Made by a program: the position numbers and the translations under genes. A DNA stretch of 38,232 bases from a virus, in IMG/VR virus record IMGVR_UViG_3300042691_031084, positions 1 to 38,232 of that record; one strand, given 5' to 3'. Positions 1 to 38,232 of the stretch are shown here, one piece after another. The notes under the pieces were generated by a model, which worked only from the letters and a program-made list of their open reading frames with translations, did no database searches and was not told where the DNA came from. How positions within the stretch are numbered: the stretch's first letter is position 1; every line of letters starts with the position of its first letter.

Positions 1-115
1 AGCCCGGCGGATCGTCATCCCAAATATCCATGGTCGCAATTGCAATTAGCGCGCAAAGGACGAACACGGCCAAAGAGGCAACAAGGGAAAAATAAGCTCT
101 TATCCCGTTTGGCAT
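1..115 (-). CDS. Small membrane protein, partial (cut by left edge)
   Basis: A frame opens at an ATG at 115 and stays open to the window edge, giving at least 38 residues. After a short start (MPNGIRAYFS) there is one hydrophobic segment of about 20 residues rich in V, A, L and I, then an acidic WDDDPPG stretch. This suggests a single-pass membrane protein with a short acidic tail. Its ATG shares one base with the TGA of the upstream gene (TGATG), so it is probably translated by re-initiation. No family recognised. Confidence 0.55.
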   Translation of the reverse strand, partial: MPNGIRAYFSLVASLAVFVLCALIAIATMDIWDDDPPG

Positions 116-627
116 CACCCAATCCTCAACCGATGCGCGATTGCGTTACAAGCTAACCGGAAGTTCCCCATCTCGTCATCAGAGCGGGGCTCGCGATCCA
201 TGACGCAGACCTGTGTGAGCGCCCGGTTGCCTTCGTAGTGGAGCCCACTGTCGGCCAACGCATCCTGCACCTCGCCGTAGTCTGAGCGAATGGCCGCGAT
301 TGTCTCAGGGTCGAGATCGGCGCCGGAGCCCGTCGAGCTGGCCACCATTTCAGCCGCGATAGACGGGAACCTGGGGATGCTGTTCGTGATGTGGGCCATG
401 TACCGAATGACACGCTTCGTGAAAATGTCCGCCGCCTCGAACTGGCGTTGCGTGATCTGGCCTGTCACGCGCAGGCGTCCATAGGCGTATCCGACGCGGG
501 GGTCCGTGCTGCCCATGCGGTGGGGCTGGGCGCGGACAACCGCAATGATCTGCTCTGGCTTCTCTCCCCTGTCTGTGTGGTGGATCTGGCCTGAGGGGTA
601 GCGGCTGACGGCTTGGCGGCGCTTCAA
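115..627 (-). CDS. Phage hypothetical protein, 170 aa
   Basis: The protein starts with a basic segment (MKRRQAVSRYPSGQ) and is soluble and mixed-charge throughout. It resembles hypothetical proteins often seen at the replication/late boundary of alphaproteobacterial phages, but I cannot name a domain. The start is a TTG at 627 that overlaps the previous gene's TGA as TTGA, which supports translational coupling and decides the start. The C-terminus (ACNAIAHRLRIG) ends at the TGA that overlaps the next ATG. The basic N-terminus would suit nucleic-acid binding, but this is only inference. Confidence 0.75.
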   Translation of the reverse strand: MKRRQAVSRYPSGQIHHTDRGEKPEQIIAVVRAQPHRMGSTDPRVGYAYGRLRVTGQITQRQFEAADIFTKRVIRYMAHITNSIPRFPSIAAEMVASSTGSGADLDPETIAAIRSDYGEVQDALADSGLHYEGNRALTQVCVMDREPRSDDEMGNFRLACNAIAHRLRIG

Positions 628-830
628 GGGGTGGGCTCCTTTTCCGTCTTGGGTTTGCTTTCAAGCCAGTCACGCCAGTCGCCCCATCCGCCCGGCGGGG
701 CAGACTTGGAAGGCTCGTATTGCTTGGCGACGGCCTCGCAGGCCCTTTGTATTCCGATGTAGCAATCCGCTGTTTTCGTCGCCCACCCGCCAACGATCAT
801 CAGGGCAATCATGATCCAGAGCCCGTTCAT
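624..830 (-). CDS. Small membrane-anchored protein, 68 aa
   Basis: I chose the ATG at 830, which follows the previous stop by 2 bases; the longer upstream extension in this frame lies inside other genes. Residues 2-18 (NGLWIMIALMIVGGWA) form a hydrophobic N-terminal segment that could be a signal anchor. A mixed, charged tail rich in W, P and K follows, with two Cys at about 23 and 31. It probably sits in the inner membrane with a short soluble domain. Function unknown. Confidence 0.6.
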   Translation of the reverse strand: MNGLWIMIALMIVGGWATKTADCYIGIQRACEAVAKQYEPSKSAPPGGWGDWRDWLESKPKTEKEPTP

Positions 831-832
831 GC

Positions 833-997
833 TCACGGCTCCTTCGGCTTGCAGTAGCTTGACCACCCGCTGTGCCATGTGCCGCCGGCCTTCATGCACG
901 CGATTGATTGATGTTCCGGCACCTTGCACGTCGCCAGTCCTAGGGCGATGATTGAAACCACGCCTAAAATACAAAAGCAGTTCCACATTTCGCTCAT
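833..997 (-). CDS. Small membrane/secreted Cys protein, 54 aa
   Basis: The start is the ATG at 997 (MSEMWNCFCI), 2 bases after the previous stop. Residues 6-24 are hydrophobic (CILGVVSIIALGLATC), followed by a short domain with CMKAGGTWHSGW and a final Cys (SSYCKPKEP). The pattern fits a type II membrane protein or a cleaved small exported protein with a possible disulfide between the two downstream Cys. A lipobox is not clear. Unknown function. It is one of a run of three small membrane proteins at the end of the leftward operon. Confidence 0.6.
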   Translation of the reverse strand: MSEMWNCFCILGVVSIIALGLATCKVPEHQSIACMKAGGTWHSGWSSYCKPKEP

Positions 998-999
998 GC

Positions 1000-1248
1000 T
1001 CAGGCTTCCTTTGATTTGAGGTCGCGGATGTCGTCGGGGTAAAGATGCCACGACGGTTCAACGCCAGCTTCTCGCGCGTTTTGGTTTTCGCCCTCGCACC
1101 AAGCCGCCGCCCTCTCCAGCGCATCGTTTTCGGCAGAGCGGATAGCGGAGGCGAACTCGTCAATCAGTTCACTGTCAGAAAGCGGATCGATGTAGTCCGT
1201 CTTGCCTAGCGTCTTGACGATCTTCGTCGCCCTATCTTCAGGTGTCAT
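1000..1248 (-). CDS. Phage hypothetical protein, 82 aa
   Basis: A small soluble helical protein. Its central part, around AIRSAENDALERAAAWCEGE, and its ending (DDIRDLKSKEA) resemble a pattern common in phage small proteins of this kind: a helix with paired Ala and Glu, then W-C, then a final I-R-x-L-K. No catalytic motif. It lies 3 bases from the upstream gene and 2 bases from the downstream gene in the leftward operon. Confidence 0.75.
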   Translation of the reverse strand: MTPEDRATKIVKTLGKTDYIDPLSDSELIDEFASAIRSAENDALERAAAWCEGENQNAREAGVEPSWHLYPDDIRDLKSKEA

Positions 1249-1251
1249 CGA

Positions 1252-1467
1252 TCAATCCTCCGCTCTAGGAATAGGCCGCCATTCTTCGCGGTAGTTGCCC
1301 GGCCATTCTTCGTCGCCGTCTTCCTCAAACGGCTTTCCGAAGGTCCAGAGCTGCTCCAGCTTCCTGTCTGCAACCCACGAATAAACCCAGCGAAGGCGCA
1401 TGGTCGGGACCCACTCATGTTCCGCCCTCTCCTCCGCCGTAACCCGTTTGGTTTCAGGTGATGTCAT
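1252..1467 (-). CDS. Phage hypothetical protein, 71 aa
   Basis: The start is the ATG at 1467 (MTSPETKRVT), overlapping the previous stop as ATGA; the longer in-frame extension upstream overlaps the neighbour and is rejected. The protein is rich in W, E and R, with four W-containing turns (HEWVPT, RWVYSW, EQLWTF, EEWRPI), which suggests a small beta-rich domain. No known domain recognised. Confidence 0.7.
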   Translation of the reverse strand: MTSPETKRVTAEERAEHEWVPTMRLRWVYSWVADRKLEQLWTFGKPFEEDGDEEWPGNYREEWRPIPRAED

Positions 1468-1718
1468 GGGGATTCCTTTTTGTGCGCATCCGCGAGGTTC
1501 GGGCCAGAACCTAGCTGCGTGTAGCCGGTGTTTCCCGGCTTCTCTGCCTGAGCCCTCAGCCACATGTCCTCAGCGCAACGAATGGCGCCCAACGTCGCTA
1601 GTTTCAGCTCGTTGAACGCCTTGCGGTCGAGATCACAGACCGTCATTGAAACGCGGTAGTCGCCGTCGCCGTAACCAGCGCAGAACCCGACTGACATGTA
1701 TTCGATCAACCTCGGCAT
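1464..1718 (-). CDS. Phage hypothetical protein, 84 aa
   Basis: The ATG at 1718 shares a base with the TAA of the upstream gene (TAATG), which fixes this start over an in-frame one 24 bases upstream. Residues 1-28 look beta-rich (MPRLIEYMSVGFCAGYGDGD, then YRVSMTV). A helix with R and E around KAFNELKLATLGAIRCAEDM follows, with a polar tail. Function unknown. Confidence 0.7.
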   Translation of the reverse strand: MPRLIEYMSVGFCAGYGDGDYRVSMTVCDLDRKAFNELKLATLGAIRCAEDMWLRAQAEKPGNTGYTQLGSGPNLADAHKKESP

Positions 1719-2389
1719 TAGGCCGCCCTCCCCTTCTCCCATCCGTCGTACTGAGTGGCGGGGTCGTCTACGGAGACGCGGTCGAGATGCGCGCGACGTT
1801 CGCTGCGGCCCTTCTGCTTGTCTTCGTAGTCGGCAAGCTCGGCGTCGGTCATCATCGGGCGCAGGGCTGCCAAGGCTTCCGCAGACAGCCGGTACTCGCC
1901 AGCCTTAAGCTTCGCCTCTGCCTGCCTCACAGCGGCGTCTAGCTTGGCAAGGCGCTCGGCGGGGACAGCTTCACGGTCTGTGATGATCTCGCCCTTGCCG
2001 CGCTCCATGCCGTGGTCCTTGCGCCACTTGCCGACGATGGCATCAATGCGGGCCTGCTCCTCTGCGGTGCGCTCGCCGTCCCCAGGGGCCGGCAGAGCCT
2101 TCACCGGCTCCGGCGGGGAGTAGAGCTTGTCGAGGTAGGCGCAGACGTTCCCGAGCTGCGCAGGGCTGGGCAGGAAGCGGCGGTCAATGTCCGACACCTC
2201 GCCCCGGATGATCCGGCGCACGGCCCCTTCAATGGCGCGGAGCGAGTAGCCTTCGATGGCGATCAGGTAGGTCCCGACCGCAAGCGAGCCCTCGCCACGG
2301 TCGGCAGGGAACGCCTCGAAAAGGGCGAGCAGGGCAGACTTAGCCGCCGAAGGCGAGGCGGGGATACGATGGCTGTTCTGGTGGGTCAT
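1718..2389 (-). CDS. Possible replicative helicase loader-like protein, 223 aa
   Basis: Immediately downstream of the initiator gene. Residues about 15-85 contain a helical region (SALLALFEAFPADRG, then AVGTYLIAIEGYSLRAIEGA, then RRFLPSPAQLGNVCAYLD). The Y-L-x-A-I-E-G followed by R-F-x-P-S-x-A-x-L resembles phage helicase-loader or primosome proteins of the G39P type. The C-terminal half is charged and coiled-coil-like with no ATPase motif. By position, a loader that brings the host DnaB helicase to the origin is the best guess, but sequence support is modest. The ATG at 2389 overlaps the upstream gene by 50 bases; an in-frame ATG at 2413 is also possible. Confidence 0.55.
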   Translation of the reverse strand: MTHQNSHRIPASPSAAKSALLALFEAFPADRGEGSLAVGTYLIAIEGYSLRAIEGAVRRIIRGEVSDIDRRFLPSPAQLGNVCAYLDKLYSPPEPVKALPAPGDGERTAEEQARIDAIVGKWRKDHGMERGKGEIITDREAVPAERLAKLDAAVRQAEAKLKAGEYRLSAEALAALRPMMTDAELADYEDKQKGRSERRAHLDRVSVDDPATQYDGWEKGRAA

Positions 2390-2996
2390 CGGGGAGAATC
2401 CTGTGCAGTGCATCGGCTAGGCTGCGGCGGTTATTGGCTTGGCGATGGGGTGGGGCTGGTCGGGACAGCGAGATCGACCAATCGCTTTCCCAGAGTTGGC
2501 CGTTGAGCCATGCCTCGGCGGTCTTGACGAACTCGGTCCCGGTCTTTCCCGTGGCGTCGCAGTGCTCGGCGTAGCGCTTGGCGCCGTCGATGATCGTCTC
2601 GGGATCAACGCCAGCCTTGACCGCCGAACGAAACCGGCTCTCGGCGTTCTTGCGGCTGTTGCCGCCCTGCCGCTTCGGGAAAGCCGACCAGAAGCCGCCG
2701 AAAGCGTCATCGGCGATTTTCAGGGCGGGGGGACTATAGGGGGGTGGGTTTAGACTAACCTGAACGTTAACAGGATTAGGTTGAACGTCATTTAGGGAGG
2801 GGGTGTCACAGCAGTCACGCGGTGTCACAGTGACATTGCGTGACGAACGGTGACGGCGCTGACGATCCGCGTCCTTCGCGCGCTTTTCAGCAATGCGCTG
2901 CGCCTCACTGGCCGCGTGAGCGCGCACGACGGCGGCAAGCTGCTCAGGCGTGCAGCCCGCCGCCACCATGGCGTCAATGGTGTTTGAGAGGCTCAC
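2340..2996 (-). CDS. Phage replication initiator (lambda O-like organisation), 218 aa
   Basis: The N-terminal ~50 residues are helical and end in a basic stretch (AKDADRQRRHRSSRN). A Pro/Asn-rich linker of about 45 residues follows, then a C-terminal domain (GGFWSAFPKRQGGNSRKNAE, then FVKTAEAWLNGQLWESDW). F-W-x-A-F-P-K-R followed by T-x-A-x-W-L-N-x-x-x-W is typical of phage DnaA/O-type replication proteins, which bind origin repeats and recruit the helicase. The linker-coding DNA at 2723-2863 carries phased GTCAC/GTGAC repeats, as lambda carries its ori inside O. The start is a GTG at 2996 directly abutting the methyltransferase stop. Confidence 0.75.
   Translation of the reverse strand: MSLSNTIDAMVAAGCTPEQLAAVVRAHAASEAQRIAEKRAKDADRQRRHRSSRNVTVTPRDCCDTPSLNDVQPNPVNVQVSLNPPPYSPPALKIADDAFGGFWSAFPKRQGGNSRKNAESRFRSAVKAGVDPETIIDGAKRYAEHCDATGKTGTEFVKTAEAWLNGQLWESDWSISLSRPAPPHRQANNRRSLADALHRILPDDPPEQPSYPRLAFGG
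2723..2863. other. Candidate replication origin inside the initiator gene
   Basis: Three elements lie side by side. A plus-strand G-quadruplex motif occupies 2723-2748 (G-runs of 3, 6, 6 and 3). A relatively AT-richer spacer at 2749-2800 has two TGAACGT copies (2761, 2782). Finally there are three GTCAC at 2805, 2814 and 2824 and three GTGAC at 2830, 2840 and 2850, with a CTGAC at 2859. The arms mirror about base 2829: the inner two pairs are exact, including GTCACGC/GCGTGAC, and the outer pair is off by one base. Spacing is about 10 bp, one helical turn. Location inside an initiator gene matches lambda O/ori. Confidence 0.6.
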
Positions 2997-3896
2997 TCAA
3001 GCCACCATGCGCGACACGAGGTCGCCGGTCGTTCCGGTGTCCTCTGCCAACGTGAGATTGCGAACGGCCTGCTTGAAATATGCGGGCTTCAACTCAGTGC
3101 CGGCGAACTTGCGGCCGTGCTTGATCGACACGTAGCCTTCGGAACCGATGCCCATGAATGGCGAGTAGACCAGATCGTCAGGGTTGCTCCACAGGTGCAC
3201 GGCGCGTTCGATCACGTCGAGTTGCAGCGGGCATAGGTGGCGCTCGTCTTTGTCGTCGCGGGCCACGGCGACGTTAAGCACGTCAGTCTGATCGATGGTC
3301 ATCCAAACCGGCGAAGCGGCTTCCTGCCACCATGAGACGGGATAGACGCCAGGGTCATGCCGCACGGGCTCCGGCGTCTTGCCGTCGCTCTCCTTGCGGA
3401 ACACCATGAGATAGTCAGGCATGCCAACACGGACGCGGCTCCCGTCAGTGCGAAGCGTCTTGTAAAGCAGGCCGTGCGCTTTGGTCCGGGTCATCTCGAC
3501 CACAGGGCATTTCCAGATCGTGACGCGGGAGTGATAGACCCACCCCTCGTCCTCGTGGACCTGACGGATTAGGCTGGGCAGATCGAACAGACCAATCACG
3601 CCGTCCCGCTGCTTGCTCGTCGGCAGATCGGAGCAATGCACGGCGCTGATGCGGCCAGGCTTCGTCGCGCGCAGCAATTCGCGGACGAGAAAGCGATAGC
3701 GCTCTGCAAACTCGGCATGGTCAGCGACATTGCCCATGTCTCGCTCGCTCTCTGAATAGACGTAGAGCTGAGAGAACGGCGGCGAGTAGACGGAGAGGCC
3801 GATGCTGTTGTCGGGCATGGTCGCGGTAAATTCGACCGTATCCGCGTTGTATGCGGCAAAGCGGCTTCCGATGTGCTGATCAAGTACCTCGGTCAT
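2997..3896 (-). CDS. DNA methyltransferase (N4/N6, beta-type order), 299 aa
   Basis: An S-adenosylmethionine-dependent DNA amino-methyltransferase. The catalytic motif IV is SPPF at residues 38-41 (VYSPPFSQLY). The AdoMet-binding motif I is FMGIGSEG at 247-254, followed by GRKFAGTELKPAYF. Catalytic motif before AdoMet motif is the beta-class order, and SPPF favours N4-cytosine or a variant N6-adenine enzyme. The ATG at 3896 overlaps the helicase TGA (ATGA), so I discard a longer upstream frame. No restriction endonuclease partner is evident, so a solitary phage methyltransferase protecting or regulating phage DNA is likely. Target site unknown. Confidence 0.88.
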   Translation of the reverse strand: MTEVLDQHIGSRFAAYNADTVEFTATMPDNSIGLSVYSPPFSQLYVYSESERDMGNVADHAEFAERYRFLVRELLRATKPGRISAVHCSDLPTSKQRDGVIGLFDLPSLIRQVHEDEGWVYHSRVTIWKCPVVEMTRTKAHGLLYKTLRTDGSRVRVGMPDYLMVFRKESDGKTPEPVRHDPGVYPVSWWQEAASPVWMTIDQTDVLNVAVARDDKDERHLCPLQLDVIERAVHLWSNPDDLVYSPFMGIGSEGYVSIKHGRKFAGTELKPAYFKQAVRNLTLAEDTGTTGDLVSRMVA

Positions 3897-5290
3897 GACA
3901 CCATCCACGCCGGCATGGTGGCCGGCTTTTGCGGTTGATAGGAATGCAGGCGGGTTTCGGTGCGATGGGCGCGGGCCATGGCCTGCGTCATCTCGCGTTT
4001 CATGGCGTCGTGATCGCCGGCCTTGCGGCTCACAACGTCCCAAATGGCGGCCTCGGTGTCGGCAAAGACGACATGGCAATCGACGGGGCGGGCCTGGCGA
4101 AAGCGCCAATGGCGGCGCACGGCCTGATAGAAAGCCTCGTAGCTAAAACTCATGCCGGCAAAGACGGTTCGGGCGCAGTGCTGCCAGTTGAGGCCGAACC
4201 CTGCGATGCTGGCCTTCGTGACCAGAACGCGGATGGCGCCCTGCGTGAAAGCCGTGAGACGTTCCTCTTTCTGCTCTGCGGTCATGGAGCCGCGAACCTC
4301 GACGGCATCGGGGATCACAGCCATGATCGCATCGGCGTCGTAATCAGTCTCGACCCATACCGTCCAAGGCTCGCCCGGCTCTGCCGCCACGATGTCAGCC
4401 ACCATGCGGGCGCGGGCCTCGCACGTCAGACGCTTCTCTTGGTGGACGGATGTTGCCGACATATCCGGCATGCGGAACAGATGAGCTTGCCCGTCCTTTT
4501 CCTCGCCCCGGCCTTGCGTGCGGTCGGCGGCAACAAGGTGCCGGTGCATCCGCAGTTCCGGCATGTCGAAGCCGTCATCCGAAAAGCCGAGATCAGACGG
4601 CTTGCTGATGCATCGCGCCCATGACGCAACCCAATCCCAAAACGGGCGCACGCCGTGGCCTTTCAGCCGCCATGTGCCGGTGTCCGCGCTATCGTGCAGG
4701 AACCAGCGCATGAGCATCTGATCGCGCGTCATGACGCTCAGGAACTCGGCATGTGTGCCAAGCTCTGTATGGTCGTTCGGGGCGGGGGTCGCGGTGCAGG
4801 CCAGCCGATAAGGCGTGCGAGCGAACGTCTCGATCAGCCGCTTCGTGGTCTGGCCCGTAAAGCTCTTGAGGATCGAGCTTTCGTCCAAGATGATGCCGGC
4901 GAAGTCAGCCGGGTTGAAAAGGTGCAGCCGCTCGTAGTTGGCGATGACGATCTGCGCGTCCTGCGGCCCGCCCTCACGCGACACGACGGCATCAATTCCA
5001 ACGTCTTCGGCTTCGCGAGCGTGCTGGCGAGTGACGCCGAGCGGTGCCAGCATCAGCACGGGCTTATTCGTGCGGCTGACGACCTCTTGGCCCCAGGCTA
5101 GAGCGGAGCGCGTCTTGCCAAGCCCTGTATCAAGGAACATGGCCGACGAGCCTGCGCGTAGGCTAAACTCGACAGCCGCCTTCTGGTGCGGGAACAGCGA
5201 TGACGGCAAATCGAAATCGCCATCGAAGCCGGTTGGCTGGAATGCCCCGCGCGATGCGGCGATAATGTCGCGATAGCTTGCGAGGCTCAT
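3893..5290 (-). CDS. SNF2/SF2-type DNA helicase, 465 aa
   Basis: An ATP-dependent superfamily 2 helicase/translocase. Q-motif-like FPHQKAAVEF is at 33-42, Walker A DTGLGKT at 54-60, the Walker B/DEAH variant DESS at 136-139 (IILDESSILKSF) and motif III TATPAP at 166-171. The C-terminal lobe has motif V-like ASIAGFGLNWQHC and motif VI-like YQAVRRHWRFRQ. It lacks extra targeting domains and has the size usual for phage SNF2-like helicases. It sits between a VRR-NUC nuclease and a methyltransferase, coupled to both by ATGA overlaps, pointing to a recombination or replication-repair unit. The start ATG at 5290 is fixed by that overlap. Confidence 0.9.
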   Translation of the reverse strand: MSLASYRDIIAASRGAFQPTGFDGDFDLPSSLFPHQKAAVEFSLRAGSSAMFLDTGLGKTRSALAWGQEVVSRTNKPVLMLAPLGVTRQHAREAEDVGIDAVVSREGGPQDAQIVIANYERLHLFNPADFAGIILDESSILKSFTGQTTKRLIETFARTPYRLACTATPAPNDHTELGTHAEFLSVMTRDQMLMRWFLHDSADTGTWRLKGHGVRPFWDWVASWARCISKPSDLGFSDDGFDMPELRMHRHLVAADRTQGRGEEKDGQAHLFRMPDMSATSVHQEKRLTCEARARMVADIVAAEPGEPWTVWVETDYDADAIMAVIPDAVEVRGSMTAEQKEERLTAFTQGAIRVLVTKASIAGFGLNWQHCARTVFAGMSFSYEAFYQAVRRHWRFRQARPVDCHVVFADTEAAIWDVVSRKAGDHDAMKREMTQAMARAHRTETRLHSYQPQKPATMPAWMVS

Positions 5291-5649
5291 GCCGCATCCC
5301 TCGCCGCAGGACGGACGACGCCCCAAGCCTCTAGCGTCTTGATCGGCTCATCCCGCCCATAGGTGACGGCATAGGGGACGCCGTTGTGCTGGAGGATGTT
5401 GCCGACCGTGATCTGCTCAGGACGCAGGCGCCCGGTGGCCGTCTTCAATTCGATGTAGCCCGTGCGGTCGCGGAGGAACGGGCCTCCGACAACCATGATG
5501 TCAGGCAGGCCCTTGGTGAGCCCACGCTGGCCCATGGCGCCCATATTGGGGATGACAGCCACCAGCGTCCCTGGGATAGCCAGAGAGCGCCAGTGAGAGA
5601 TGACGGCAGCGGTGATCTCGCGCTCGCATGGGGCGGTGGAACGGCTCAT
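5287..5649 (-). CDS. VRR-NUC domain nuclease, 120 aa
   Basis: A small PD-(D/E)XK-type nuclease. The catalytic core is visible as GLPDIMVVGG (P49-D50) followed by YIELKTATGRL (E67, K69) and RPEQ, with an N-terminal helix carrying a likely conserved Glu (EREITAAVISHW). Standalone VRR-NUC proteins of this length are common in phages next to SNF2 helicases and are thought to cleave branched DNA such as Holliday junctions. The direct coupling to the helicase gene (ATGA) supports a joint role in processing recombination intermediates. Confidence 0.88.
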   Translation of the reverse strand: MSRSTAPCEREITAAVISHWRSLAIPGTLVAVIPNMGAMGQRGLTKGLPDIMVVGGPFLRDRTGYIELKTATGRLRPEQITVGNILQHNGVPYAVTYGRDEPIKTLEAWGVVRPAARDAA

Positions 5650-5852
5650 CGCTCCGTCTCCCTCACGCGCTCGCGCTCAATGAGCTGACGGGCCTGAGAG
5701 ACGGCGCGCTCAACGTCGCGCTCGATGTCGTCGTATTCTTCGCGGAGGCTGTTAGCGCGGGTTTCGTGCCCAAAGGTTGTCACGCGCGCTTCGCCGAAAG
5801 CGAACTGGCTCGGCTTGGCTGTCTTGTTGAAGCGGCGAACGATCGCGGTCAT
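5646..5852 (-). CDS. Small helical protein, 68 aa
   Basis: A short basic N-terminus (MTAIVRRFNKTAKPSQF) is followed by a strongly charged helix at residues 33-68 (NSLREEYDDIERDVERAVSQ and on to RERVRETER) with coiled-coil character. It is coupled by ATGA to genes on both sides, between the HNH endonuclease and the VRR-NUC nuclease. No family identified. It could be a small adaptor or DNA-binding cofactor, but nothing in the sequence proves it. Confidence 0.65.
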   Translation of the reverse strand: MTAIVRRFNKTAKPSQFAFGEARVTTFGHETRANSLREEYDDIERDVERAVSQARQLIERERVRETER

Positions 5853-6388
5853 GTGGCCAACCTTTCAACGCGGTCCGCAGTGCACGCGAACTGACCGAAG
5901 TGCTGTGAGGCGGCACGCAGATAAGCGCCGTGCGCTTCCCGAGCCGTGTCGAAATATCCGAGGAAGATCAGACGCTGCCCGACCTTGATCTGAGAGCGCC
6001 ACTTTTTGCCTTTGCGGCAAGCGTGATAGTAAGCGCCCTTCAAGCCAGATCGGCTGTTAGACTGGACGCCCTTGTTCATCTTCTGCTGCGCTGATGTCGC
6101 AAGCCGCAGGTTTGAAATCGCATTGTTTGACGGGTTTCCGTCTTCATGGTCGATCTCAATCTCGTCTGAGATCGACCCGTGCATCCATACCCATGCGATC
6201 CGATGTGCGGCCAACTGGGGAAAGCCGCGAACCCCAATGTAAATGTGCCCACTGCCGCGTCGCGTTCCCGCGACCTGTCCGAGCAGCGAGCGCGCGGGGC
6301 GGGGCTCCTTTGCCCAGCGGAAAATCCCCGTGGCAGCGTCGTAATCAAGCCATTCATGCAAAACGGGTTGAGATGGCAGGCTATTCAT
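5849..6388 (-). CDS. HNH homing-type endonuclease with AP2 domain, 179 aa
   Basis: The HNH nuclease region spans about 60-100: AAHRIAWVWMHG, then EIDHEDGNPSNNAISNLRLA, containing the D80-H81 pair, N85 and the N-x-x-x-N-L ending. A C-terminal AP2-like DNA-binding domain spans about 113-165 (SGLKGAYYHACRKGKKWRSQ, then FLGYFDTAREAHGAYLRAA). HNH-AP2 proteins are free-standing phage endonucleases that often act as mobile elements. The gene overlaps the DnaA-like gene by 8 bases rather than by ATGA, which may mark it as an insertion into a formerly continuous operon. Confidence 0.9.
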   Translation of the reverse strand: MNSLPSQPVLHEWLDYDAATGIFRWAKEPRPARSLLGQVAGTRRGSGHIYIGVRGFPQLAAHRIAWVWMHGSISDEIEIDHEDGNPSNNAISNLRLATSAQQKMNKGVQSNSRSGLKGAYYHACRKGKKWRSQIKVGQRLIFLGYFDTAREAHGAYLRAASQHFGQFACTADRVERLAT

Positions 6389-6896
6389 CGACAGCCTCTT
6401 GTTGCGCGTTCATTTGGGCAAGGATTGCGTCGATGGCGGCGCGGATGTCGTCGCGCCCTTGGGCCAGAAGTCTGTCGATTTTCCTGACCGCACTTAAAAT
6501 TGTAGTATGGTCCCTGCCACCGAGACGCCTTCCGATCTGCGGCAGCGACATCGTGGTGTGGTATCGCATCAGCCAACAGGCGACCATGCGAGGCAGGACT
6601 ATCTTCGCAGTCCTGCGCTCGCTGATGAGATCGATGCGAGGCACGTTGAACGACTGGCAAACCAGCTTGATGATCTGCGCGTAGTCAGCGACATCAAACG
6701 TGCCGGGTGTCGCCAATGCCAGCCAATCACGGATGTGATCAGGATCAACAATGACCGGCTCCGGCTTGGGCGCTGGCGGGGCGACCTTACGGACCGGATC
6801 GGGGCCGGGCTTGTAAAGCCGGGCGCGACGGGCGCGAGCGTCGGCAAGCATCTGGCCGACTGTCTCGGGGGTGTATTCGATCACGGGAACGGTCAT
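6381..6896 (-). CDS. DnaA domain IV-like DNA-binding protein, 171 aa
   Basis: The C-terminal region carries the signature helix-turn-helix of DnaA domain IV: ISERRTAKIVLPRMVACWLM, then SLPQIGRRLGGRDHTTIL and SAVRKI (residues 91-140). GGRDHTT is the DnaA-box recognition loop. The AAA+ ATPase domain is absent; instead there is a Pro-rich N-terminus and a DWLALATPG-containing linker. Such phage proteins could bind DnaA boxes to redirect or block host initiation, or act at the phage origin. The ATG at 6896 gives an ATGA overlap with the upstream ORF; the longer frame upstream is out of keeping with the family. Confidence 0.87.
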   Translation of the reverse strand: MTVPVIEYTPETVGQMLADARARRARLYKPGPDPVRKVAPPAPKPEPVIVDPDHIRDWLALATPGTFDVADYAQIIKLVCQSFNVPRIDLISERRTAKIVLPRMVACWLMRYHTTMSLPQIGRRLGGRDHTTILSAVRKIDRLLAQGRDDIRAAIDAILAQMNAQQEAVDE

Positions 6897-7168
6897 GACT
6901 GCTCCTGGCTTGGTTGCCACTTGGAGATGCGGTTGGTCGGGTGCTTGCGAGGCTGGCCGACCAGCGCGAAGAGAAAGGGCCGGGCGGCATGACACCGCCC
7001 GGCAAGTGCGCGCGGGCCGAGGGGGAGGATTACCCCGCGCGATTCAAAAAGCTCGGATGTGGCGGCACGCCGTTGCCTGCCACTTTGCGTCAGCGCGAAG
7101 GGAGAACGCGCAACGCAGGCCGTCCGGTCGGCCAAGGCAAATTCAGGAGAACGAAGCTGTGAGGTCAT
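6893..7168 (-). CDS. Doubtful small basic ORF, 91 aa
   Basis: An ORF linked on both sides by ATGA overlaps: its ATG at 7168 with the 28-aa peptide above and its TGA with the DnaA-like gene below. These overlaps are the main support, since otherwise about 270 bases would be non-coding in a very compact operon. The protein (MTSQLRSPEFALADRT, then SRGVILPLGPRALAGRC) is basic and lacks any recognisable domain, and its composition partly resembles an out-of-frame translation. It may be a real orphan gene or a spacer. Confidence 0.42.
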   Translation of the reverse strand: MTSQLRSPEFALADRTACVARSPFALTQSGRQRRAATSELFESRGVILPLGPRALAGRCHAARPFLFALVGQPRKHPTNRISKWQPSQEQS

Positions 7169-7251
7169 CGCAGCGTGCTCAGAGCAACCGCGATAAACGC
7201 GGAGAACGGCACGGCGATGAGCGCGGTGATGATGAGGGCGACGAGGGGCAT
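7165..7251 (-). CDS. Tiny single-pass membrane peptide, 28 aa
   Basis: The ATG at 7251 shares a base with the previous TGA (TGATG) and its own TGA overlaps the next ATG (ATGA). The peptide runs MPLVALIITALIAVPFSAFI then AVALSTLR, almost entirely hydrophobic with one C-terminal Arg, so it is a predicted membrane helix. Coupled starts on both sides and a clean hydrophobic composition argue that it is translated. Role unknown; small phage membrane peptides in early operons can modulate host membrane proteins. Confidence 0.5.
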   Translation of the reverse strand: MPLVALIITALIAVPFSAFIAVALSTLR

Positions 7252-7928
7252 CAGGCGGCTCCCAATTCGACAGGGAACAGCCATGAGGGGATCTCAGCAG
7301 CCCGGTACCATTCAGGGGAGACAGATGCCCGATGCAAAAGCTGATGGATCGCCCATTCGTGCAACATCGTCCCATTCTCGTCGTGGATGATGTCGATGGG
7401 CGTGCTGTGCTGACGGGTCAGGGATTTGGCGCGGGCCGTAGGGTTTTTGGAGAACCCAATCTTGACGATCCCGGGCCGCGCCCCAGCTACGGCGACGTAG
7501 ACTTTACCGACAATTTTTTTATCGCTTGGCCCGAGATAGCGAGCCCATGCGTCCGCCGCATCGGCAACGCCAAAGTTGACTACGTCCGCAATGGCTTTTT
7601 CGACATGGGACCAAGAGAGGCCCAGCAGCCGGCAAGCAAGCATGAAGCTGCGCCGTCCCTCATGGTCGTCAATACCTTGCAGGTTGGCCGCAGCTACCAA
7701 GGCGGCACAATCTTCAAGCAGGCAATACGCCCGCATTTTGACGACCCCAAAGTCGGCATCGATGCTATAGGGGTTTTCCTTACCAAACTGCGGCCCAACC
7801 CTGATCCATTCGGGGCGAACAAATTCAGCGCGCCGCTTAGCCATTATCGCCTCCAGCTCGGCGGCGAACTTGAGAGTCTTTTTTGTCTCGGCATGAAGCC
7901 GCTTAATGCGGGCGGTGAGCGTTTCCAT
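7251..7928 (-). CDS. T5orf172/GIY-YIG-like protein, 225 aa
   Basis: The C-terminal ~80 residues have the T5orf172/MUG113 pattern, a relative of GIY-YIG nucleases: KVYVAVAGARPGIVKIGFSK, then NPTARAKSL and a later H-E-W-x-I-H-x-L-L segment ending in SPEWYRA. The N-terminal ~60 residues are charged helices. The middle region carries helical AALVAAANLQ and SFMLACRLLGLSWSHVEKA, an HTH-like look. The fold predicts a nuclease or DNA-interacting domain; catalytic competence is uncertain. The ATG at 7928 is set by TGATG with the upstream gene. Confidence 0.75.
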   Translation of the reverse strand: METLTARIKRLHAETKKTLKFAAELEAIMAKRRAEFVRPEWIRVGPQFGKENPYSIDADFGVVKMRAYCLLEDCAALVAAANLQGIDDHEGRRSFMLACRLLGLSWSHVEKAIADVVNFGVADAADAWARYLGPSDKKIVGKVYVAVAGARPGIVKIGFSKNPTARAKSLTRQHSTPIDIIHDENGTMLHEWAIHQLLHRASVSPEWYRAAEIPSWLFPVELGAA

Positions 7929-8191
7929 CACGCGGCCTCGCCGCGTACGTGTACGTGTGTGAGGCGGTCGTACTCTTCGACCATGCGCTCGGCTTCGCTC
8001 TGCTTTTCGAGAGAAGCGGGAGTTTCCTGTTTCTGCCGAGCACGGATCGTGCGGATGGCAAGCCCAAGCGCAGACTTATTGATGCCGGCCTCTTGGGCTT
8101 CGGCATACCGCGCCTTTTTCGAGACCTTGATCTCGTCCTCCTCGGCATGAAGCGCAAGGATGTCGTCCATGATCTGGCGAAGCTCGCTCAC
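7928..8191 (-). CDS. GapR-like (DUF2312-related) nucleoid protein, 87 aa
   Basis: The arrangement of helices, with DDILALHAEEDEIKVSKK, then YAEAQEAGINKSALGLAIR and a final ERMVEEYDRL, resembles GapR/DUF2312. In that family an acidic helix is followed by Y-A-E-A, a short turn, K-A-L and an R-x-R helix. GapR is an alphaproteobacterial dimeric/tetrameric protein that binds overtwisted AT-rich DNA and aids replication. Family assignment is by pattern only. The start is a GTG at 8191 in a GTGA overlap with the Cro-like gene. A phage copy next to replication genes may assist phage DNA replication. Confidence 0.6.
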   Translation of the reverse strand: MSELRQIMDDILALHAEEDEIKVSKKARYAEAQEAGINKSALGLAIRTIRARQKQETPASLEKQSEAERMVEEYDRLTHVHVRGEAA

Positions 8192-8409
8192 GCAGCGGCC
8201 TCCTCGCGCTTTGCGGGGCCGAAGACATCAGGCCGAAGCTCATGGCGGGAGATGCCGGTGATGGCCTCGATGGTGTTGGCAAGCTGCGGGGATGGCTTGC
8301 GCCGCCCCTTCTCCAGATCGTGGAGGTAGCCGGGGCTGGTGCCGAGCTTGGCGGCCATCCCTTCGAGGGTCAGCGCGTTGGCTGATCGATATGCGAACAG
8401 TTGTTCCAT
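8188..8409 (-). CDS. Cro/YdaS-like HTH regulator, 73 aa
   Basis: A small helix-turn-helix protein: MEQLFAYRSANALTLEGMAA, then KLGTSPGYLHDLEKGRRKP and an ending ITGISRHELRPDVFG typical of YdaS/Cro-type regulators. It is the first gene of the leftward early operon and starts 11 bases from operator O1 (8420-8434). Its ATG at 8409 is preferred to an upstream in-frame start that would run into the operators. By size and position it is the lytic-side (Cro-like) repressor, competing with the product of 8504 at the 16-bp-spaced operators. Confidence 0.85.
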   Translation of the reverse strand: MEQLFAYRSANALTLEGMAAKLGTSPGYLHDLEKGRRKPSPQLANTIEAITGISRHELRPDVFGPAKREEAAA

Positions 8410-8419
8410 GAGGATCAAT

Positions 8420-8450
8420 TTCGCACATGGCGACATTCGCGTCTAGCGAA
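8420..8450. promoter_or_regulatory. Operator cluster A (O1, O2) in divergent immunity region
   Basis: Two 15-bp sites of pattern TTCGC-N5-GCGAA: O1 at 8420-8434 (last base deviates) and O2 at 8436-8450 (perfect). Their centres, 8427 and 8443, are 16 bp apart. The reverse complement of this block matches 8883-8913 at 27 of 31 positions. The block lies between the Cro-like start (8409, minus) and the repressor start (8504, plus), so it should control both divergent promoters. Confidence 0.85.
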
Positions 8451-8491
8451 ATTTTCGGGATGGGGTGAACGATTTGATTTTGGCCGCGCGA

Positions 8492-8497
8492 TATAAA
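8492..8497 (+). promoter_or_regulatory. Possible -10 element for repressor transcript
   Basis: TATAAA ends 6 bases before the ATG at 8504, so transcription from it would give a nearly leaderless mRNA, as for lambda cI from PRM. No good -35 is visible at normal spacing (TTGATT at 8474 is only 12 bases away), consistent with an activated promoter or with a chance match. Confidence 0.3.
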
Positions 8498-8503
8498 CGG
8501 GCC

Positions 8504-8824
8504 ATGGATCGCATCGGCCCCCGCAAGCCCATCCGCTGGTTCCTGAGAGAGTGGCGCAAGCACAGACGCTTGACGCTGCAACAGGTCGCGGCGCGGCTCG
8601 ACACGTCCCCTAGCGTCCTGTCGGACCTAGAGAACGGCAAAAGCCGGATGAATGACGACTGGATTGCTGGCTTCGCATGGGCTTACCAGGTCGAACCGAG
8701 CGACCTCTTGCGCGATCCTGCCATGCCGACGCGCGACGAACTGCTATCCATGGGCACGCCCGAACAACTTCGCGCCGCTATGAGCCTCATCAAGACAATG
8801 AAGACAGGCACGGACGGGCAATAG
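8504..8824 (+). CDS. CI-like phage repressor (HTH only), 106 aa
   Basis: A helix-turn-helix domain spans about 8-65: IRWFLREWRKHRRLTLQQVA, then ARLDTSPSVLSDLENGKSRM and a W-x-x-x-F-A-W-A-Y-x-V helix. It is flanked on both sides by operator clusters, as expected for a lysogeny repressor. There is no C-terminal S24/LexA-like self-cleavage domain, so induction cannot occur by classic RecA-stimulated autocleavage. I chose the ATG at 8504; a GTG at 8465 would add 13 residues. Which of this gene and 8188-8409 maintains lysogeny is inferred from position, not proven. Confidence 0.78.
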   Translation: MDRIGPRKPIRWFLREWRKHRRLTLQQVAARLDTSPSVLSDLENGKSRMNDDWIAGFAWAYQVEPSDLLRDPAMPTRDELLSMGTPEQLRAAMSLIKTMKTGTDGQ

Positions 8825-8866
8825 CTCAGTCCTGACATGCCCTGTCGCGATCGGCTGAAAAATAAT

Positions 8867-8913
8867 TTCGCTATCTGCGAATTTCGCTAGACACGACATT
8901 CGCCATGTGCGAA
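8867..8913. promoter_or_regulatory. Operator cluster B (O3, O4, O5) before rightward operon
   Basis: Three sites of pattern TTCGC-N5-GCGAA: O3 at 8867-8881 (perfect), O4 at 8883-8897 (half-site degenerate) and O5 at 8899-8913 (perfect). Centres at 8874, 8890 and 8906 are exactly 16 bp apart, as in cluster A. The cluster ends 31 bases before the first rightward gene, so it should repress that promoter. No convincing -35/-10 pair could be assigned. Confidence 0.85.
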
Positions 8914-8944
8914 AACTCTCTCACACCACCACGGGGAGAGAGAG

Positions 8945-9133
8945 ATGACCGCCACCAGCCAGGCCCACTTCGAGATCGTCCGCGACGGCCACTTCTTCCG
9001 CGCCGTCAACGCCGCAACCGGCTACCGCTCCGCGCTGGCCACCTCTGCCTCTCAGGCCGGCAAGCTCATCCAGAAGATCGCCGGCAAGGACGCTCACCGC
9101 GTCGCCGCCGAGCGCTTTCTGTCTGCCGCCTGA
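8945..9133 (+). CDS. Small protein, first gene of rightward operon, 62 aa
   Basis: It begins at the ATG at 8945 after a strong purine-rich ribosome-binding site (GGGGAGAGAGAG). The product is small and basic with a beta-strand pair (AHFEIVRDGHFFRAVNA) followed by Ala-rich helices (SASQAGKLIQKIAGKD). As the first gene under operator control it would be expressed immediately on induction; roles such as antirepressor or host takeover factor are possible but unproven. No known family. Confidence 0.7.
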   Translation: MTATSQAHFEIVRDGHFFRAVNAATGYRSALATSASQAGKLIQKIAGKDAHRVAAERFLSAA

Positions 9134-9143
9134 CCCTCACCTA

Positions 9144-9161
9144 GGAGCCCTTCGGGGCTCC
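9144..9161 (+). terminator. UUCG-capped hairpin after first rightward gene
   Basis: A perfect 7-bp stem (GGAGCCC / GGGCTCC) closed by a TTCG tetraloop, 10 bases after the stop at 9133. There is no T-run, so it may be an RNA-stabilising or attenuating hairpin instead of a full intrinsic terminator. Confidence 0.5.
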
Positions 9162-9194
9162 GAATGAGTGCCAGACACACCGGGAGAGCAAGAC

Positions 9195-9512
9195 ATGCCC
9201 GCCACCCTCACATACCCCGCCCGCCACGCGACGCACTTCGTCAACGAGATCGACAAGCTCGCCTGCGCTGCTCGCGACCTCATCACGGTTCTGGAGGAGG
9301 TGCAGGGCTTCCGCACCTGCGATCCCCGCCCCTCCGATGTCGAGCGGTTCAACCGCCAGCAGGCCGAGATTGCTGGGCTCATGGAAGCCTACATCACCGC
9401 TGTCCATCGTGAAGCCGATGACCACGACCTTGAGGAAGACGGCAACGCCGACATCATCCAGTGCTCCGGCTTTGATTGCCGGGGGTGGAAGATTTGCGGG
9501 GAGGACGCGTGA
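9195..9512 (+). CDS. Phage hypothetical protein, 105 aa
   Basis: I chose the ATG at 9195, which has GGGAGA about 7 bases upstream; an in-frame GTG at 9168 lacks a site. The protein has two helical segments (VNEIDKLACAARDLITVLEE and FNRQQAEIAGLMEAYI), an acidic stretch, and a Cys cluster at the end (CSGFDCRGWKIC) that may bind a metal. Unknown function. Confidence 0.65.
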   Translation: MPATLTYPARHATHFVNEIDKLACAARDLITVLEEVQGFRTCDPRPSDVERFNRQQAEIAGLMEAYITAVHREADDHDLEEDGNADIIQCSGFDCRGWKICGEDA

Positions 9513-9712
9513 TGGGAAAGATCACATACGGCAACGTCAAAACGTCGCCCTTTGAGATCCCGGTTTATCTCGACGGGGTCAGGGTTGGAGCCATCCGCAT
9601 TTCAACGGCGGCGAATGGGAACCCCTACTACTACAAGCCTAAGAGCGGCAAGCGCGGCCCGTATCACGATCTCATGCACCAAGTGAAACGCGAAATCGAG
9701 GGCCGGGCATGA
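9512..9712 (+). CDS. Small beta-rich protein, 66 aa
   Basis: The ATG at 9512 shares a base with the previous TGA (TGATG). The sequence is beta-rich and aromatic (SPFEIPVYLDGVRVGAIRIS, then NPYYYKPKSGKRGPYHDLMH) with a C-terminal helix (QVKREIEGRA). The basic, aromatic middle could contact nucleic acid, but no family is recognised. Confidence 0.65.
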   Translation: MGKITYGNVKTSPFEIPVYLDGVRVGAIRISTAANGNPYYYKPKSGKRGPYHDLMHQVKREIEGRA

Positions 9713-9825
9713 TCACCGACCTCCGCGCTCTCATCTCCAACGCCTTTCAGGTCTGCGTGCTGCTTGGGGTGGCTTGGGTGATCTGTATGGCCTTCGTCAT
9801 TTTCGATGCAACAGCGGGGCAGTGA
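9709..9825 (+). CDS. Small single-pass membrane protein, 38 aa
   Basis: ATG at 9709, ATGA overlap with the preceding stop; TGA at 9823-9825, one base before the next ATG. The peptide (MITDLRALISNAFQ, then VCVLLGVAWVICMAFVIF and DATAGQ) has one clear transmembrane helix. Its tight coupling in the operon supports it as a real gene. Role unknown. Confidence 0.55.
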   Translation: MITDLRALISNAFQVCVLLGVAWVICMAFVIFDATAGQ

Positions 9826-9826
9826 G

Positions 9827-10087
9827 ATGAGAAAGATTAACGACGGCGGCCCCATTCACCCGATCCCCGAAGTCCGCGACATGGACGGGAATGGTATCAT
9901 GGCCGGATGGAACGGCATGTCCCTGCGCGACTGGTTCGCGGGGCAGGCTCTGACTGGCCTCATGGTCATGATCTCGGCAGACAAGCACGAGTTGCCCGAA
10001 CCCAAAGGTCCGGTGGGCTGCGCCATTGAGGCTTATCGGCTTGCCGACGCCATGCTTGCCGAGCGCTCCAAGGCGGAGGGCCGCTGA
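9827..10087 (+). CDS. Phage hypothetical protein with GMSLRDWFAGQAL motif, 86 aa
   Basis: The central G-M-S-L-R-D-W-F-A-G-Q-A-L sequence (about residues 30-45) followed by a helix matches a short conserved pattern seen in many phage and prophage proteins of unknown function. The N-terminus has Pro/Gly-rich turns (DGGPIHPIPEVRDMDGNG). The start at 9827 lies one base after the stop of the membrane peptide. Its role in phage biology is unknown. Confidence 0.75.
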   Translation: MRKINDGGPIHPIPEVRDMDGNGIMAGWNGMSLRDWFAGQALTGLMVMISADKHELPEPKGPVGCAIEAYRLADAMLAERSKAEGR

Positions 10088-10308
10088 TGAACCTCCGCCG
10101 CATCGTCTCCCGCATCTGCGTCTGGTGGGCATCCCGCCGCGTTCAAAAGCAGCTTCCCGAGATAGCGGAGCTGAGCCGCGAGATCGAAGCCCGCCGCCGT
10201 CATCACCGCCCTGTGCGCCGTCTGATGAGAGCACAGCGCGACCTTATCCATGCCCGGCTCGCAGCCGAGTTGGGCAAGGCCCCACCCGTCAAGAGGATCG
10301 CACGATGA
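10087..10308 (+). CDS. Small basic protein, 73 aa
   Basis: Very Arg-rich (MNLRRIVSRICVWWASRRVQ, then REIEARRRHHRPVRRLMRAQ), predicted all-helical. The positive charge suggests nucleic-acid or membrane-surface binding. TGATG coupling on the start side. No family recognised. Confidence 0.6.
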   Translation: MNLRRIVSRICVWWASRRVQKQLPEIAELSREIEARRRHHRPVRRLMRAQRDLIHARLAAELGKAPPVKRIAR

Positions 10309-10505
10309 GCCCCGCTCTCGGATTTGCCTATCTCAGCTTGGCGACGACCAGCATTCGCATCGCCAACGATTACCACCAGTCAGCGCTCCGCACCGATAGC
10401 GACCGCTGGCGCAAGGATGACATCGCGGAGTGGAAGCACCTGAAAATGCAGGCCCGCCGCTCCATCGTCGCTTCCTCTAACTGCGATAGGCCGAGGCTCC
10501 CATGA
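10305..10505 (+). CDS. Small protein, 66 aa
   Basis: The ATG at 10305 overlaps the previous stop (ATGA) and its own TGA overlaps the next ATG at 10502. The N-terminal half is mildly hydrophobic (MSPALGFAYLSLATTSIRIA), and the rest is polar helix (DRWRKDDIAEWKHLKMQ). No family recognised. The coupled overlaps are the main evidence that it is a gene. Confidence 0.55.
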   Translation: MSPALGFAYLSLATTSIRIANDYHQSALRTDSDRWRKDDIAEWKHLKMQARRSIVASSNCDRPRLP

Positions 10506-11266
10506 ACGTTCAAGTTACCTCTGGCCTCATCGGCCATAACAACCCTCCGGCTGAGATTGAGCCGACGCCCTTTGAGATGTCGGAGGTTGAGATTGGCGAT
10601 CTGTACGCGGAAGCCAAGGGCTTCCTTGACGGCGAGCAGATCAACAATCAGGCGATGGCGGATGCCGTCTCCAAGCTGATCGATGATCTGCGGAAAGCCG
10701 CGAAGCTGGCCGACGAGCGCCGCATTGAGGAAAACCGGCCTTTCGATGAAGGCAAGGCGGCTGTGCAGGCTCGCTATGCCCCGCTGATCGCTGACACCAA
10801 GACTACGAAGGGCAAGGCCGTCCTCGCCATTGAGATTGCCAAGAAGGCGCTCGCCCCGTGGTTGCAAAAGCTGGAGGACGAAAAGCGCGCGGCTGCGGCT
10901 GCGGCTCGCGCTGCGGCCGAGGAAGCCGAGCGCAAGGCGCGGGAGGCTCTAGCCGCCACGAAGGCGACCGAAGACCTTGCCGCCCGTGAAGCCGCAGAGG
11001 CGATGCTTCGCGACGCTCAGGCCGCCGATGCTGCTGCGACCAAGGCTGAGAACGACAAGGCGCACGCCAAGGGCGGCACGCGGGCCATGGGGCTGCGTAG
11101 CGTCTGGCGGGCCGAGATGACCGATGGGCGAGCCGCTGCGGGCCATTACTGGCGCGAGCGCCGGGCTGACGTGGACGCGTTCTTCCAAGGGCTCGCGGAT
11201 GCCGACGTGCGCGCCGGCAAGCGATCGATCCCTGGCTTCCTAGTCCTCGAAACACGGGTGCTCTGA
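10502..11266 (+). CDS. Coiled-coil protein of the recombination module, 254 aa
   Basis: The N-terminus contains IGHNNPP, common in alphaproteobacterial phage proteins near annealing-protein genes. Residues about 20-110 are charged helices, and a long Ala/Glu/Lys helix at about 118-185 (AAAAAARAAAEEAERKAREA and beyond) predicts a coiled coil. A compact C-terminal domain follows (GLRSVWRAEMTDGRAAAGHY, then GKRSIPGFLVLETRVL). It lies two genes upstream of ERF and may be a partner of single-strand annealing, but biochemical role is unknown. Confidence 0.75.
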   Translation: MNVQVTSGLIGHNNPPAEIEPTPFEMSEVEIGDLYAEAKGFLDGEQINNQAMADAVSKLIDDLRKAAKLADERRIEENRPFDEGKAAVQARYAPLIADTKTTKGKAVLAIEIAKKALAPWLQKLEDEKRAAAAAARAAAEEAERKAREALAATKATEDLAAREAAEAMLRDAQAADAAATKAENDKAHAKGGTRAMGLRSVWRAEMTDGRAAAGHYWRERRADVDAFFQGLADADVRAGKRSIPGFLVLETRVL

Positions 11267-12204
11267 TGAAAGCTAAAACGATCAAGGCCGTTCTGCGCAA
11301 GAAGGTGGACGATTGGCTTTCGTCTATTGAAGACGAGGCTGTCCGAAAGCTGGCAGCGGACAACACCATCGTAACCGGAGGCGCTATCGCGTCCATGCTC
11401 CTCAAAGAGCCGGTCAACGACTTCGATGTCTATTTCCGCACGCATGAGGCGACGTTGGCCGTAGCCAAATATTACGTCAGCCGCTTCGACTGCAAGAACA
11501 AGCACGGCATATCGGTTCCGATCTTCGTCCAGCATGAGGCCGACCGTATCCAGATCGTCGTCAAGTCAGCGGGCATCGCCAGCGAGGAAGGCGCGGACGT
11601 TCCCTACGACTATTTCGAAGGCCGGCCCGACGAAGCGGCCGATGCCTACGTTGGCGAGGTCATGAGCGACCCCGGCGAAATTGCTGACGCTCAGGAGGAT
11701 ATTGAAGCGGCGGCGCAGGCGACGGACGATGGGAAGCCGCCATACCGGCCAATTTTCCTTAGCACAAATGCCATCACGCTCAGCCATAAAATGCAGATCG
11801 TGCTCCGGTTCTTTGGCAAGCCCGACGAGATTCACGAGAATTACGATTTCGTCCACTGCACCAATTACTGGACGAGTTGGGATAGCGAACTCACGCTGAG
11901 GCAGGCGGCCTTGGAATCTCTGCTTGCCCGCGAGCTTCGTTACGTCGGCAGCAAATATCCCGTCTGCTCGGTCATCCGGCTCCGCAAGTTCATCCGCCGC
12001 AACTGGACCGTCAACGCGGGTCAGATGCTCAAGATGATGATGCAGATCAGCGCGCTCGATCTCACCAATCATGCGGTCTTGCAGGACCAACTTACCGGCG
12101 TCGATGCGGCGTATTTCGTGCAGCTTGTTTCGAAGCTGAAAGAAAAAGACGGCGACAAGGTCAACGCGGCCTATCTGGTCGAAATCATTGATCGGATGTT
12201 CTGA
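11266..12204 (+). CDS. Predicted nucleotidyltransferase-fold phage protein, 312 aa
   Basis: The N-terminal region shows the pol-beta-type nucleotidyltransferase signature: IVTGGAIASMLLKEPVNDFD (T-G-G at 37-39) then VYF, with D52 and D54 as candidate metal ligands. A third acid may lie in the segment near RIQIVVKSAG. The rest (TLSHKMQIVLRFFGKPDEIH, then helical RQAALESLLARELRYVGSKY) resembles the helical partner domains of such enzymes. Substrate is unknown. Conserved relatives occur in many phages. Position just before ERF suggests a link with DNA metabolism, but an RNA or protein target is equally possible. Confidence 0.65.
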   Translation: MKAKTIKAVLRKKVDDWLSSIEDEAVRKLAADNTIVTGGAIASMLLKEPVNDFDVYFRTHEATLAVAKYYVSRFDCKNKHGISVPIFVQHEADRIQIVVKSAGIASEEGADVPYDYFEGRPDEAADAYVGEVMSDPGEIADAQEDIEAAAQATDDGKPPYRPIFLSTNAITLSHKMQIVLRFFGKPDEIHENYDFVHCTNYWTSWDSELTLRQAALESLLARELRYVGSKYPVCSVIRLRKFIRRNWTVNAGQMLKMMMQISALDLTNHAVLQDQLTGVDAAYFVQLVSKLKEKDGDKVNAAYLVEIIDRMF

Positions 12205-12971
12205 TGTCAGCCAAAATCGCAACCGCACTGCATGCCGTCATGGAAGCCTGTGGCTACGTCCAGAAGACGGGCAAGAACTCTTTCCATGGCTACAAGTATG
12301 CCGGAGAATCCGATCTGCTCGACAAGCTGCGCCCGGCGATGGTGGCTAATGGGCTGCTTCTACTCCCCTCTGGCAAGTCCGTCACCGGCCCCGACGAGCA
12401 CGGCAACGTCACCGTCGCCATCGAATACACGCTGGCGCACAAGGACGGCGAAATCTGGCCTGAGAAGCTGGTGGCATTCGGCTGCGGCAATGACCGCGCC
12501 AAGAACGGCAGCGTTGGCGATAAGGGCGTCTACAAGGCCCTGACCGGCGCTAACAAGTATCTTCTGTTCAAGCTCTTTCAGATCGAGACGGGCGATGATC
12601 CCGAGCTTGACGACAGAGCCCATGAATCCGCGCCGATGACCGGCCGGAACGTGCCCGTCTCGTCTGGACTTCGCACATCGAGCGAGGCGGGCACGCCCCT
12701 TTCAGCGGAAAGAAGCCGAACCAACGTCGCTCATTCTGCAAACCGCGCAGCCGAAGCTACTTCGGCCATTGGCGAAACAGGCGCACCCCTTTCAGAGCCG
12801 GCGAAGGCATTCATCTTCGCTGCCGACAAGGCCAAGTCCGCTGACGAGCTTCGCCAGTGGATGGACGACGTAGAGCCCGAACTGTCCAAGCTCCCGCCCC
12901 ATGAAGTCGCTGCCGTGAAGGACCATGCCCGCTTTGTCTGGCGTGCGCTGTCTCAGAAGGAAGCGGCGTGA
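12204..12971 (+). CDS. erf: ERF-family single-strand annealing protein, 255 aa
   Basis: The N-terminal ~140 residues match the ERF family: an early helix (LHAVMEACGYVQKTGKNSF then HGYKYAGE), then LRPAMVANGLLLLPSG, a beta region with IEYTLAHKDGE, and GDKGVYKALTGANKYLLFKL. ERF proteins form rings on single-stranded DNA and promote annealing and genome circularisation. A variable low-complexity linker of about 55 residues and a short helical C-terminal domain (AKSADELRQWMDDVEPEL) follow, as in other ERF proteins. TGATG coupling at the start. Confidence 0.88.
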   Translation: MSAKIATALHAVMEACGYVQKTGKNSFHGYKYAGESDLLDKLRPAMVANGLLLLPSGKSVTGPDEHGNVTVAIEYTLAHKDGEIWPEKLVAFGCGNDRAKNGSVGDKGVYKALTGANKYLLFKLFQIETGDDPELDDRAHESAPMTGRNVPVSSGLRTSSEAGTPLSAERSRTNVAHSANRAAEATSAIGETGAPLSEPAKAFIFAADKAKSADELRQWMDDVEPELSKLPPHEVAAVKDHARFVWRALSQKEAA

Positions 12972-13756
12972 TGGGCAGGCAAACCAAGTTTCCGGCGGAT
13001 GTCTCAGCTATGCCGGCTGAGGAGCTGCGCGCCCTATACGCTCGACTCCTTGAAAGCCGGAACGGTCTCCAGCGCAACAATGCGGCGCTGACCAAGTGGC
13101 TATCAAACATCAACCAATCCGTGACCGTACTCTCCTGCGAGGGGTCATTAGCCTTTCAGGCGATGGCCGAGAAAGCCGGCGTGCGCGGCCATCCTTCGGT
13201 ATCAGAGGCCGTCAGGCTATTTGACGCAATCGCGCACCCGCAGTGGGGTGACGGGAAGGATGCGCCCTCTTTCGAGTGGCCTAGCGATTGGGATTTTGAC
13301 AAGGCAGACGAATGGAGCGGCGACGCCGATATGTCGCTGAACAGCCCGCTTGCGACCGCTATTGAGTTCATAGGCGACATCCGATCTTACCTCCCTGATT
13401 GGGCGCGTGAGCGCGGTGAAGAAGTCTGCGCCGCAGCGCAATCAGCGCTTATCGGCCAGATTGATGAAACAAAGATGCGCGCTGGGTTTACGCCGAAAAG
13501 AGCGCACATCCCGGCCCAAACGCATTACCGCTCCATGGATCGGGACCAGCTCATTGATCTTTTGGGGTCGGTGAGTTGGGCGGCGCTCGATCTCGCGCAG
13601 GATATGCACTTCGCCAACAACATGTTGCGGCGCGACCTCAGGGCGGCAGCATATCGGCGGATATGCTCAGACCTTTACGCGCTTTGCGACATGAGCATGG
13701 AACCCCGCTGCGGTTCAATTGACATCAAAGTCATGGGTGGGGGGATGCCGTTTTGA
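12971..13756 (+). CDS. Phage hypothetical protein, 261 aa
   Basis: The ATG at 12971 (TGATG) is preferred; a GTG at 12968 would also work. The protein is mostly helical and starts with an HTH-length segment (MPAEELRALYARLLESRNGL). A W/D-rich middle follows (EWPSDWDFDKADEWSGDAD), then helices with SMDRDQLIDLLGSVSWAALD and a Cys-containing end (DLYALCDMSMEPRCG). No known motif. Its size and place between ERF and HNH suggest a DNA-metabolism accessory protein, but nothing proves this. Confidence 0.7.
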   Translation: MGRQTKFPADVSAMPAEELRALYARLLESRNGLQRNNAALTKWLSNINQSVTVLSCEGSLAFQAMAEKAGVRGHPSVSEAVRLFDAIAHPQWGDGKDAPSFEWPSDWDFDKADEWSGDADMSLNSPLATAIEFIGDIRSYLPDWARERGEEVCAAAQSALIGQIDETKMRAGFTPKRAHIPAQTHYRSMDRDQLIDLLGSVSWAALDLAQDMHFANNMLRRDLRAAAYRRICSDLYALCDMSMEPRCGSIDIKVMGGGMPF

Positions 13757-14220
13757 CCGCCCCCGCCGCCATCACCGCGCAGCTCGTAGACGTTCGCAAC
13801 GTCTCGGCGCATCGCTGCGTGCGCCTGGAGCTTCACGTCCCCGCCGAACAGGCCGGGCTTGTCATGGCCGCATTCGGTTGGCCGACAATGGCAGACCCGG
13901 TGCCCGTCGCTCTGGCGAGGCTCCAGACGACACCGGAGCCCATCGCCAAGCCAGAGGCCCCGAAAGAGCGCCGCCCCTTCTCAGAGCTTCCGTATAGCCA
14001 GCAAGCGGCTCTGCGCTGTGCGGAGCCCGGTTACGAGCATTTTCTGTGGGACACCCATGGCCTCGGTCAGGGAGCATGCCCGGCTGAGGTGGTCGCGCTT
14101 GTCCGGCATGAATGCGGCGTCTCCTCCCGTTCCGAGATCATCAAAGGCACTCCCGCTGGAGACAAGTGGGAAGCCCTAGAGGCGGAATACTACGCGTGGC
14201 AACGCGGTGGCATCCGATGA
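13753..14220 (+). CDS. Phage hypothetical protein, 155 aa
   Basis: The TTG start at 13753 overlaps the previous stop as TTGA. The N-terminal half has a beta-sheet pattern (RCVRLELHVPAEQAGLVMAA then FGWP), similar to phage proteins found after annealing proteins. The C-terminal half has Y-x-x-F-L-W-x-T-H and a Cys/His-bearing helix (VRHECGVSSRSEII). Single-strand-DNA processing is a possible role, without direct motif support. Confidence 0.7.
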   Translation: MTAPAAITAQLVDVRNVSAHRCVRLELHVPAEQAGLVMAAFGWPTMADPVPVALARLQTTPEPIAKPEAPKERRPFSELPYSQQAALRCAEPGYEHFLWDTHGLGQGACPAEVVALVRHECGVSSRSEIIKGTPAGDKWEALEAEYYAWQRGGIR

Positions 14221-14615
14221 GCCGAGCTGTCGCAGAGTGGCGGGGCAAGACGCCAGACACGCCAGCCCCGCCGCGCGTTAGGCTTCGCGTGTTCCAAGCT
14301 CACGGCGGCATCTGCCACATCTCCAAGCGCAAGATAGCAGCCGGCGAGCCATGGCAGCTTGAACACGTCATCGCGCTCATCAACGGCGGCGAGAATCGCG
14401 AAAGCAATCTCGCCCCCGCGCTGATCGACAAGCACCGCGAAAAGACGCGCGAGGACCTAGCGGAGAAATCCGCTGTCTATCGGAAAGCCAGCAAGCATGC
14501 CGGCATCCGCCCGCCTCCCCAGATCCAATCGCGCGGCTTCCCGAAAGCGGCCCGCCAAGCCCGCGCGACGACACCACTAAGCAAGCCATTGCCGCCGAGA
14601 AGGAGCGCGACATGA
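14217..14615 (+). CDS. HNH endonuclease, 132 aa
   Basis: A compact HNH domain: RLRVFQAHGGICHISKRKI, then GEPWQLEHVIALINGGENRE and SNLAPA. The E-H pair at the first histidine, N in GGENRESN and N-L-A-P define the beta-beta-alpha metal fold. The C-terminal tail is basic and Pro-rich. Phage HNH proteins of this size nick or cut DNA during replication, recombination or packaging. Coupled by ATGA to genes on both sides. Confidence 0.88.
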   Translation: MSRAVAEWRGKTPDTPAPPRVRLRVFQAHGGICHISKRKIAAGEPWQLEHVIALINGGENRESNLAPALIDKHREKTREDLAEKSAVYRKASKHAGIRPPPQIQSRGFPKAARQARATTPLSKPLPPRRSAT

Positions 14616-14776
14616 ACTGGAATGCGCCTTTGTTGAGCCCGGCGACCGCCGCGTATCTAGCGCTCGCACTAGCTGTCATCGCCGCCCTCTCCTGGCTCGT
14701 CGGACGGATGCTCTCCTATCGGGAGCCTTCCAAGGACGAAGACCCCATCGAGCGGCAGTTCAAGGAGATCAAGTGA
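14612..14776 (+). CDS. Small single-pass membrane protein, 54 aa
   Basis: ATGA at the start and TGATG at the end tie it to its neighbours. Residues 10-32 (PATAAYLALALAVIAALSWL then VGR) form one transmembrane helix followed by a charged tail (EDPIERQFKEIK), an N-out/C-in type single-pass design. Unknown function. Confidence 0.6.
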   Translation: MNWNAPLLSPATAAYLALALAVIAALSWLVGRMLSYREPSKDEDPIERQFKEIK

Positions 14777-15147
14777 TGACCGACATGGAACGCCTAAAAA
14801 ACACGGCCCTGCGTGTCGCGCGGCTGGCAGCGCTCAACGCGCCTGCGATCATCATCGCGGATCAAGTCAACCTGCTTGCCAAGCGAACCGACGCGCTGTG
14901 CCAGGCAGTCGGAACGACGCTGTCCGACGAGCGCGAGCGGAACGCCCGGCTGATGGCTGAGATCGACGCGCAGGGTCCGCTTTCGGCGGAAGAGGAAGAG
15001 CAGTTCCAGACAGAGCAGGCCGCGTACGACGCTGCCGCTGAGAAGGCCCAAAAGGCCGCCGGCTACTCCGATGTCGAGTGGGGCCGGCTGGATCACAGCT
15101 ACCGCTTCGATCTCGTCATGGAGCATTTCGTGGAGCCGAGCCATTGA
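14776..15147 (+). CDS. Helical acidic protein, 123 aa
   Basis: The start is the ATG at 14776, sharing a base with the previous TGA. A basic first helix (MERLKNTALRVARLAALN) is followed by a long charged region with coiled-coil character (SAEEEEQFQTEQAAYDAAAE then KAQKAAGY) and a W-containing end (EWGRLDHSYRFDLVMEHF). No family recognised. It is probably a cytoplasmic accessory protein. Confidence 0.65.
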   Translation: MTDMERLKNTALRVARLAALNAPAIIIADQVNLLAKRTDALCQAVGTTLSDERERNARLMAEIDAQGPLSAEEEEQFQTEQAAYDAAAEKAQKAAGYSDVEWGRLDHSYRFDLVMEHFVEPSH

Positions 15148-15416
15148 TCATCGGACGCATCGAAGGCGCAACGCGCGTGCTTGGCAAGTCGCAAGGCTAT
15201 CTCGGCCTGCCGCTCCGCGACGTGCTGCTCCCGACAACTGTCGATGGCCCTGAGACGCCTTGCATGGAAACGGCATGGCTTCCGACGCCCGACGAAATCG
15301 CCCGCATCAATGCCGGGGCTCCGGTCATCCTGCGCGTGATCGGCACCGCGCACCCGCCCGTCATGGTTGAGGTGGGGAAACTCGCGGATGCGCACCAAAA
15401 GAAAGAAACCCCATGA
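15144..15416 (+). CDS. Phage hypothetical protein, 90 aa
   Basis: The TTG start at 15144 overlaps the previous stop (TTGA). A beta-rich segment (IIGRIEGATRVLGKSQGYLG then LPLRDVLLP) is followed by a Pro-rich turn, then TPDEIARINAGAPVILRVIG and a strand ending in HPPVMVEVGKLAD. The last motif pair recurs in many alphaproteobacterial phage proteins of unknown function. No catalytic residues apparent. Confidence 0.7.
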   Translation: MIIGRIEGATRVLGKSQGYLGLPLRDVLLPTTVDGPETPCMETAWLPTPDEIARINAGAPVILRVIGTAHPPVMVEVGKLADAHQKKETP

Positions 15417-15916
15417 CCGATCAAGAACTGGAAGAGCTTAAGGCGGCGTTGGCGCTGGCGATCTATGACGCCGACCTCACATCGTTGTCAGGCGATCCCC
15501 TCGGCGTGCTGATCCACGATAGCGAATGGATCGACGAGACGCTGCCCCTGACGGCTCAGATCAAGCAGGGCCGCACCGCTTGCGCTGACATCGCGAAAGC
15601 CGTTGTCGAGTCCGAAGCCATCCGTTCCCTCATAGCACGGGTCGAGAAAGCGGAGGGGGGATGGCAGACGAATGTCCATTATCGGATCAGGTTCCCAGCG
15701 AAGGCGGGCACCTATTCCGAGTTCTACTCGTCCAATAACGGCACGTCGCAATGGAGCGATATCGCTAAAGTCAAGGCCATCCTCACGCGAGGGCAGCCGA
15801 AGGGGTACAAGGGCCGCATCCTTGAGCCCTTCATTGACTATGAGATTATCGAGGTAACGGAACGGGTGGAATCAAGCTCGCGCCCCCTCCCCCCTCCCTC
15901 CCCTCCCGAGTCCTGA
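15413..15916 (+). CDS. Phage hypothetical protein, 167 aa
   Basis: Helical N-terminal half (LEELKAALALAIYDADLTSL, then TACADIAKAVVESEAIRSL) and a beta-rich C-terminal half (NVHYRIRFPAKAGTYSEFYS then SSNNG). It ends in a Pro/Ser tail (SSSRPLPPPSPPES) encoded by the polypyrimidine tract at 15883-15907. The tail looks unstructured. The gene ends 1 base before the excisionase start. Function unknown. Confidence 0.65.
   Translation: MTDQELEELKAALALAIYDADLTSLSGDPLGVLIHDSEWIDETLPLTAQIKQGRTACADIAKAVVESEAIRSLIARVEKAEGGWQTNVHYRIRFPAKAGTYSEFYSSNNGTSQWSDIAKVKAILTRGQPKGYKGRILEPFIDYEIIEVTERVESSSRPLPPPSPPES
15883..15907 (-). other. G-quadruplex motif in front of xis/int
   Basis: The plus strand has C-runs of 5, 6, 3, 4 and 3 separated by single T. 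The minus strand therefore has five G-runs with single-A loops, a very strong quadruplex-forming pattern. It lies inside the 3' end of 15413-15916 and ends 10 bases before the ATG of the excisionase-like gene. Confidence 0.7.
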
Positions 15917-15917
15917 C

Positions 15918-16181
15918 ATGGGACGCGCGACGGTGGAGCCGGTGTTCGTTTCGCGCCAGACGGCGGCCGAGCGGCTGGAGATCAGCGTTGACACGTTCGA
16001 CACTTGGCTGCGCGCCGGTTTCATCCCGCCTGCCCATATCGAGCGCGGCCAGATCATCCGCTGGCACTGGCCAACGTTAGAGGAAAGGCTTGCCGGTGGC
16101 GGCGCCCCGGCCGCAGTATCCGACCCCTTCATGGAGGGGCTGAAGAATGTCGCGAAGGGCCGTCGTCATGCCGCTGCCTAA
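15918..16181 (+). CDS. xis: Excisionase-like HTH protein, 87 aa
   Basis: A winged-helix/MerR-type short DNA-binding protein: SRQTAAERLEISVDTFDTWL, then RAGFIPPAHIERGQIIRWHW. The first part is a helix-turn-helix with A-A-x-x-L-x-I-S, and the I-R-W-x-W-P turn is typical of AlpA/excisionase domains. It is immediately upstream of and overlaps the integrase gene by 35 bases, the usual Xis position. It would bend attachment-site DNA and direct excision. The overlap implies coupled synthesis with integrase. Confidence 0.78.
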   Translation: MGRATVEPVFVSRQTAAERLEISVDTFDTWLRAGFIPPAHIERGQIIRWHWPTLEERLAGGGAPAAVSDPFMEGLKNVAKGRRHAAA

Positions 16182-17193
16182 GGGGATCACGCGCGTCATC
16201 AACAAGCGCACGGGGCGGGAATACTGGTATCACCAGGAGCGGCGCGGGAAGCCCGACGCAGGGCCGCGCACGGCCTTGCCTGAGTTTGGGACGCCTGCGT
16301 TTTATCGCGAGGTCGCGCGGCTTACAGGCCAGCCGCAGGAGCCGCAGAACACCATCGCCAAGCTGATCGAGGCATACAAGGCGCAGCCGGAATGGGCGAC
16401 GCGCAGGCCCAACACCATCGCGACCTATGAGACGGCGCTAGGACACGTCAGCGACGCATGGGGCAAGCTCGACCCGGCCGGGCTGACGGCGGCTCATGTG
16501 CTGGCGCTGCGGGGAACGTTCGCCGGCCGCCCGTCGATGGGCAACATGGTTCTGGTGATGGTGCGCGCTCTGATGAAGCTCGCCGTCCAGACCGGGCTGC
16601 GCTTGGACAACCCCGCCCGCGAGATCAACAAGCTGGAGGAGACGCCCGACGAGGCCAAGCCGCTGACGGCAGAGGCATGGGCTGCCCTAATGTCCGACGC
16701 CGCGCCCGTGGCGCTCCAGCGCTTCGCCTATCTCGGCCGCGCGACAGGCCAGCGCATCTCGGATCTGGTCACGATGCGCCCGGCAGACCGGGACGCTGAC
16801 GGAATCATGCTCGCCATCACAAAGCTGCGCGACAAGCCGCACTGGTGCCCGCTGCGGCCCGAGGAGATCGCCATGATCGACGGGTGGAAGCAGTTTAAGG
16901 CCGCAACCTATGTCACGCGGGAGAACGGGCGCCGGCATTCCGACGACACGCTGCGCTTCGCCTGGAATGCCTTTGCCGCGACCGAGTCGGGCAAGGCCCT
17001 GCGCGGATTCACCCCTCACGACCTCCGCGCGACGAAGGTTTGCGACGAGCGGATCAGGGGCAAGCATCACGGCCAGATCGCCGCGATGGTCGGCATGTCG
17101 ATTGAGATGGTGACGAAATACAGCCGGCACATCGACCAGCGCCTGGCCGCCGGCGGAACGCCCGGCGAACAGCCCATTGCAAAAACCGAATAA
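16147..17193 (+). CDS. int: Tyrosine recombinase integrase, 348 aa
   Basis: A site-specific tyrosine integrase. A short N-terminal arm domain (PLPKGITRVINKRTGREYWY) is followed by a SAM-like core-binding region (about 68-165) and the catalytic domain. The first catalytic Arg is R203 (GRATGQRISDLV). The H-x-x-R box is H291-R294 (FTPHDLRATKV), followed by GQIAAMVGMS and the probable nucleophile Y325 (MVTKYSRH). The start at 16147 has GGAGGGG about 7 bases upstream; an in-frame ATG at 16168 is the alternative. It would integrate the phage at attP/attB. An intrinsic terminator follows at 17215. Confidence 0.93.
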   Translation: MSRRAVVMPLPKGITRVINKRTGREYWYHQERRGKPDAGPRTALPEFGTPAFYREVARLTGQPQEPQNTIAKLIEAYKAQPEWATRRPNTIATYETALGHVSDAWGKLDPAGLTAAHVLALRGTFAGRPSMGNMVLVMVRALMKLAVQTGLRLDNPAREINKLEETPDEAKPLTAEAWAALMSDAAPVALQRFAYLGRATGQRISDLVTMRPADRDADGIMLAITKLRDKPHWCPLRPEEIAMIDGWKQFKAATYVTRENGRRHSDDTLRFAWNAFAATESGKALRGFTPHDLRATKVCDERIRGKHHGQIAAMVGMSIEMVTKYSRHIDQRLAAGGTPGEQPIAKTE

Positions 17194-17214
17194 GCCTTGG
17201 AAAATCACAGGAGC

Positions 17215-17239
17215 AAAAGCCAATGAAATTGGGCTTTTT
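17215..17239 (+). terminator. Intrinsic terminator after integrase
   Basis: AAAAGCCAAT and ATTGGGCTTTT form an inverted repeat (one bulged G) with a GAA loop, ending in a run of five T. It is 21 bases after the integrase stop and probably ends the rightward operon. Confidence 0.7.
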
Positions 17240-17352
17240 CGAAGACCCCGCCTTAACCCTGCATAAGACCGAAGCGGCGAAAAGCCCGTCTGGCACGGCG
17301 CTGGATTTTGCGCGCCCTACCGGAACAGACCGGGACGGATCGGAAACGAACC

Positions 17353-17390
17353 GTAGCCAGTGCAAAACGGTTTTGTGCCGTTCGGGCTAC
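17353..17390. other. Imperfect inverted repeat; attP arm or terminator candidate
   Basis: GTAGCC (17353-17358) pairs with GGCTAC (17385-17390), enclosing GCAAAAC / GTTTTGTGC. A competing CGAAC / GTTCG pair lies in the same stretch. There is no T-run in either direction. The 17240-17391 stretch is the non-coding gap beside the integrase and the natural place for attP, but no core or tRNA fragment was recognised. Confidence 0.35.
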
Positions 17391-17391
17391 C

Positions 17392-17595
17392 TCACTTCCC
17401 CCTCTCGCGTCGCTTGAGTTCGGCTTCGACGGCTTCGCGGATGAAGGCGGCCATGCGGTTTGGGCCGGCAATCTTTTCGATGCGAGCCCGCGTGTCCGCG
17501 TCCAGCCTTACAACTGTCGGGCTGGTCTTCACGTCCTTTTTGAGTGGCGGTCGTCCCATGCCGGAGCGGGTAAGCGATTGCGGATTTTCTGTCAA
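17392..17595 (-). CDS. Ribbon-helix-helix regulator, 67 aa
   Basis: Basic N-terminal tail, then an Arc/CopG-like core: TVVRLDADTRARIEKIAGPN then RMAAFIREAVEAELKRRE. The strand TVVRLD followed by two helices is the ribbon-helix-helix fold, which dimerises and inserts a beta-ribbon in the major groove. The start is a TTG at 17595 with GGGG upstream; an internal ATG at 17559 would give 55 aa. It is transcribed divergently from the accessory operon and faces two matching operator-like repeats (17606-17646), so it probably represses that promoter and itself. Confidence 0.75.
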   Translation of the reverse strand: MTENPQSLTRSGMGRPPLKKDVKTSPTVVRLDADTRARIEKIAGPNRMAAFIREAVEAELKRRERGK

Positions 17596-17605
17596 AGTCG
17601 GCCCC

Positions 17606-17646
17606 TAAGCGGTATCGCTTATTGACACCATAACCGGTATCGCTTA
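17606..17646. promoter_or_regulatory. Paired operator and -35 for accessory operon
   Basis: Two copies of TAA(G/C)CGGTATCGCTTA start at 17606 and 17631, 25 bp apart. The first is a palindrome (TAAGCG / CGCTTA). TTGACA at 17622-17627, between them, is a perfect -35 for plus-strand transcription towards 17675, and the -10 should fall near 17644-17650, inside or just after the second copy. The layout suits repression by the adjacent ribbon-helix-helix protein. Confidence 0.65.
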
Positions 17647-17674
17647 GCTTCGCAATATTAGGTTGGAGGTGAGC

Positions 17675-18205
17675 ATGAGGCTGATGACATGCACGGGCTG
17701 CAAGCTGGCCGGGAACTGCGGCCATGCCGCCTTTCTGCGAAAGGCTCTCAGGGGCTACGGCATCCGGTCGATGAAATTCGCGTGCGCGCTGCGGGAAGAG
17801 ATATTCCGCCCCGGCCAAGCCGCGTTGTTCACGACATTCGTGTCTGATGAGGATGATGAATACCGCCGTAGCGTGACGGAGGTCACTTACCCCGGCTACG
17901 TCCTCAAACAGATGGGGAGCAAGGTTCTCGGCTACATCAAGCCGGGCGCTGGCGAAGTAAGCGGCGAGGAAATCCCGTTTGAGCCTAAGGCGAACGGCTT
18001 CGTCAAAATGCCGCTGAGCCGCGTAAAGCCTGATGATCAGCGCGACGATGCTGACGTGACCGCATGCCGGTGGTGCGCGCGCCACATTGGGCTCGGTGAG
18101 GCGTGCGAGCGTGACCCCCATTACACGCCGCTAAGCCAATGCCGAGCCGGGCAATGCGCCACCCTCGCCAAGCCCACCCCCTCCCAGGAGGAAGTTGGAC
18201 GATGA
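17675..18205 (+). CDS. Cys-rich phage protein, first gene of accessory operon, 176 aa
   Basis: The ATG at 17675 follows a near-perfect ribosome-binding site (GGAGGTGAG). Cys clusters at both ends (TCTGCKLAGNCGH at the N-terminus; CRWCARHIGLGEACERD then CRAGQC near the C-terminus) suggest one or two zinc sites. The middle is beta-rich (QAALFTTFVSDEDDEYRRSV). It leads the operon under the ribbon-helix-helix regulator. Function unknown. Confidence 0.75.
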   Translation: MRLMTCTGCKLAGNCGHAAFLRKALRGYGIRSMKFACALREEIFRPGQAALFTTFVSDEDDEYRRSVTEVTYPGYVLKQMGSKVLGYIKPGAGEVSGEEIPFEPKANGFVKMPLSRVKPDDQRDDADVTACRWCARHIGLGEACERDPHYTPLSQCRAGQCATLAKPTPSQEEVGR

Positions 18206-18477
18206 GCGGGAAACTGACGGGACGCGAACCGGTGTTCTTCTGCGCCAAGTGCGGACACTCTCACATGGGCGGGGACCGCGTGGGCTTTTCGCGCGGCGCC
18301 CGACTGTACGAGGCGCGGCCCGATCGGTGCGAGCAGCTTATTGAGGTCATCAGCCTTGACGCTTGGCGAGCAGCAATTGCGCGGCACAACCCGGCGCGGT
18401 TGACCGACGCCGGCCGCGACGCGCTCGCGGATTCCACCCCCAAATCCCCCCTTTCCAATGAGGGGAGCGCTGGCTGA
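18202..18477 (+). CDS. Small zinc-ribbon-like protein, 91 aa
   Basis: ATGA coupling at the start. The N-terminal VFFCAKCGHSHMGG has a C-x-x-C-x-x-x-H pattern, and a later Cys lies in DRCEQLIE; this resembles a zinc knuckle. The C-terminal residues TPKSPLSNEGSAG are encoded by the first copy of the 52-bp repeat. No family assigned. Confidence 0.6.
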   Translation: MSGKLTGREPVFFCAKCGHSHMGGDRVGFSRGARLYEARPDRCEQLIEVISLDAWRAAIARHNPARLTDAGRDALADSTPKSPLSNEGSAG

Positions 18478-18485
18478 TGGGCGGG
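18434..18485 (+). repeat. 52-bp direct repeat, copy 1
   Basis: Identical to 18844-18895 except one base (G at 18462 versus C at 18872). It encodes the end of one gene, its stop, and the start codon of the next. Confidence 0.95.
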
Positions 18486-18887
18486 CTTCGCGTCATCGTC
18501 TGCGGCGGTCGGGACTATATGGATTGGGACGCCGGCTTTGCGGCTCTCGACAAGATCCATGCCGAGACGCCTATCGAGTTCGTCTTCCACGGCAATGCGC
18601 GCGGCGCCGATAGCATCGCAAGTGCATGGGCGTCTGAGCCGATGCGTGCGCGGCGCGGCGTCCGCAACTGCCCTTGCCCCGCTCAATGGGCGAAGCACGG
18701 CAAGTCGGCCGGGCCGAAACGCAATCAGGCCATGCTCGGCAACGGGATTGATCTCGTCATTGCATTCCCCGGCGGTCGCGGCACTGCCGACATGGTGCGG
18801 CGCGCTAGGGCGGCTGGTGTCAGCGTGGTCGAGCCTATGTCCCCCACCCCCAAATCCCCCCTTTCCAATGACGGGAGCGCTGGCTGA
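18477..18887 (+). CDS. DUF2493 (SLOG-superfamily) protein, 136 aa
   Basis: Matches DUF2493/YspA: RVIVCGGRDYMDWDAGFAAL at the N-terminus, then FVFHGNARGADSIASAWA, AGPKRNQAMLGNGIDLVIAF and PGGRGTADMVRRARAAGV. The conserved G-G-R-D, H-G-x-A-x-G-A-D, R-N-x-x-M and F-P-G-G-x-G-T are those of a Rossmann-like nucleotide/ADP-ribose-derivative binding fold. Phage copies are common and their ligand is unknown. The C-terminal 13 residues come from the second copy of the 52-bp repeat. Confidence 0.88.
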   Translation: MGGLRVIVCGGRDYMDWDAGFAALDKIHAETPIEFVFHGNARGADSIASAWASEPMRARRGVRNCPCPAQWAKHGKSAGPKRNQAMLGNGIDLVIAFPGGRGTADMVRRARAAGVSVVEPMSPTPKSPLSNDGSAG

Positions 18888-18895
18888 TGGGCGGG
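18844..18895 (+). repeat. 52-bp direct repeat, copy 2
   Basis: Second copy of the gene-junction repeat at 18434-18485 (51 of 52 bases identical, 410 bp apart). Confidence 0.95.
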
Positions 18896-19033
18896 GCACA
18901 CGAGGATGACGACGAAGACGACGCGCCGATCTGCCCTATCTGCGGCGGCTACTCACCGCGCTTCTGCGAGGAGCGCGAAGACAACGGCGGCGAGTGTCCG
19001 TGGGAACTCATGAGCGATGAAGGTGAACCATGA
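18887..19033 (+). CDS. Small acidic zinc-binding-like protein, 48 aa
   Basis: ATG at 18887 with TGATG coupling; TGA at 19031-19033 overlaps the next ATG. An acidic N-terminus (EDDDEDDAP) is followed by CPICGGYSPRFCEERE and a fourth Cys (GECPW), a likely Cys4 zinc site. Function unknown. Confidence 0.65.
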   Translation: MGGAHEDDDEDDAPICPICGGYSPRFCEEREDNGGECPWELMSDEGEP

Positions 19034-19440
19034 CCGACAAGCGCGCTGATCTTCTGGCTCTGGCGGAGAGGGTGGAGGCAGGCTCCGGCAAGGATCGCAA
19101 TTTGGACGCGGACATCTTCCAGCGCCTTGGCGGCCCTGATTGGGAACGGGCGCTGATCCGCGTAGCCGAGCCCTGCGGTTGCCCCGAAGATCAGGCCATC
19201 GACTATGCGCGGTCGCGGCACTCTCCCGACTATACCGTCTCACTCGACGCTGCCGTCGCTCTGCTGGGGCGCGTGCTGCCAGGGTGGTCATGGCAGGCTG
19301 GGGCTACGGTCGGGGCCGGCGCCGTCGCTCGTATCGCGCAGGACGGCTTACGCAGGTCTGATGGCGTCGCCTCATCCCCCGCTCGCGCTCTGCTCGCCGC
19401 CACCCTGAGGGCTCTCGCTCAGAAGGAGCAGACGACATGA
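19030..19440 (+). CDS. Phage hypothetical protein, 136 aa
   Basis: Starts with LLALAERVEAGSGKDRNLDA then DIFQRLG, a pattern I know from families of alphaproteobacterial phage proteins (L-x-x-R-V-E-x-x-x-G-x-D-R-x-x-D-A). It continues with YTVSLDAAVALLGRVLPGWS and an end with SSPARALLAATLRALAQ. No enzymatic motif. It is coupled to both neighbours by ATGA. Possibly structural or regulatory; function unknown. Confidence 0.75.
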   Translation: MTDKRADLLALAERVEAGSGKDRNLDADIFQRLGGPDWERALIRVAEPCGCPEDQAIDYARSRHSPDYTVSLDAAVALLGRVLPGWSWQAGATVGAGAVARIAQDGLRRSDGVASSPARALLAATLRALAQKEQTT

Positions 19441-19868
19441 CTGACCCCACCACCATGAAGGCGCTGGCCGAGAGGCTGCGGGAACGCACAAAGCGCATCA
19501 ATGGCCTTCCGCTCAACTCAGACACAGCCGAGCATTTCCGCGAAGCCGCCACCGCGCTCGACACCGCCGCAGCCGAGATCGAGAGGCTGAGGGGCGGGGT
19601 GGAGGTGAAGGCGCTGGAGTGGGACGATGCCACATCCGCTCTTGTTGGCTCGAGTATCTATTTCGCGCGTTCTGTGACGCCGTTCAGCTCGTACCGAACT
19701 GAGCAGATTATCGGCAAGTGGCGAATTACGGGGCCTCACGGCGATTGTCTTCGTAAGGCCGATGGCGACCCCCTGTTCGATACCCTCGACGAAGCCAAAG
19801 CCGCGGCCCAAGCCGATTTCACCGCCCGCATCCGTTCCGCCATCAAGGAGCAAGACCATGCAGAATGA
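19437..19868 (+). CDS. Phage hypothetical protein, 143 aa
   Basis: A helix rich in L and R (MKALAERLRERTKRING), then helical EHFREAATALDTAAAEIERL, then a beta-rich module (VEVKALEWDD then SALVGSSIYFARSVTPF) with a Y-R-x-E segment and an end resembling a domain common in phage small proteins (DTLDEAKAAAQADFTARIRS). Role unknown. Overlaps the next gene by 11 bases. Confidence 0.7.
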   Translation: MTDPTTMKALAERLRERTKRINGLPLNSDTAEHFREAATALDTAAAEIERLRGGVEVKALEWDDATSALVGSSIYFARSVTPFSSYRTEQIIGKWRITGPHGDCLRKADGDPLFDTLDEAKAAAQADFTARIRSAIKEQDHAE

Positions 19869-20349
19869 GACGCAGTGGGTGCTTGTGCCGCGAGAGCCGA
19901 CTGAGGCCATGCTGGACGCTTTTGCCGGCACGCCTTTCTCTGGCCTCACGACCGGAAAGCAGCGAGCCGAACGTGAGGCATACGCCGCGATGCTGTCCGC
20001 CGCCCCCTCCCCGCCGGCCGGGGGTGGGGAGCCGGTGGCGTGGCTGTGGGAAGAGGAAGTTGACCCGACTGGCGAGGTCATCCACGGCAAGACGATCCAG
20101 CGGGTTGCGTTCCATTGGTCAACGCCGCCGAAGAGCGCAGCCGTCACGCCGCTCTACGCCCATCCCCCAGCCATCCCCGACGAGATCGCGGCCCTGCGGG
20201 AGAGGGTCAGGGAGGCAGTCGCGGCAGAGCGGGAGGCGTGCGCGCAGGTAGCTTATCGGATTTGCGCCGAGACGCGGCACGTCACGCTCGGTGACAAGGC
20301 CGCTGACGCCATCCGCGCCCGCACCGCAGGGGGATCGGCAGATGAGTGA
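19858..20349 (+). CDS. Phage hypothetical protein, 163 aa
   Basis: The start at 19858 gives MQNETQWVLVPREPTEAMLD, a widespread N-terminal module in phage proteins (W-V-L-V-P-R-E-P-T-x-x-M). It is followed by AYAAMLSAAPS, a Pro/Gly linker, VAWLWEEEVDP and a helix ending in ACAQVAYRICAE. These modules are shuffled among small proteins of temperate phages. No known biochemical function. Confidence 0.75.
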   Translation: MQNETQWVLVPREPTEAMLDAFAGTPFSGLTTGKQRAEREAYAAMLSAAPSPPAGGGEPVAWLWEEEVDPTGEVIHGKTIQRVAFHWSTPPKSAAVTPLYAHPPAIPDEIAALRERVREAVAAEREACAQVAYRICAETRHVTLGDKAADAIRARTAGGSADE

Positions 20350-20749
20350 CATCGTGGACGATCAGGACGATCTCACCATCGCCTACATGGTTGGCTTTGA
20401 GAAGGCTAAGGACGCAGCCGCCACCGAGATCACCACCCTCCGCGCCGAACTGGCCGCCGCGAAGGAGCGGGCGGAGAAGGCGGAGGTGGAGCGGGATGAA
20501 CACGCCGGCTTCTGCGCCGAAGCGATTGAGCAGCGAACCGATGCCGAAGTTAGGGCCCTCGCCGCCGAAGCCAAGGCAGAGGGGCTGGCGAAGGCGCTGG
20601 AGGAGACCCGCGACGCGATCACGCATGAGGTCAACCGCCTGTCTATCGCCTGCACGGTTTGGATGCCGACCGGCAACGAGACGATGTCGGACTTCATTGA
20701 CCGAGCCCTCACCGCCTACCGCACCGACAAGGAGAACGACGATGGATGA
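20342..20749 (+). CDS. Coiled-coil phage protein, 135 aa
   Basis: The ATG at 20342 overlaps the preceding gene by 8 bases. Residues about 20-105 form a long Ala/Glu/Lys helix (TTLRAELAAAKERAEKAEVE and onward) with coiled-coil periodicity. The C-terminus (MSDFIDRALTAYRTDKENDD) has a short conserved phage tail motif. Function unknown. Confidence 0.7.
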   Translation: MSDIVDDQDDLTIAYMVGFEKAKDAAATEITTLRAELAAAKERAEKAEVERDEHAGFCAEAIEQRTDAEVRALAAEAKAEGLAKALEETRDAITHEVNRLSIACTVWMPTGNETMSDFIDRALTAYRTDKENDDG

Positions 20750-21026
20750 CGTGCCGCACATTTCTCTTCTCGACGCCGCCACCGGCGAGGAGATCGAGGG
20801 GATCGCCGTCTTCTCTCTGGCCATCCCGAGGGCGGGGGAGCGCATCCACTGGTGGCAAGATGGGTTCCCTGACGCCGCCGGGACGGACAGCGGACTGCGC
20901 CGCGATTTCGAGGTGATCCGCGTTGAGCACGACTGGCGCTATATGCCGGCAGGGCGAGCGAAGACGGCGTGTTCGGTTCTGTTGCACGTCAGGGAGATCG
21001 ACAAGGAGAACGACAATGCCGGTTGA
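20742..21026 (+). CDS. Small phage protein, 94 aa
   Basis: The ATG at 20742 overlaps the previous stop by 8 bases. Beta-strand-rich: PHISLLDAATGEEIEGIAVF, then IPRAGERIHWWQDG and FEVIRVEHDWRYM, ending in a strand (SVLLHVREIDK). This resembles small beta-barrel phage proteins. No family recognised. Confidence 0.65.
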   Translation: MDDVPHISLLDAATGEEIEGIAVFSLAIPRAGERIHWWQDGFPDAAGTDSGLRRDFEVIRVEHDWRYMPAGRAKTACSVLLHVREIDKENDNAG

Positions 21027-21447
21027 CGAGAAGGCGTTTGAGGAAGCCAACGCCGCCTATCTTCAAGGCCACGAGGTTCGGCATCGTGACAGGCTTCGCG
21101 CCGCGATCACTGCCTACGAGGCCGCCAAGCCCGCGCCCGTGAGCCCGGCCGTGGTCACTGAGGAGGAGATCGCGAGGGCGATCTACGAAAAGCATTGCGA
21201 GCAATACGACGCCACGCCTTGGTGGGTCGATGAACCTGCCGAGATACAGCGCGAATATCTCGCCCAAGCCCGCGCCGTCCTCGCCCTCGTCCAGCCCGCG
21301 CTCGCGAAGGCGGTGGAGGCAGAGCGGGAGGCGTTCAAGGCAGGACTAGAGGAAGCCGCTCAGTTCCTCGAAGCCTGCGATGATTATGGGGATAGGCACA
21401 AGGCCGCCGCCATCCGCTCGCGCGCGCAGGAGAGCGAGGCGGGATAA
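21016..21447 (+). CDS. Phage hypothetical protein, 143 aa
   Basis: Starts at 21016, overlapping the previous gene by 11 bases. A charged helix (FEEANAAYLQGHEVRHRDRL) is followed by TEEEIARAIYEKHCEQYD then ATPWW, and a helix with VEAEREAFKAGLEEAAQFLE then ACDDYGDRHKAAAIRSRA. The last segment is a common C-terminal module in these operons. No catalytic motif. Confidence 0.7.
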   Translation: MPVDEKAFEEANAAYLQGHEVRHRDRLRAAITAYEAAKPAPVSPAVVTEEEIARAIYEKHCEQYDATPWWVDEPAEIQREYLAQARAVLALVQPALAKAVEAEREAFKAGLEEAAQFLEACDDYGDRHKAAAIRSRAQESEAG

Positions 21448-21479
21448 ACCGCCCTAACAATCATAAGGTCGGGGATGAG

Positions 21480-21749
21480 ATGACAGACGATGAACTAGCC
21501 CACGCATGGGAGAGCTTTGCGACCGCGCTGCGCGAGGTTCCCGGTCGGCGTATGGAGCGCTGGCTGAGCCGGCCAACATACTTGGCAGATGTAGGAATTT
21601 CACGCCGAGATATTGATACAGCGCGCTTCCAAGCGAACGCATTGGCCATGGCCGGAGCCCGCCCCGAGACCTACGCGACAAATCGGGGAACTCGGGTTGA
21701 GATGTTCGGGTATGCGCTTGTTACCTACCCGGCGGGGCTTTGGGGATAG
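21480..21749 (+). CDS. Phage hypothetical protein, 89 aa
   Basis: The last plus-strand gene, starting at 21480. It contains DELAHAWESFATALREVPGR, then LADVGISRRDIDTARF, a short HTH-like stretch, and ends YALVTYPAGLWG. A sequestration or DNA-binding role is possible but not shown. Its stop lies 3 bases from the end of the leftward late operon, so the two transcripts converge here. Confidence 0.65.
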   Translation: MTDDELAHAWESFATALREVPGRRMERWLSRPTYLADVGISRRDIDTARFQANALAMAGARPETYATNRGTRVEMFGYALVTYPAGLWG

Positions 21750-21752
21750 CCC

Positions 21753-21932
21753 TTACTCCCTAGCCATCTCCTGAGCCGCTTGCGCCAGGAGGAACGCCAC
21801 ACGCCGCTTCGTCATCTCGTACTCGTGGATCTTCCCTCCGAAGACGACGCTCATGATGGTGGCGCCCTCTTTGGTTCTGTGGATGGTGACGAGATCGACC
21901 TTGTCGGGCTTTCGGGCTCTCGAATCGGACAT
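21753..21932 (-). CDS. Small protein at end of late operon, 59 aa
   Basis: The ATG at 21932 is used; one at 21938 is in frame and a GTG lies 6 bases further up. The product (MSDSRARKPDKVDLVTIHRT then KEGATIMSVVFGGKIHEY) has a basic tail, a small beta-sheet and an Arg/Ala helix (KRRVAFLLAQAAQEMARE). It overlaps the next gene's 3' end by about 80 bases in another frame, so one of the two could be spurious. Confidence 0.55.
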   Translation of the reverse strand: MSDSRARKPDKVDLVTIHRTKEGATIMSVVFGGKIHEYEMTKRRVAFLLAQAAQEMARE

Positions 21933-22060
21933 TGGCATATCCACTGCATGAGGATCGAAAAGTCGGAATGGTGGCAGTAGGACGTTTCAGGGATCGCCAG
22001 CCATCCAAGCGCCAGATGGGCGTCAATGTCGTGCAGGCCGACGTATTTGATGACCGTCAC
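21851..22060 (-). CDS. Small phage protein with GW / HH pattern, 69 aa
   Basis: The GTG at 22060 overlaps the phosphoesterase stop as GTGA, fixing the start. The sequence has DIDAHLALGWLAIPETSYCH then HSDFSILMQWICQCP, a G-W, H-H and W-x-C-x-C pattern that I associate with small alphaproteobacterial phage proteins. The C-terminal ~28 residues are low-complexity and overlap the next gene out of frame. Function unknown. Confidence 0.6.
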   Translation of the reverse strand: MTVIKYVGLHDIDAHLALGWLAIPETSYCHHSDFSILMQWICQCPIREPESPTRSISSPSTEPKRAPPS

Positions 22061-23277
22061 GACCAAGCAGGGACGCGCACTCTTGGCTTTTCGACAGGTT
22101 CAGGATCCGACAGCATGATGTCGGCCCGTTCCCGTAGCCACCAGCGCGAATGCAAGAGGAACAGCCACTGCCGGGGCGGCTCAGGAGATGCGCGGATAAC
22201 TGAGCCGTATTCGCTGTTCCCTGGTAGGGCGCCGTTGGACAGGACCGAGCCGGCATTGCCCGAGCTGTGAAAGTGGCCATGCAGGATCAGATCGGGCCGG
22301 CGTCCGAAACGCGCTTGCTGCGCCTCAACCTTTTTCGTCCCGCGAATTATCGGAAGCATTGGCCCGGCGAACCCCTGCCCGCCTCCAGTCCCCATCGCGT
22401 CGCCATGCGTGAGAAACACCGTGCGCCCGAAGACAGGAACGATCTGATCCCGAGCCGGGCCATATTGGAACGTGATGTTTTTATCGCCCCGGAACCGCTC
22501 GGCCAGCATTGCCGCGATCATCGTGTCATAGCTCAGGCGGGAATAGAGCTTGGCGGTGCTCTTGTGTGTCGTGCGGGAATGGTTGCCGGGCACGCTGACG
22601 ACATGCACCCGGTTATAGGTCAGCCGCAGCTTGATGATGCCAGCCGCCAGAACCTCAACCGCCGCGACGACCTGTTCAGGGCTCGTCAGCGCGTTGGTCA
22701 TGGCGAGTTCGTCATGGATCGAGCCTGACACCTGATCGCCGCCTAGCGCCAGCAGAGCGCCTTCGCAATGGGTGTCTGCGGCCCACCGTTTCCCGACGAC
22801 GCAAGCCGCCTCGAAATAGCGCCTCATTCGCTCCCGGCAAATGTCAGGATTGAACGCGTTCACACCGTCCATTTCCGCCGCGTCGATCACCTCGCCCATG
22901 TGCATATCGGAGACGAGACAGCCGATGACGGAACGGCCCTTGTCGCCATCCCCCGCCGTCATGATCCAATCAGGGACGGACCATTGGACGCCGCGCAGGC
23001 CGGCGAGCTGTTCGGCTACATGCTCGGCTTCATCAGCCTTGCGCTGCGCGTCCGTGGCTTTCTTCCGCCAGAACGCAGCGTCGAACCGCTCCCGGCTCGT
23101 TAGGGGCTCCACGACCACGTCAGGGTCACGGGCGGGCATATCCGCTTCCGCTAGACGATGCTGGAAGGCGGAACGGGATATGCCCATGGCACGGGCGGCA
23201 AGAACCTGACTGCCGTATTTCGCAAGTGCGTCAACCGCCGCTTGGCACATCTCGCGGGTTAGCTTGGGAGGCGACAT
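22057..23277 (-). CDS. Metallophosphoesterase with N-terminal HTH, 406 aa
   Basis: The N-terminal ~50 residues form a resolvase/MerR-like helix-turn-helix (TREMCQAAVDALAKYGSQVL, then AARAMGISRSAFQHRLAEAD). A calcineurin-like phosphoesterase domain follows: D-x-H at 124-126 (LVSDMHMGE), G-D at 180-181, G-N-H at 231-233, H291 (LTHGDAMG) and G-H-x-H at 334-337 (LHGHFHSSG). These are the full two-metal active site. Substrates could be DNA, cyclic nucleotides or phosphoproteins; DNA is suggested by the HTH. The start at 23277 is set by TGATG. Located after the lysis genes. Confidence 0.88.
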   Translation of the reverse strand: MSPPKLTREMCQAAVDALAKYGSQVLAARAMGISRSAFQHRLAEADMPARDPDVVVEPLTSRERFDAAFWRKKATDAQRKADEAEHVAEQLAGLRGVQWSVPDWIMTAGDGDKGRSVIGCLVSDMHMGEVIDAAEMDGVNAFNPDICRERMRRYFEAACVVGKRWAADTHCEGALLALGGDQVSGSIHDELAMTNALTSPEQVVAAVEVLAAGIIKLRLTYNRVHVVSVPGNHSRTTHKSTAKLYSRLSYDTMIAAMLAERFRGDKNITFQYGPARDQIVPVFGRTVFLTHGDAMGTGGGQGFAGPMLPIIRGTKKVEAQQARFGRRPDLILHGHFHSSGNAGSVLSNGALPGNSEYGSVIRASPEPPRQWLFLLHSRWWLRERADIMLSDPEPVEKPRVRVPAWS

Positions 23278-23582
23278 CAGCCGGCCTTCCGAAAGAGCTG
23301 GGCGACGATGCCCCATCGGTCCTGCATGTAGAACAGAAAGCCAACGATGCCGGCAGAGGCCCACAAGATGCGCTTGCCTAGCCATCCAAGGGCGCCGGCT
23401 GTGTTGATGGCCTTCTGGCCTAGCTCGACGGTCGGGGCCATGGAATCGACCTTGGCTGACAGCGCCTTGATCTTTTCGTCTTGGGCTTCGGTGAGGCGGA
23501 TGATAAGATCGAGCTTCGCGTCTTGGCCTTTCAGATGGTCTTCCACTCGATCAATCCGGTCAGACATAGGAACGGCGGCCAT
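23277..23582 (-). CDS. Coiled-coil membrane protein of lysis module, 101 aa
   Basis: The ATG at 23582 shares a base with the holin stop (TAATG). Residues 8-50 form a charged helix (RIDRVEDHLKGQDAKLDLII, then RLTEAQDEKIKALSAKVDS). A hydrophobic segment follows (GWLGKRILWASAGIVGFLFY) with a short basic end. One transmembrane helix next to a coiled coil resembles phage lysis accessory proteins (second holin, antiholin or spanin-like). The order coiled coil then TM is opposite to a classic i-spanin. Confidence 0.65.
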   Translation of the reverse strand: MAAVPMSDRIDRVEDHLKGQDAKLDLIIRLTEAQDEKIKALSAKVDSMAPTVELGQKAINTAGALGWLGKRILWASAGIVGFLFYMQDRWGIVAQLFRKAG

Positions 23583-24082
23583 TATCGCTTCCCCGCCGCG
23601 ATCTGCTTCAGGGCAACGTCTTTGTTCGCGGAGCCGGCAGAGCTGCCCAGCCAGTAATTTATAACCTGAGCAAACGCCGCAGAAAGGCCGCCGAACAGGA
23701 CCAGAGTGACCTGATTGTCGGGGATCGTCTTGAACAGCAGGGCGAACACCAGCCCAAGATAGCCGACGACCACGATGACCGAGACGACCGGGGCGCCCCA
23801 TGAGATTGCAGAGCCGGATTCCGCCAGCCTGACGGTCGTTGCCCGCGCGTCCTGCACGTCGGCAAGCTGAGCGGCGAGGTTGGCCGTCTCGGCTTCTAGG
23901 CGGGCCTTGAACTGCTCGGCTAAGGCGGGGTTCGTCTCAATCTGCTTGGCGATGGACACTTCGTCGGTTGTGCCGAAAACTTCGCGGGCTATCTTGGTCC
24001 CGGCTGAAATGACGGCATCGGCTTTCCCGCCGGATACGAGTGAGCCGAGCGCAGGGAGCGCGGCAAGGATGATGTTGAGCAT
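23582..24082 (-). CDS. Holin, GTA 3TM type, 166 aa
   Basis: Hydrophobic N-terminus (MLNIILAALPALGSLVSG), a helical soluble region (KIAREVFGTTDEVS, then LEAETANLAAQLADVQDA) and two hydrophobic segments (APVVSVIVVVGYLGLVFALL, then TLVLFGGLSAAFAQVINYWL). The tail is GSSAGSANKD, and the I-N-Y-W-L-G-S-S-x-G-S motif is characteristic of the three-TM holin family described from gene transfer agents. It would make the membrane hole that releases the endolysin encoded just upstream. The gene starts 3 bases after the endolysin stop. Confidence 0.85.
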   Translation of the reverse strand: MLNIILAALPALGSLVSGGKADAVISAGTKIAREVFGTTDEVSIAKQIETNPALAEQFKARLEAETANLAAQLADVQDARATTVRLAESGSAISWGAPVVSVIVVVGYLGLVFALLFKTIPDNQVTLVLFGGLSAAFAQVINYWLGSSAGSANKDVALKQIAAGKR

Positions 24083-24085
24083 GAT

Positions 24086-24874
24086 CTAAGACCCCCGACC
24101 GAGTAGCTTGTTGACGACAGAGCCCCACCATGAGCGCTCCGACTTGGGGGCTTCGTGCTCCCCGTCGTTCCGGGTGGGCTCGATCTCGATGACCTTGACC
24201 GGCTCAGTCCGGGGCGGGACAGCGGTCGGCATCATGGGCTTGGGACCGGTGCGCTGGTCAACGATGGTGACTGCCGCCTTGCCATAGCCAGCCGTCACCA
24301 GCGCCGCCTGGAACTCTTTCGCGTAGGTCGCGATCAGGCTGGCCTTGTCCGTGCCGTTGATGATGCGGCGGGCGTTGACGTAATCGGGCGGGCTCTTGGC
24401 GAGATAGTCGCGGTTAGCCTTGCCGGTGTAAGCACCCGTTGACATGCCCCAGATCAGCACCTTGGCGGCGACGGTCGGCTCTTCGGCAAGGCCGGGCTCT
24501 TTCAGCAGGTCGATACCAAGCGCCTTGCTGGCCTTGGAGTAGTTGCTGCGGCCAGTCAGCTGAGCGTAACCGCGCCCGGCAAACTTGACGCCGTCGCCGG
24601 CTTCGGTGTTGCCAAGCGCCTTTGCGACATGCGGGCGGGACCCCGCCTTGTCATACATGCGCTTGAAATAGGCTTCGCCGCCAAGCTCCTTCATGTGCTT
24701 GAACTGGGCACTTTCATGGAAGCTCGTGGCTAGTGCGTAGCTCGCATAAGACAGCGGCCAGTCTGCCGCGATGATGGCGTCAAGCAGCGTCTCGATCCGG
24801 TAGACCTGTATCGGCGTAAGCGCGCCGTCGAATAGCTCGCGACGGATCGCGGCGAAGAACTTCGCCTTGTCCAT
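24086..24874 (-). CDS. Endolysin, GH19 chitinase-like muramidase, 262 aa
   Basis: A glycoside hydrolase 19-type peptidoglycan hydrolase. LATSFHESAQFKHMKE contains the catalytic Glu (E54). FAGRGYAQLTGRSNYSKA (about 98-115) is the signature substrate-binding segment. ALGIDLLKEPGLAEEPTVAA then VLIWGMSTGAYTGK completes the family pattern. No signal peptide, so export depends on the holin. The C-terminal ~70 residues are a Pro-rich tail (PKPMMPTAVPPRTEPVKVIE) ending in SWWGSVVNKLLGRG, possibly a membrane- or wall-associating helix. Followed by the holin gene. Confidence 0.9.
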   Translation of the reverse strand: MDKAKFFAAIRRELFDGALTPIQVYRIETLLDAIIAADWPLSYASYALATSFHESAQFKHMKELGGEAYFKRMYDKAGSRPHVAKALGNTEAGDGVKFAGRGYAQLTGRSNYSKASKALGIDLLKEPGLAEEPTVAAKVLIWGMSTGAYTGKANRDYLAKSPPDYVNARRIINGTDKASLIATYAKEFQAALVTAGYGKAAVTIVDQRTGPKPMMPTAVPPRTEPVKVIEIEPTRNDGEHEAPKSERSWWGSVVNKLLGRGS

Positions 24875-24898
24875 GGGATGCTCCGGGGTGAGTGGGGC

Positions 24899-25228
24899 TT
24901 ACGAGCCCGAAGGGCGCGCGTAGAAGCAGCGCATCGATGACGGATCGGGGTAGATGCAGGCGAAGAATTTCTGCTCAGGATCGAGCGACACGCGCGCATT
25001 GGCGTAGGGGACCGTGTAGGTCCGCGTCTGCGTCTCCTTAGCGAGCATGGGGTGATCGCCGGGGCGCAGGGTGATGACGTAGCCTTGCGGAGTGATCTGC
25101 ACCGCGCTGTCTGGGATCGGCTGGCAATCCCTATCGTTGCAGCACCATGGATCAAACCATGAGTGAGCCCGCACGGGTTCGCTCCCCGCTGCTATGATGA
25201 GCAGCAGGCTCAGGAATGCGAGTTTCAT
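24899..25228 (-). CDS. Secreted Cys-rich protein near lysis genes, 109 aa
   Basis: A clear Sec signal peptide (MKLAFLSLLLIIAAGSEPVR then A) with likely cleavage at A|HSW. The mature domain begins HSWFDPWCCNDRDCQPIPDS and ends KFFACIYPDPSSMRCFYARP, giving five Cys that probably form disulfides in the periplasm. A W-F/Y-x-P-x-C-C-x-x-x-D-C pattern is familiar from many Hyphomicrobiales proteins of unknown function. Its placement directly before the endolysin suggests an envelope role, perhaps in lysis or superinfection exclusion. Confidence 0.75.
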   Translation of the reverse strand: MKLAFLSLLLIIAAGSEPVRAHSWFDPWCCNDRDCQPIPDSAVQITPQGYVITLRPGDHPMLAKETQTRTYTVPYANARVSLDPEQKFFACIYPDPSSMRCFYARPSGS

Positions 25229-25238
25229 GGGGGCCTCA

Positions 25239-25266
25239 ATAAAAAAGCCGCCCGGTGAGGGGCGGC
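25239..25266 (-). terminator. Intrinsic terminator downstream of M14-LamG gene
   Basis: Read on the minus strand: GCCGCCC, a 6-base loop, GGGCGGC, then six or more T. A strong rho-independent terminator 40 bases after the stop at 25307. It shares 20 bases with the terminator at 27606-27630. Confidence 0.88.
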
Positions 25267-25306
25267 TGCGGCAATGGCAAGGCTTGCTCGCCCTGCTGTG
25301 ATGGGG

Positions 25307-27109
25307 TCAAGATGTGGATGAAGCGTCGCCGGAAACCCCGAACGTCACACCGTCATTTAGCCCCTCGATAGACATCCGGCGCGCATCGTCCATCGCCAGC
25401 GCCCGGTCCCACAAAGCGACATCGCAGACGCTACTATCAAGCGGCGTGTAGAACACGCTGCTTCCGTCCTGCTGGTTTCCAATGCGGAGATGCGTGAGGT
25501 TTTGCGACGGCGAAACGGGATCACCGGAGAAGGTTGAGATGATTTCTTCGCTATTGACGGTGAGCTGGGCGTTCCCAGGTGCAATATAGTTTATCACGCA
25601 ACGATACCGCCCTCCGTCAACGGCGGTGCCGGCCGTAAAGAACGCTTCCTGAGGCGTACCGTTGCCAACCCTGCGATTGAAGACAATGGACCCGCCTGCG
25701 CTGATCCCGATGTAGATGCGGTTGGAGATGTTGTTATCATTGAGCACCACAGCGGAGCGGGCCGTGCCGTCCACCTTCGCGATGAACTCGACATAGATAG
25801 CCCAACCGAGCGCAGAGACTGTATTGTAGAGCGTGTGCCGGCAGACCTCCGATGTCCCCATGAACAACCCGAGCGGGGTGCGTTCTGCGTCATAGGTGAA
25901 GCGCGGCACATTAGCGCCCATGCTTTCAGTTTGCCCTAAATTGTTCACGCGATCCGCAGCAGCAGCGCGAGTGAAGGTAAAGAGGTCGGTAAACGCGCAA
26001 TCCTCAACACCCTGCGATGTCAGACGCGCATATTTGCCAGCCGCAAAGTTCGCTCGAACGACAGGACGGATCGTCGCGGGCATTGGGTTGCGAGCCTCAC
26101 GCCGCCTTAGCTCCATATTCAGGAACTCGCCAAGGAAGGCGCGGAACATCTGAACGCTGGTGCGCCTCAGTGTGCCGGTTGGGCCGCCGAGCCCTGTAGG
26201 CGTCTCAAACAGAAGGGTCGGGATACCTCGCGCCGCGTAGTGCTGGTGCAGAGACCCGTTGATGGTGCGGGTGAGCCGATTAATGCCGCTGTTGTCCTGA
26301 GCGAGAAATGAGAAGTCGCGCTTTAGGAGCGCGTGACCGCTCATCATCGTTCGTTCTGCGAGGGCACGGAGCTGCGGATTGGTTGTCGCGATCCAGTAGG
26401 CAAACCCCTGCACAGACAGGGTGCTCGAATTGTGGTGGTCGATGATGACCGCCGCGTCGCGATGGTTCGTCTCAATCCATGTATTGATCGCGATGGTTTC
26501 AGGCTCAGTGAGCGGGGCCGCCCCCCGGTAATAGATGCTTCCCGTGTCAGTCGAACCACCCCCGGACCAGTTCGTCGGAAAATTCCGATTAGGATCAACC
26601 CCATTCCCGTTGATGCGGGTGAAGTTGTCGAAGGCGACCGGGCAACCGACCGGAAGGACGTGGAAGTCTGCACTCCACCGCAGCGCCGATAGGCCGGGCT
26701 TCGTCGCCCAATCGCGACACAGCTCATCGAAGAAGATCATGGTGGACAGAGCGGCGCCCTGCTCGAAACCGTGCAGCGCTGAAATGATGACGATCTTGAC
26801 GCGACTGTCGGTCAGATTGGTCAGCACACGCGGGGCGGCGAACCTGTATGCATAGATCGTGTTCCCGCCGCTATCTGTACCGATAGACGACCGCGACACA
26901 TAGTCGGGAAAATCCGTAACCAGCTGGTCATAAACAGCATAAACGAAGGGGTGGTTAAGCGAAGAGCCAGTGCCCTGAGTGTAATAGGAGTTCCTTAGCT
27001 CATCCAGCCGCAATACGCCGTTGTCAACATACAGCCTGTTGGCGCCAACGTTTTCGGGGGTCTTCGGAAGGTTGACAAAGCTCGTGCGCGGCGGCTGGAT
27101 GATAGCCAT
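25307..27109 (-). CDS. Virion-associated M14 carboxypeptidase with LamG-like domain, 600 aa
   Basis: Residues ~55-330 are a zinc carboxypeptidase of family M14. HGFEQGA gives metal ligands H113 and E116, DPNRNFPTNW gives the substrate Arg (R175), IIDHHNS gives the third zinc ligand (H225/H226), and LLFETPTG gives the catalytic Glu (E302), so the site looks intact. Residues ~390-590 are beta-rich and resemble a LamG/concanavalin-like lectin domain (NISNRIYIGISAGGSIVFNR, then LTHLRIGNQ and CDVALWDRAL). There is no signal peptide. Among late genes this suits a tail or spike enzyme that binds and trims a cell-surface polymer. RBS GGAGGG lies just upstream of the ATG at 27109. Confidence 0.82.
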   Translation of the reverse strand: MAIIQPPRTSFVNLPKTPENVGANRLYVDNGVLRLDELRNSYYTQGTGSSLNHPFVYAVYDQLVTDFPDYVSRSSIGTDSGGNTIYAYRFAAPRVLTNLTDSRVKIVIISALHGFEQGAALSTMIFFDELCRDWATKPGLSALRWSADFHVLPVGCPVAFDNFTRINGNGVDPNRNFPTNWSGGGSTDTGSIYYRGAAPLTEPETIAINTWIETNHRDAAVIIDHHNSSTLSVQGFAYWIATTNPQLRALAERTMMSGHALLKRDFSFLAQDNSGINRLTRTINGSLHQHYAARGIPTLLFETPTGLGGPTGTLRRTSVQMFRAFLGEFLNMELRRREARNPMPATIRPVVRANFAAGKYARLTSQGVEDCAFTDLFTFTRAAAADRVNNLGQTESMGANVPRFTYDAERTPLGLFMGTSEVCRHTLYNTVSALGWAIYVEFIAKVDGTARSAVVLNDNNISNRIYIGISAGGSIVFNRRVGNGTPQEAFFTAGTAVDGGRYRCVINYIAPGNAQLTVNSEEIISTFSGDPVSPSQNLTHLRIGNQQDGSSVFYTPLDSSVCDVALWDRALAMDDARRMSIEGLNDGVTFGVSGDASSTS

Positions 27110-27110
27110 A

Positions 27111-27185
27111 TCAGCCCTCCATCACGCAGAGGGTGGTGCCGAGGGTGGAGATGCGGGCATTCATGGCTGATGACCTTTCGGACAT
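27111..27185 (-). CDS. Possible 24-aa peptide upstream of M14 gene
   Basis: ATG at 27185 to TGA at 27111-27113, just before the M14 gene start: MSERSSAMNARISTLGTTLC then VMEG. It fills part of a 140-base gap between two late genes. No other support. Confidence 0.2.
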   Translation of the reverse strand: MSERSSAMNARISTLGTTLCVMEG

Positions 27186-27249
27186 GGCTGGAGACCCCGG
27201 TCGCCAGAGCGGCAGGGGCTAAAGGGGCTCGGCGGGAAAGGCGGGCTGG

Positions 27250-27582
27250 TTAGGCGACGGTGGCCGACATGGCGGCGATGGACTCTCCGCGACGGACTTC
27301 CACGATGAAGCCGCCGTCCTCAAGGATGAGGAGGCTGTTGGCAGCAGTCGCTACGGGCGTGTTCTGGCCCTTAGTCATGTAGGCTTGGCCGCCGATGGCG
27401 CGGACAAATACCGTCATGCGGTCGGAAGCTGGGCCAAACACGACGGCGGATGTGCCAGACAGCGTGGTCGTGCTGTTGCTCGTGCCGATGGTGTCCACCG
27501 TCGAATTGTCGGTGTCATCAGGGGCGCCGTTGACGGTGCGGGTGCGGTCGAAGACAAGCTCTTCGCAGCGGATCGAAGGCAT
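27250..27582 (-). CDS. Small virion-type protein, 110 aa
   Basis: The ATG at 27582 follows GAAAGGAC at suitable distance. Thr/Ser/Val-rich and beta-predicted: DNSTVDTIGTSNSTTTLSGT, then RMTVFVRAIGGQAYMTKGQN and FIVEVRRGESIAAMSATVA. This composition is typical of small phage decoration or tail-accessory proteins. No catalytic motif. It lies between two terminators and so may have its own promoter. Confidence 0.65.
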   Translation of the reverse strand: MPSIRCEELVFDRTRTVNGAPDDTDNSTVDTIGTSNSTTTLSGTSAVVFGPASDRMTVFVRAIGGQAYMTKGQNTPVATAANSLLILEDGGFIVEVRRGESIAAMSATVA

Positions 27583-27605
27583 GGCGAACGGTCCTTTCGG
27601 GCAAT

Positions 27606-27630
27606 AAAAAAGCCGCCCGGTTAAGGCGGC
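27606..27630 (-). terminator. Intrinsic terminator downstream of 27661-27987
   Basis: Minus strand: GCCGCC, a 7-base loop, GGCGGC, then six T. It begins 31 bases after the stop at 27661. Twin of the terminator at 25239-25266. Confidence 0.88.
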
Positions 27631-27660
27631 GTGGGATGGGCTTGGCGATGGGTTGGGGCT

Positions 27661-27987
27661 CTAGGCCCCGTCGTCTTCACACTCACACGAGTGTTCGGCG
27701 TCGGCTGCCGCGCTATCGATGATGACGATCTTGGCGCGCTCCAGAAGGCCAAGAGCGAACTCGGCCGAGCCGTTGTTACAGGCGACGTAGAGTTGCCCGT
27801 CTTCAAAGATGCCGGCGATCACGACCGTCTTCATCCCGAGGCCTCTGGCGCCCATGAGAACGCGGTCAACGCCGTGTTCCTCATCGCTCCAGACAGGCGT
27901 TCCGGGACCGTCCAGATCCGTCCCGCCGACGACCTTCATCTGACCTTTGACGCTGCGGATAGCGACGATGTTGCTGGTATCGGACAT
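27661..27987 (-). CDS. Phage hypothetical protein, 108 aa
   Basis: The start is the ATG at 27987. Sequence: SNIVAIRSVKGQMKVVGG, then MKTVVIAGIFEDGQLYVACN then NGSAEFALGLLERAKIVIID. The G-x-L-Y-V-A-x-x-x-G-S followed by A-L-x-L-L-E-R-A-K pattern recurs in phage proteins of unknown function. A Cys/acid tail (HSCECEDDGA) follows. Its terminator follows directly. Confidence 0.7.
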   Translation of the reverse strand: MSDTSNIVAIRSVKGQMKVVGGTDLDGPGTPVWSDEEHGVDRVLMGARGLGMKTVVIAGIFEDGQLYVACNNGSAEFALGLLERAKIVIIDSAAADAEHSCECEDDGA

Positions 27988-28056
27988 AGGGCGGCTCCTC
28001 GGCTCGACTCCCCGCCCGAGATGGCCGAGGATCGCAGAAACGCAGGGGAGAGGGCG

Positions 28057-28419
28057 ATGCCCATACTTGGACAGATGCCGGATGCAATCGGATCAGCGAT
28101 CAGGCCGGGCGACAACGCCGTTCAGGTCGTGTTTGAATATGCAGGAGGCGAGGTCGTCACAGTCGAGTTGGATCAACCTCGACTACTTCAACTAATTGCG
28201 GTTCTGAACGGTAGAATCGAACGCGGGCCGCAGACTCCCATTGCCCTGTCTCGCGTGAGGCCGGGGGCTGTGATTCAGCAGGAAAGCGTATCCTTCTCTC
28301 GTCAGTCCACGGGCCAAGTTCGGGCGACGTTTGGGGCTCGTTTTGAGGATCGATATGTGACATTGGCCTTCGACCTCTCAAAGGAAGCTTTGGCTGATCT
28401 GGATAAAGAGCGCGGCTGA
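28057..28419 (+). CDS. Plus-strand moron-like protein, 120 aa
   Basis: The ATG at 28057 follows GGGGAGAGGG; an in-frame ATG at 28021 lacks one. Beta-strand pattern (DNAVQVVFEYAGGEVVTVEL, then TGQVRATFGARFEDRYVTLA) with a helical end (LSKEALADLDKE). It is transcribed against the surrounding late genes, the standard sign of a moron acquired by transfer. Function unknown. The stretch 28420-28548 after it shows no clear gene or terminator. Confidence 0.55.
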   Translation: MPILGQMPDAIGSAIRPGDNAVQVVFEYAGGEVVTVELDQPRLLQLIAVLNGRIERGPQTPIALSRVRPGAVIQQESVSFSRQSTGQVRATFGARFEDRYVTLAFDLSKEALADLDKERG

Positions 28420-28548
28420 CCGGCCCGGCCCAACGGACTTGGCGATGAAGAGCGGCAATGTCGGGAAGCGGACAGGCCCGGCGGCAACTGTCCATGCTGC
28501 ACATTAGTAGCGGATATAGCGGCGGCGGTCTAGATGTTGTGGGCCGCG

Positions 28549-31242
28549 CTACTTCTTTTCACCCGCCGTTCGGGCGTTGATCGCCATCTGCGTAAGTCGG
28601 GCGGCGAGCACCTCGGCCTGACGCTCGTTTGCGGTCGCCAGCAGCTTGAGCGTCTTGTCGGCGGTCGGGCTCGTCAAAATCTTGGCGATGTCCTCGGTGT
28701 TCTTCCCAAGCTGCCACATCTGGTAGCGTTCACGGATCGCGCGAGGAAGCCCGACGAGCCCCCCAGAGGCAAGATTGATCGTCTCGCGCACAGCCCCGCC
28801 CTGCGTCAGCTCACGGCCGATCTCGGTGTTCGACGCCGTAGGAGAGCCCTGCCCCAGACGGCGGCCGGTCGCCTCTACAATATCAAGATAGCGGTTGAAG
28901 CCCTGCGCGCCTTCGGGGCCGAGCGTTACCGTCAACGCGGCATTGAGGTTTTCGGCCTGCTGAGGCCCGCCTCGGACAGCCACGGCGAACTTGGCGCCCA
29001 TGCCGGGGTTGGGGCCGCCCATGTTGGTGCGTGCCGCCTGGTTGAACGTGCTTTCCAGATGCACGCGGACCAGTTCGCGAGCCGCCATCGGGTTTTTTCT
29101 GGCGAGAGCGCCAAGAGTTTCGGCAATCTCGTTAGCTGTGCCGGGTACGGGCGAGGCCGGAAACAGGGCGTCAATCGCGCTTTTGGTTGTGGTGTCCTTG
29201 TTCGCAAGCTGACCGATGGGTGACTTGTAGACGCGATCCAGCCCGTCACGAGCGATGGCAACGCCTTCCAAGCGCTCGCGGACGACGGGGAACTGCCTCA
29301 GGACATCCTCGTTCTGGACGAGAGCCTTGCGGATAGCGTCGGCAGACAATTCCGCACCAGACGAGCGCGAGGCGTCCAGAACCTGCGTCGTCAGGTAATT
29401 CTCAAATGCCTCACGCGATTGGTTGGGAGCCACTTCTACGAAGTCCCGCGCCGCAGAAGGGCCGCCCTTCAAGATAGCATCAGGGACGCGATCTGCCGGC
29501 ATCACGAACTCGTCTGCGAACTGATCGCGGGCGATGGCCTGACCGACCGGGCGGCTTTCGTTGAACGGCCTAAGGGGTTCGCTGGCGGCAGAGAAATTGC
29601 GCTTGGCCTGCCCATAGGCCGGAACCTGCTCTAGCGCTTGGTCTAGCGTCGCGAGAGCGCCTTCAAGCTCGCGGACGGTGTTGTTAGCACCGCTGCGCTT
29701 CGCCTCGCTGATGAGGTCGGTGATCGCAAGGCGGGAGTTGTGGAGCCCGCCGACCGTGACATCAATAGAGCCGTCAGGGGTTTCGAGAGCGCGACGCGCG
29801 GCCGTTAAAGCGCGCTGCGGCGTTCCCTTGGCGGTCGCGGTCATCTCGTCCAGCGTGTTCGCGACGAAATTCGCGTCTACCTGACCGTATCGCGTCGGTT
29901 CTAGCCCAACGACGGGCATACGCTCAACGGGGTTGCGGTCGCGAAGCATCTGGGCGCGGGCCGAAGCGTTGGCCGCCGGGTCGAGGTTGATCGGGATGTC
30001 GGGGCCGTCGAAATGCTGGCGCACATCGCGGAAGCCGAAGCCGCCGTCTAGCGGGATATTCGCGGGCGCGTTTCGGGCGGCGCCATAGTCCTGATCGGCC
30101 AAGGCCGCGCGCATGCCCTCGCGCTTGTCGTAGACACCCCGAAGCTGCGGCTGGATCACGGTGCCGGCGTCTTCTGCCGTGGTGCGCGGGCCGACGCGGA
30201 ACAGTTGATCGGCGTAGGCCTGGCCCTCAGGGGTTTCAGCAACGGCGACACGGGCCGACTGACGGACATTCTCGCCAAGCCGGTTAGGGTCAGGCCGGGG
30301 CGCCACATCGTCAAGCGCCTGAGCCGTGGCGCGCGCGACCTGCCGGGGACGGTCGGCCATATAGGGGCCGAGCACCTTGGAGCCGCCCTCCGACCCTTCC
30401 AAGTATCGCTGCATGGCGCTCAGGCGCGAGCTGGCTCCGTTGGAGACGGTGTTGATGGCTTCCGGCAGCGTGAGCTTGAGGCCCCGCGCGTCTGCGTCGC
30501 GGATCAAGGTCAGCGCGTCATCCATCGTTTCCTTCGGGACGCCAGACAAAGCGGGTGTCAGAGCGGCCTCTGCCGTCTTCGGCCGGAATGCCATGGCGCC
30601 ACCAACGCCGCCGACAACGGCGCCCGCCGCGCGAGCATAGGGCTCTGCCGCCGTGCCCTTCGTCGCCTGCCCCGCCGTTTCCGACAGAAGCGCAGGAACC
30701 ATCACACCGCCAATGACCTTGGCCGCAGCGCCGCCAGGGGTCATGAGGCCGGGCAGGAATTCGCCGGTCGTGCGGGCATACTCGCCTAGCACCGTCTGTG
30801 GCTTGTAGCTCGTGATCGGGGCGCCGGTCGCGGCGTCAACCGCTTTGTTGATCTCGTCGGTCGTGGGGACGGCGAAGGGGCGATCCGCTTCCTTTTCGAG
30901 CGCGCGCCCGCGCTTCATCGTATCGGTGTCTTCGAACTTGCCTGTGGTCATATAATTCACGGCGCGGCCGGGCTGTGAGGCGAGCCAGTCCATTGCTTCG
31001 CGCCCTAGCGCCGGCAAACCCGCAAGACCCGTCACGCCCCTGACCGCGCCGCTGCCGCCGCTCTTGGCTACATCAGCCACGGTTGCGGATATTCCTGTCT
31101 CTTTCGGCTTCGGGGCATTGTAAATTGCCAGAAGCTCCTCATTACTCATGGACGACAGGTCCATTGCCGGCGACGCGGGGGCTTGCGGTGCGTTATAGAT
31201 CGCCAGCAATTCAGCGTCTGACATCTGAGAGAGATCGGCCAT
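28549..31242 (-). CDS. Large internal virion protein (DNA-ejection type), 897 aa
   Basis: The N-terminus has two tandem copies of a short motif, MSDAELLAIYNAPQ (residues 7-20) and MSNEELLAIYNAPK (32-45), common in large virion proteins of podovirus-like phages. A Gly/Ala-rich amphipathic region at about 135-215 (GGAAAKVIGGVMVPALLSET, then AAGAVVGGVGGAMAF) could insert in membranes. The rest is long helical, with no enzyme motif. The size, motif and place among structural genes fit an ejection protein that leaves the capsid ahead of or with DNA. Confidence 0.72.
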   Translation of the reverse strand: MADLSQMSDAELLAIYNAPQAPASPAMDLSSMSNEELLAIYNAPKPKETGISATVADVAKSGGSGAVRGVTGLAGLPALGREAMDWLASQPGRAVNYMTTGKFEDTDTMKRGRALEKEADRPFAVPTTDEINKAVDAATGAPITSYKPQTVLGEYARTTGEFLPGLMTPGGAAAKVIGGVMVPALLSETAGQATKGTAAEPYARAAGAVVGGVGGAMAFRPKTAEAALTPALSGVPKETMDDALTLIRDADARGLKLTLPEAINTVSNGASSRLSAMQRYLEGSEGGSKVLGPYMADRPRQVARATAQALDDVAPRPDPNRLGENVRQSARVAVAETPEGQAYADQLFRVGPRTTAEDAGTVIQPQLRGVYDKREGMRAALADQDYGAARNAPANIPLDGGFGFRDVRQHFDGPDIPINLDPAANASARAQMLRDRNPVERMPVVGLEPTRYGQVDANFVANTLDEMTATAKGTPQRALTAARRALETPDGSIDVTVGGLHNSRLAITDLISEAKRSGANNTVRELEGALATLDQALEQVPAYGQAKRNFSAASEPLRPFNESRPVGQAIARDQFADEFVMPADRVPDAILKGGPSAARDFVEVAPNQSREAFENYLTTQVLDASRSSGAELSADAIRKALVQNEDVLRQFPVVRERLEGVAIARDGLDRVYKSPIGQLANKDTTTKSAIDALFPASPVPGTANEIAETLGALARKNPMAARELVRVHLESTFNQAARTNMGGPNPGMGAKFAVAVRGGPQQAENLNAALTVTLGPEGAQGFNRYLDIVEATGRRLGQGSPTASNTEIGRELTQGGAVRETINLASGGLVGLPRAIRERYQMWQLGKNTEDIAKILTSPTADKTLKLLATANERQAEVLAARLTQMAINARTAGEKK

Positions 31243-31263
31243 GGAACCTCACAAGGAGCATCA

Positions 31264-31473
31264 ATGCGGCAATGGGTGATAAAAGCGGTACAAGCATCAG
31301 CGATTTTGCTGATGACCTACGGAATGGTGACGGATAAGCCTGAAATGGCGAACCGCATTGTTTTCGTTTTTTTGATAAACGTCATCGTCGTGGCTTTTGC
31401 CACCGCTTGCATCTGGAGTTTGTCCGGGTGGGTTCAACGGAAAATACTGGGACATAGGGGGGCGGGCACGTGA
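31264..31473 (+). CDS. Small two-TM moron protein, 69 aa
   Basis: AAGGAG lies 6 bases before the ATG at 31264. Two hydrophobic segments (VQASAILLMTYGMV; RIVFVFLINVIVVAFATACI) and a basic end. It is first of three plus-strand genes inserted between two leftward virion genes; its promoter must lie inside the beginning of 28549-31242. Probably an inner-membrane protein. Confidence 0.6.
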   Translation: MRQWVIKAVQASAILLMTYGMVTDKPEMANRIVFVFLINVIVVAFATACIWSLSGWVQRKILGHRGAGT

Positions 31474-31736
31474 GATGGCTTGTTGCGTGCATCCTCGCCG
31501 CCGTTTTGGGCGGTTGCTCTTTCGAGTACACAAGAACCGCTCACGGCGCATGCCGGCATCAGTTAATGGACTCGTTCAAATCTGATGTTGGGGCGAATCC
31601 TGCCCGCGACGGCCGCTACCTTGAGTATTGCATGAACGGAAGGGGATTTATCAGAGGTGGGGCCTGCCTTGTTTTTAACCCCTACTCCGAATCTTGCTTT
31701 GAGAGAATTTGGCTCCCGCGCCAAGGGTATCCATAG
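31470..31736 (+). CDS. Moron lipoprotein, 88 aa
   Basis: A GTG start at 31470 overlaps the preceding stop (GTGA). A short signal sequence ends in a lipobox (LAAVLGGC), with acylation expected at C16. The mature part has four further Cys (HGACRHQLMDSF; LEYCMNGRGFIRGGACLVF then SCFERI) and probably forms disulfides. Surface lipoproteins in temperate phages often block superinfection; that is inference here. Confidence 0.65.
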   Translation: MRWLVACILAAVLGGCSFEYTRTAHGACRHQLMDSFKSDVGANPARDGRYLEYCMNGRGFIRGGACLVFNPYSESCFERIWLPRQGYP

Positions 31737-31746
31737 AGGGGCGCCG

Positions 31747-31962
31747 ATGAAGTTCCTGCCTGTTTTTCTGGCGCTCGTCCTCGTCGGATGCGGGAAGCCC
31801 CTCCCGGTGCCACCACCTCACGCCGCGCCGCAGACATCGCGGGCGAGCGGTCTGTCAGCCGAGGAATTTGACCTCCAAAACCGCGTCGCATGCAGCCTGA
31901 AAGGCTTTGATGCAGGCACGCCAGCGTTTGAGGCGTGCTTGCAGGATGAGGCCACGAGTTAG
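31747..31962 (+). CDS. Moron lipoprotein, 71 aa
   Basis: The ATG at 31747 follows GAGGGG. The signal sequence MKFLPVFLALVLVGC ends in a lipobox LVGC (Cys 15). A Pro-rich linker (GKPLPVPPPHAAP) follows, and a small helical domain with two Cys (NRVACSLKGF; FEACLQDEATS). A second lipoprotein in the same operon suggests envelope modification of the lysogen. Confidence 0.65.
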   Translation: MKFLPVFLALVLVGCGKPLPVPPPHAAPQTSRASGLSAEEFDLQNRVACSLKGFDAGTPAFEACLQDEATS

Positions 31963-31965
31963 TCC

Positions 31966-32024
31966 CTATTCGAATAGGCTAATCGAATAGCCGAACGCCC
32001 TAATCGAATAGGGTATTCGAATAG
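31966..32024. repeat. Four-copy CTAWTCGAATAG array
   Basis: Copies start at 31966, 31979, 32000 and 32013: CTATTCGAATAG (a perfect 12-bp palindrome), CTAATCGAATAG twice, and GTATTCGAATAG. Spacing is 13, 21, 13. Flanks allow hairpins (GGCTA/TAGCC and CCCTA/TAGGG). It lies between the plus-strand moron operon and the 3' end of the leftward gene 32044-35385, where transcripts converge. Confidence 0.8.
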
Positions 32025-32043
32025 CCCCTCCCCGGCAGGGCCG

Positions 32044-35000
32044 CTACTTTATCAGGCCACGGCGGCGAAGCTCTTCGCCGGCGGCGTCGCGGGGGATGGC
32101 CGGAGCGGCAGAAGGCGTCGGCGGGGAACTGCCGTCAGGCCGGACCGTTGATCCTGCACCCCCACCGCCGTTTTTAGCGCCCTTCGCCTGCATTTCCTTG
32201 AAGCGAGCGAGCGGGTCAGGCAGGGCGCGGAGGGATTCGACCGCCTGCGCGGGGGTCATCTCTTTGAACAGGGCCTTCTCGGCAATTGCGGCCCGAGCCT
32301 CCTTATCTGCCGCCACCGCGTCAAGCGTATCGATAACGAGGGCGTTGCCTTCTGGGGTCCGCACGAGGCTGGGTAGGGACGACTTGAACAGGCCGATATC
32401 CTTGTCCGACGACGCGCCAGTGCCCGGCACGCGCTGCTGAGGCGTCAGCTTATCAACGATGGCGTTGTAAGCCTCAATCTCGCTAACGTTGTCGCCAACC
32501 TTTACGCCCCACTCGGCAAGGCGGCCCTGCAAGGCTGCGCCGGCCCCCATGTTGCCGATTTTGCCGCCAAGACTGCGAAGCTGGCCAATGAGCGCGCGAT
32601 CCTGACGGGCGGCGTCCCCTTCGGTCGCCATAGCTTCGAACCGCTTCGCAACGGCCTTACCAGCCTCTTTGTCGAACTCGCGCTCCTGCCCCGGCATTTC
32701 GATCTTCGTCCCGGCCGGGCCAAACTTGATTTCGCCGGAGCGAGTACGATACGCTGCCTGCCCCGGCCCAATGCCGAGGGACGCGCGCTCTTCTTGAGAA
32801 AGCGGCGCAGCGCCTTCGCCTTCAAGCTCGCGCCGCTTTTTGAGGAGGTCAAGCTGCCGGCCTTCGGCGCCGCTGATCTGCTCCATCTCCTTGTCAATCT
32901 GACCAAGGATCAACTGGGCGTTCTGACGGTTCTTTTCGGAAGGAAATTCGAGCGCTTTTTGGATGACGGCCTTACGGCGTGCCGTAAGCTCGTTCAGCCG
33001 CTGGTCGGCGTTGGCCGGCCCGGCGGAAGTAGGAGCGGGCGGCGCCGGGGTCGCGGCAGATGGGGCTGCGGTCTGGGGCGAAGACTGGGCCGGCGCGCTC
33101 GTCGCCCCCTCCGTCGCCGCCGGCGCCGGGGAGGACGGAGCGGCTACGGGCGACGTGGGCAGATCGCCAAAGGCTGCTCCGGTTAGCGCCTTGTTGGCCG
33201 CTGACTCCTTGGCCTTTTCAAGGCCGAGCTGCACGCGCTCAACCGCCATCTTTGCAGCGGCCGGGTTAGCGGCGAGGCCAACCGCCTCGCTGGCGGGGAT
33301 GCCTGCCTTGACCAGCTCACTCGCCAACGCCGACTGCTGTTGCGCCGTCTTATTCGTCTCTTGCGATGCAATCTGCAACGCGGCGAACGTCTTCCCGAAC
33401 CCGGCAAGGGGCTGTCCCTTAGGCGATGAGAGCAGGGACGATCCGAGCGCCAGAAAGAAATCGCTCATGACGGGCGACATCTTCCACCCGCCGCCGCTCG
33501 CGGGTACCGCAGCGGCGGCGCCCGACGCGCTCTGCATGGGCGCGGAGCCGGTCGCGGGCATCTCGCCTGCCGGAACAGGCGCAGCGCCGCCAGCGGCCGC
33601 CTGTGGGGCTTCCTGACCGCCTCCGAACATGGAGAACGGCCCGCCTCGCGAGGCTTCCATCGCCGCGAACTGGCGAGCGCCGCCGTCAGGGGCGTTAGAC
33701 AAGTCTTCCTGCATGACGGGATTCACGGCGCGGCCTCCTGTGGTCGATACGGTCGCGGAACGGACGGCCGGGCTGTCGGCGCGATTGTCGCGGGCGATGG
33801 ATGCGGAACGGGCGTTTCCAGTACGGGCGCCGGCCACCATGTCACGGGCGGTCGGCTCAGGGGCGCGGGGGAGCCCTCGCGGGCCGTCCTGATATGTGAA
33901 CGCGGGGTCAATGGCGCCGGGGATCGTCTTGAAGCTGGAGAGCGGCGCTTGACCGGGGATAGCGCGCTCTGGGCTGAGAAGGTCGCCAAGCAAGCCGGGG
34001 CGCTCTGCCTGCGTCGTGTCTAAGTTCTGGACGTTGGGCAGGCGGCTTCCATCAAAGCCATCTGCCGGAATGCGCTGCGCTCCGATAGACGCCATGCGGT
34101 CGTCATAGGAGGGCGCAGACGGGCGCGAGCGCTCTTCCGGGGCAAAGGCCGCAGCTTGCACGCGAGGTCCACCCTCGCCGCCGAACAGGCGCTGCAAGCC
34201 GGGCTGCGCCCATGCGGGATATGCCTTCGGGTCAGCCACGCCGCTATAGGGCGCATCCGGATTAGCGCCCCATGCAGTCGGCGTCTCGCGCATGTCGATA
34301 TGGACAGAACGGCCGCCGGGGTAGATGCCGATGCCACGCGCGCCGCCGGCAACCGCCTCGTCAATGAGCTTCTGGCGCTGCGCGTCGCTCAGCTTCTCGA
34401 TGTTGAAATCAAGCGCGTCGCCTTCGATATGGCGGCTTCCGCTCGCGCCGCCGACACGGGCATTCCGCTGCGGGTCGCGATAGCCGGAGACAACCTCCAG
34501 GCCGTCGATCCCTGCCTTCGACAGGCGGTCATAAAGCCCGCGAACGGAGGGCTTGATCCCGGCAAAATCAACGCCCTCGCGGACGGGGATGGTCTGCGGC
34601 TTGAAGAACGGCACGAGGCCCGGCGGGCGCGGTGCGGCCGCTTCGCCGCCGGCCGCAACGTCGGGATTGCCGAACAGGTGACGCCCAATCTGGACGCCGG
34701 TCCCGTTCGCCTTCATCTTGTCGATCCAGCCAAGCGCGCTGGTGTTGCCGCGAGCGGCCACAATCTCCGGGTTCGCGAAGTTGAGCGCCCCCTTGGTCGG
34801 ATCGGGCATCTCGCCCTTCGCCACCTTGTCGAAGATGGACGCGGCGCGCTGGTACTGCGGATCGTCGGGCTTGATCGCCAGCAATTCGTCTTTGCGGGTG
34901 GACCACGGTTCGAACTGGTTCGGGGCGAGTACGACCTTTTCGAGATCATCGCCCCAACGGCCGGATTTGAGCCGGTTGATCGTGACGGCGCCGACGCCGG

Positions 35001-35385
35001 CCATGCCCTCGTCAGGCTCGGACGCCGCTTCTCCGATCATGGTGCGGATGGCGAGGTCGCGACCGCGTTCGGAGATGTTGAAGGTTGGGGCGGCGGGGGC
35101 ATCAACCTTCGGCGCCGCCAGCCCGATCATCGGCTTCGGATCGAGCACGGACGCAAGCAAGCCCGGCGGCGCGATGGTGGCGGCGTCGGTATCGGAGCCC
35201 GCGCCCATGTCCGTCAGGTCGGTCGGCGTCGTCTCCGACGTGGCCGCTGTGAAGTCCGACAGAGAGCCCGTGTTCCCCTCAGACAGCCATGAGGAATAGG
35301 CGTTCTGAATGTCGAGATCGACGGGCTCAATGCCGCCGGGGTCGAGCGAGGAAAAGTCGATGAGGCCGGCGACTTCGGGCTCCAC
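32044..35385 (-). CDS. Virion protein with SleB-type and M15-type peptidoglycan hydrolase domains, 1113 aa
   Basis: Two wall-degrading domains lie at the N-terminal third. Residues ~108-240 are a SleB-like (Hydrolase_2) domain: LAIRTMIGEAASEPDEGMAG with E119 as likely catalytic Glu, then VLAPNQFEPW and KGALNFANPEI. Residues ~275-370 are an M15-type LD/DD-peptidase: VVSGYRDPQRNARVG, then SRHIEGDALDF with zinc ligands H319 and D326, and VHIDMRE with H362. A long low-complexity Ala/Pro/Ser region (~390-860) and a helical C-terminal third follow. In a podovirus-like virion such a protein would open the peptidoglycan for DNA entry. Confidence 0.82.
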   Translation of the reverse strand: MEPEVAGLIDFSSLDPGGIEPVDLDIQNAYSSWLSEGNTGSLSDFTAATSETTPTDLTDMGAGSDTDAATIAPPGLLASVLDPKPMIGLAAPKVDAPAAPTFNISERGRDLAIRTMIGEAASEPDEGMAGVGAVTINRLKSGRWGDDLEKVVLAPNQFEPWSTRKDELLAIKPDDPQYQRAASIFDKVAKGEMPDPTKGALNFANPEIVAARGNTSALGWIDKMKANGTGVQIGRHLFGNPDVAAGGEAAAPRPPGLVPFFKPQTIPVREGVDFAGIKPSVRGLYDRLSKAGIDGLEVVSGYRDPQRNARVGGASGSRHIEGDALDFNIEKLSDAQRQKLIDEAVAGGARGIGIYPGGRSVHIDMRETPTAWGANPDAPYSGVADPKAYPAWAQPGLQRLFGGEGGPRVQAAAFAPEERSRPSAPSYDDRMASIGAQRIPADGFDGSRLPNVQNLDTTQAERPGLLGDLLSPERAIPGQAPLSSFKTIPGAIDPAFTYQDGPRGLPRAPEPTARDMVAGARTGNARSASIARDNRADSPAVRSATVSTTGGRAVNPVMQEDLSNAPDGGARQFAAMEASRGGPFSMFGGGQEAPQAAAGGAAPVPAGEMPATGSAPMQSASGAAAAVPASGGGWKMSPVMSDFFLALGSSLLSSPKGQPLAGFGKTFAALQIASQETNKTAQQQSALASELVKAGIPASEAVGLAANPAAAKMAVERVQLGLEKAKESAANKALTGAAFGDLPTSPVAAPSSPAPAATEGATSAPAQSSPQTAAPSAATPAPPAPTSAGPANADQRLNELTARRKAVIQKALEFPSEKNRQNAQLILGQIDKEMEQISGAEGRQLDLLKKRRELEGEGAAPLSQEERASLGIGPGQAAYRTRSGEIKFGPAGTKIEMPGQEREFDKEAGKAVAKRFEAMATEGDAARQDRALIGQLRSLGGKIGNMGAGAALQGRLAEWGVKVGDNVSEIEAYNAIVDKLTPQQRVPGTGASSDKDIGLFKSSLPSLVRTPEGNALVIDTLDAVAADKEARAAIAEKALFKEMTPAQAVESLRALPDPLARFKEMQAKGAKNGGGGAGSTVRPDGSSPPTPSAAPAIPRDAAGEELRRRGLIK

Positions 35386-35387
35386 GA

Positions 35388-36491
35388 TCAGGCCGCCTTT
35401 TTGACGGAGCGCAGGGCATCAGACAGCAACCCGACATCGACAACCATCTTGCCGCCGATCTTGCGCGTCGTGCCGGGGTGGTCGCGCTCCAGCTCCTGCG
35501 CCATCGGGCCGACGACCTTCGGGTAGGTTTTCGGGTCGTCCTTGTAGCGATAGGCGTACATTTCGACGCCCGTTTCCGGGTCCTTGCCAAGCTTGGTGAT
35601 GTCGGTTTTCCCCGTCTCGTCCGACGAAATGCCGAGCAGCGCGCCGAACCCGCCCGCCTTGCCCGCCGCGCCGATCAGCGAAGAGCCGATGCCGAGCACG
35701 CCGTTGAGCAGGCCCGACCCGCCGTCGTCCTTCTCAGTCTGCTTGAACACATCCTGATTGTAGACCTGCGGGACGTAGTTGCGATACCAGTCCAGCATCG
35801 TGCGGGGCACGTCCATCGCGGACTGCGCGAACTGCTGCTGTTGGTTGCCGGCGCCGAGCACAGCCTGTGCGCCCTGCAATTCGCGGGCCTGCTGCTGCGT
35901 GCGGAGCTGGCTTTCGACCTGGGGGGCTTTTAGGCCATAATCCATGCGGGCAAGGCGCGACTGCTGGTCCATCTGCGCATTCTGGCTTGCCGTGGAAAGG
36001 GCCTTGTCATAGGCCCCGCCCTGAATGCCCGCGATGGTGGACGCGACGTTCTGATTGTAGCCACGCGCGTTCTGGCCGCGCGCAATCGCCTCGCCTGATC
36101 CGCCCATGGCCCCAGCCGCCGCATACTTGGCCGCCAGCCCCGCATCCGTGTTCCCGTACTCACGGCGCATGGCGTCAAGCGTCGTGTCCCCGACCGCTTT
36201 CGCATACGGGTTGATGAACTGGCTGATGGCGCCGGGGCCGATCTGAGCCGCCGTCGCGTCGCCGGGGTTCATGCCGGGGGCCGTGACCGGGGCCGTATCG
36301 AAGACATTCCCGGTCGAAATGCGGGCGAGATCAAACGCCTTGAGCTGGTCTGCCGTCTGCGCCGCCCTAGCAAACGGGCTGGCCTGCCAGAACTGGTTCG
36401 CCATGCCGAAGGCGGTGCCGGCCGTGCCCTGCTGCTGCTGGCTGATCCAGGGATCATAGCGGGTCTGCTGGGAAGAGGTTTCGCTAGCCAT
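35388..36491 (-). CDS. Virion protein with S74-like C-terminal chaperone domain, 367 aa
   Basis: Gln/Ala/Gly-rich N-terminal ~280 residues with long helices (QQARELQGAQAVLGAGNQQQ) suggest a virion or tail protein. The C-terminal ~75 residues (SSDETGKTDITKLGKDPETG, then VEMYAYRYKDDPK and VVGPMAQELERDHPG) match the intramolecular chaperone of endosialidase-type proteins (peptidase S74), including the S-x-x-x-x-K arrangement used for self-cleavage. In phages this domain trimerises fibre or spike parts. Cleavage is not demonstrated. The start at 36491 is 20 bases after the upstream stop. Confidence 0.72.
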   Translation of the reverse strand: MASETSSQQTRYDPWISQQQQGTAGTAFGMANQFWQASPFARAAQTADQLKAFDLARISTGNVFDTAPVTAPGMNPGDATAAQIGPGAISQFINPYAKAVGDTTLDAMRREYGNTDAGLAAKYAAAGAMGGSGEAIARGQNARGYNQNVASTIAGIQGGAYDKALSTASQNAQMDQQSRLARMDYGLKAPQVESQLRTQQQARELQGAQAVLGAGNQQQQFAQSAMDVPRTMLDWYRNYVPQVYNQDVFKQTEKDDGGSGLLNGVLGIGSSLIGAAGKAGGFGALLGISSDETGKTDITKLGKDPETGVEMYAYRYKDDPKTYPKVVGPMAQELERDHPGTTRKIGGKMVVDVGLLSDALRSVKKAA

Positions 36492-36511
36492 TGATGTTGT
36501 CCTTTAGATCG

Positions 36512-38232
36512 TCAGCGGCGCGAGCCATCAGAGCCAATGTCAACGGACCATGCGCCGAACCGCGCGTATCCGCCTGTCGTCACCCAATCAAACCGGAACC
36601 GAACCATGCGGGCATTGACCCGGAAATTGACCACTTCCTTCGTCGGCGTGAGCACGAAGGGGCCTGTCGTCTTGACCGTCGTCGCCTGCGGATAAATCTT
36701 GCTGTAGACCGTCATTTCGAGATTGCCGGTCTGGTCCTTGAAATCGGGGCGCATGCCCAAAACGGCGGTGAACGCCTCGCCATCGACCTGATCGAGCCAA
36801 CTCGTTTCGAGGTACGCCCCCAGAAGCGCGCCGTTGTCGTCGTTCCCGACTTCGTGCTGGTAGGCGAGGCTCTTGGCACCCGCGCGAGGCTCAAACAGAA
36901 CTGGCCTCGGCAGAACGTCGCCAGAGATGGCCGCCGTGCGATCCCAAAGCCCACCCGACCACGCGCCGGAAATCCAGTTGAACGTCGCATAACGCGAGCA
37001 TTCCGCAGGCGTCGGCGCCGTCACATCCCGGCTATCGGGCCAATGGAACCAGAACTCGGTCCACTCGTCATTTGCCCATGCAAAGGCTTTGAGCGACTGG
37101 TTCGCATCGAGATTGTCAAAAATGTCGCCCCGGATCGGGCATTCGATCTCTTCGACGGCGCCAAGCGAGGTCGCCCCGATGCCCCGGAAAATCCATAGTT
37201 TCTTCGTGCGCGATGCCCAGATCAGAAAGCCGGAGCACTCCGCATAGGAATGGCGGGACAGAAGCCCACAACCCTTCGCCAGCTTGTCGAACTTGAACGC
37301 GCCGCCGGGCTCGCCCAACCATGTGAGCACGCCGAACCCGGCGTCGCCCCAGACCGCGTCTTGCTGACGGGTGCTGGACCCGGCCATGATCCGGCCGCCG
37401 ATCTCGGTAGCTTCGACCTGCCCGGCCACGTTGTTGCTGTCTGGTATCCAAAGCCGGTTGTTGCCGACATCGCAGTTGCGGATGGCGGTAGGCGAATAGA
37501 GCCCGTCAACCTGCGTGCAGCCGAGTGCGATCACGACGCTCTTAGCCGAAACCGAAATGGCATCGATGCGCGCCGGAGCGGTCGGGATGAAATACGCCTT
37601 GTCGTACAGCCGATAGGTGAAGCTCTCCACCTTGCCGTCAAAGGACGCATCCGCCGCTAGCAGGAAATCCGATAGATCGGCGGGGGATCGGAAAATCCGG
37701 CGATAGGTGCCGTTCTTCGTGATGACCGCCGAGGCCGTGCTGACATCGATAGGCGCAGCAGGATCGCCCGCATTGGCCTGAAACTTGATCGAACCGGCCG
37801 TCCTGCCTGTGATGACGAACTCGACAACGCAGGTGCGCCCATCCAGACCTAGCTCGTCCGTCGATTGCGAGAGGTTGGACGCCACGCCCGCCGTCTTGAC
37901 CACGCCGCCAGCAGAGTAGGCCCAGCCCGTCCCGAGAGCCCAGCCATCGGCGTTGGTCGTGAACTCGCCGTTGAACGACAGCTCGTCATAGGTGGTTTCG
38001 GGTTGCCATTCGGCCAAGCCGTAGCCGGAGGGGTTCGCTTGCAGGTTTTCGCCAAGGTTGCCCATGGTCCAAACACGCAGCTCGTTTGACGCGGTCGCGC
38101 CGCCCCATGTCCCGGTGCTCCAAGTGCCGGCGCCCCAGCCCGTCAGATCGTTCGACACCAGCCCATCTGGCAGTTCGACCGACAGATCGACGTTACCGCC
38201 GCCATCCGTGACTGTGCTGGACGCATTCGACC
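36512..38232 (-). CDS. Tail/virion beta-rich protein, partial (cut by right edge)
   Basis: The frame stays open from 36512 to the window edge, at least 572 residues; a GTG at 38158 is a possible but unlikely internal start because sequence upstream (NVDLSVELPDG) continues in frame. W/G-rich repeats at the start (GWGAGTWSTGTWGG) and long beta-rich stretches (KSVVIALGCTQVDGLYSP, then KLWIFRGIGATSLGAVEEIE) suggest a beta-propeller-like tail or adaptor protein, like large tail proteins of podoviruses. It is the most upstream gene seen in the late operon. Confidence 0.68.
   Translation of the reverse strand, partial: SNASSTVTDGGGNVDLSVELPDGLVSNDLTGWGAGTWSTGTWGGATASNELRVWTMGNLGENLQANPSGYGLAEWQPETTYDELSFNGEFTTNADGWALGTGWAYSAGGVVKTAGVASNLSQSTDELGLDGRTCVVEFVITGRTAGSIKFQANAGDPAAPIDVSTASAVITKNGTYRRIFRSPADLSDFLLAADASFDGKVESFTYRLYDKAYFIPTAPARIDAISVSAKSVVIALGCTQVDGLYSPTAIRNCDVGNNRLWIPDSNNVAGQVEATEIGGRIMAGSSTRQQDAVWGDAGFGVLTWLGEPGGAFKFDKLAKGCGLLSRHSYAECSGFLIWASRTKKLWIFRGIGATSLGAVEEIECPIRGDIFDNLDANQSLKAFAWANDEWTEFWFHWPDSRDVTAPTPAECSRYATFNWISGAWSGGLWDRTAAISGDVLPRPVLFEPRAGAKSLAYQHEVGNDDNGALLGAYLETSWLDQVDGEAFTAVLGMRPDFKDQTGNLEMTVYSKIYPQATTVKTTGPFVLTPTKEVVNFRVNARMVRFRFDWVTTGGYARFGAWSVDIGSDGSRR

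Follow-up and report, generated by a model that had tools for sequence, protein, structure and literature searches.

Our analysis identified an operator system on both sides of an HTH repressor gene in a 38,232-base sequence, a whole virus record referred to here as the window. The arrangement very probably corresponds to the lambda-type immunity region of a temperate phage in a mirrored, compact form, in which HTH2 would be the CI-type protein and HTH1 the Cro-type protein, with operators on two outward promoters. The operator system is real and its logic is the ordinary lambda-type one; its compactness and the tiling of its sites are unusual, and it is a member of a large family. Judging from their sequences, dozens of related viruses share this layout but space the sites differently, and in some of them the site sequence differs as well. 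The literature searched contained no description of this operator or of its family.

HTH1 and HTH2 are encoded by divergent genes, and both are XRE-type proteins (Table 1). Five TTCGC-N5-GCGAA sites lie around HTH2, and direct reading and a pattern scan agreed on all of them, with the centers and the exact 16-bp pitch described in an earlier sequence-only reading of this DNA. Operator B has three sites (one degenerate), and operator A has two plus a TTCGG half-site at 8454 that the earlier reading had overlooked; a site is present at this same position, -50 from the HTH2 start, in L017, L032, L039, L045, and L068. That the motif would be non-random in the genome held for the clustered array: none of 400 dinucleotide shuffles of the window contained a 16-bp pair with a total of one mismatch or fewer, or a 16-bp triple with two or fewer; within 600 bp, the window has four sites that deviate by no more than one mismatch, compared with a shuffle maximum of three. 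It did not hold for the loose motif, as 33 sites with at most two mismatches were seen across the whole window vs. 39.8 expected, so the weight is carried by clustering and not by the loose motif. The rest of the window has one site with a single mismatch (22827) and one perfect site (5790-5804), the latter outside the immunity region and probably a chance occurrence.

Table 1. Features of the immunity region and its surroundings (window positions, except for the last row, which gives positions in other contigs).
Feature	Position	Strand	Sequence or match	Remarks
Leftward region after HTH1	2340-8191	-		DnaA-C-domain protein, HNH, resolvase-like, helicase, methyltransferase, replication initiation
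HTH1, 73 aa, putative Cro-like regulator	8188-8409	-	HTH_31/HTH_3; phrog_35 repressor	First gene of leftward (replication) operon
Predicted -10, leftward promoter	8417-8422	-	GAAATT	7 nt before HTH1 ATG; 17 nt from -35-like box; weak consensus match
Operator A, site O1	8420-8434		TTCGCACATGGCGAC, 1 mismatch	Within predicted leftward promoter spacer
Operator A, site O2	8436-8450		TTCGCGTCTAGCGAA, perfect	Center is predicted -35 box
Predicted -35, leftward promoter	8440-8445	-	TAGACG	Aligns with TTGAC/TTGCG of relatives
Operator A, degenerate third position	8454-8468		TTCGG half-site only, 4 mismatches	-50 from HTH2 start
Possible -10, leaderless HTH2 promoter	8492-8497	+	TATAAA	From sequence only; no -35 match; unconserved in relatives
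HTH2, 106 aa, putative CI-like repressor without peptidase domain	8504-8824	+	HTH_31 3e-11; phrog_7241/phrog_3/phrog_4	
Operator B, site O3	8867-8881		TTCGCTATCTGCGAA, perfect	Counterpart in relatives 29-35 bp upstream of O1
Operator B, site O2	8883-8897		TTCGCTAGACACGAC, 2 mismatches	Overlaps predicted -35 box
Predicted -35, rightward promoter	8888-8893	+	TAGACA	Aligns with TTGAC of relatives
Operator B, site O1	8899-8913		TTCGCCATGTGCGAA, perfect	Within predicted rightward promoter spacer
Predicted -10, rightward promoter	8911-8916	+	GAAAAC	17 nt from -35-like box; weak consensus match
Rightward early region	8945-17193	+		Exonuclease (10502), ERF annealing protein (12204), HNH (14112), integrase (16147)
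Bacteroidetes tandem arrays	L111 3649-3909; L112 3163-3423; L118 6367-6504; L134 151-366			

A -35-like TAGAC, also missed by the earlier reading, sits in the center of both middle sites. Since a sigma70 consensus scan found no promoter in the window, where both the -35 (TAGAC) and -10 boxes are weak, promoter placement rests on a comparative alignment, in which the outermost site served as the anchor and each locus was read in the outward direction. In both clusters of the relatives, O1 is preceded at a distance of 8 or 11-12 bases by a TTGAC/TTGCG -35-like box and followed immediately by an A/T-rich box, which is CTAT-like at the leftward -10 position. An outward -35-like box at a fixed offset from O1 was found in 33 of 45 loci for operator A and 30 of 41 for operator B (binomial p 1e-12 to 5e-20 per offset group), with 0/45 and 0/41 in the respective inward controls. 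The outermost site of each cluster would fill the spacer of a predicted outward promoter, and the 16-bp pitch would arise because one site is centered in the -35/-10 spacer and its neighbor on the -35 box. For HTH2 itself, the relatives revealed no conserved promoter.

To gather relatives, viral contigs were scanned for two perfect TTCGC-N5-GCGAA sites separated by a gap of up to 30 bp, which returned 85 contigs; in many of these, two such clusters enclose an HTH gene. Filtering at 90% HTH2 identity left 42 non-redundant loci in which the HTH gene has sites on both sides. The sequence-only reading had predicted that related phages would show the same pattern and spacing: the pattern recurred, the 16-bp spacing did not. 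This comparison supports its proposal that the sites would behave as HTH-repressor operators on both sides of the gene. Named phages with an HTH2-like protein have the same divergent HTH pair; in nearly all group-A loci, 89-98 bp separate the HTH1 and HTH2 start codons, and in most of them O1 of operator A is found 83-85 bp ahead of the HTH2 start. The relative set was mostly gathered with the operator motif and is therefore biased toward loci having it, with a search based on HTH1 as a smaller, independent arm; the counts still include a few automatically tabulated loci, such as L205, that probably match by chance. A protein search of viral contigs with HTH2 alone gave no confirmed relative.

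When operators on both sides were tested for exact palindromes, L005, L007, L008, and L013, in which operator A consists of imperfect palindromes or direct repeats, did not pass, and the result was unconvincing for L222, L223, L225, and L230. Among these, Rhizobium phage RHph_I1_23 (L007 2380-2440) and Sinorhizobium phage PBC5 (L008 2395-2440) have TTTCAGTCA direct repeats, not palindromes, between the same divergent HTH genes. In bacterial genome contigs, the paired-site pattern recovered mostly unrelated palindromic arrays among the matches listed, including intergenic tandem TTTCGC-N5-GCGAAA repeats in Bacteroidetes genomes, which recur every 40-41 bp, vary in their centers, and are unrelated to the phage operators.

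The operators of one phage are more alike than those of different phages. The N5 of O1 is identical in operators A and B in 7 of 35 loci within a phage vs. 1.3% between phages, and the flanks of the two operators are also more similar within one phage than between phages; none of 5000 permutations reached either value, and the flank similarity of the window (0.60) is at the high end. A sibling phage (L219/L239), with a 95% identical exonuclease, carries TTTCC-N5-GGAAA operators on both sides, and its two operator-B sites enclose a TTGACA. Its HTH1 has 90% identity in the tail and 20% in the DNA-binding part, and its HTH2 62% in the tail vs. 43% in the DNA-binding part. The same pattern is seen in L232 with the operator GAAAG-N5-CTTTC, and in Pseudanabaena phage Pam5, read by eye, with TTGCG-N5-CGCAA. 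By sequence comparison, the L219/L239 sibling is a natural immunity swap, and the fact that both HTH domains change together with all operators is the strongest indication from sequence that the two proteins read the sites.

The role of HTH2 as the protein that would maintain lysogeny is based on homology of the proteins in its slot. Its predicted model has a five-helix HTH domain plus two more helices (pLDDT 84.7), and neither the domain search nor the predicted structure revealed a peptidase domain; a fold search returned only general XRE relatives, including DdrO, ClgR, C.AhdI, and P22 c2, none below E 0.001. The roles could be swapped, with HTH1 as the prophage repressor, HTH2 as a Cro-like protein encoded first in the rightward early operon, and operator B as a second, downstream control point, as both are small XRE proteins, HTH2 has the same direction as the early operon, and repressor families also match HTH1. 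We consider this assignment improbable, however, given that several proteins in the HTH2 slot contain the CI-type peptidase (Peptidase_S24 above the curated cut-off in L232, L230, and L223, and weakly in L056), that group-B loci have HTH2 with no HTH1 homologue detected, and that a separate predicted operator-promoter lies between HTH2 and the early operon. The placement of the repressor gene inside an inverted repeat, proposed in the earlier reading, was reproduced: 27 of 31 positions of 8420-8450 match 8883-8913 in reverse complement, and the extended repeat (35 nt, 8419-8453/8880-8914) is 89% complementary. Such a repeat around one gene could also mark an invertible element that flips the repressor gene, a reading to which we give almost no credence. 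DNA inversion was rejected because adjacent HTH pairs in the unfiltered table occur in one orientation only, all of them divergent, and no recombinase gene adjoins the repeat, which is accounted for by two predicted outward promoters, that is, two copies of one operator-promoter pointing apart.

Compatible with the lambda-type reading is the added claim that the 16-bp pitch is itself a working principle, in which dimers on opposite faces of the DNA would form a cooperative continuous array and the arrays would loop over the gene. The pitch is exact in both clusters of the window, and operator A of L010, L012, L020, L033, L081, and L139 has a pitch of 16 or 17 bp with, as in the window, a perfect or nearly perfect middle site centered on the -35 box. 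Across the relatives, however, the pitch of operator A is 16 bp in 2 loci, 17 in 5, 24-26 in 17, 34-35 in 6, and 56-78 in 7, and that of operator B is 29-35 bp in 39 of 40 loci. Most relatives have no middle site, with dominant pitches of 26, 30-31, or 33-35 bp, so 16 bp is not the family rule; among the compared loci, a middle site in operator B is present only in the window, and with 2 mismatches. In the window itself, the perfect sites of operator B (O3 and O1) are 32 bp apart, about three turns, and on the same face. The opposite-face geometry advanced in the sequence-only reading was not upheld as a principle, and the claim as a whole seems unlikely. The separation between clusters varies from 382 to about 1,190 bp, and in one case is 2,075 bp, so a loop of fixed length is not conserved; a loop between the clusters is possible.

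In the proposed lambda-type switch, the leftward promoter would fire through HTH1 into the replication genes, as lambda PR does, and the rightward promoter into the exonuclease/ERF/integrase operon, as lambda PL does. Each promoter would carry the same palindromic operators, with O1 in the -35/-10 spacer, O2 centered on the -35 box, and O3 further upstream. HTH2 would bind these operators and turn both early promoters off, HTH1 would read the same sites in lytic growth, and the HTH2 promoter would presumably also be under control of this system.

As in lambda (cro-OR-cI-rex-OL-N), the putative CI gene lies between two clusters that overlap predicted outward early promoters, next to a divergent Cro-type gene, with one arm leading to replication and the other to recombination and integration. 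The geometry had been called unlike that of lambda, which is correct for the pitch and not for the layout, as the order Cro-operator-CI-operator-recombination operon is that of lambda, mirrored. In lambda, a CI loop joins two groups of three operators across about 2.3 kb, and CI complexes were also imaged on DNA in which 401 bp separate OL from OR (PMC5880393). In contrast, the window has about 480 bp between its outermost sites, 15-bp operators at their 16-bp pitch, and one site centered on the -35 box; unlike lambda CI, the 106-aa HTH2 has no self-cleaving S24 domain, and it is not classed as a lambda CI member.

Acetobacter phage phiAP1 (LC644972.1) shares with the window the gene order and TTCGC-N5-GCGAA on both sides of the repressor gene, and has TTGACC between its two operator-B sites; it differs in the pitch of operator B (34 bp, without a middle site) and of operator A (60 bp). 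The phiAP1 record has no annotated operators. Direct-repeat operators are the criterion for a P2-type C/Cox switch, and the C operator of Rhizobium phage 16-3 is ACAA-N-TTGT, in more than one geometry. HTH2 resembles P2-type C/Cox systems in being a small repressor without a peptidase domain, whereas the operators of the window are inverted repeats. Phage 16-3 is a temperate phage of an alphaproteobacterial host, with a studied repressor C and immC and immX regions (PMC10460002). In Pam5, the layout of gp52/gp53 is like that of the window and the HTH1 tail has 82% identity, but the operator is a different one; this pair has been described as a putative lysogeny pair and likened to P2 C/Cox by predicted structure (PMC9382816). 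Pam5 (L013), recorded as a cyanophage, has a GcrA-like gene together with an immunity region related to that of the window, which would fit an alphaproteobacterial host.

We tentatively suggest, with somewhat more doubt than confidence, that these loci represent a widespread modular immunity system of phages, several of them with alphaproteobacterial hosts, in which small peptidase-free HTH repressors would act on short palindromes positioned by rule on two outward promoters, and both HTH domains and all operators would be exchanged together while tails and gene order are kept. The 16/17-, 26-, 30-31-, and 33-35-bp classes would then be distinct cooperative assemblies, the window being the only one among the compared loci with a -35-centered middle site in both clusters. 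The comparison turns a spacing oddity into a readable rule (an outward -35 box, an operator in the promoter spacer, and a repressor gene between), which could allow sequence-based prediction of the immunity groups of many uncultured phages. The operator-swapped siblings offer a ready test of a joint change in CI/Cro specificity, and most of these repressors have no peptidase domain; the route of prophage induction could be tested in this system.

Regarding the flanking operons, integrase and helicase queries gave no match in four relatives. A gene in the leftward operon (6381-6995, minus strand) encodes 204 aa that include a DnaA C-terminal DNA-binding domain. After the stop codon of the first rightward gene, a GGAGCCC-TTCG-GGGCTCC hairpin with its flanks (9130-9186) has 96% identity in the sibling L239 and 89% in Pam5, where it lies behind different genes, and may be an RNA element, for instance a nut-like or processing site.
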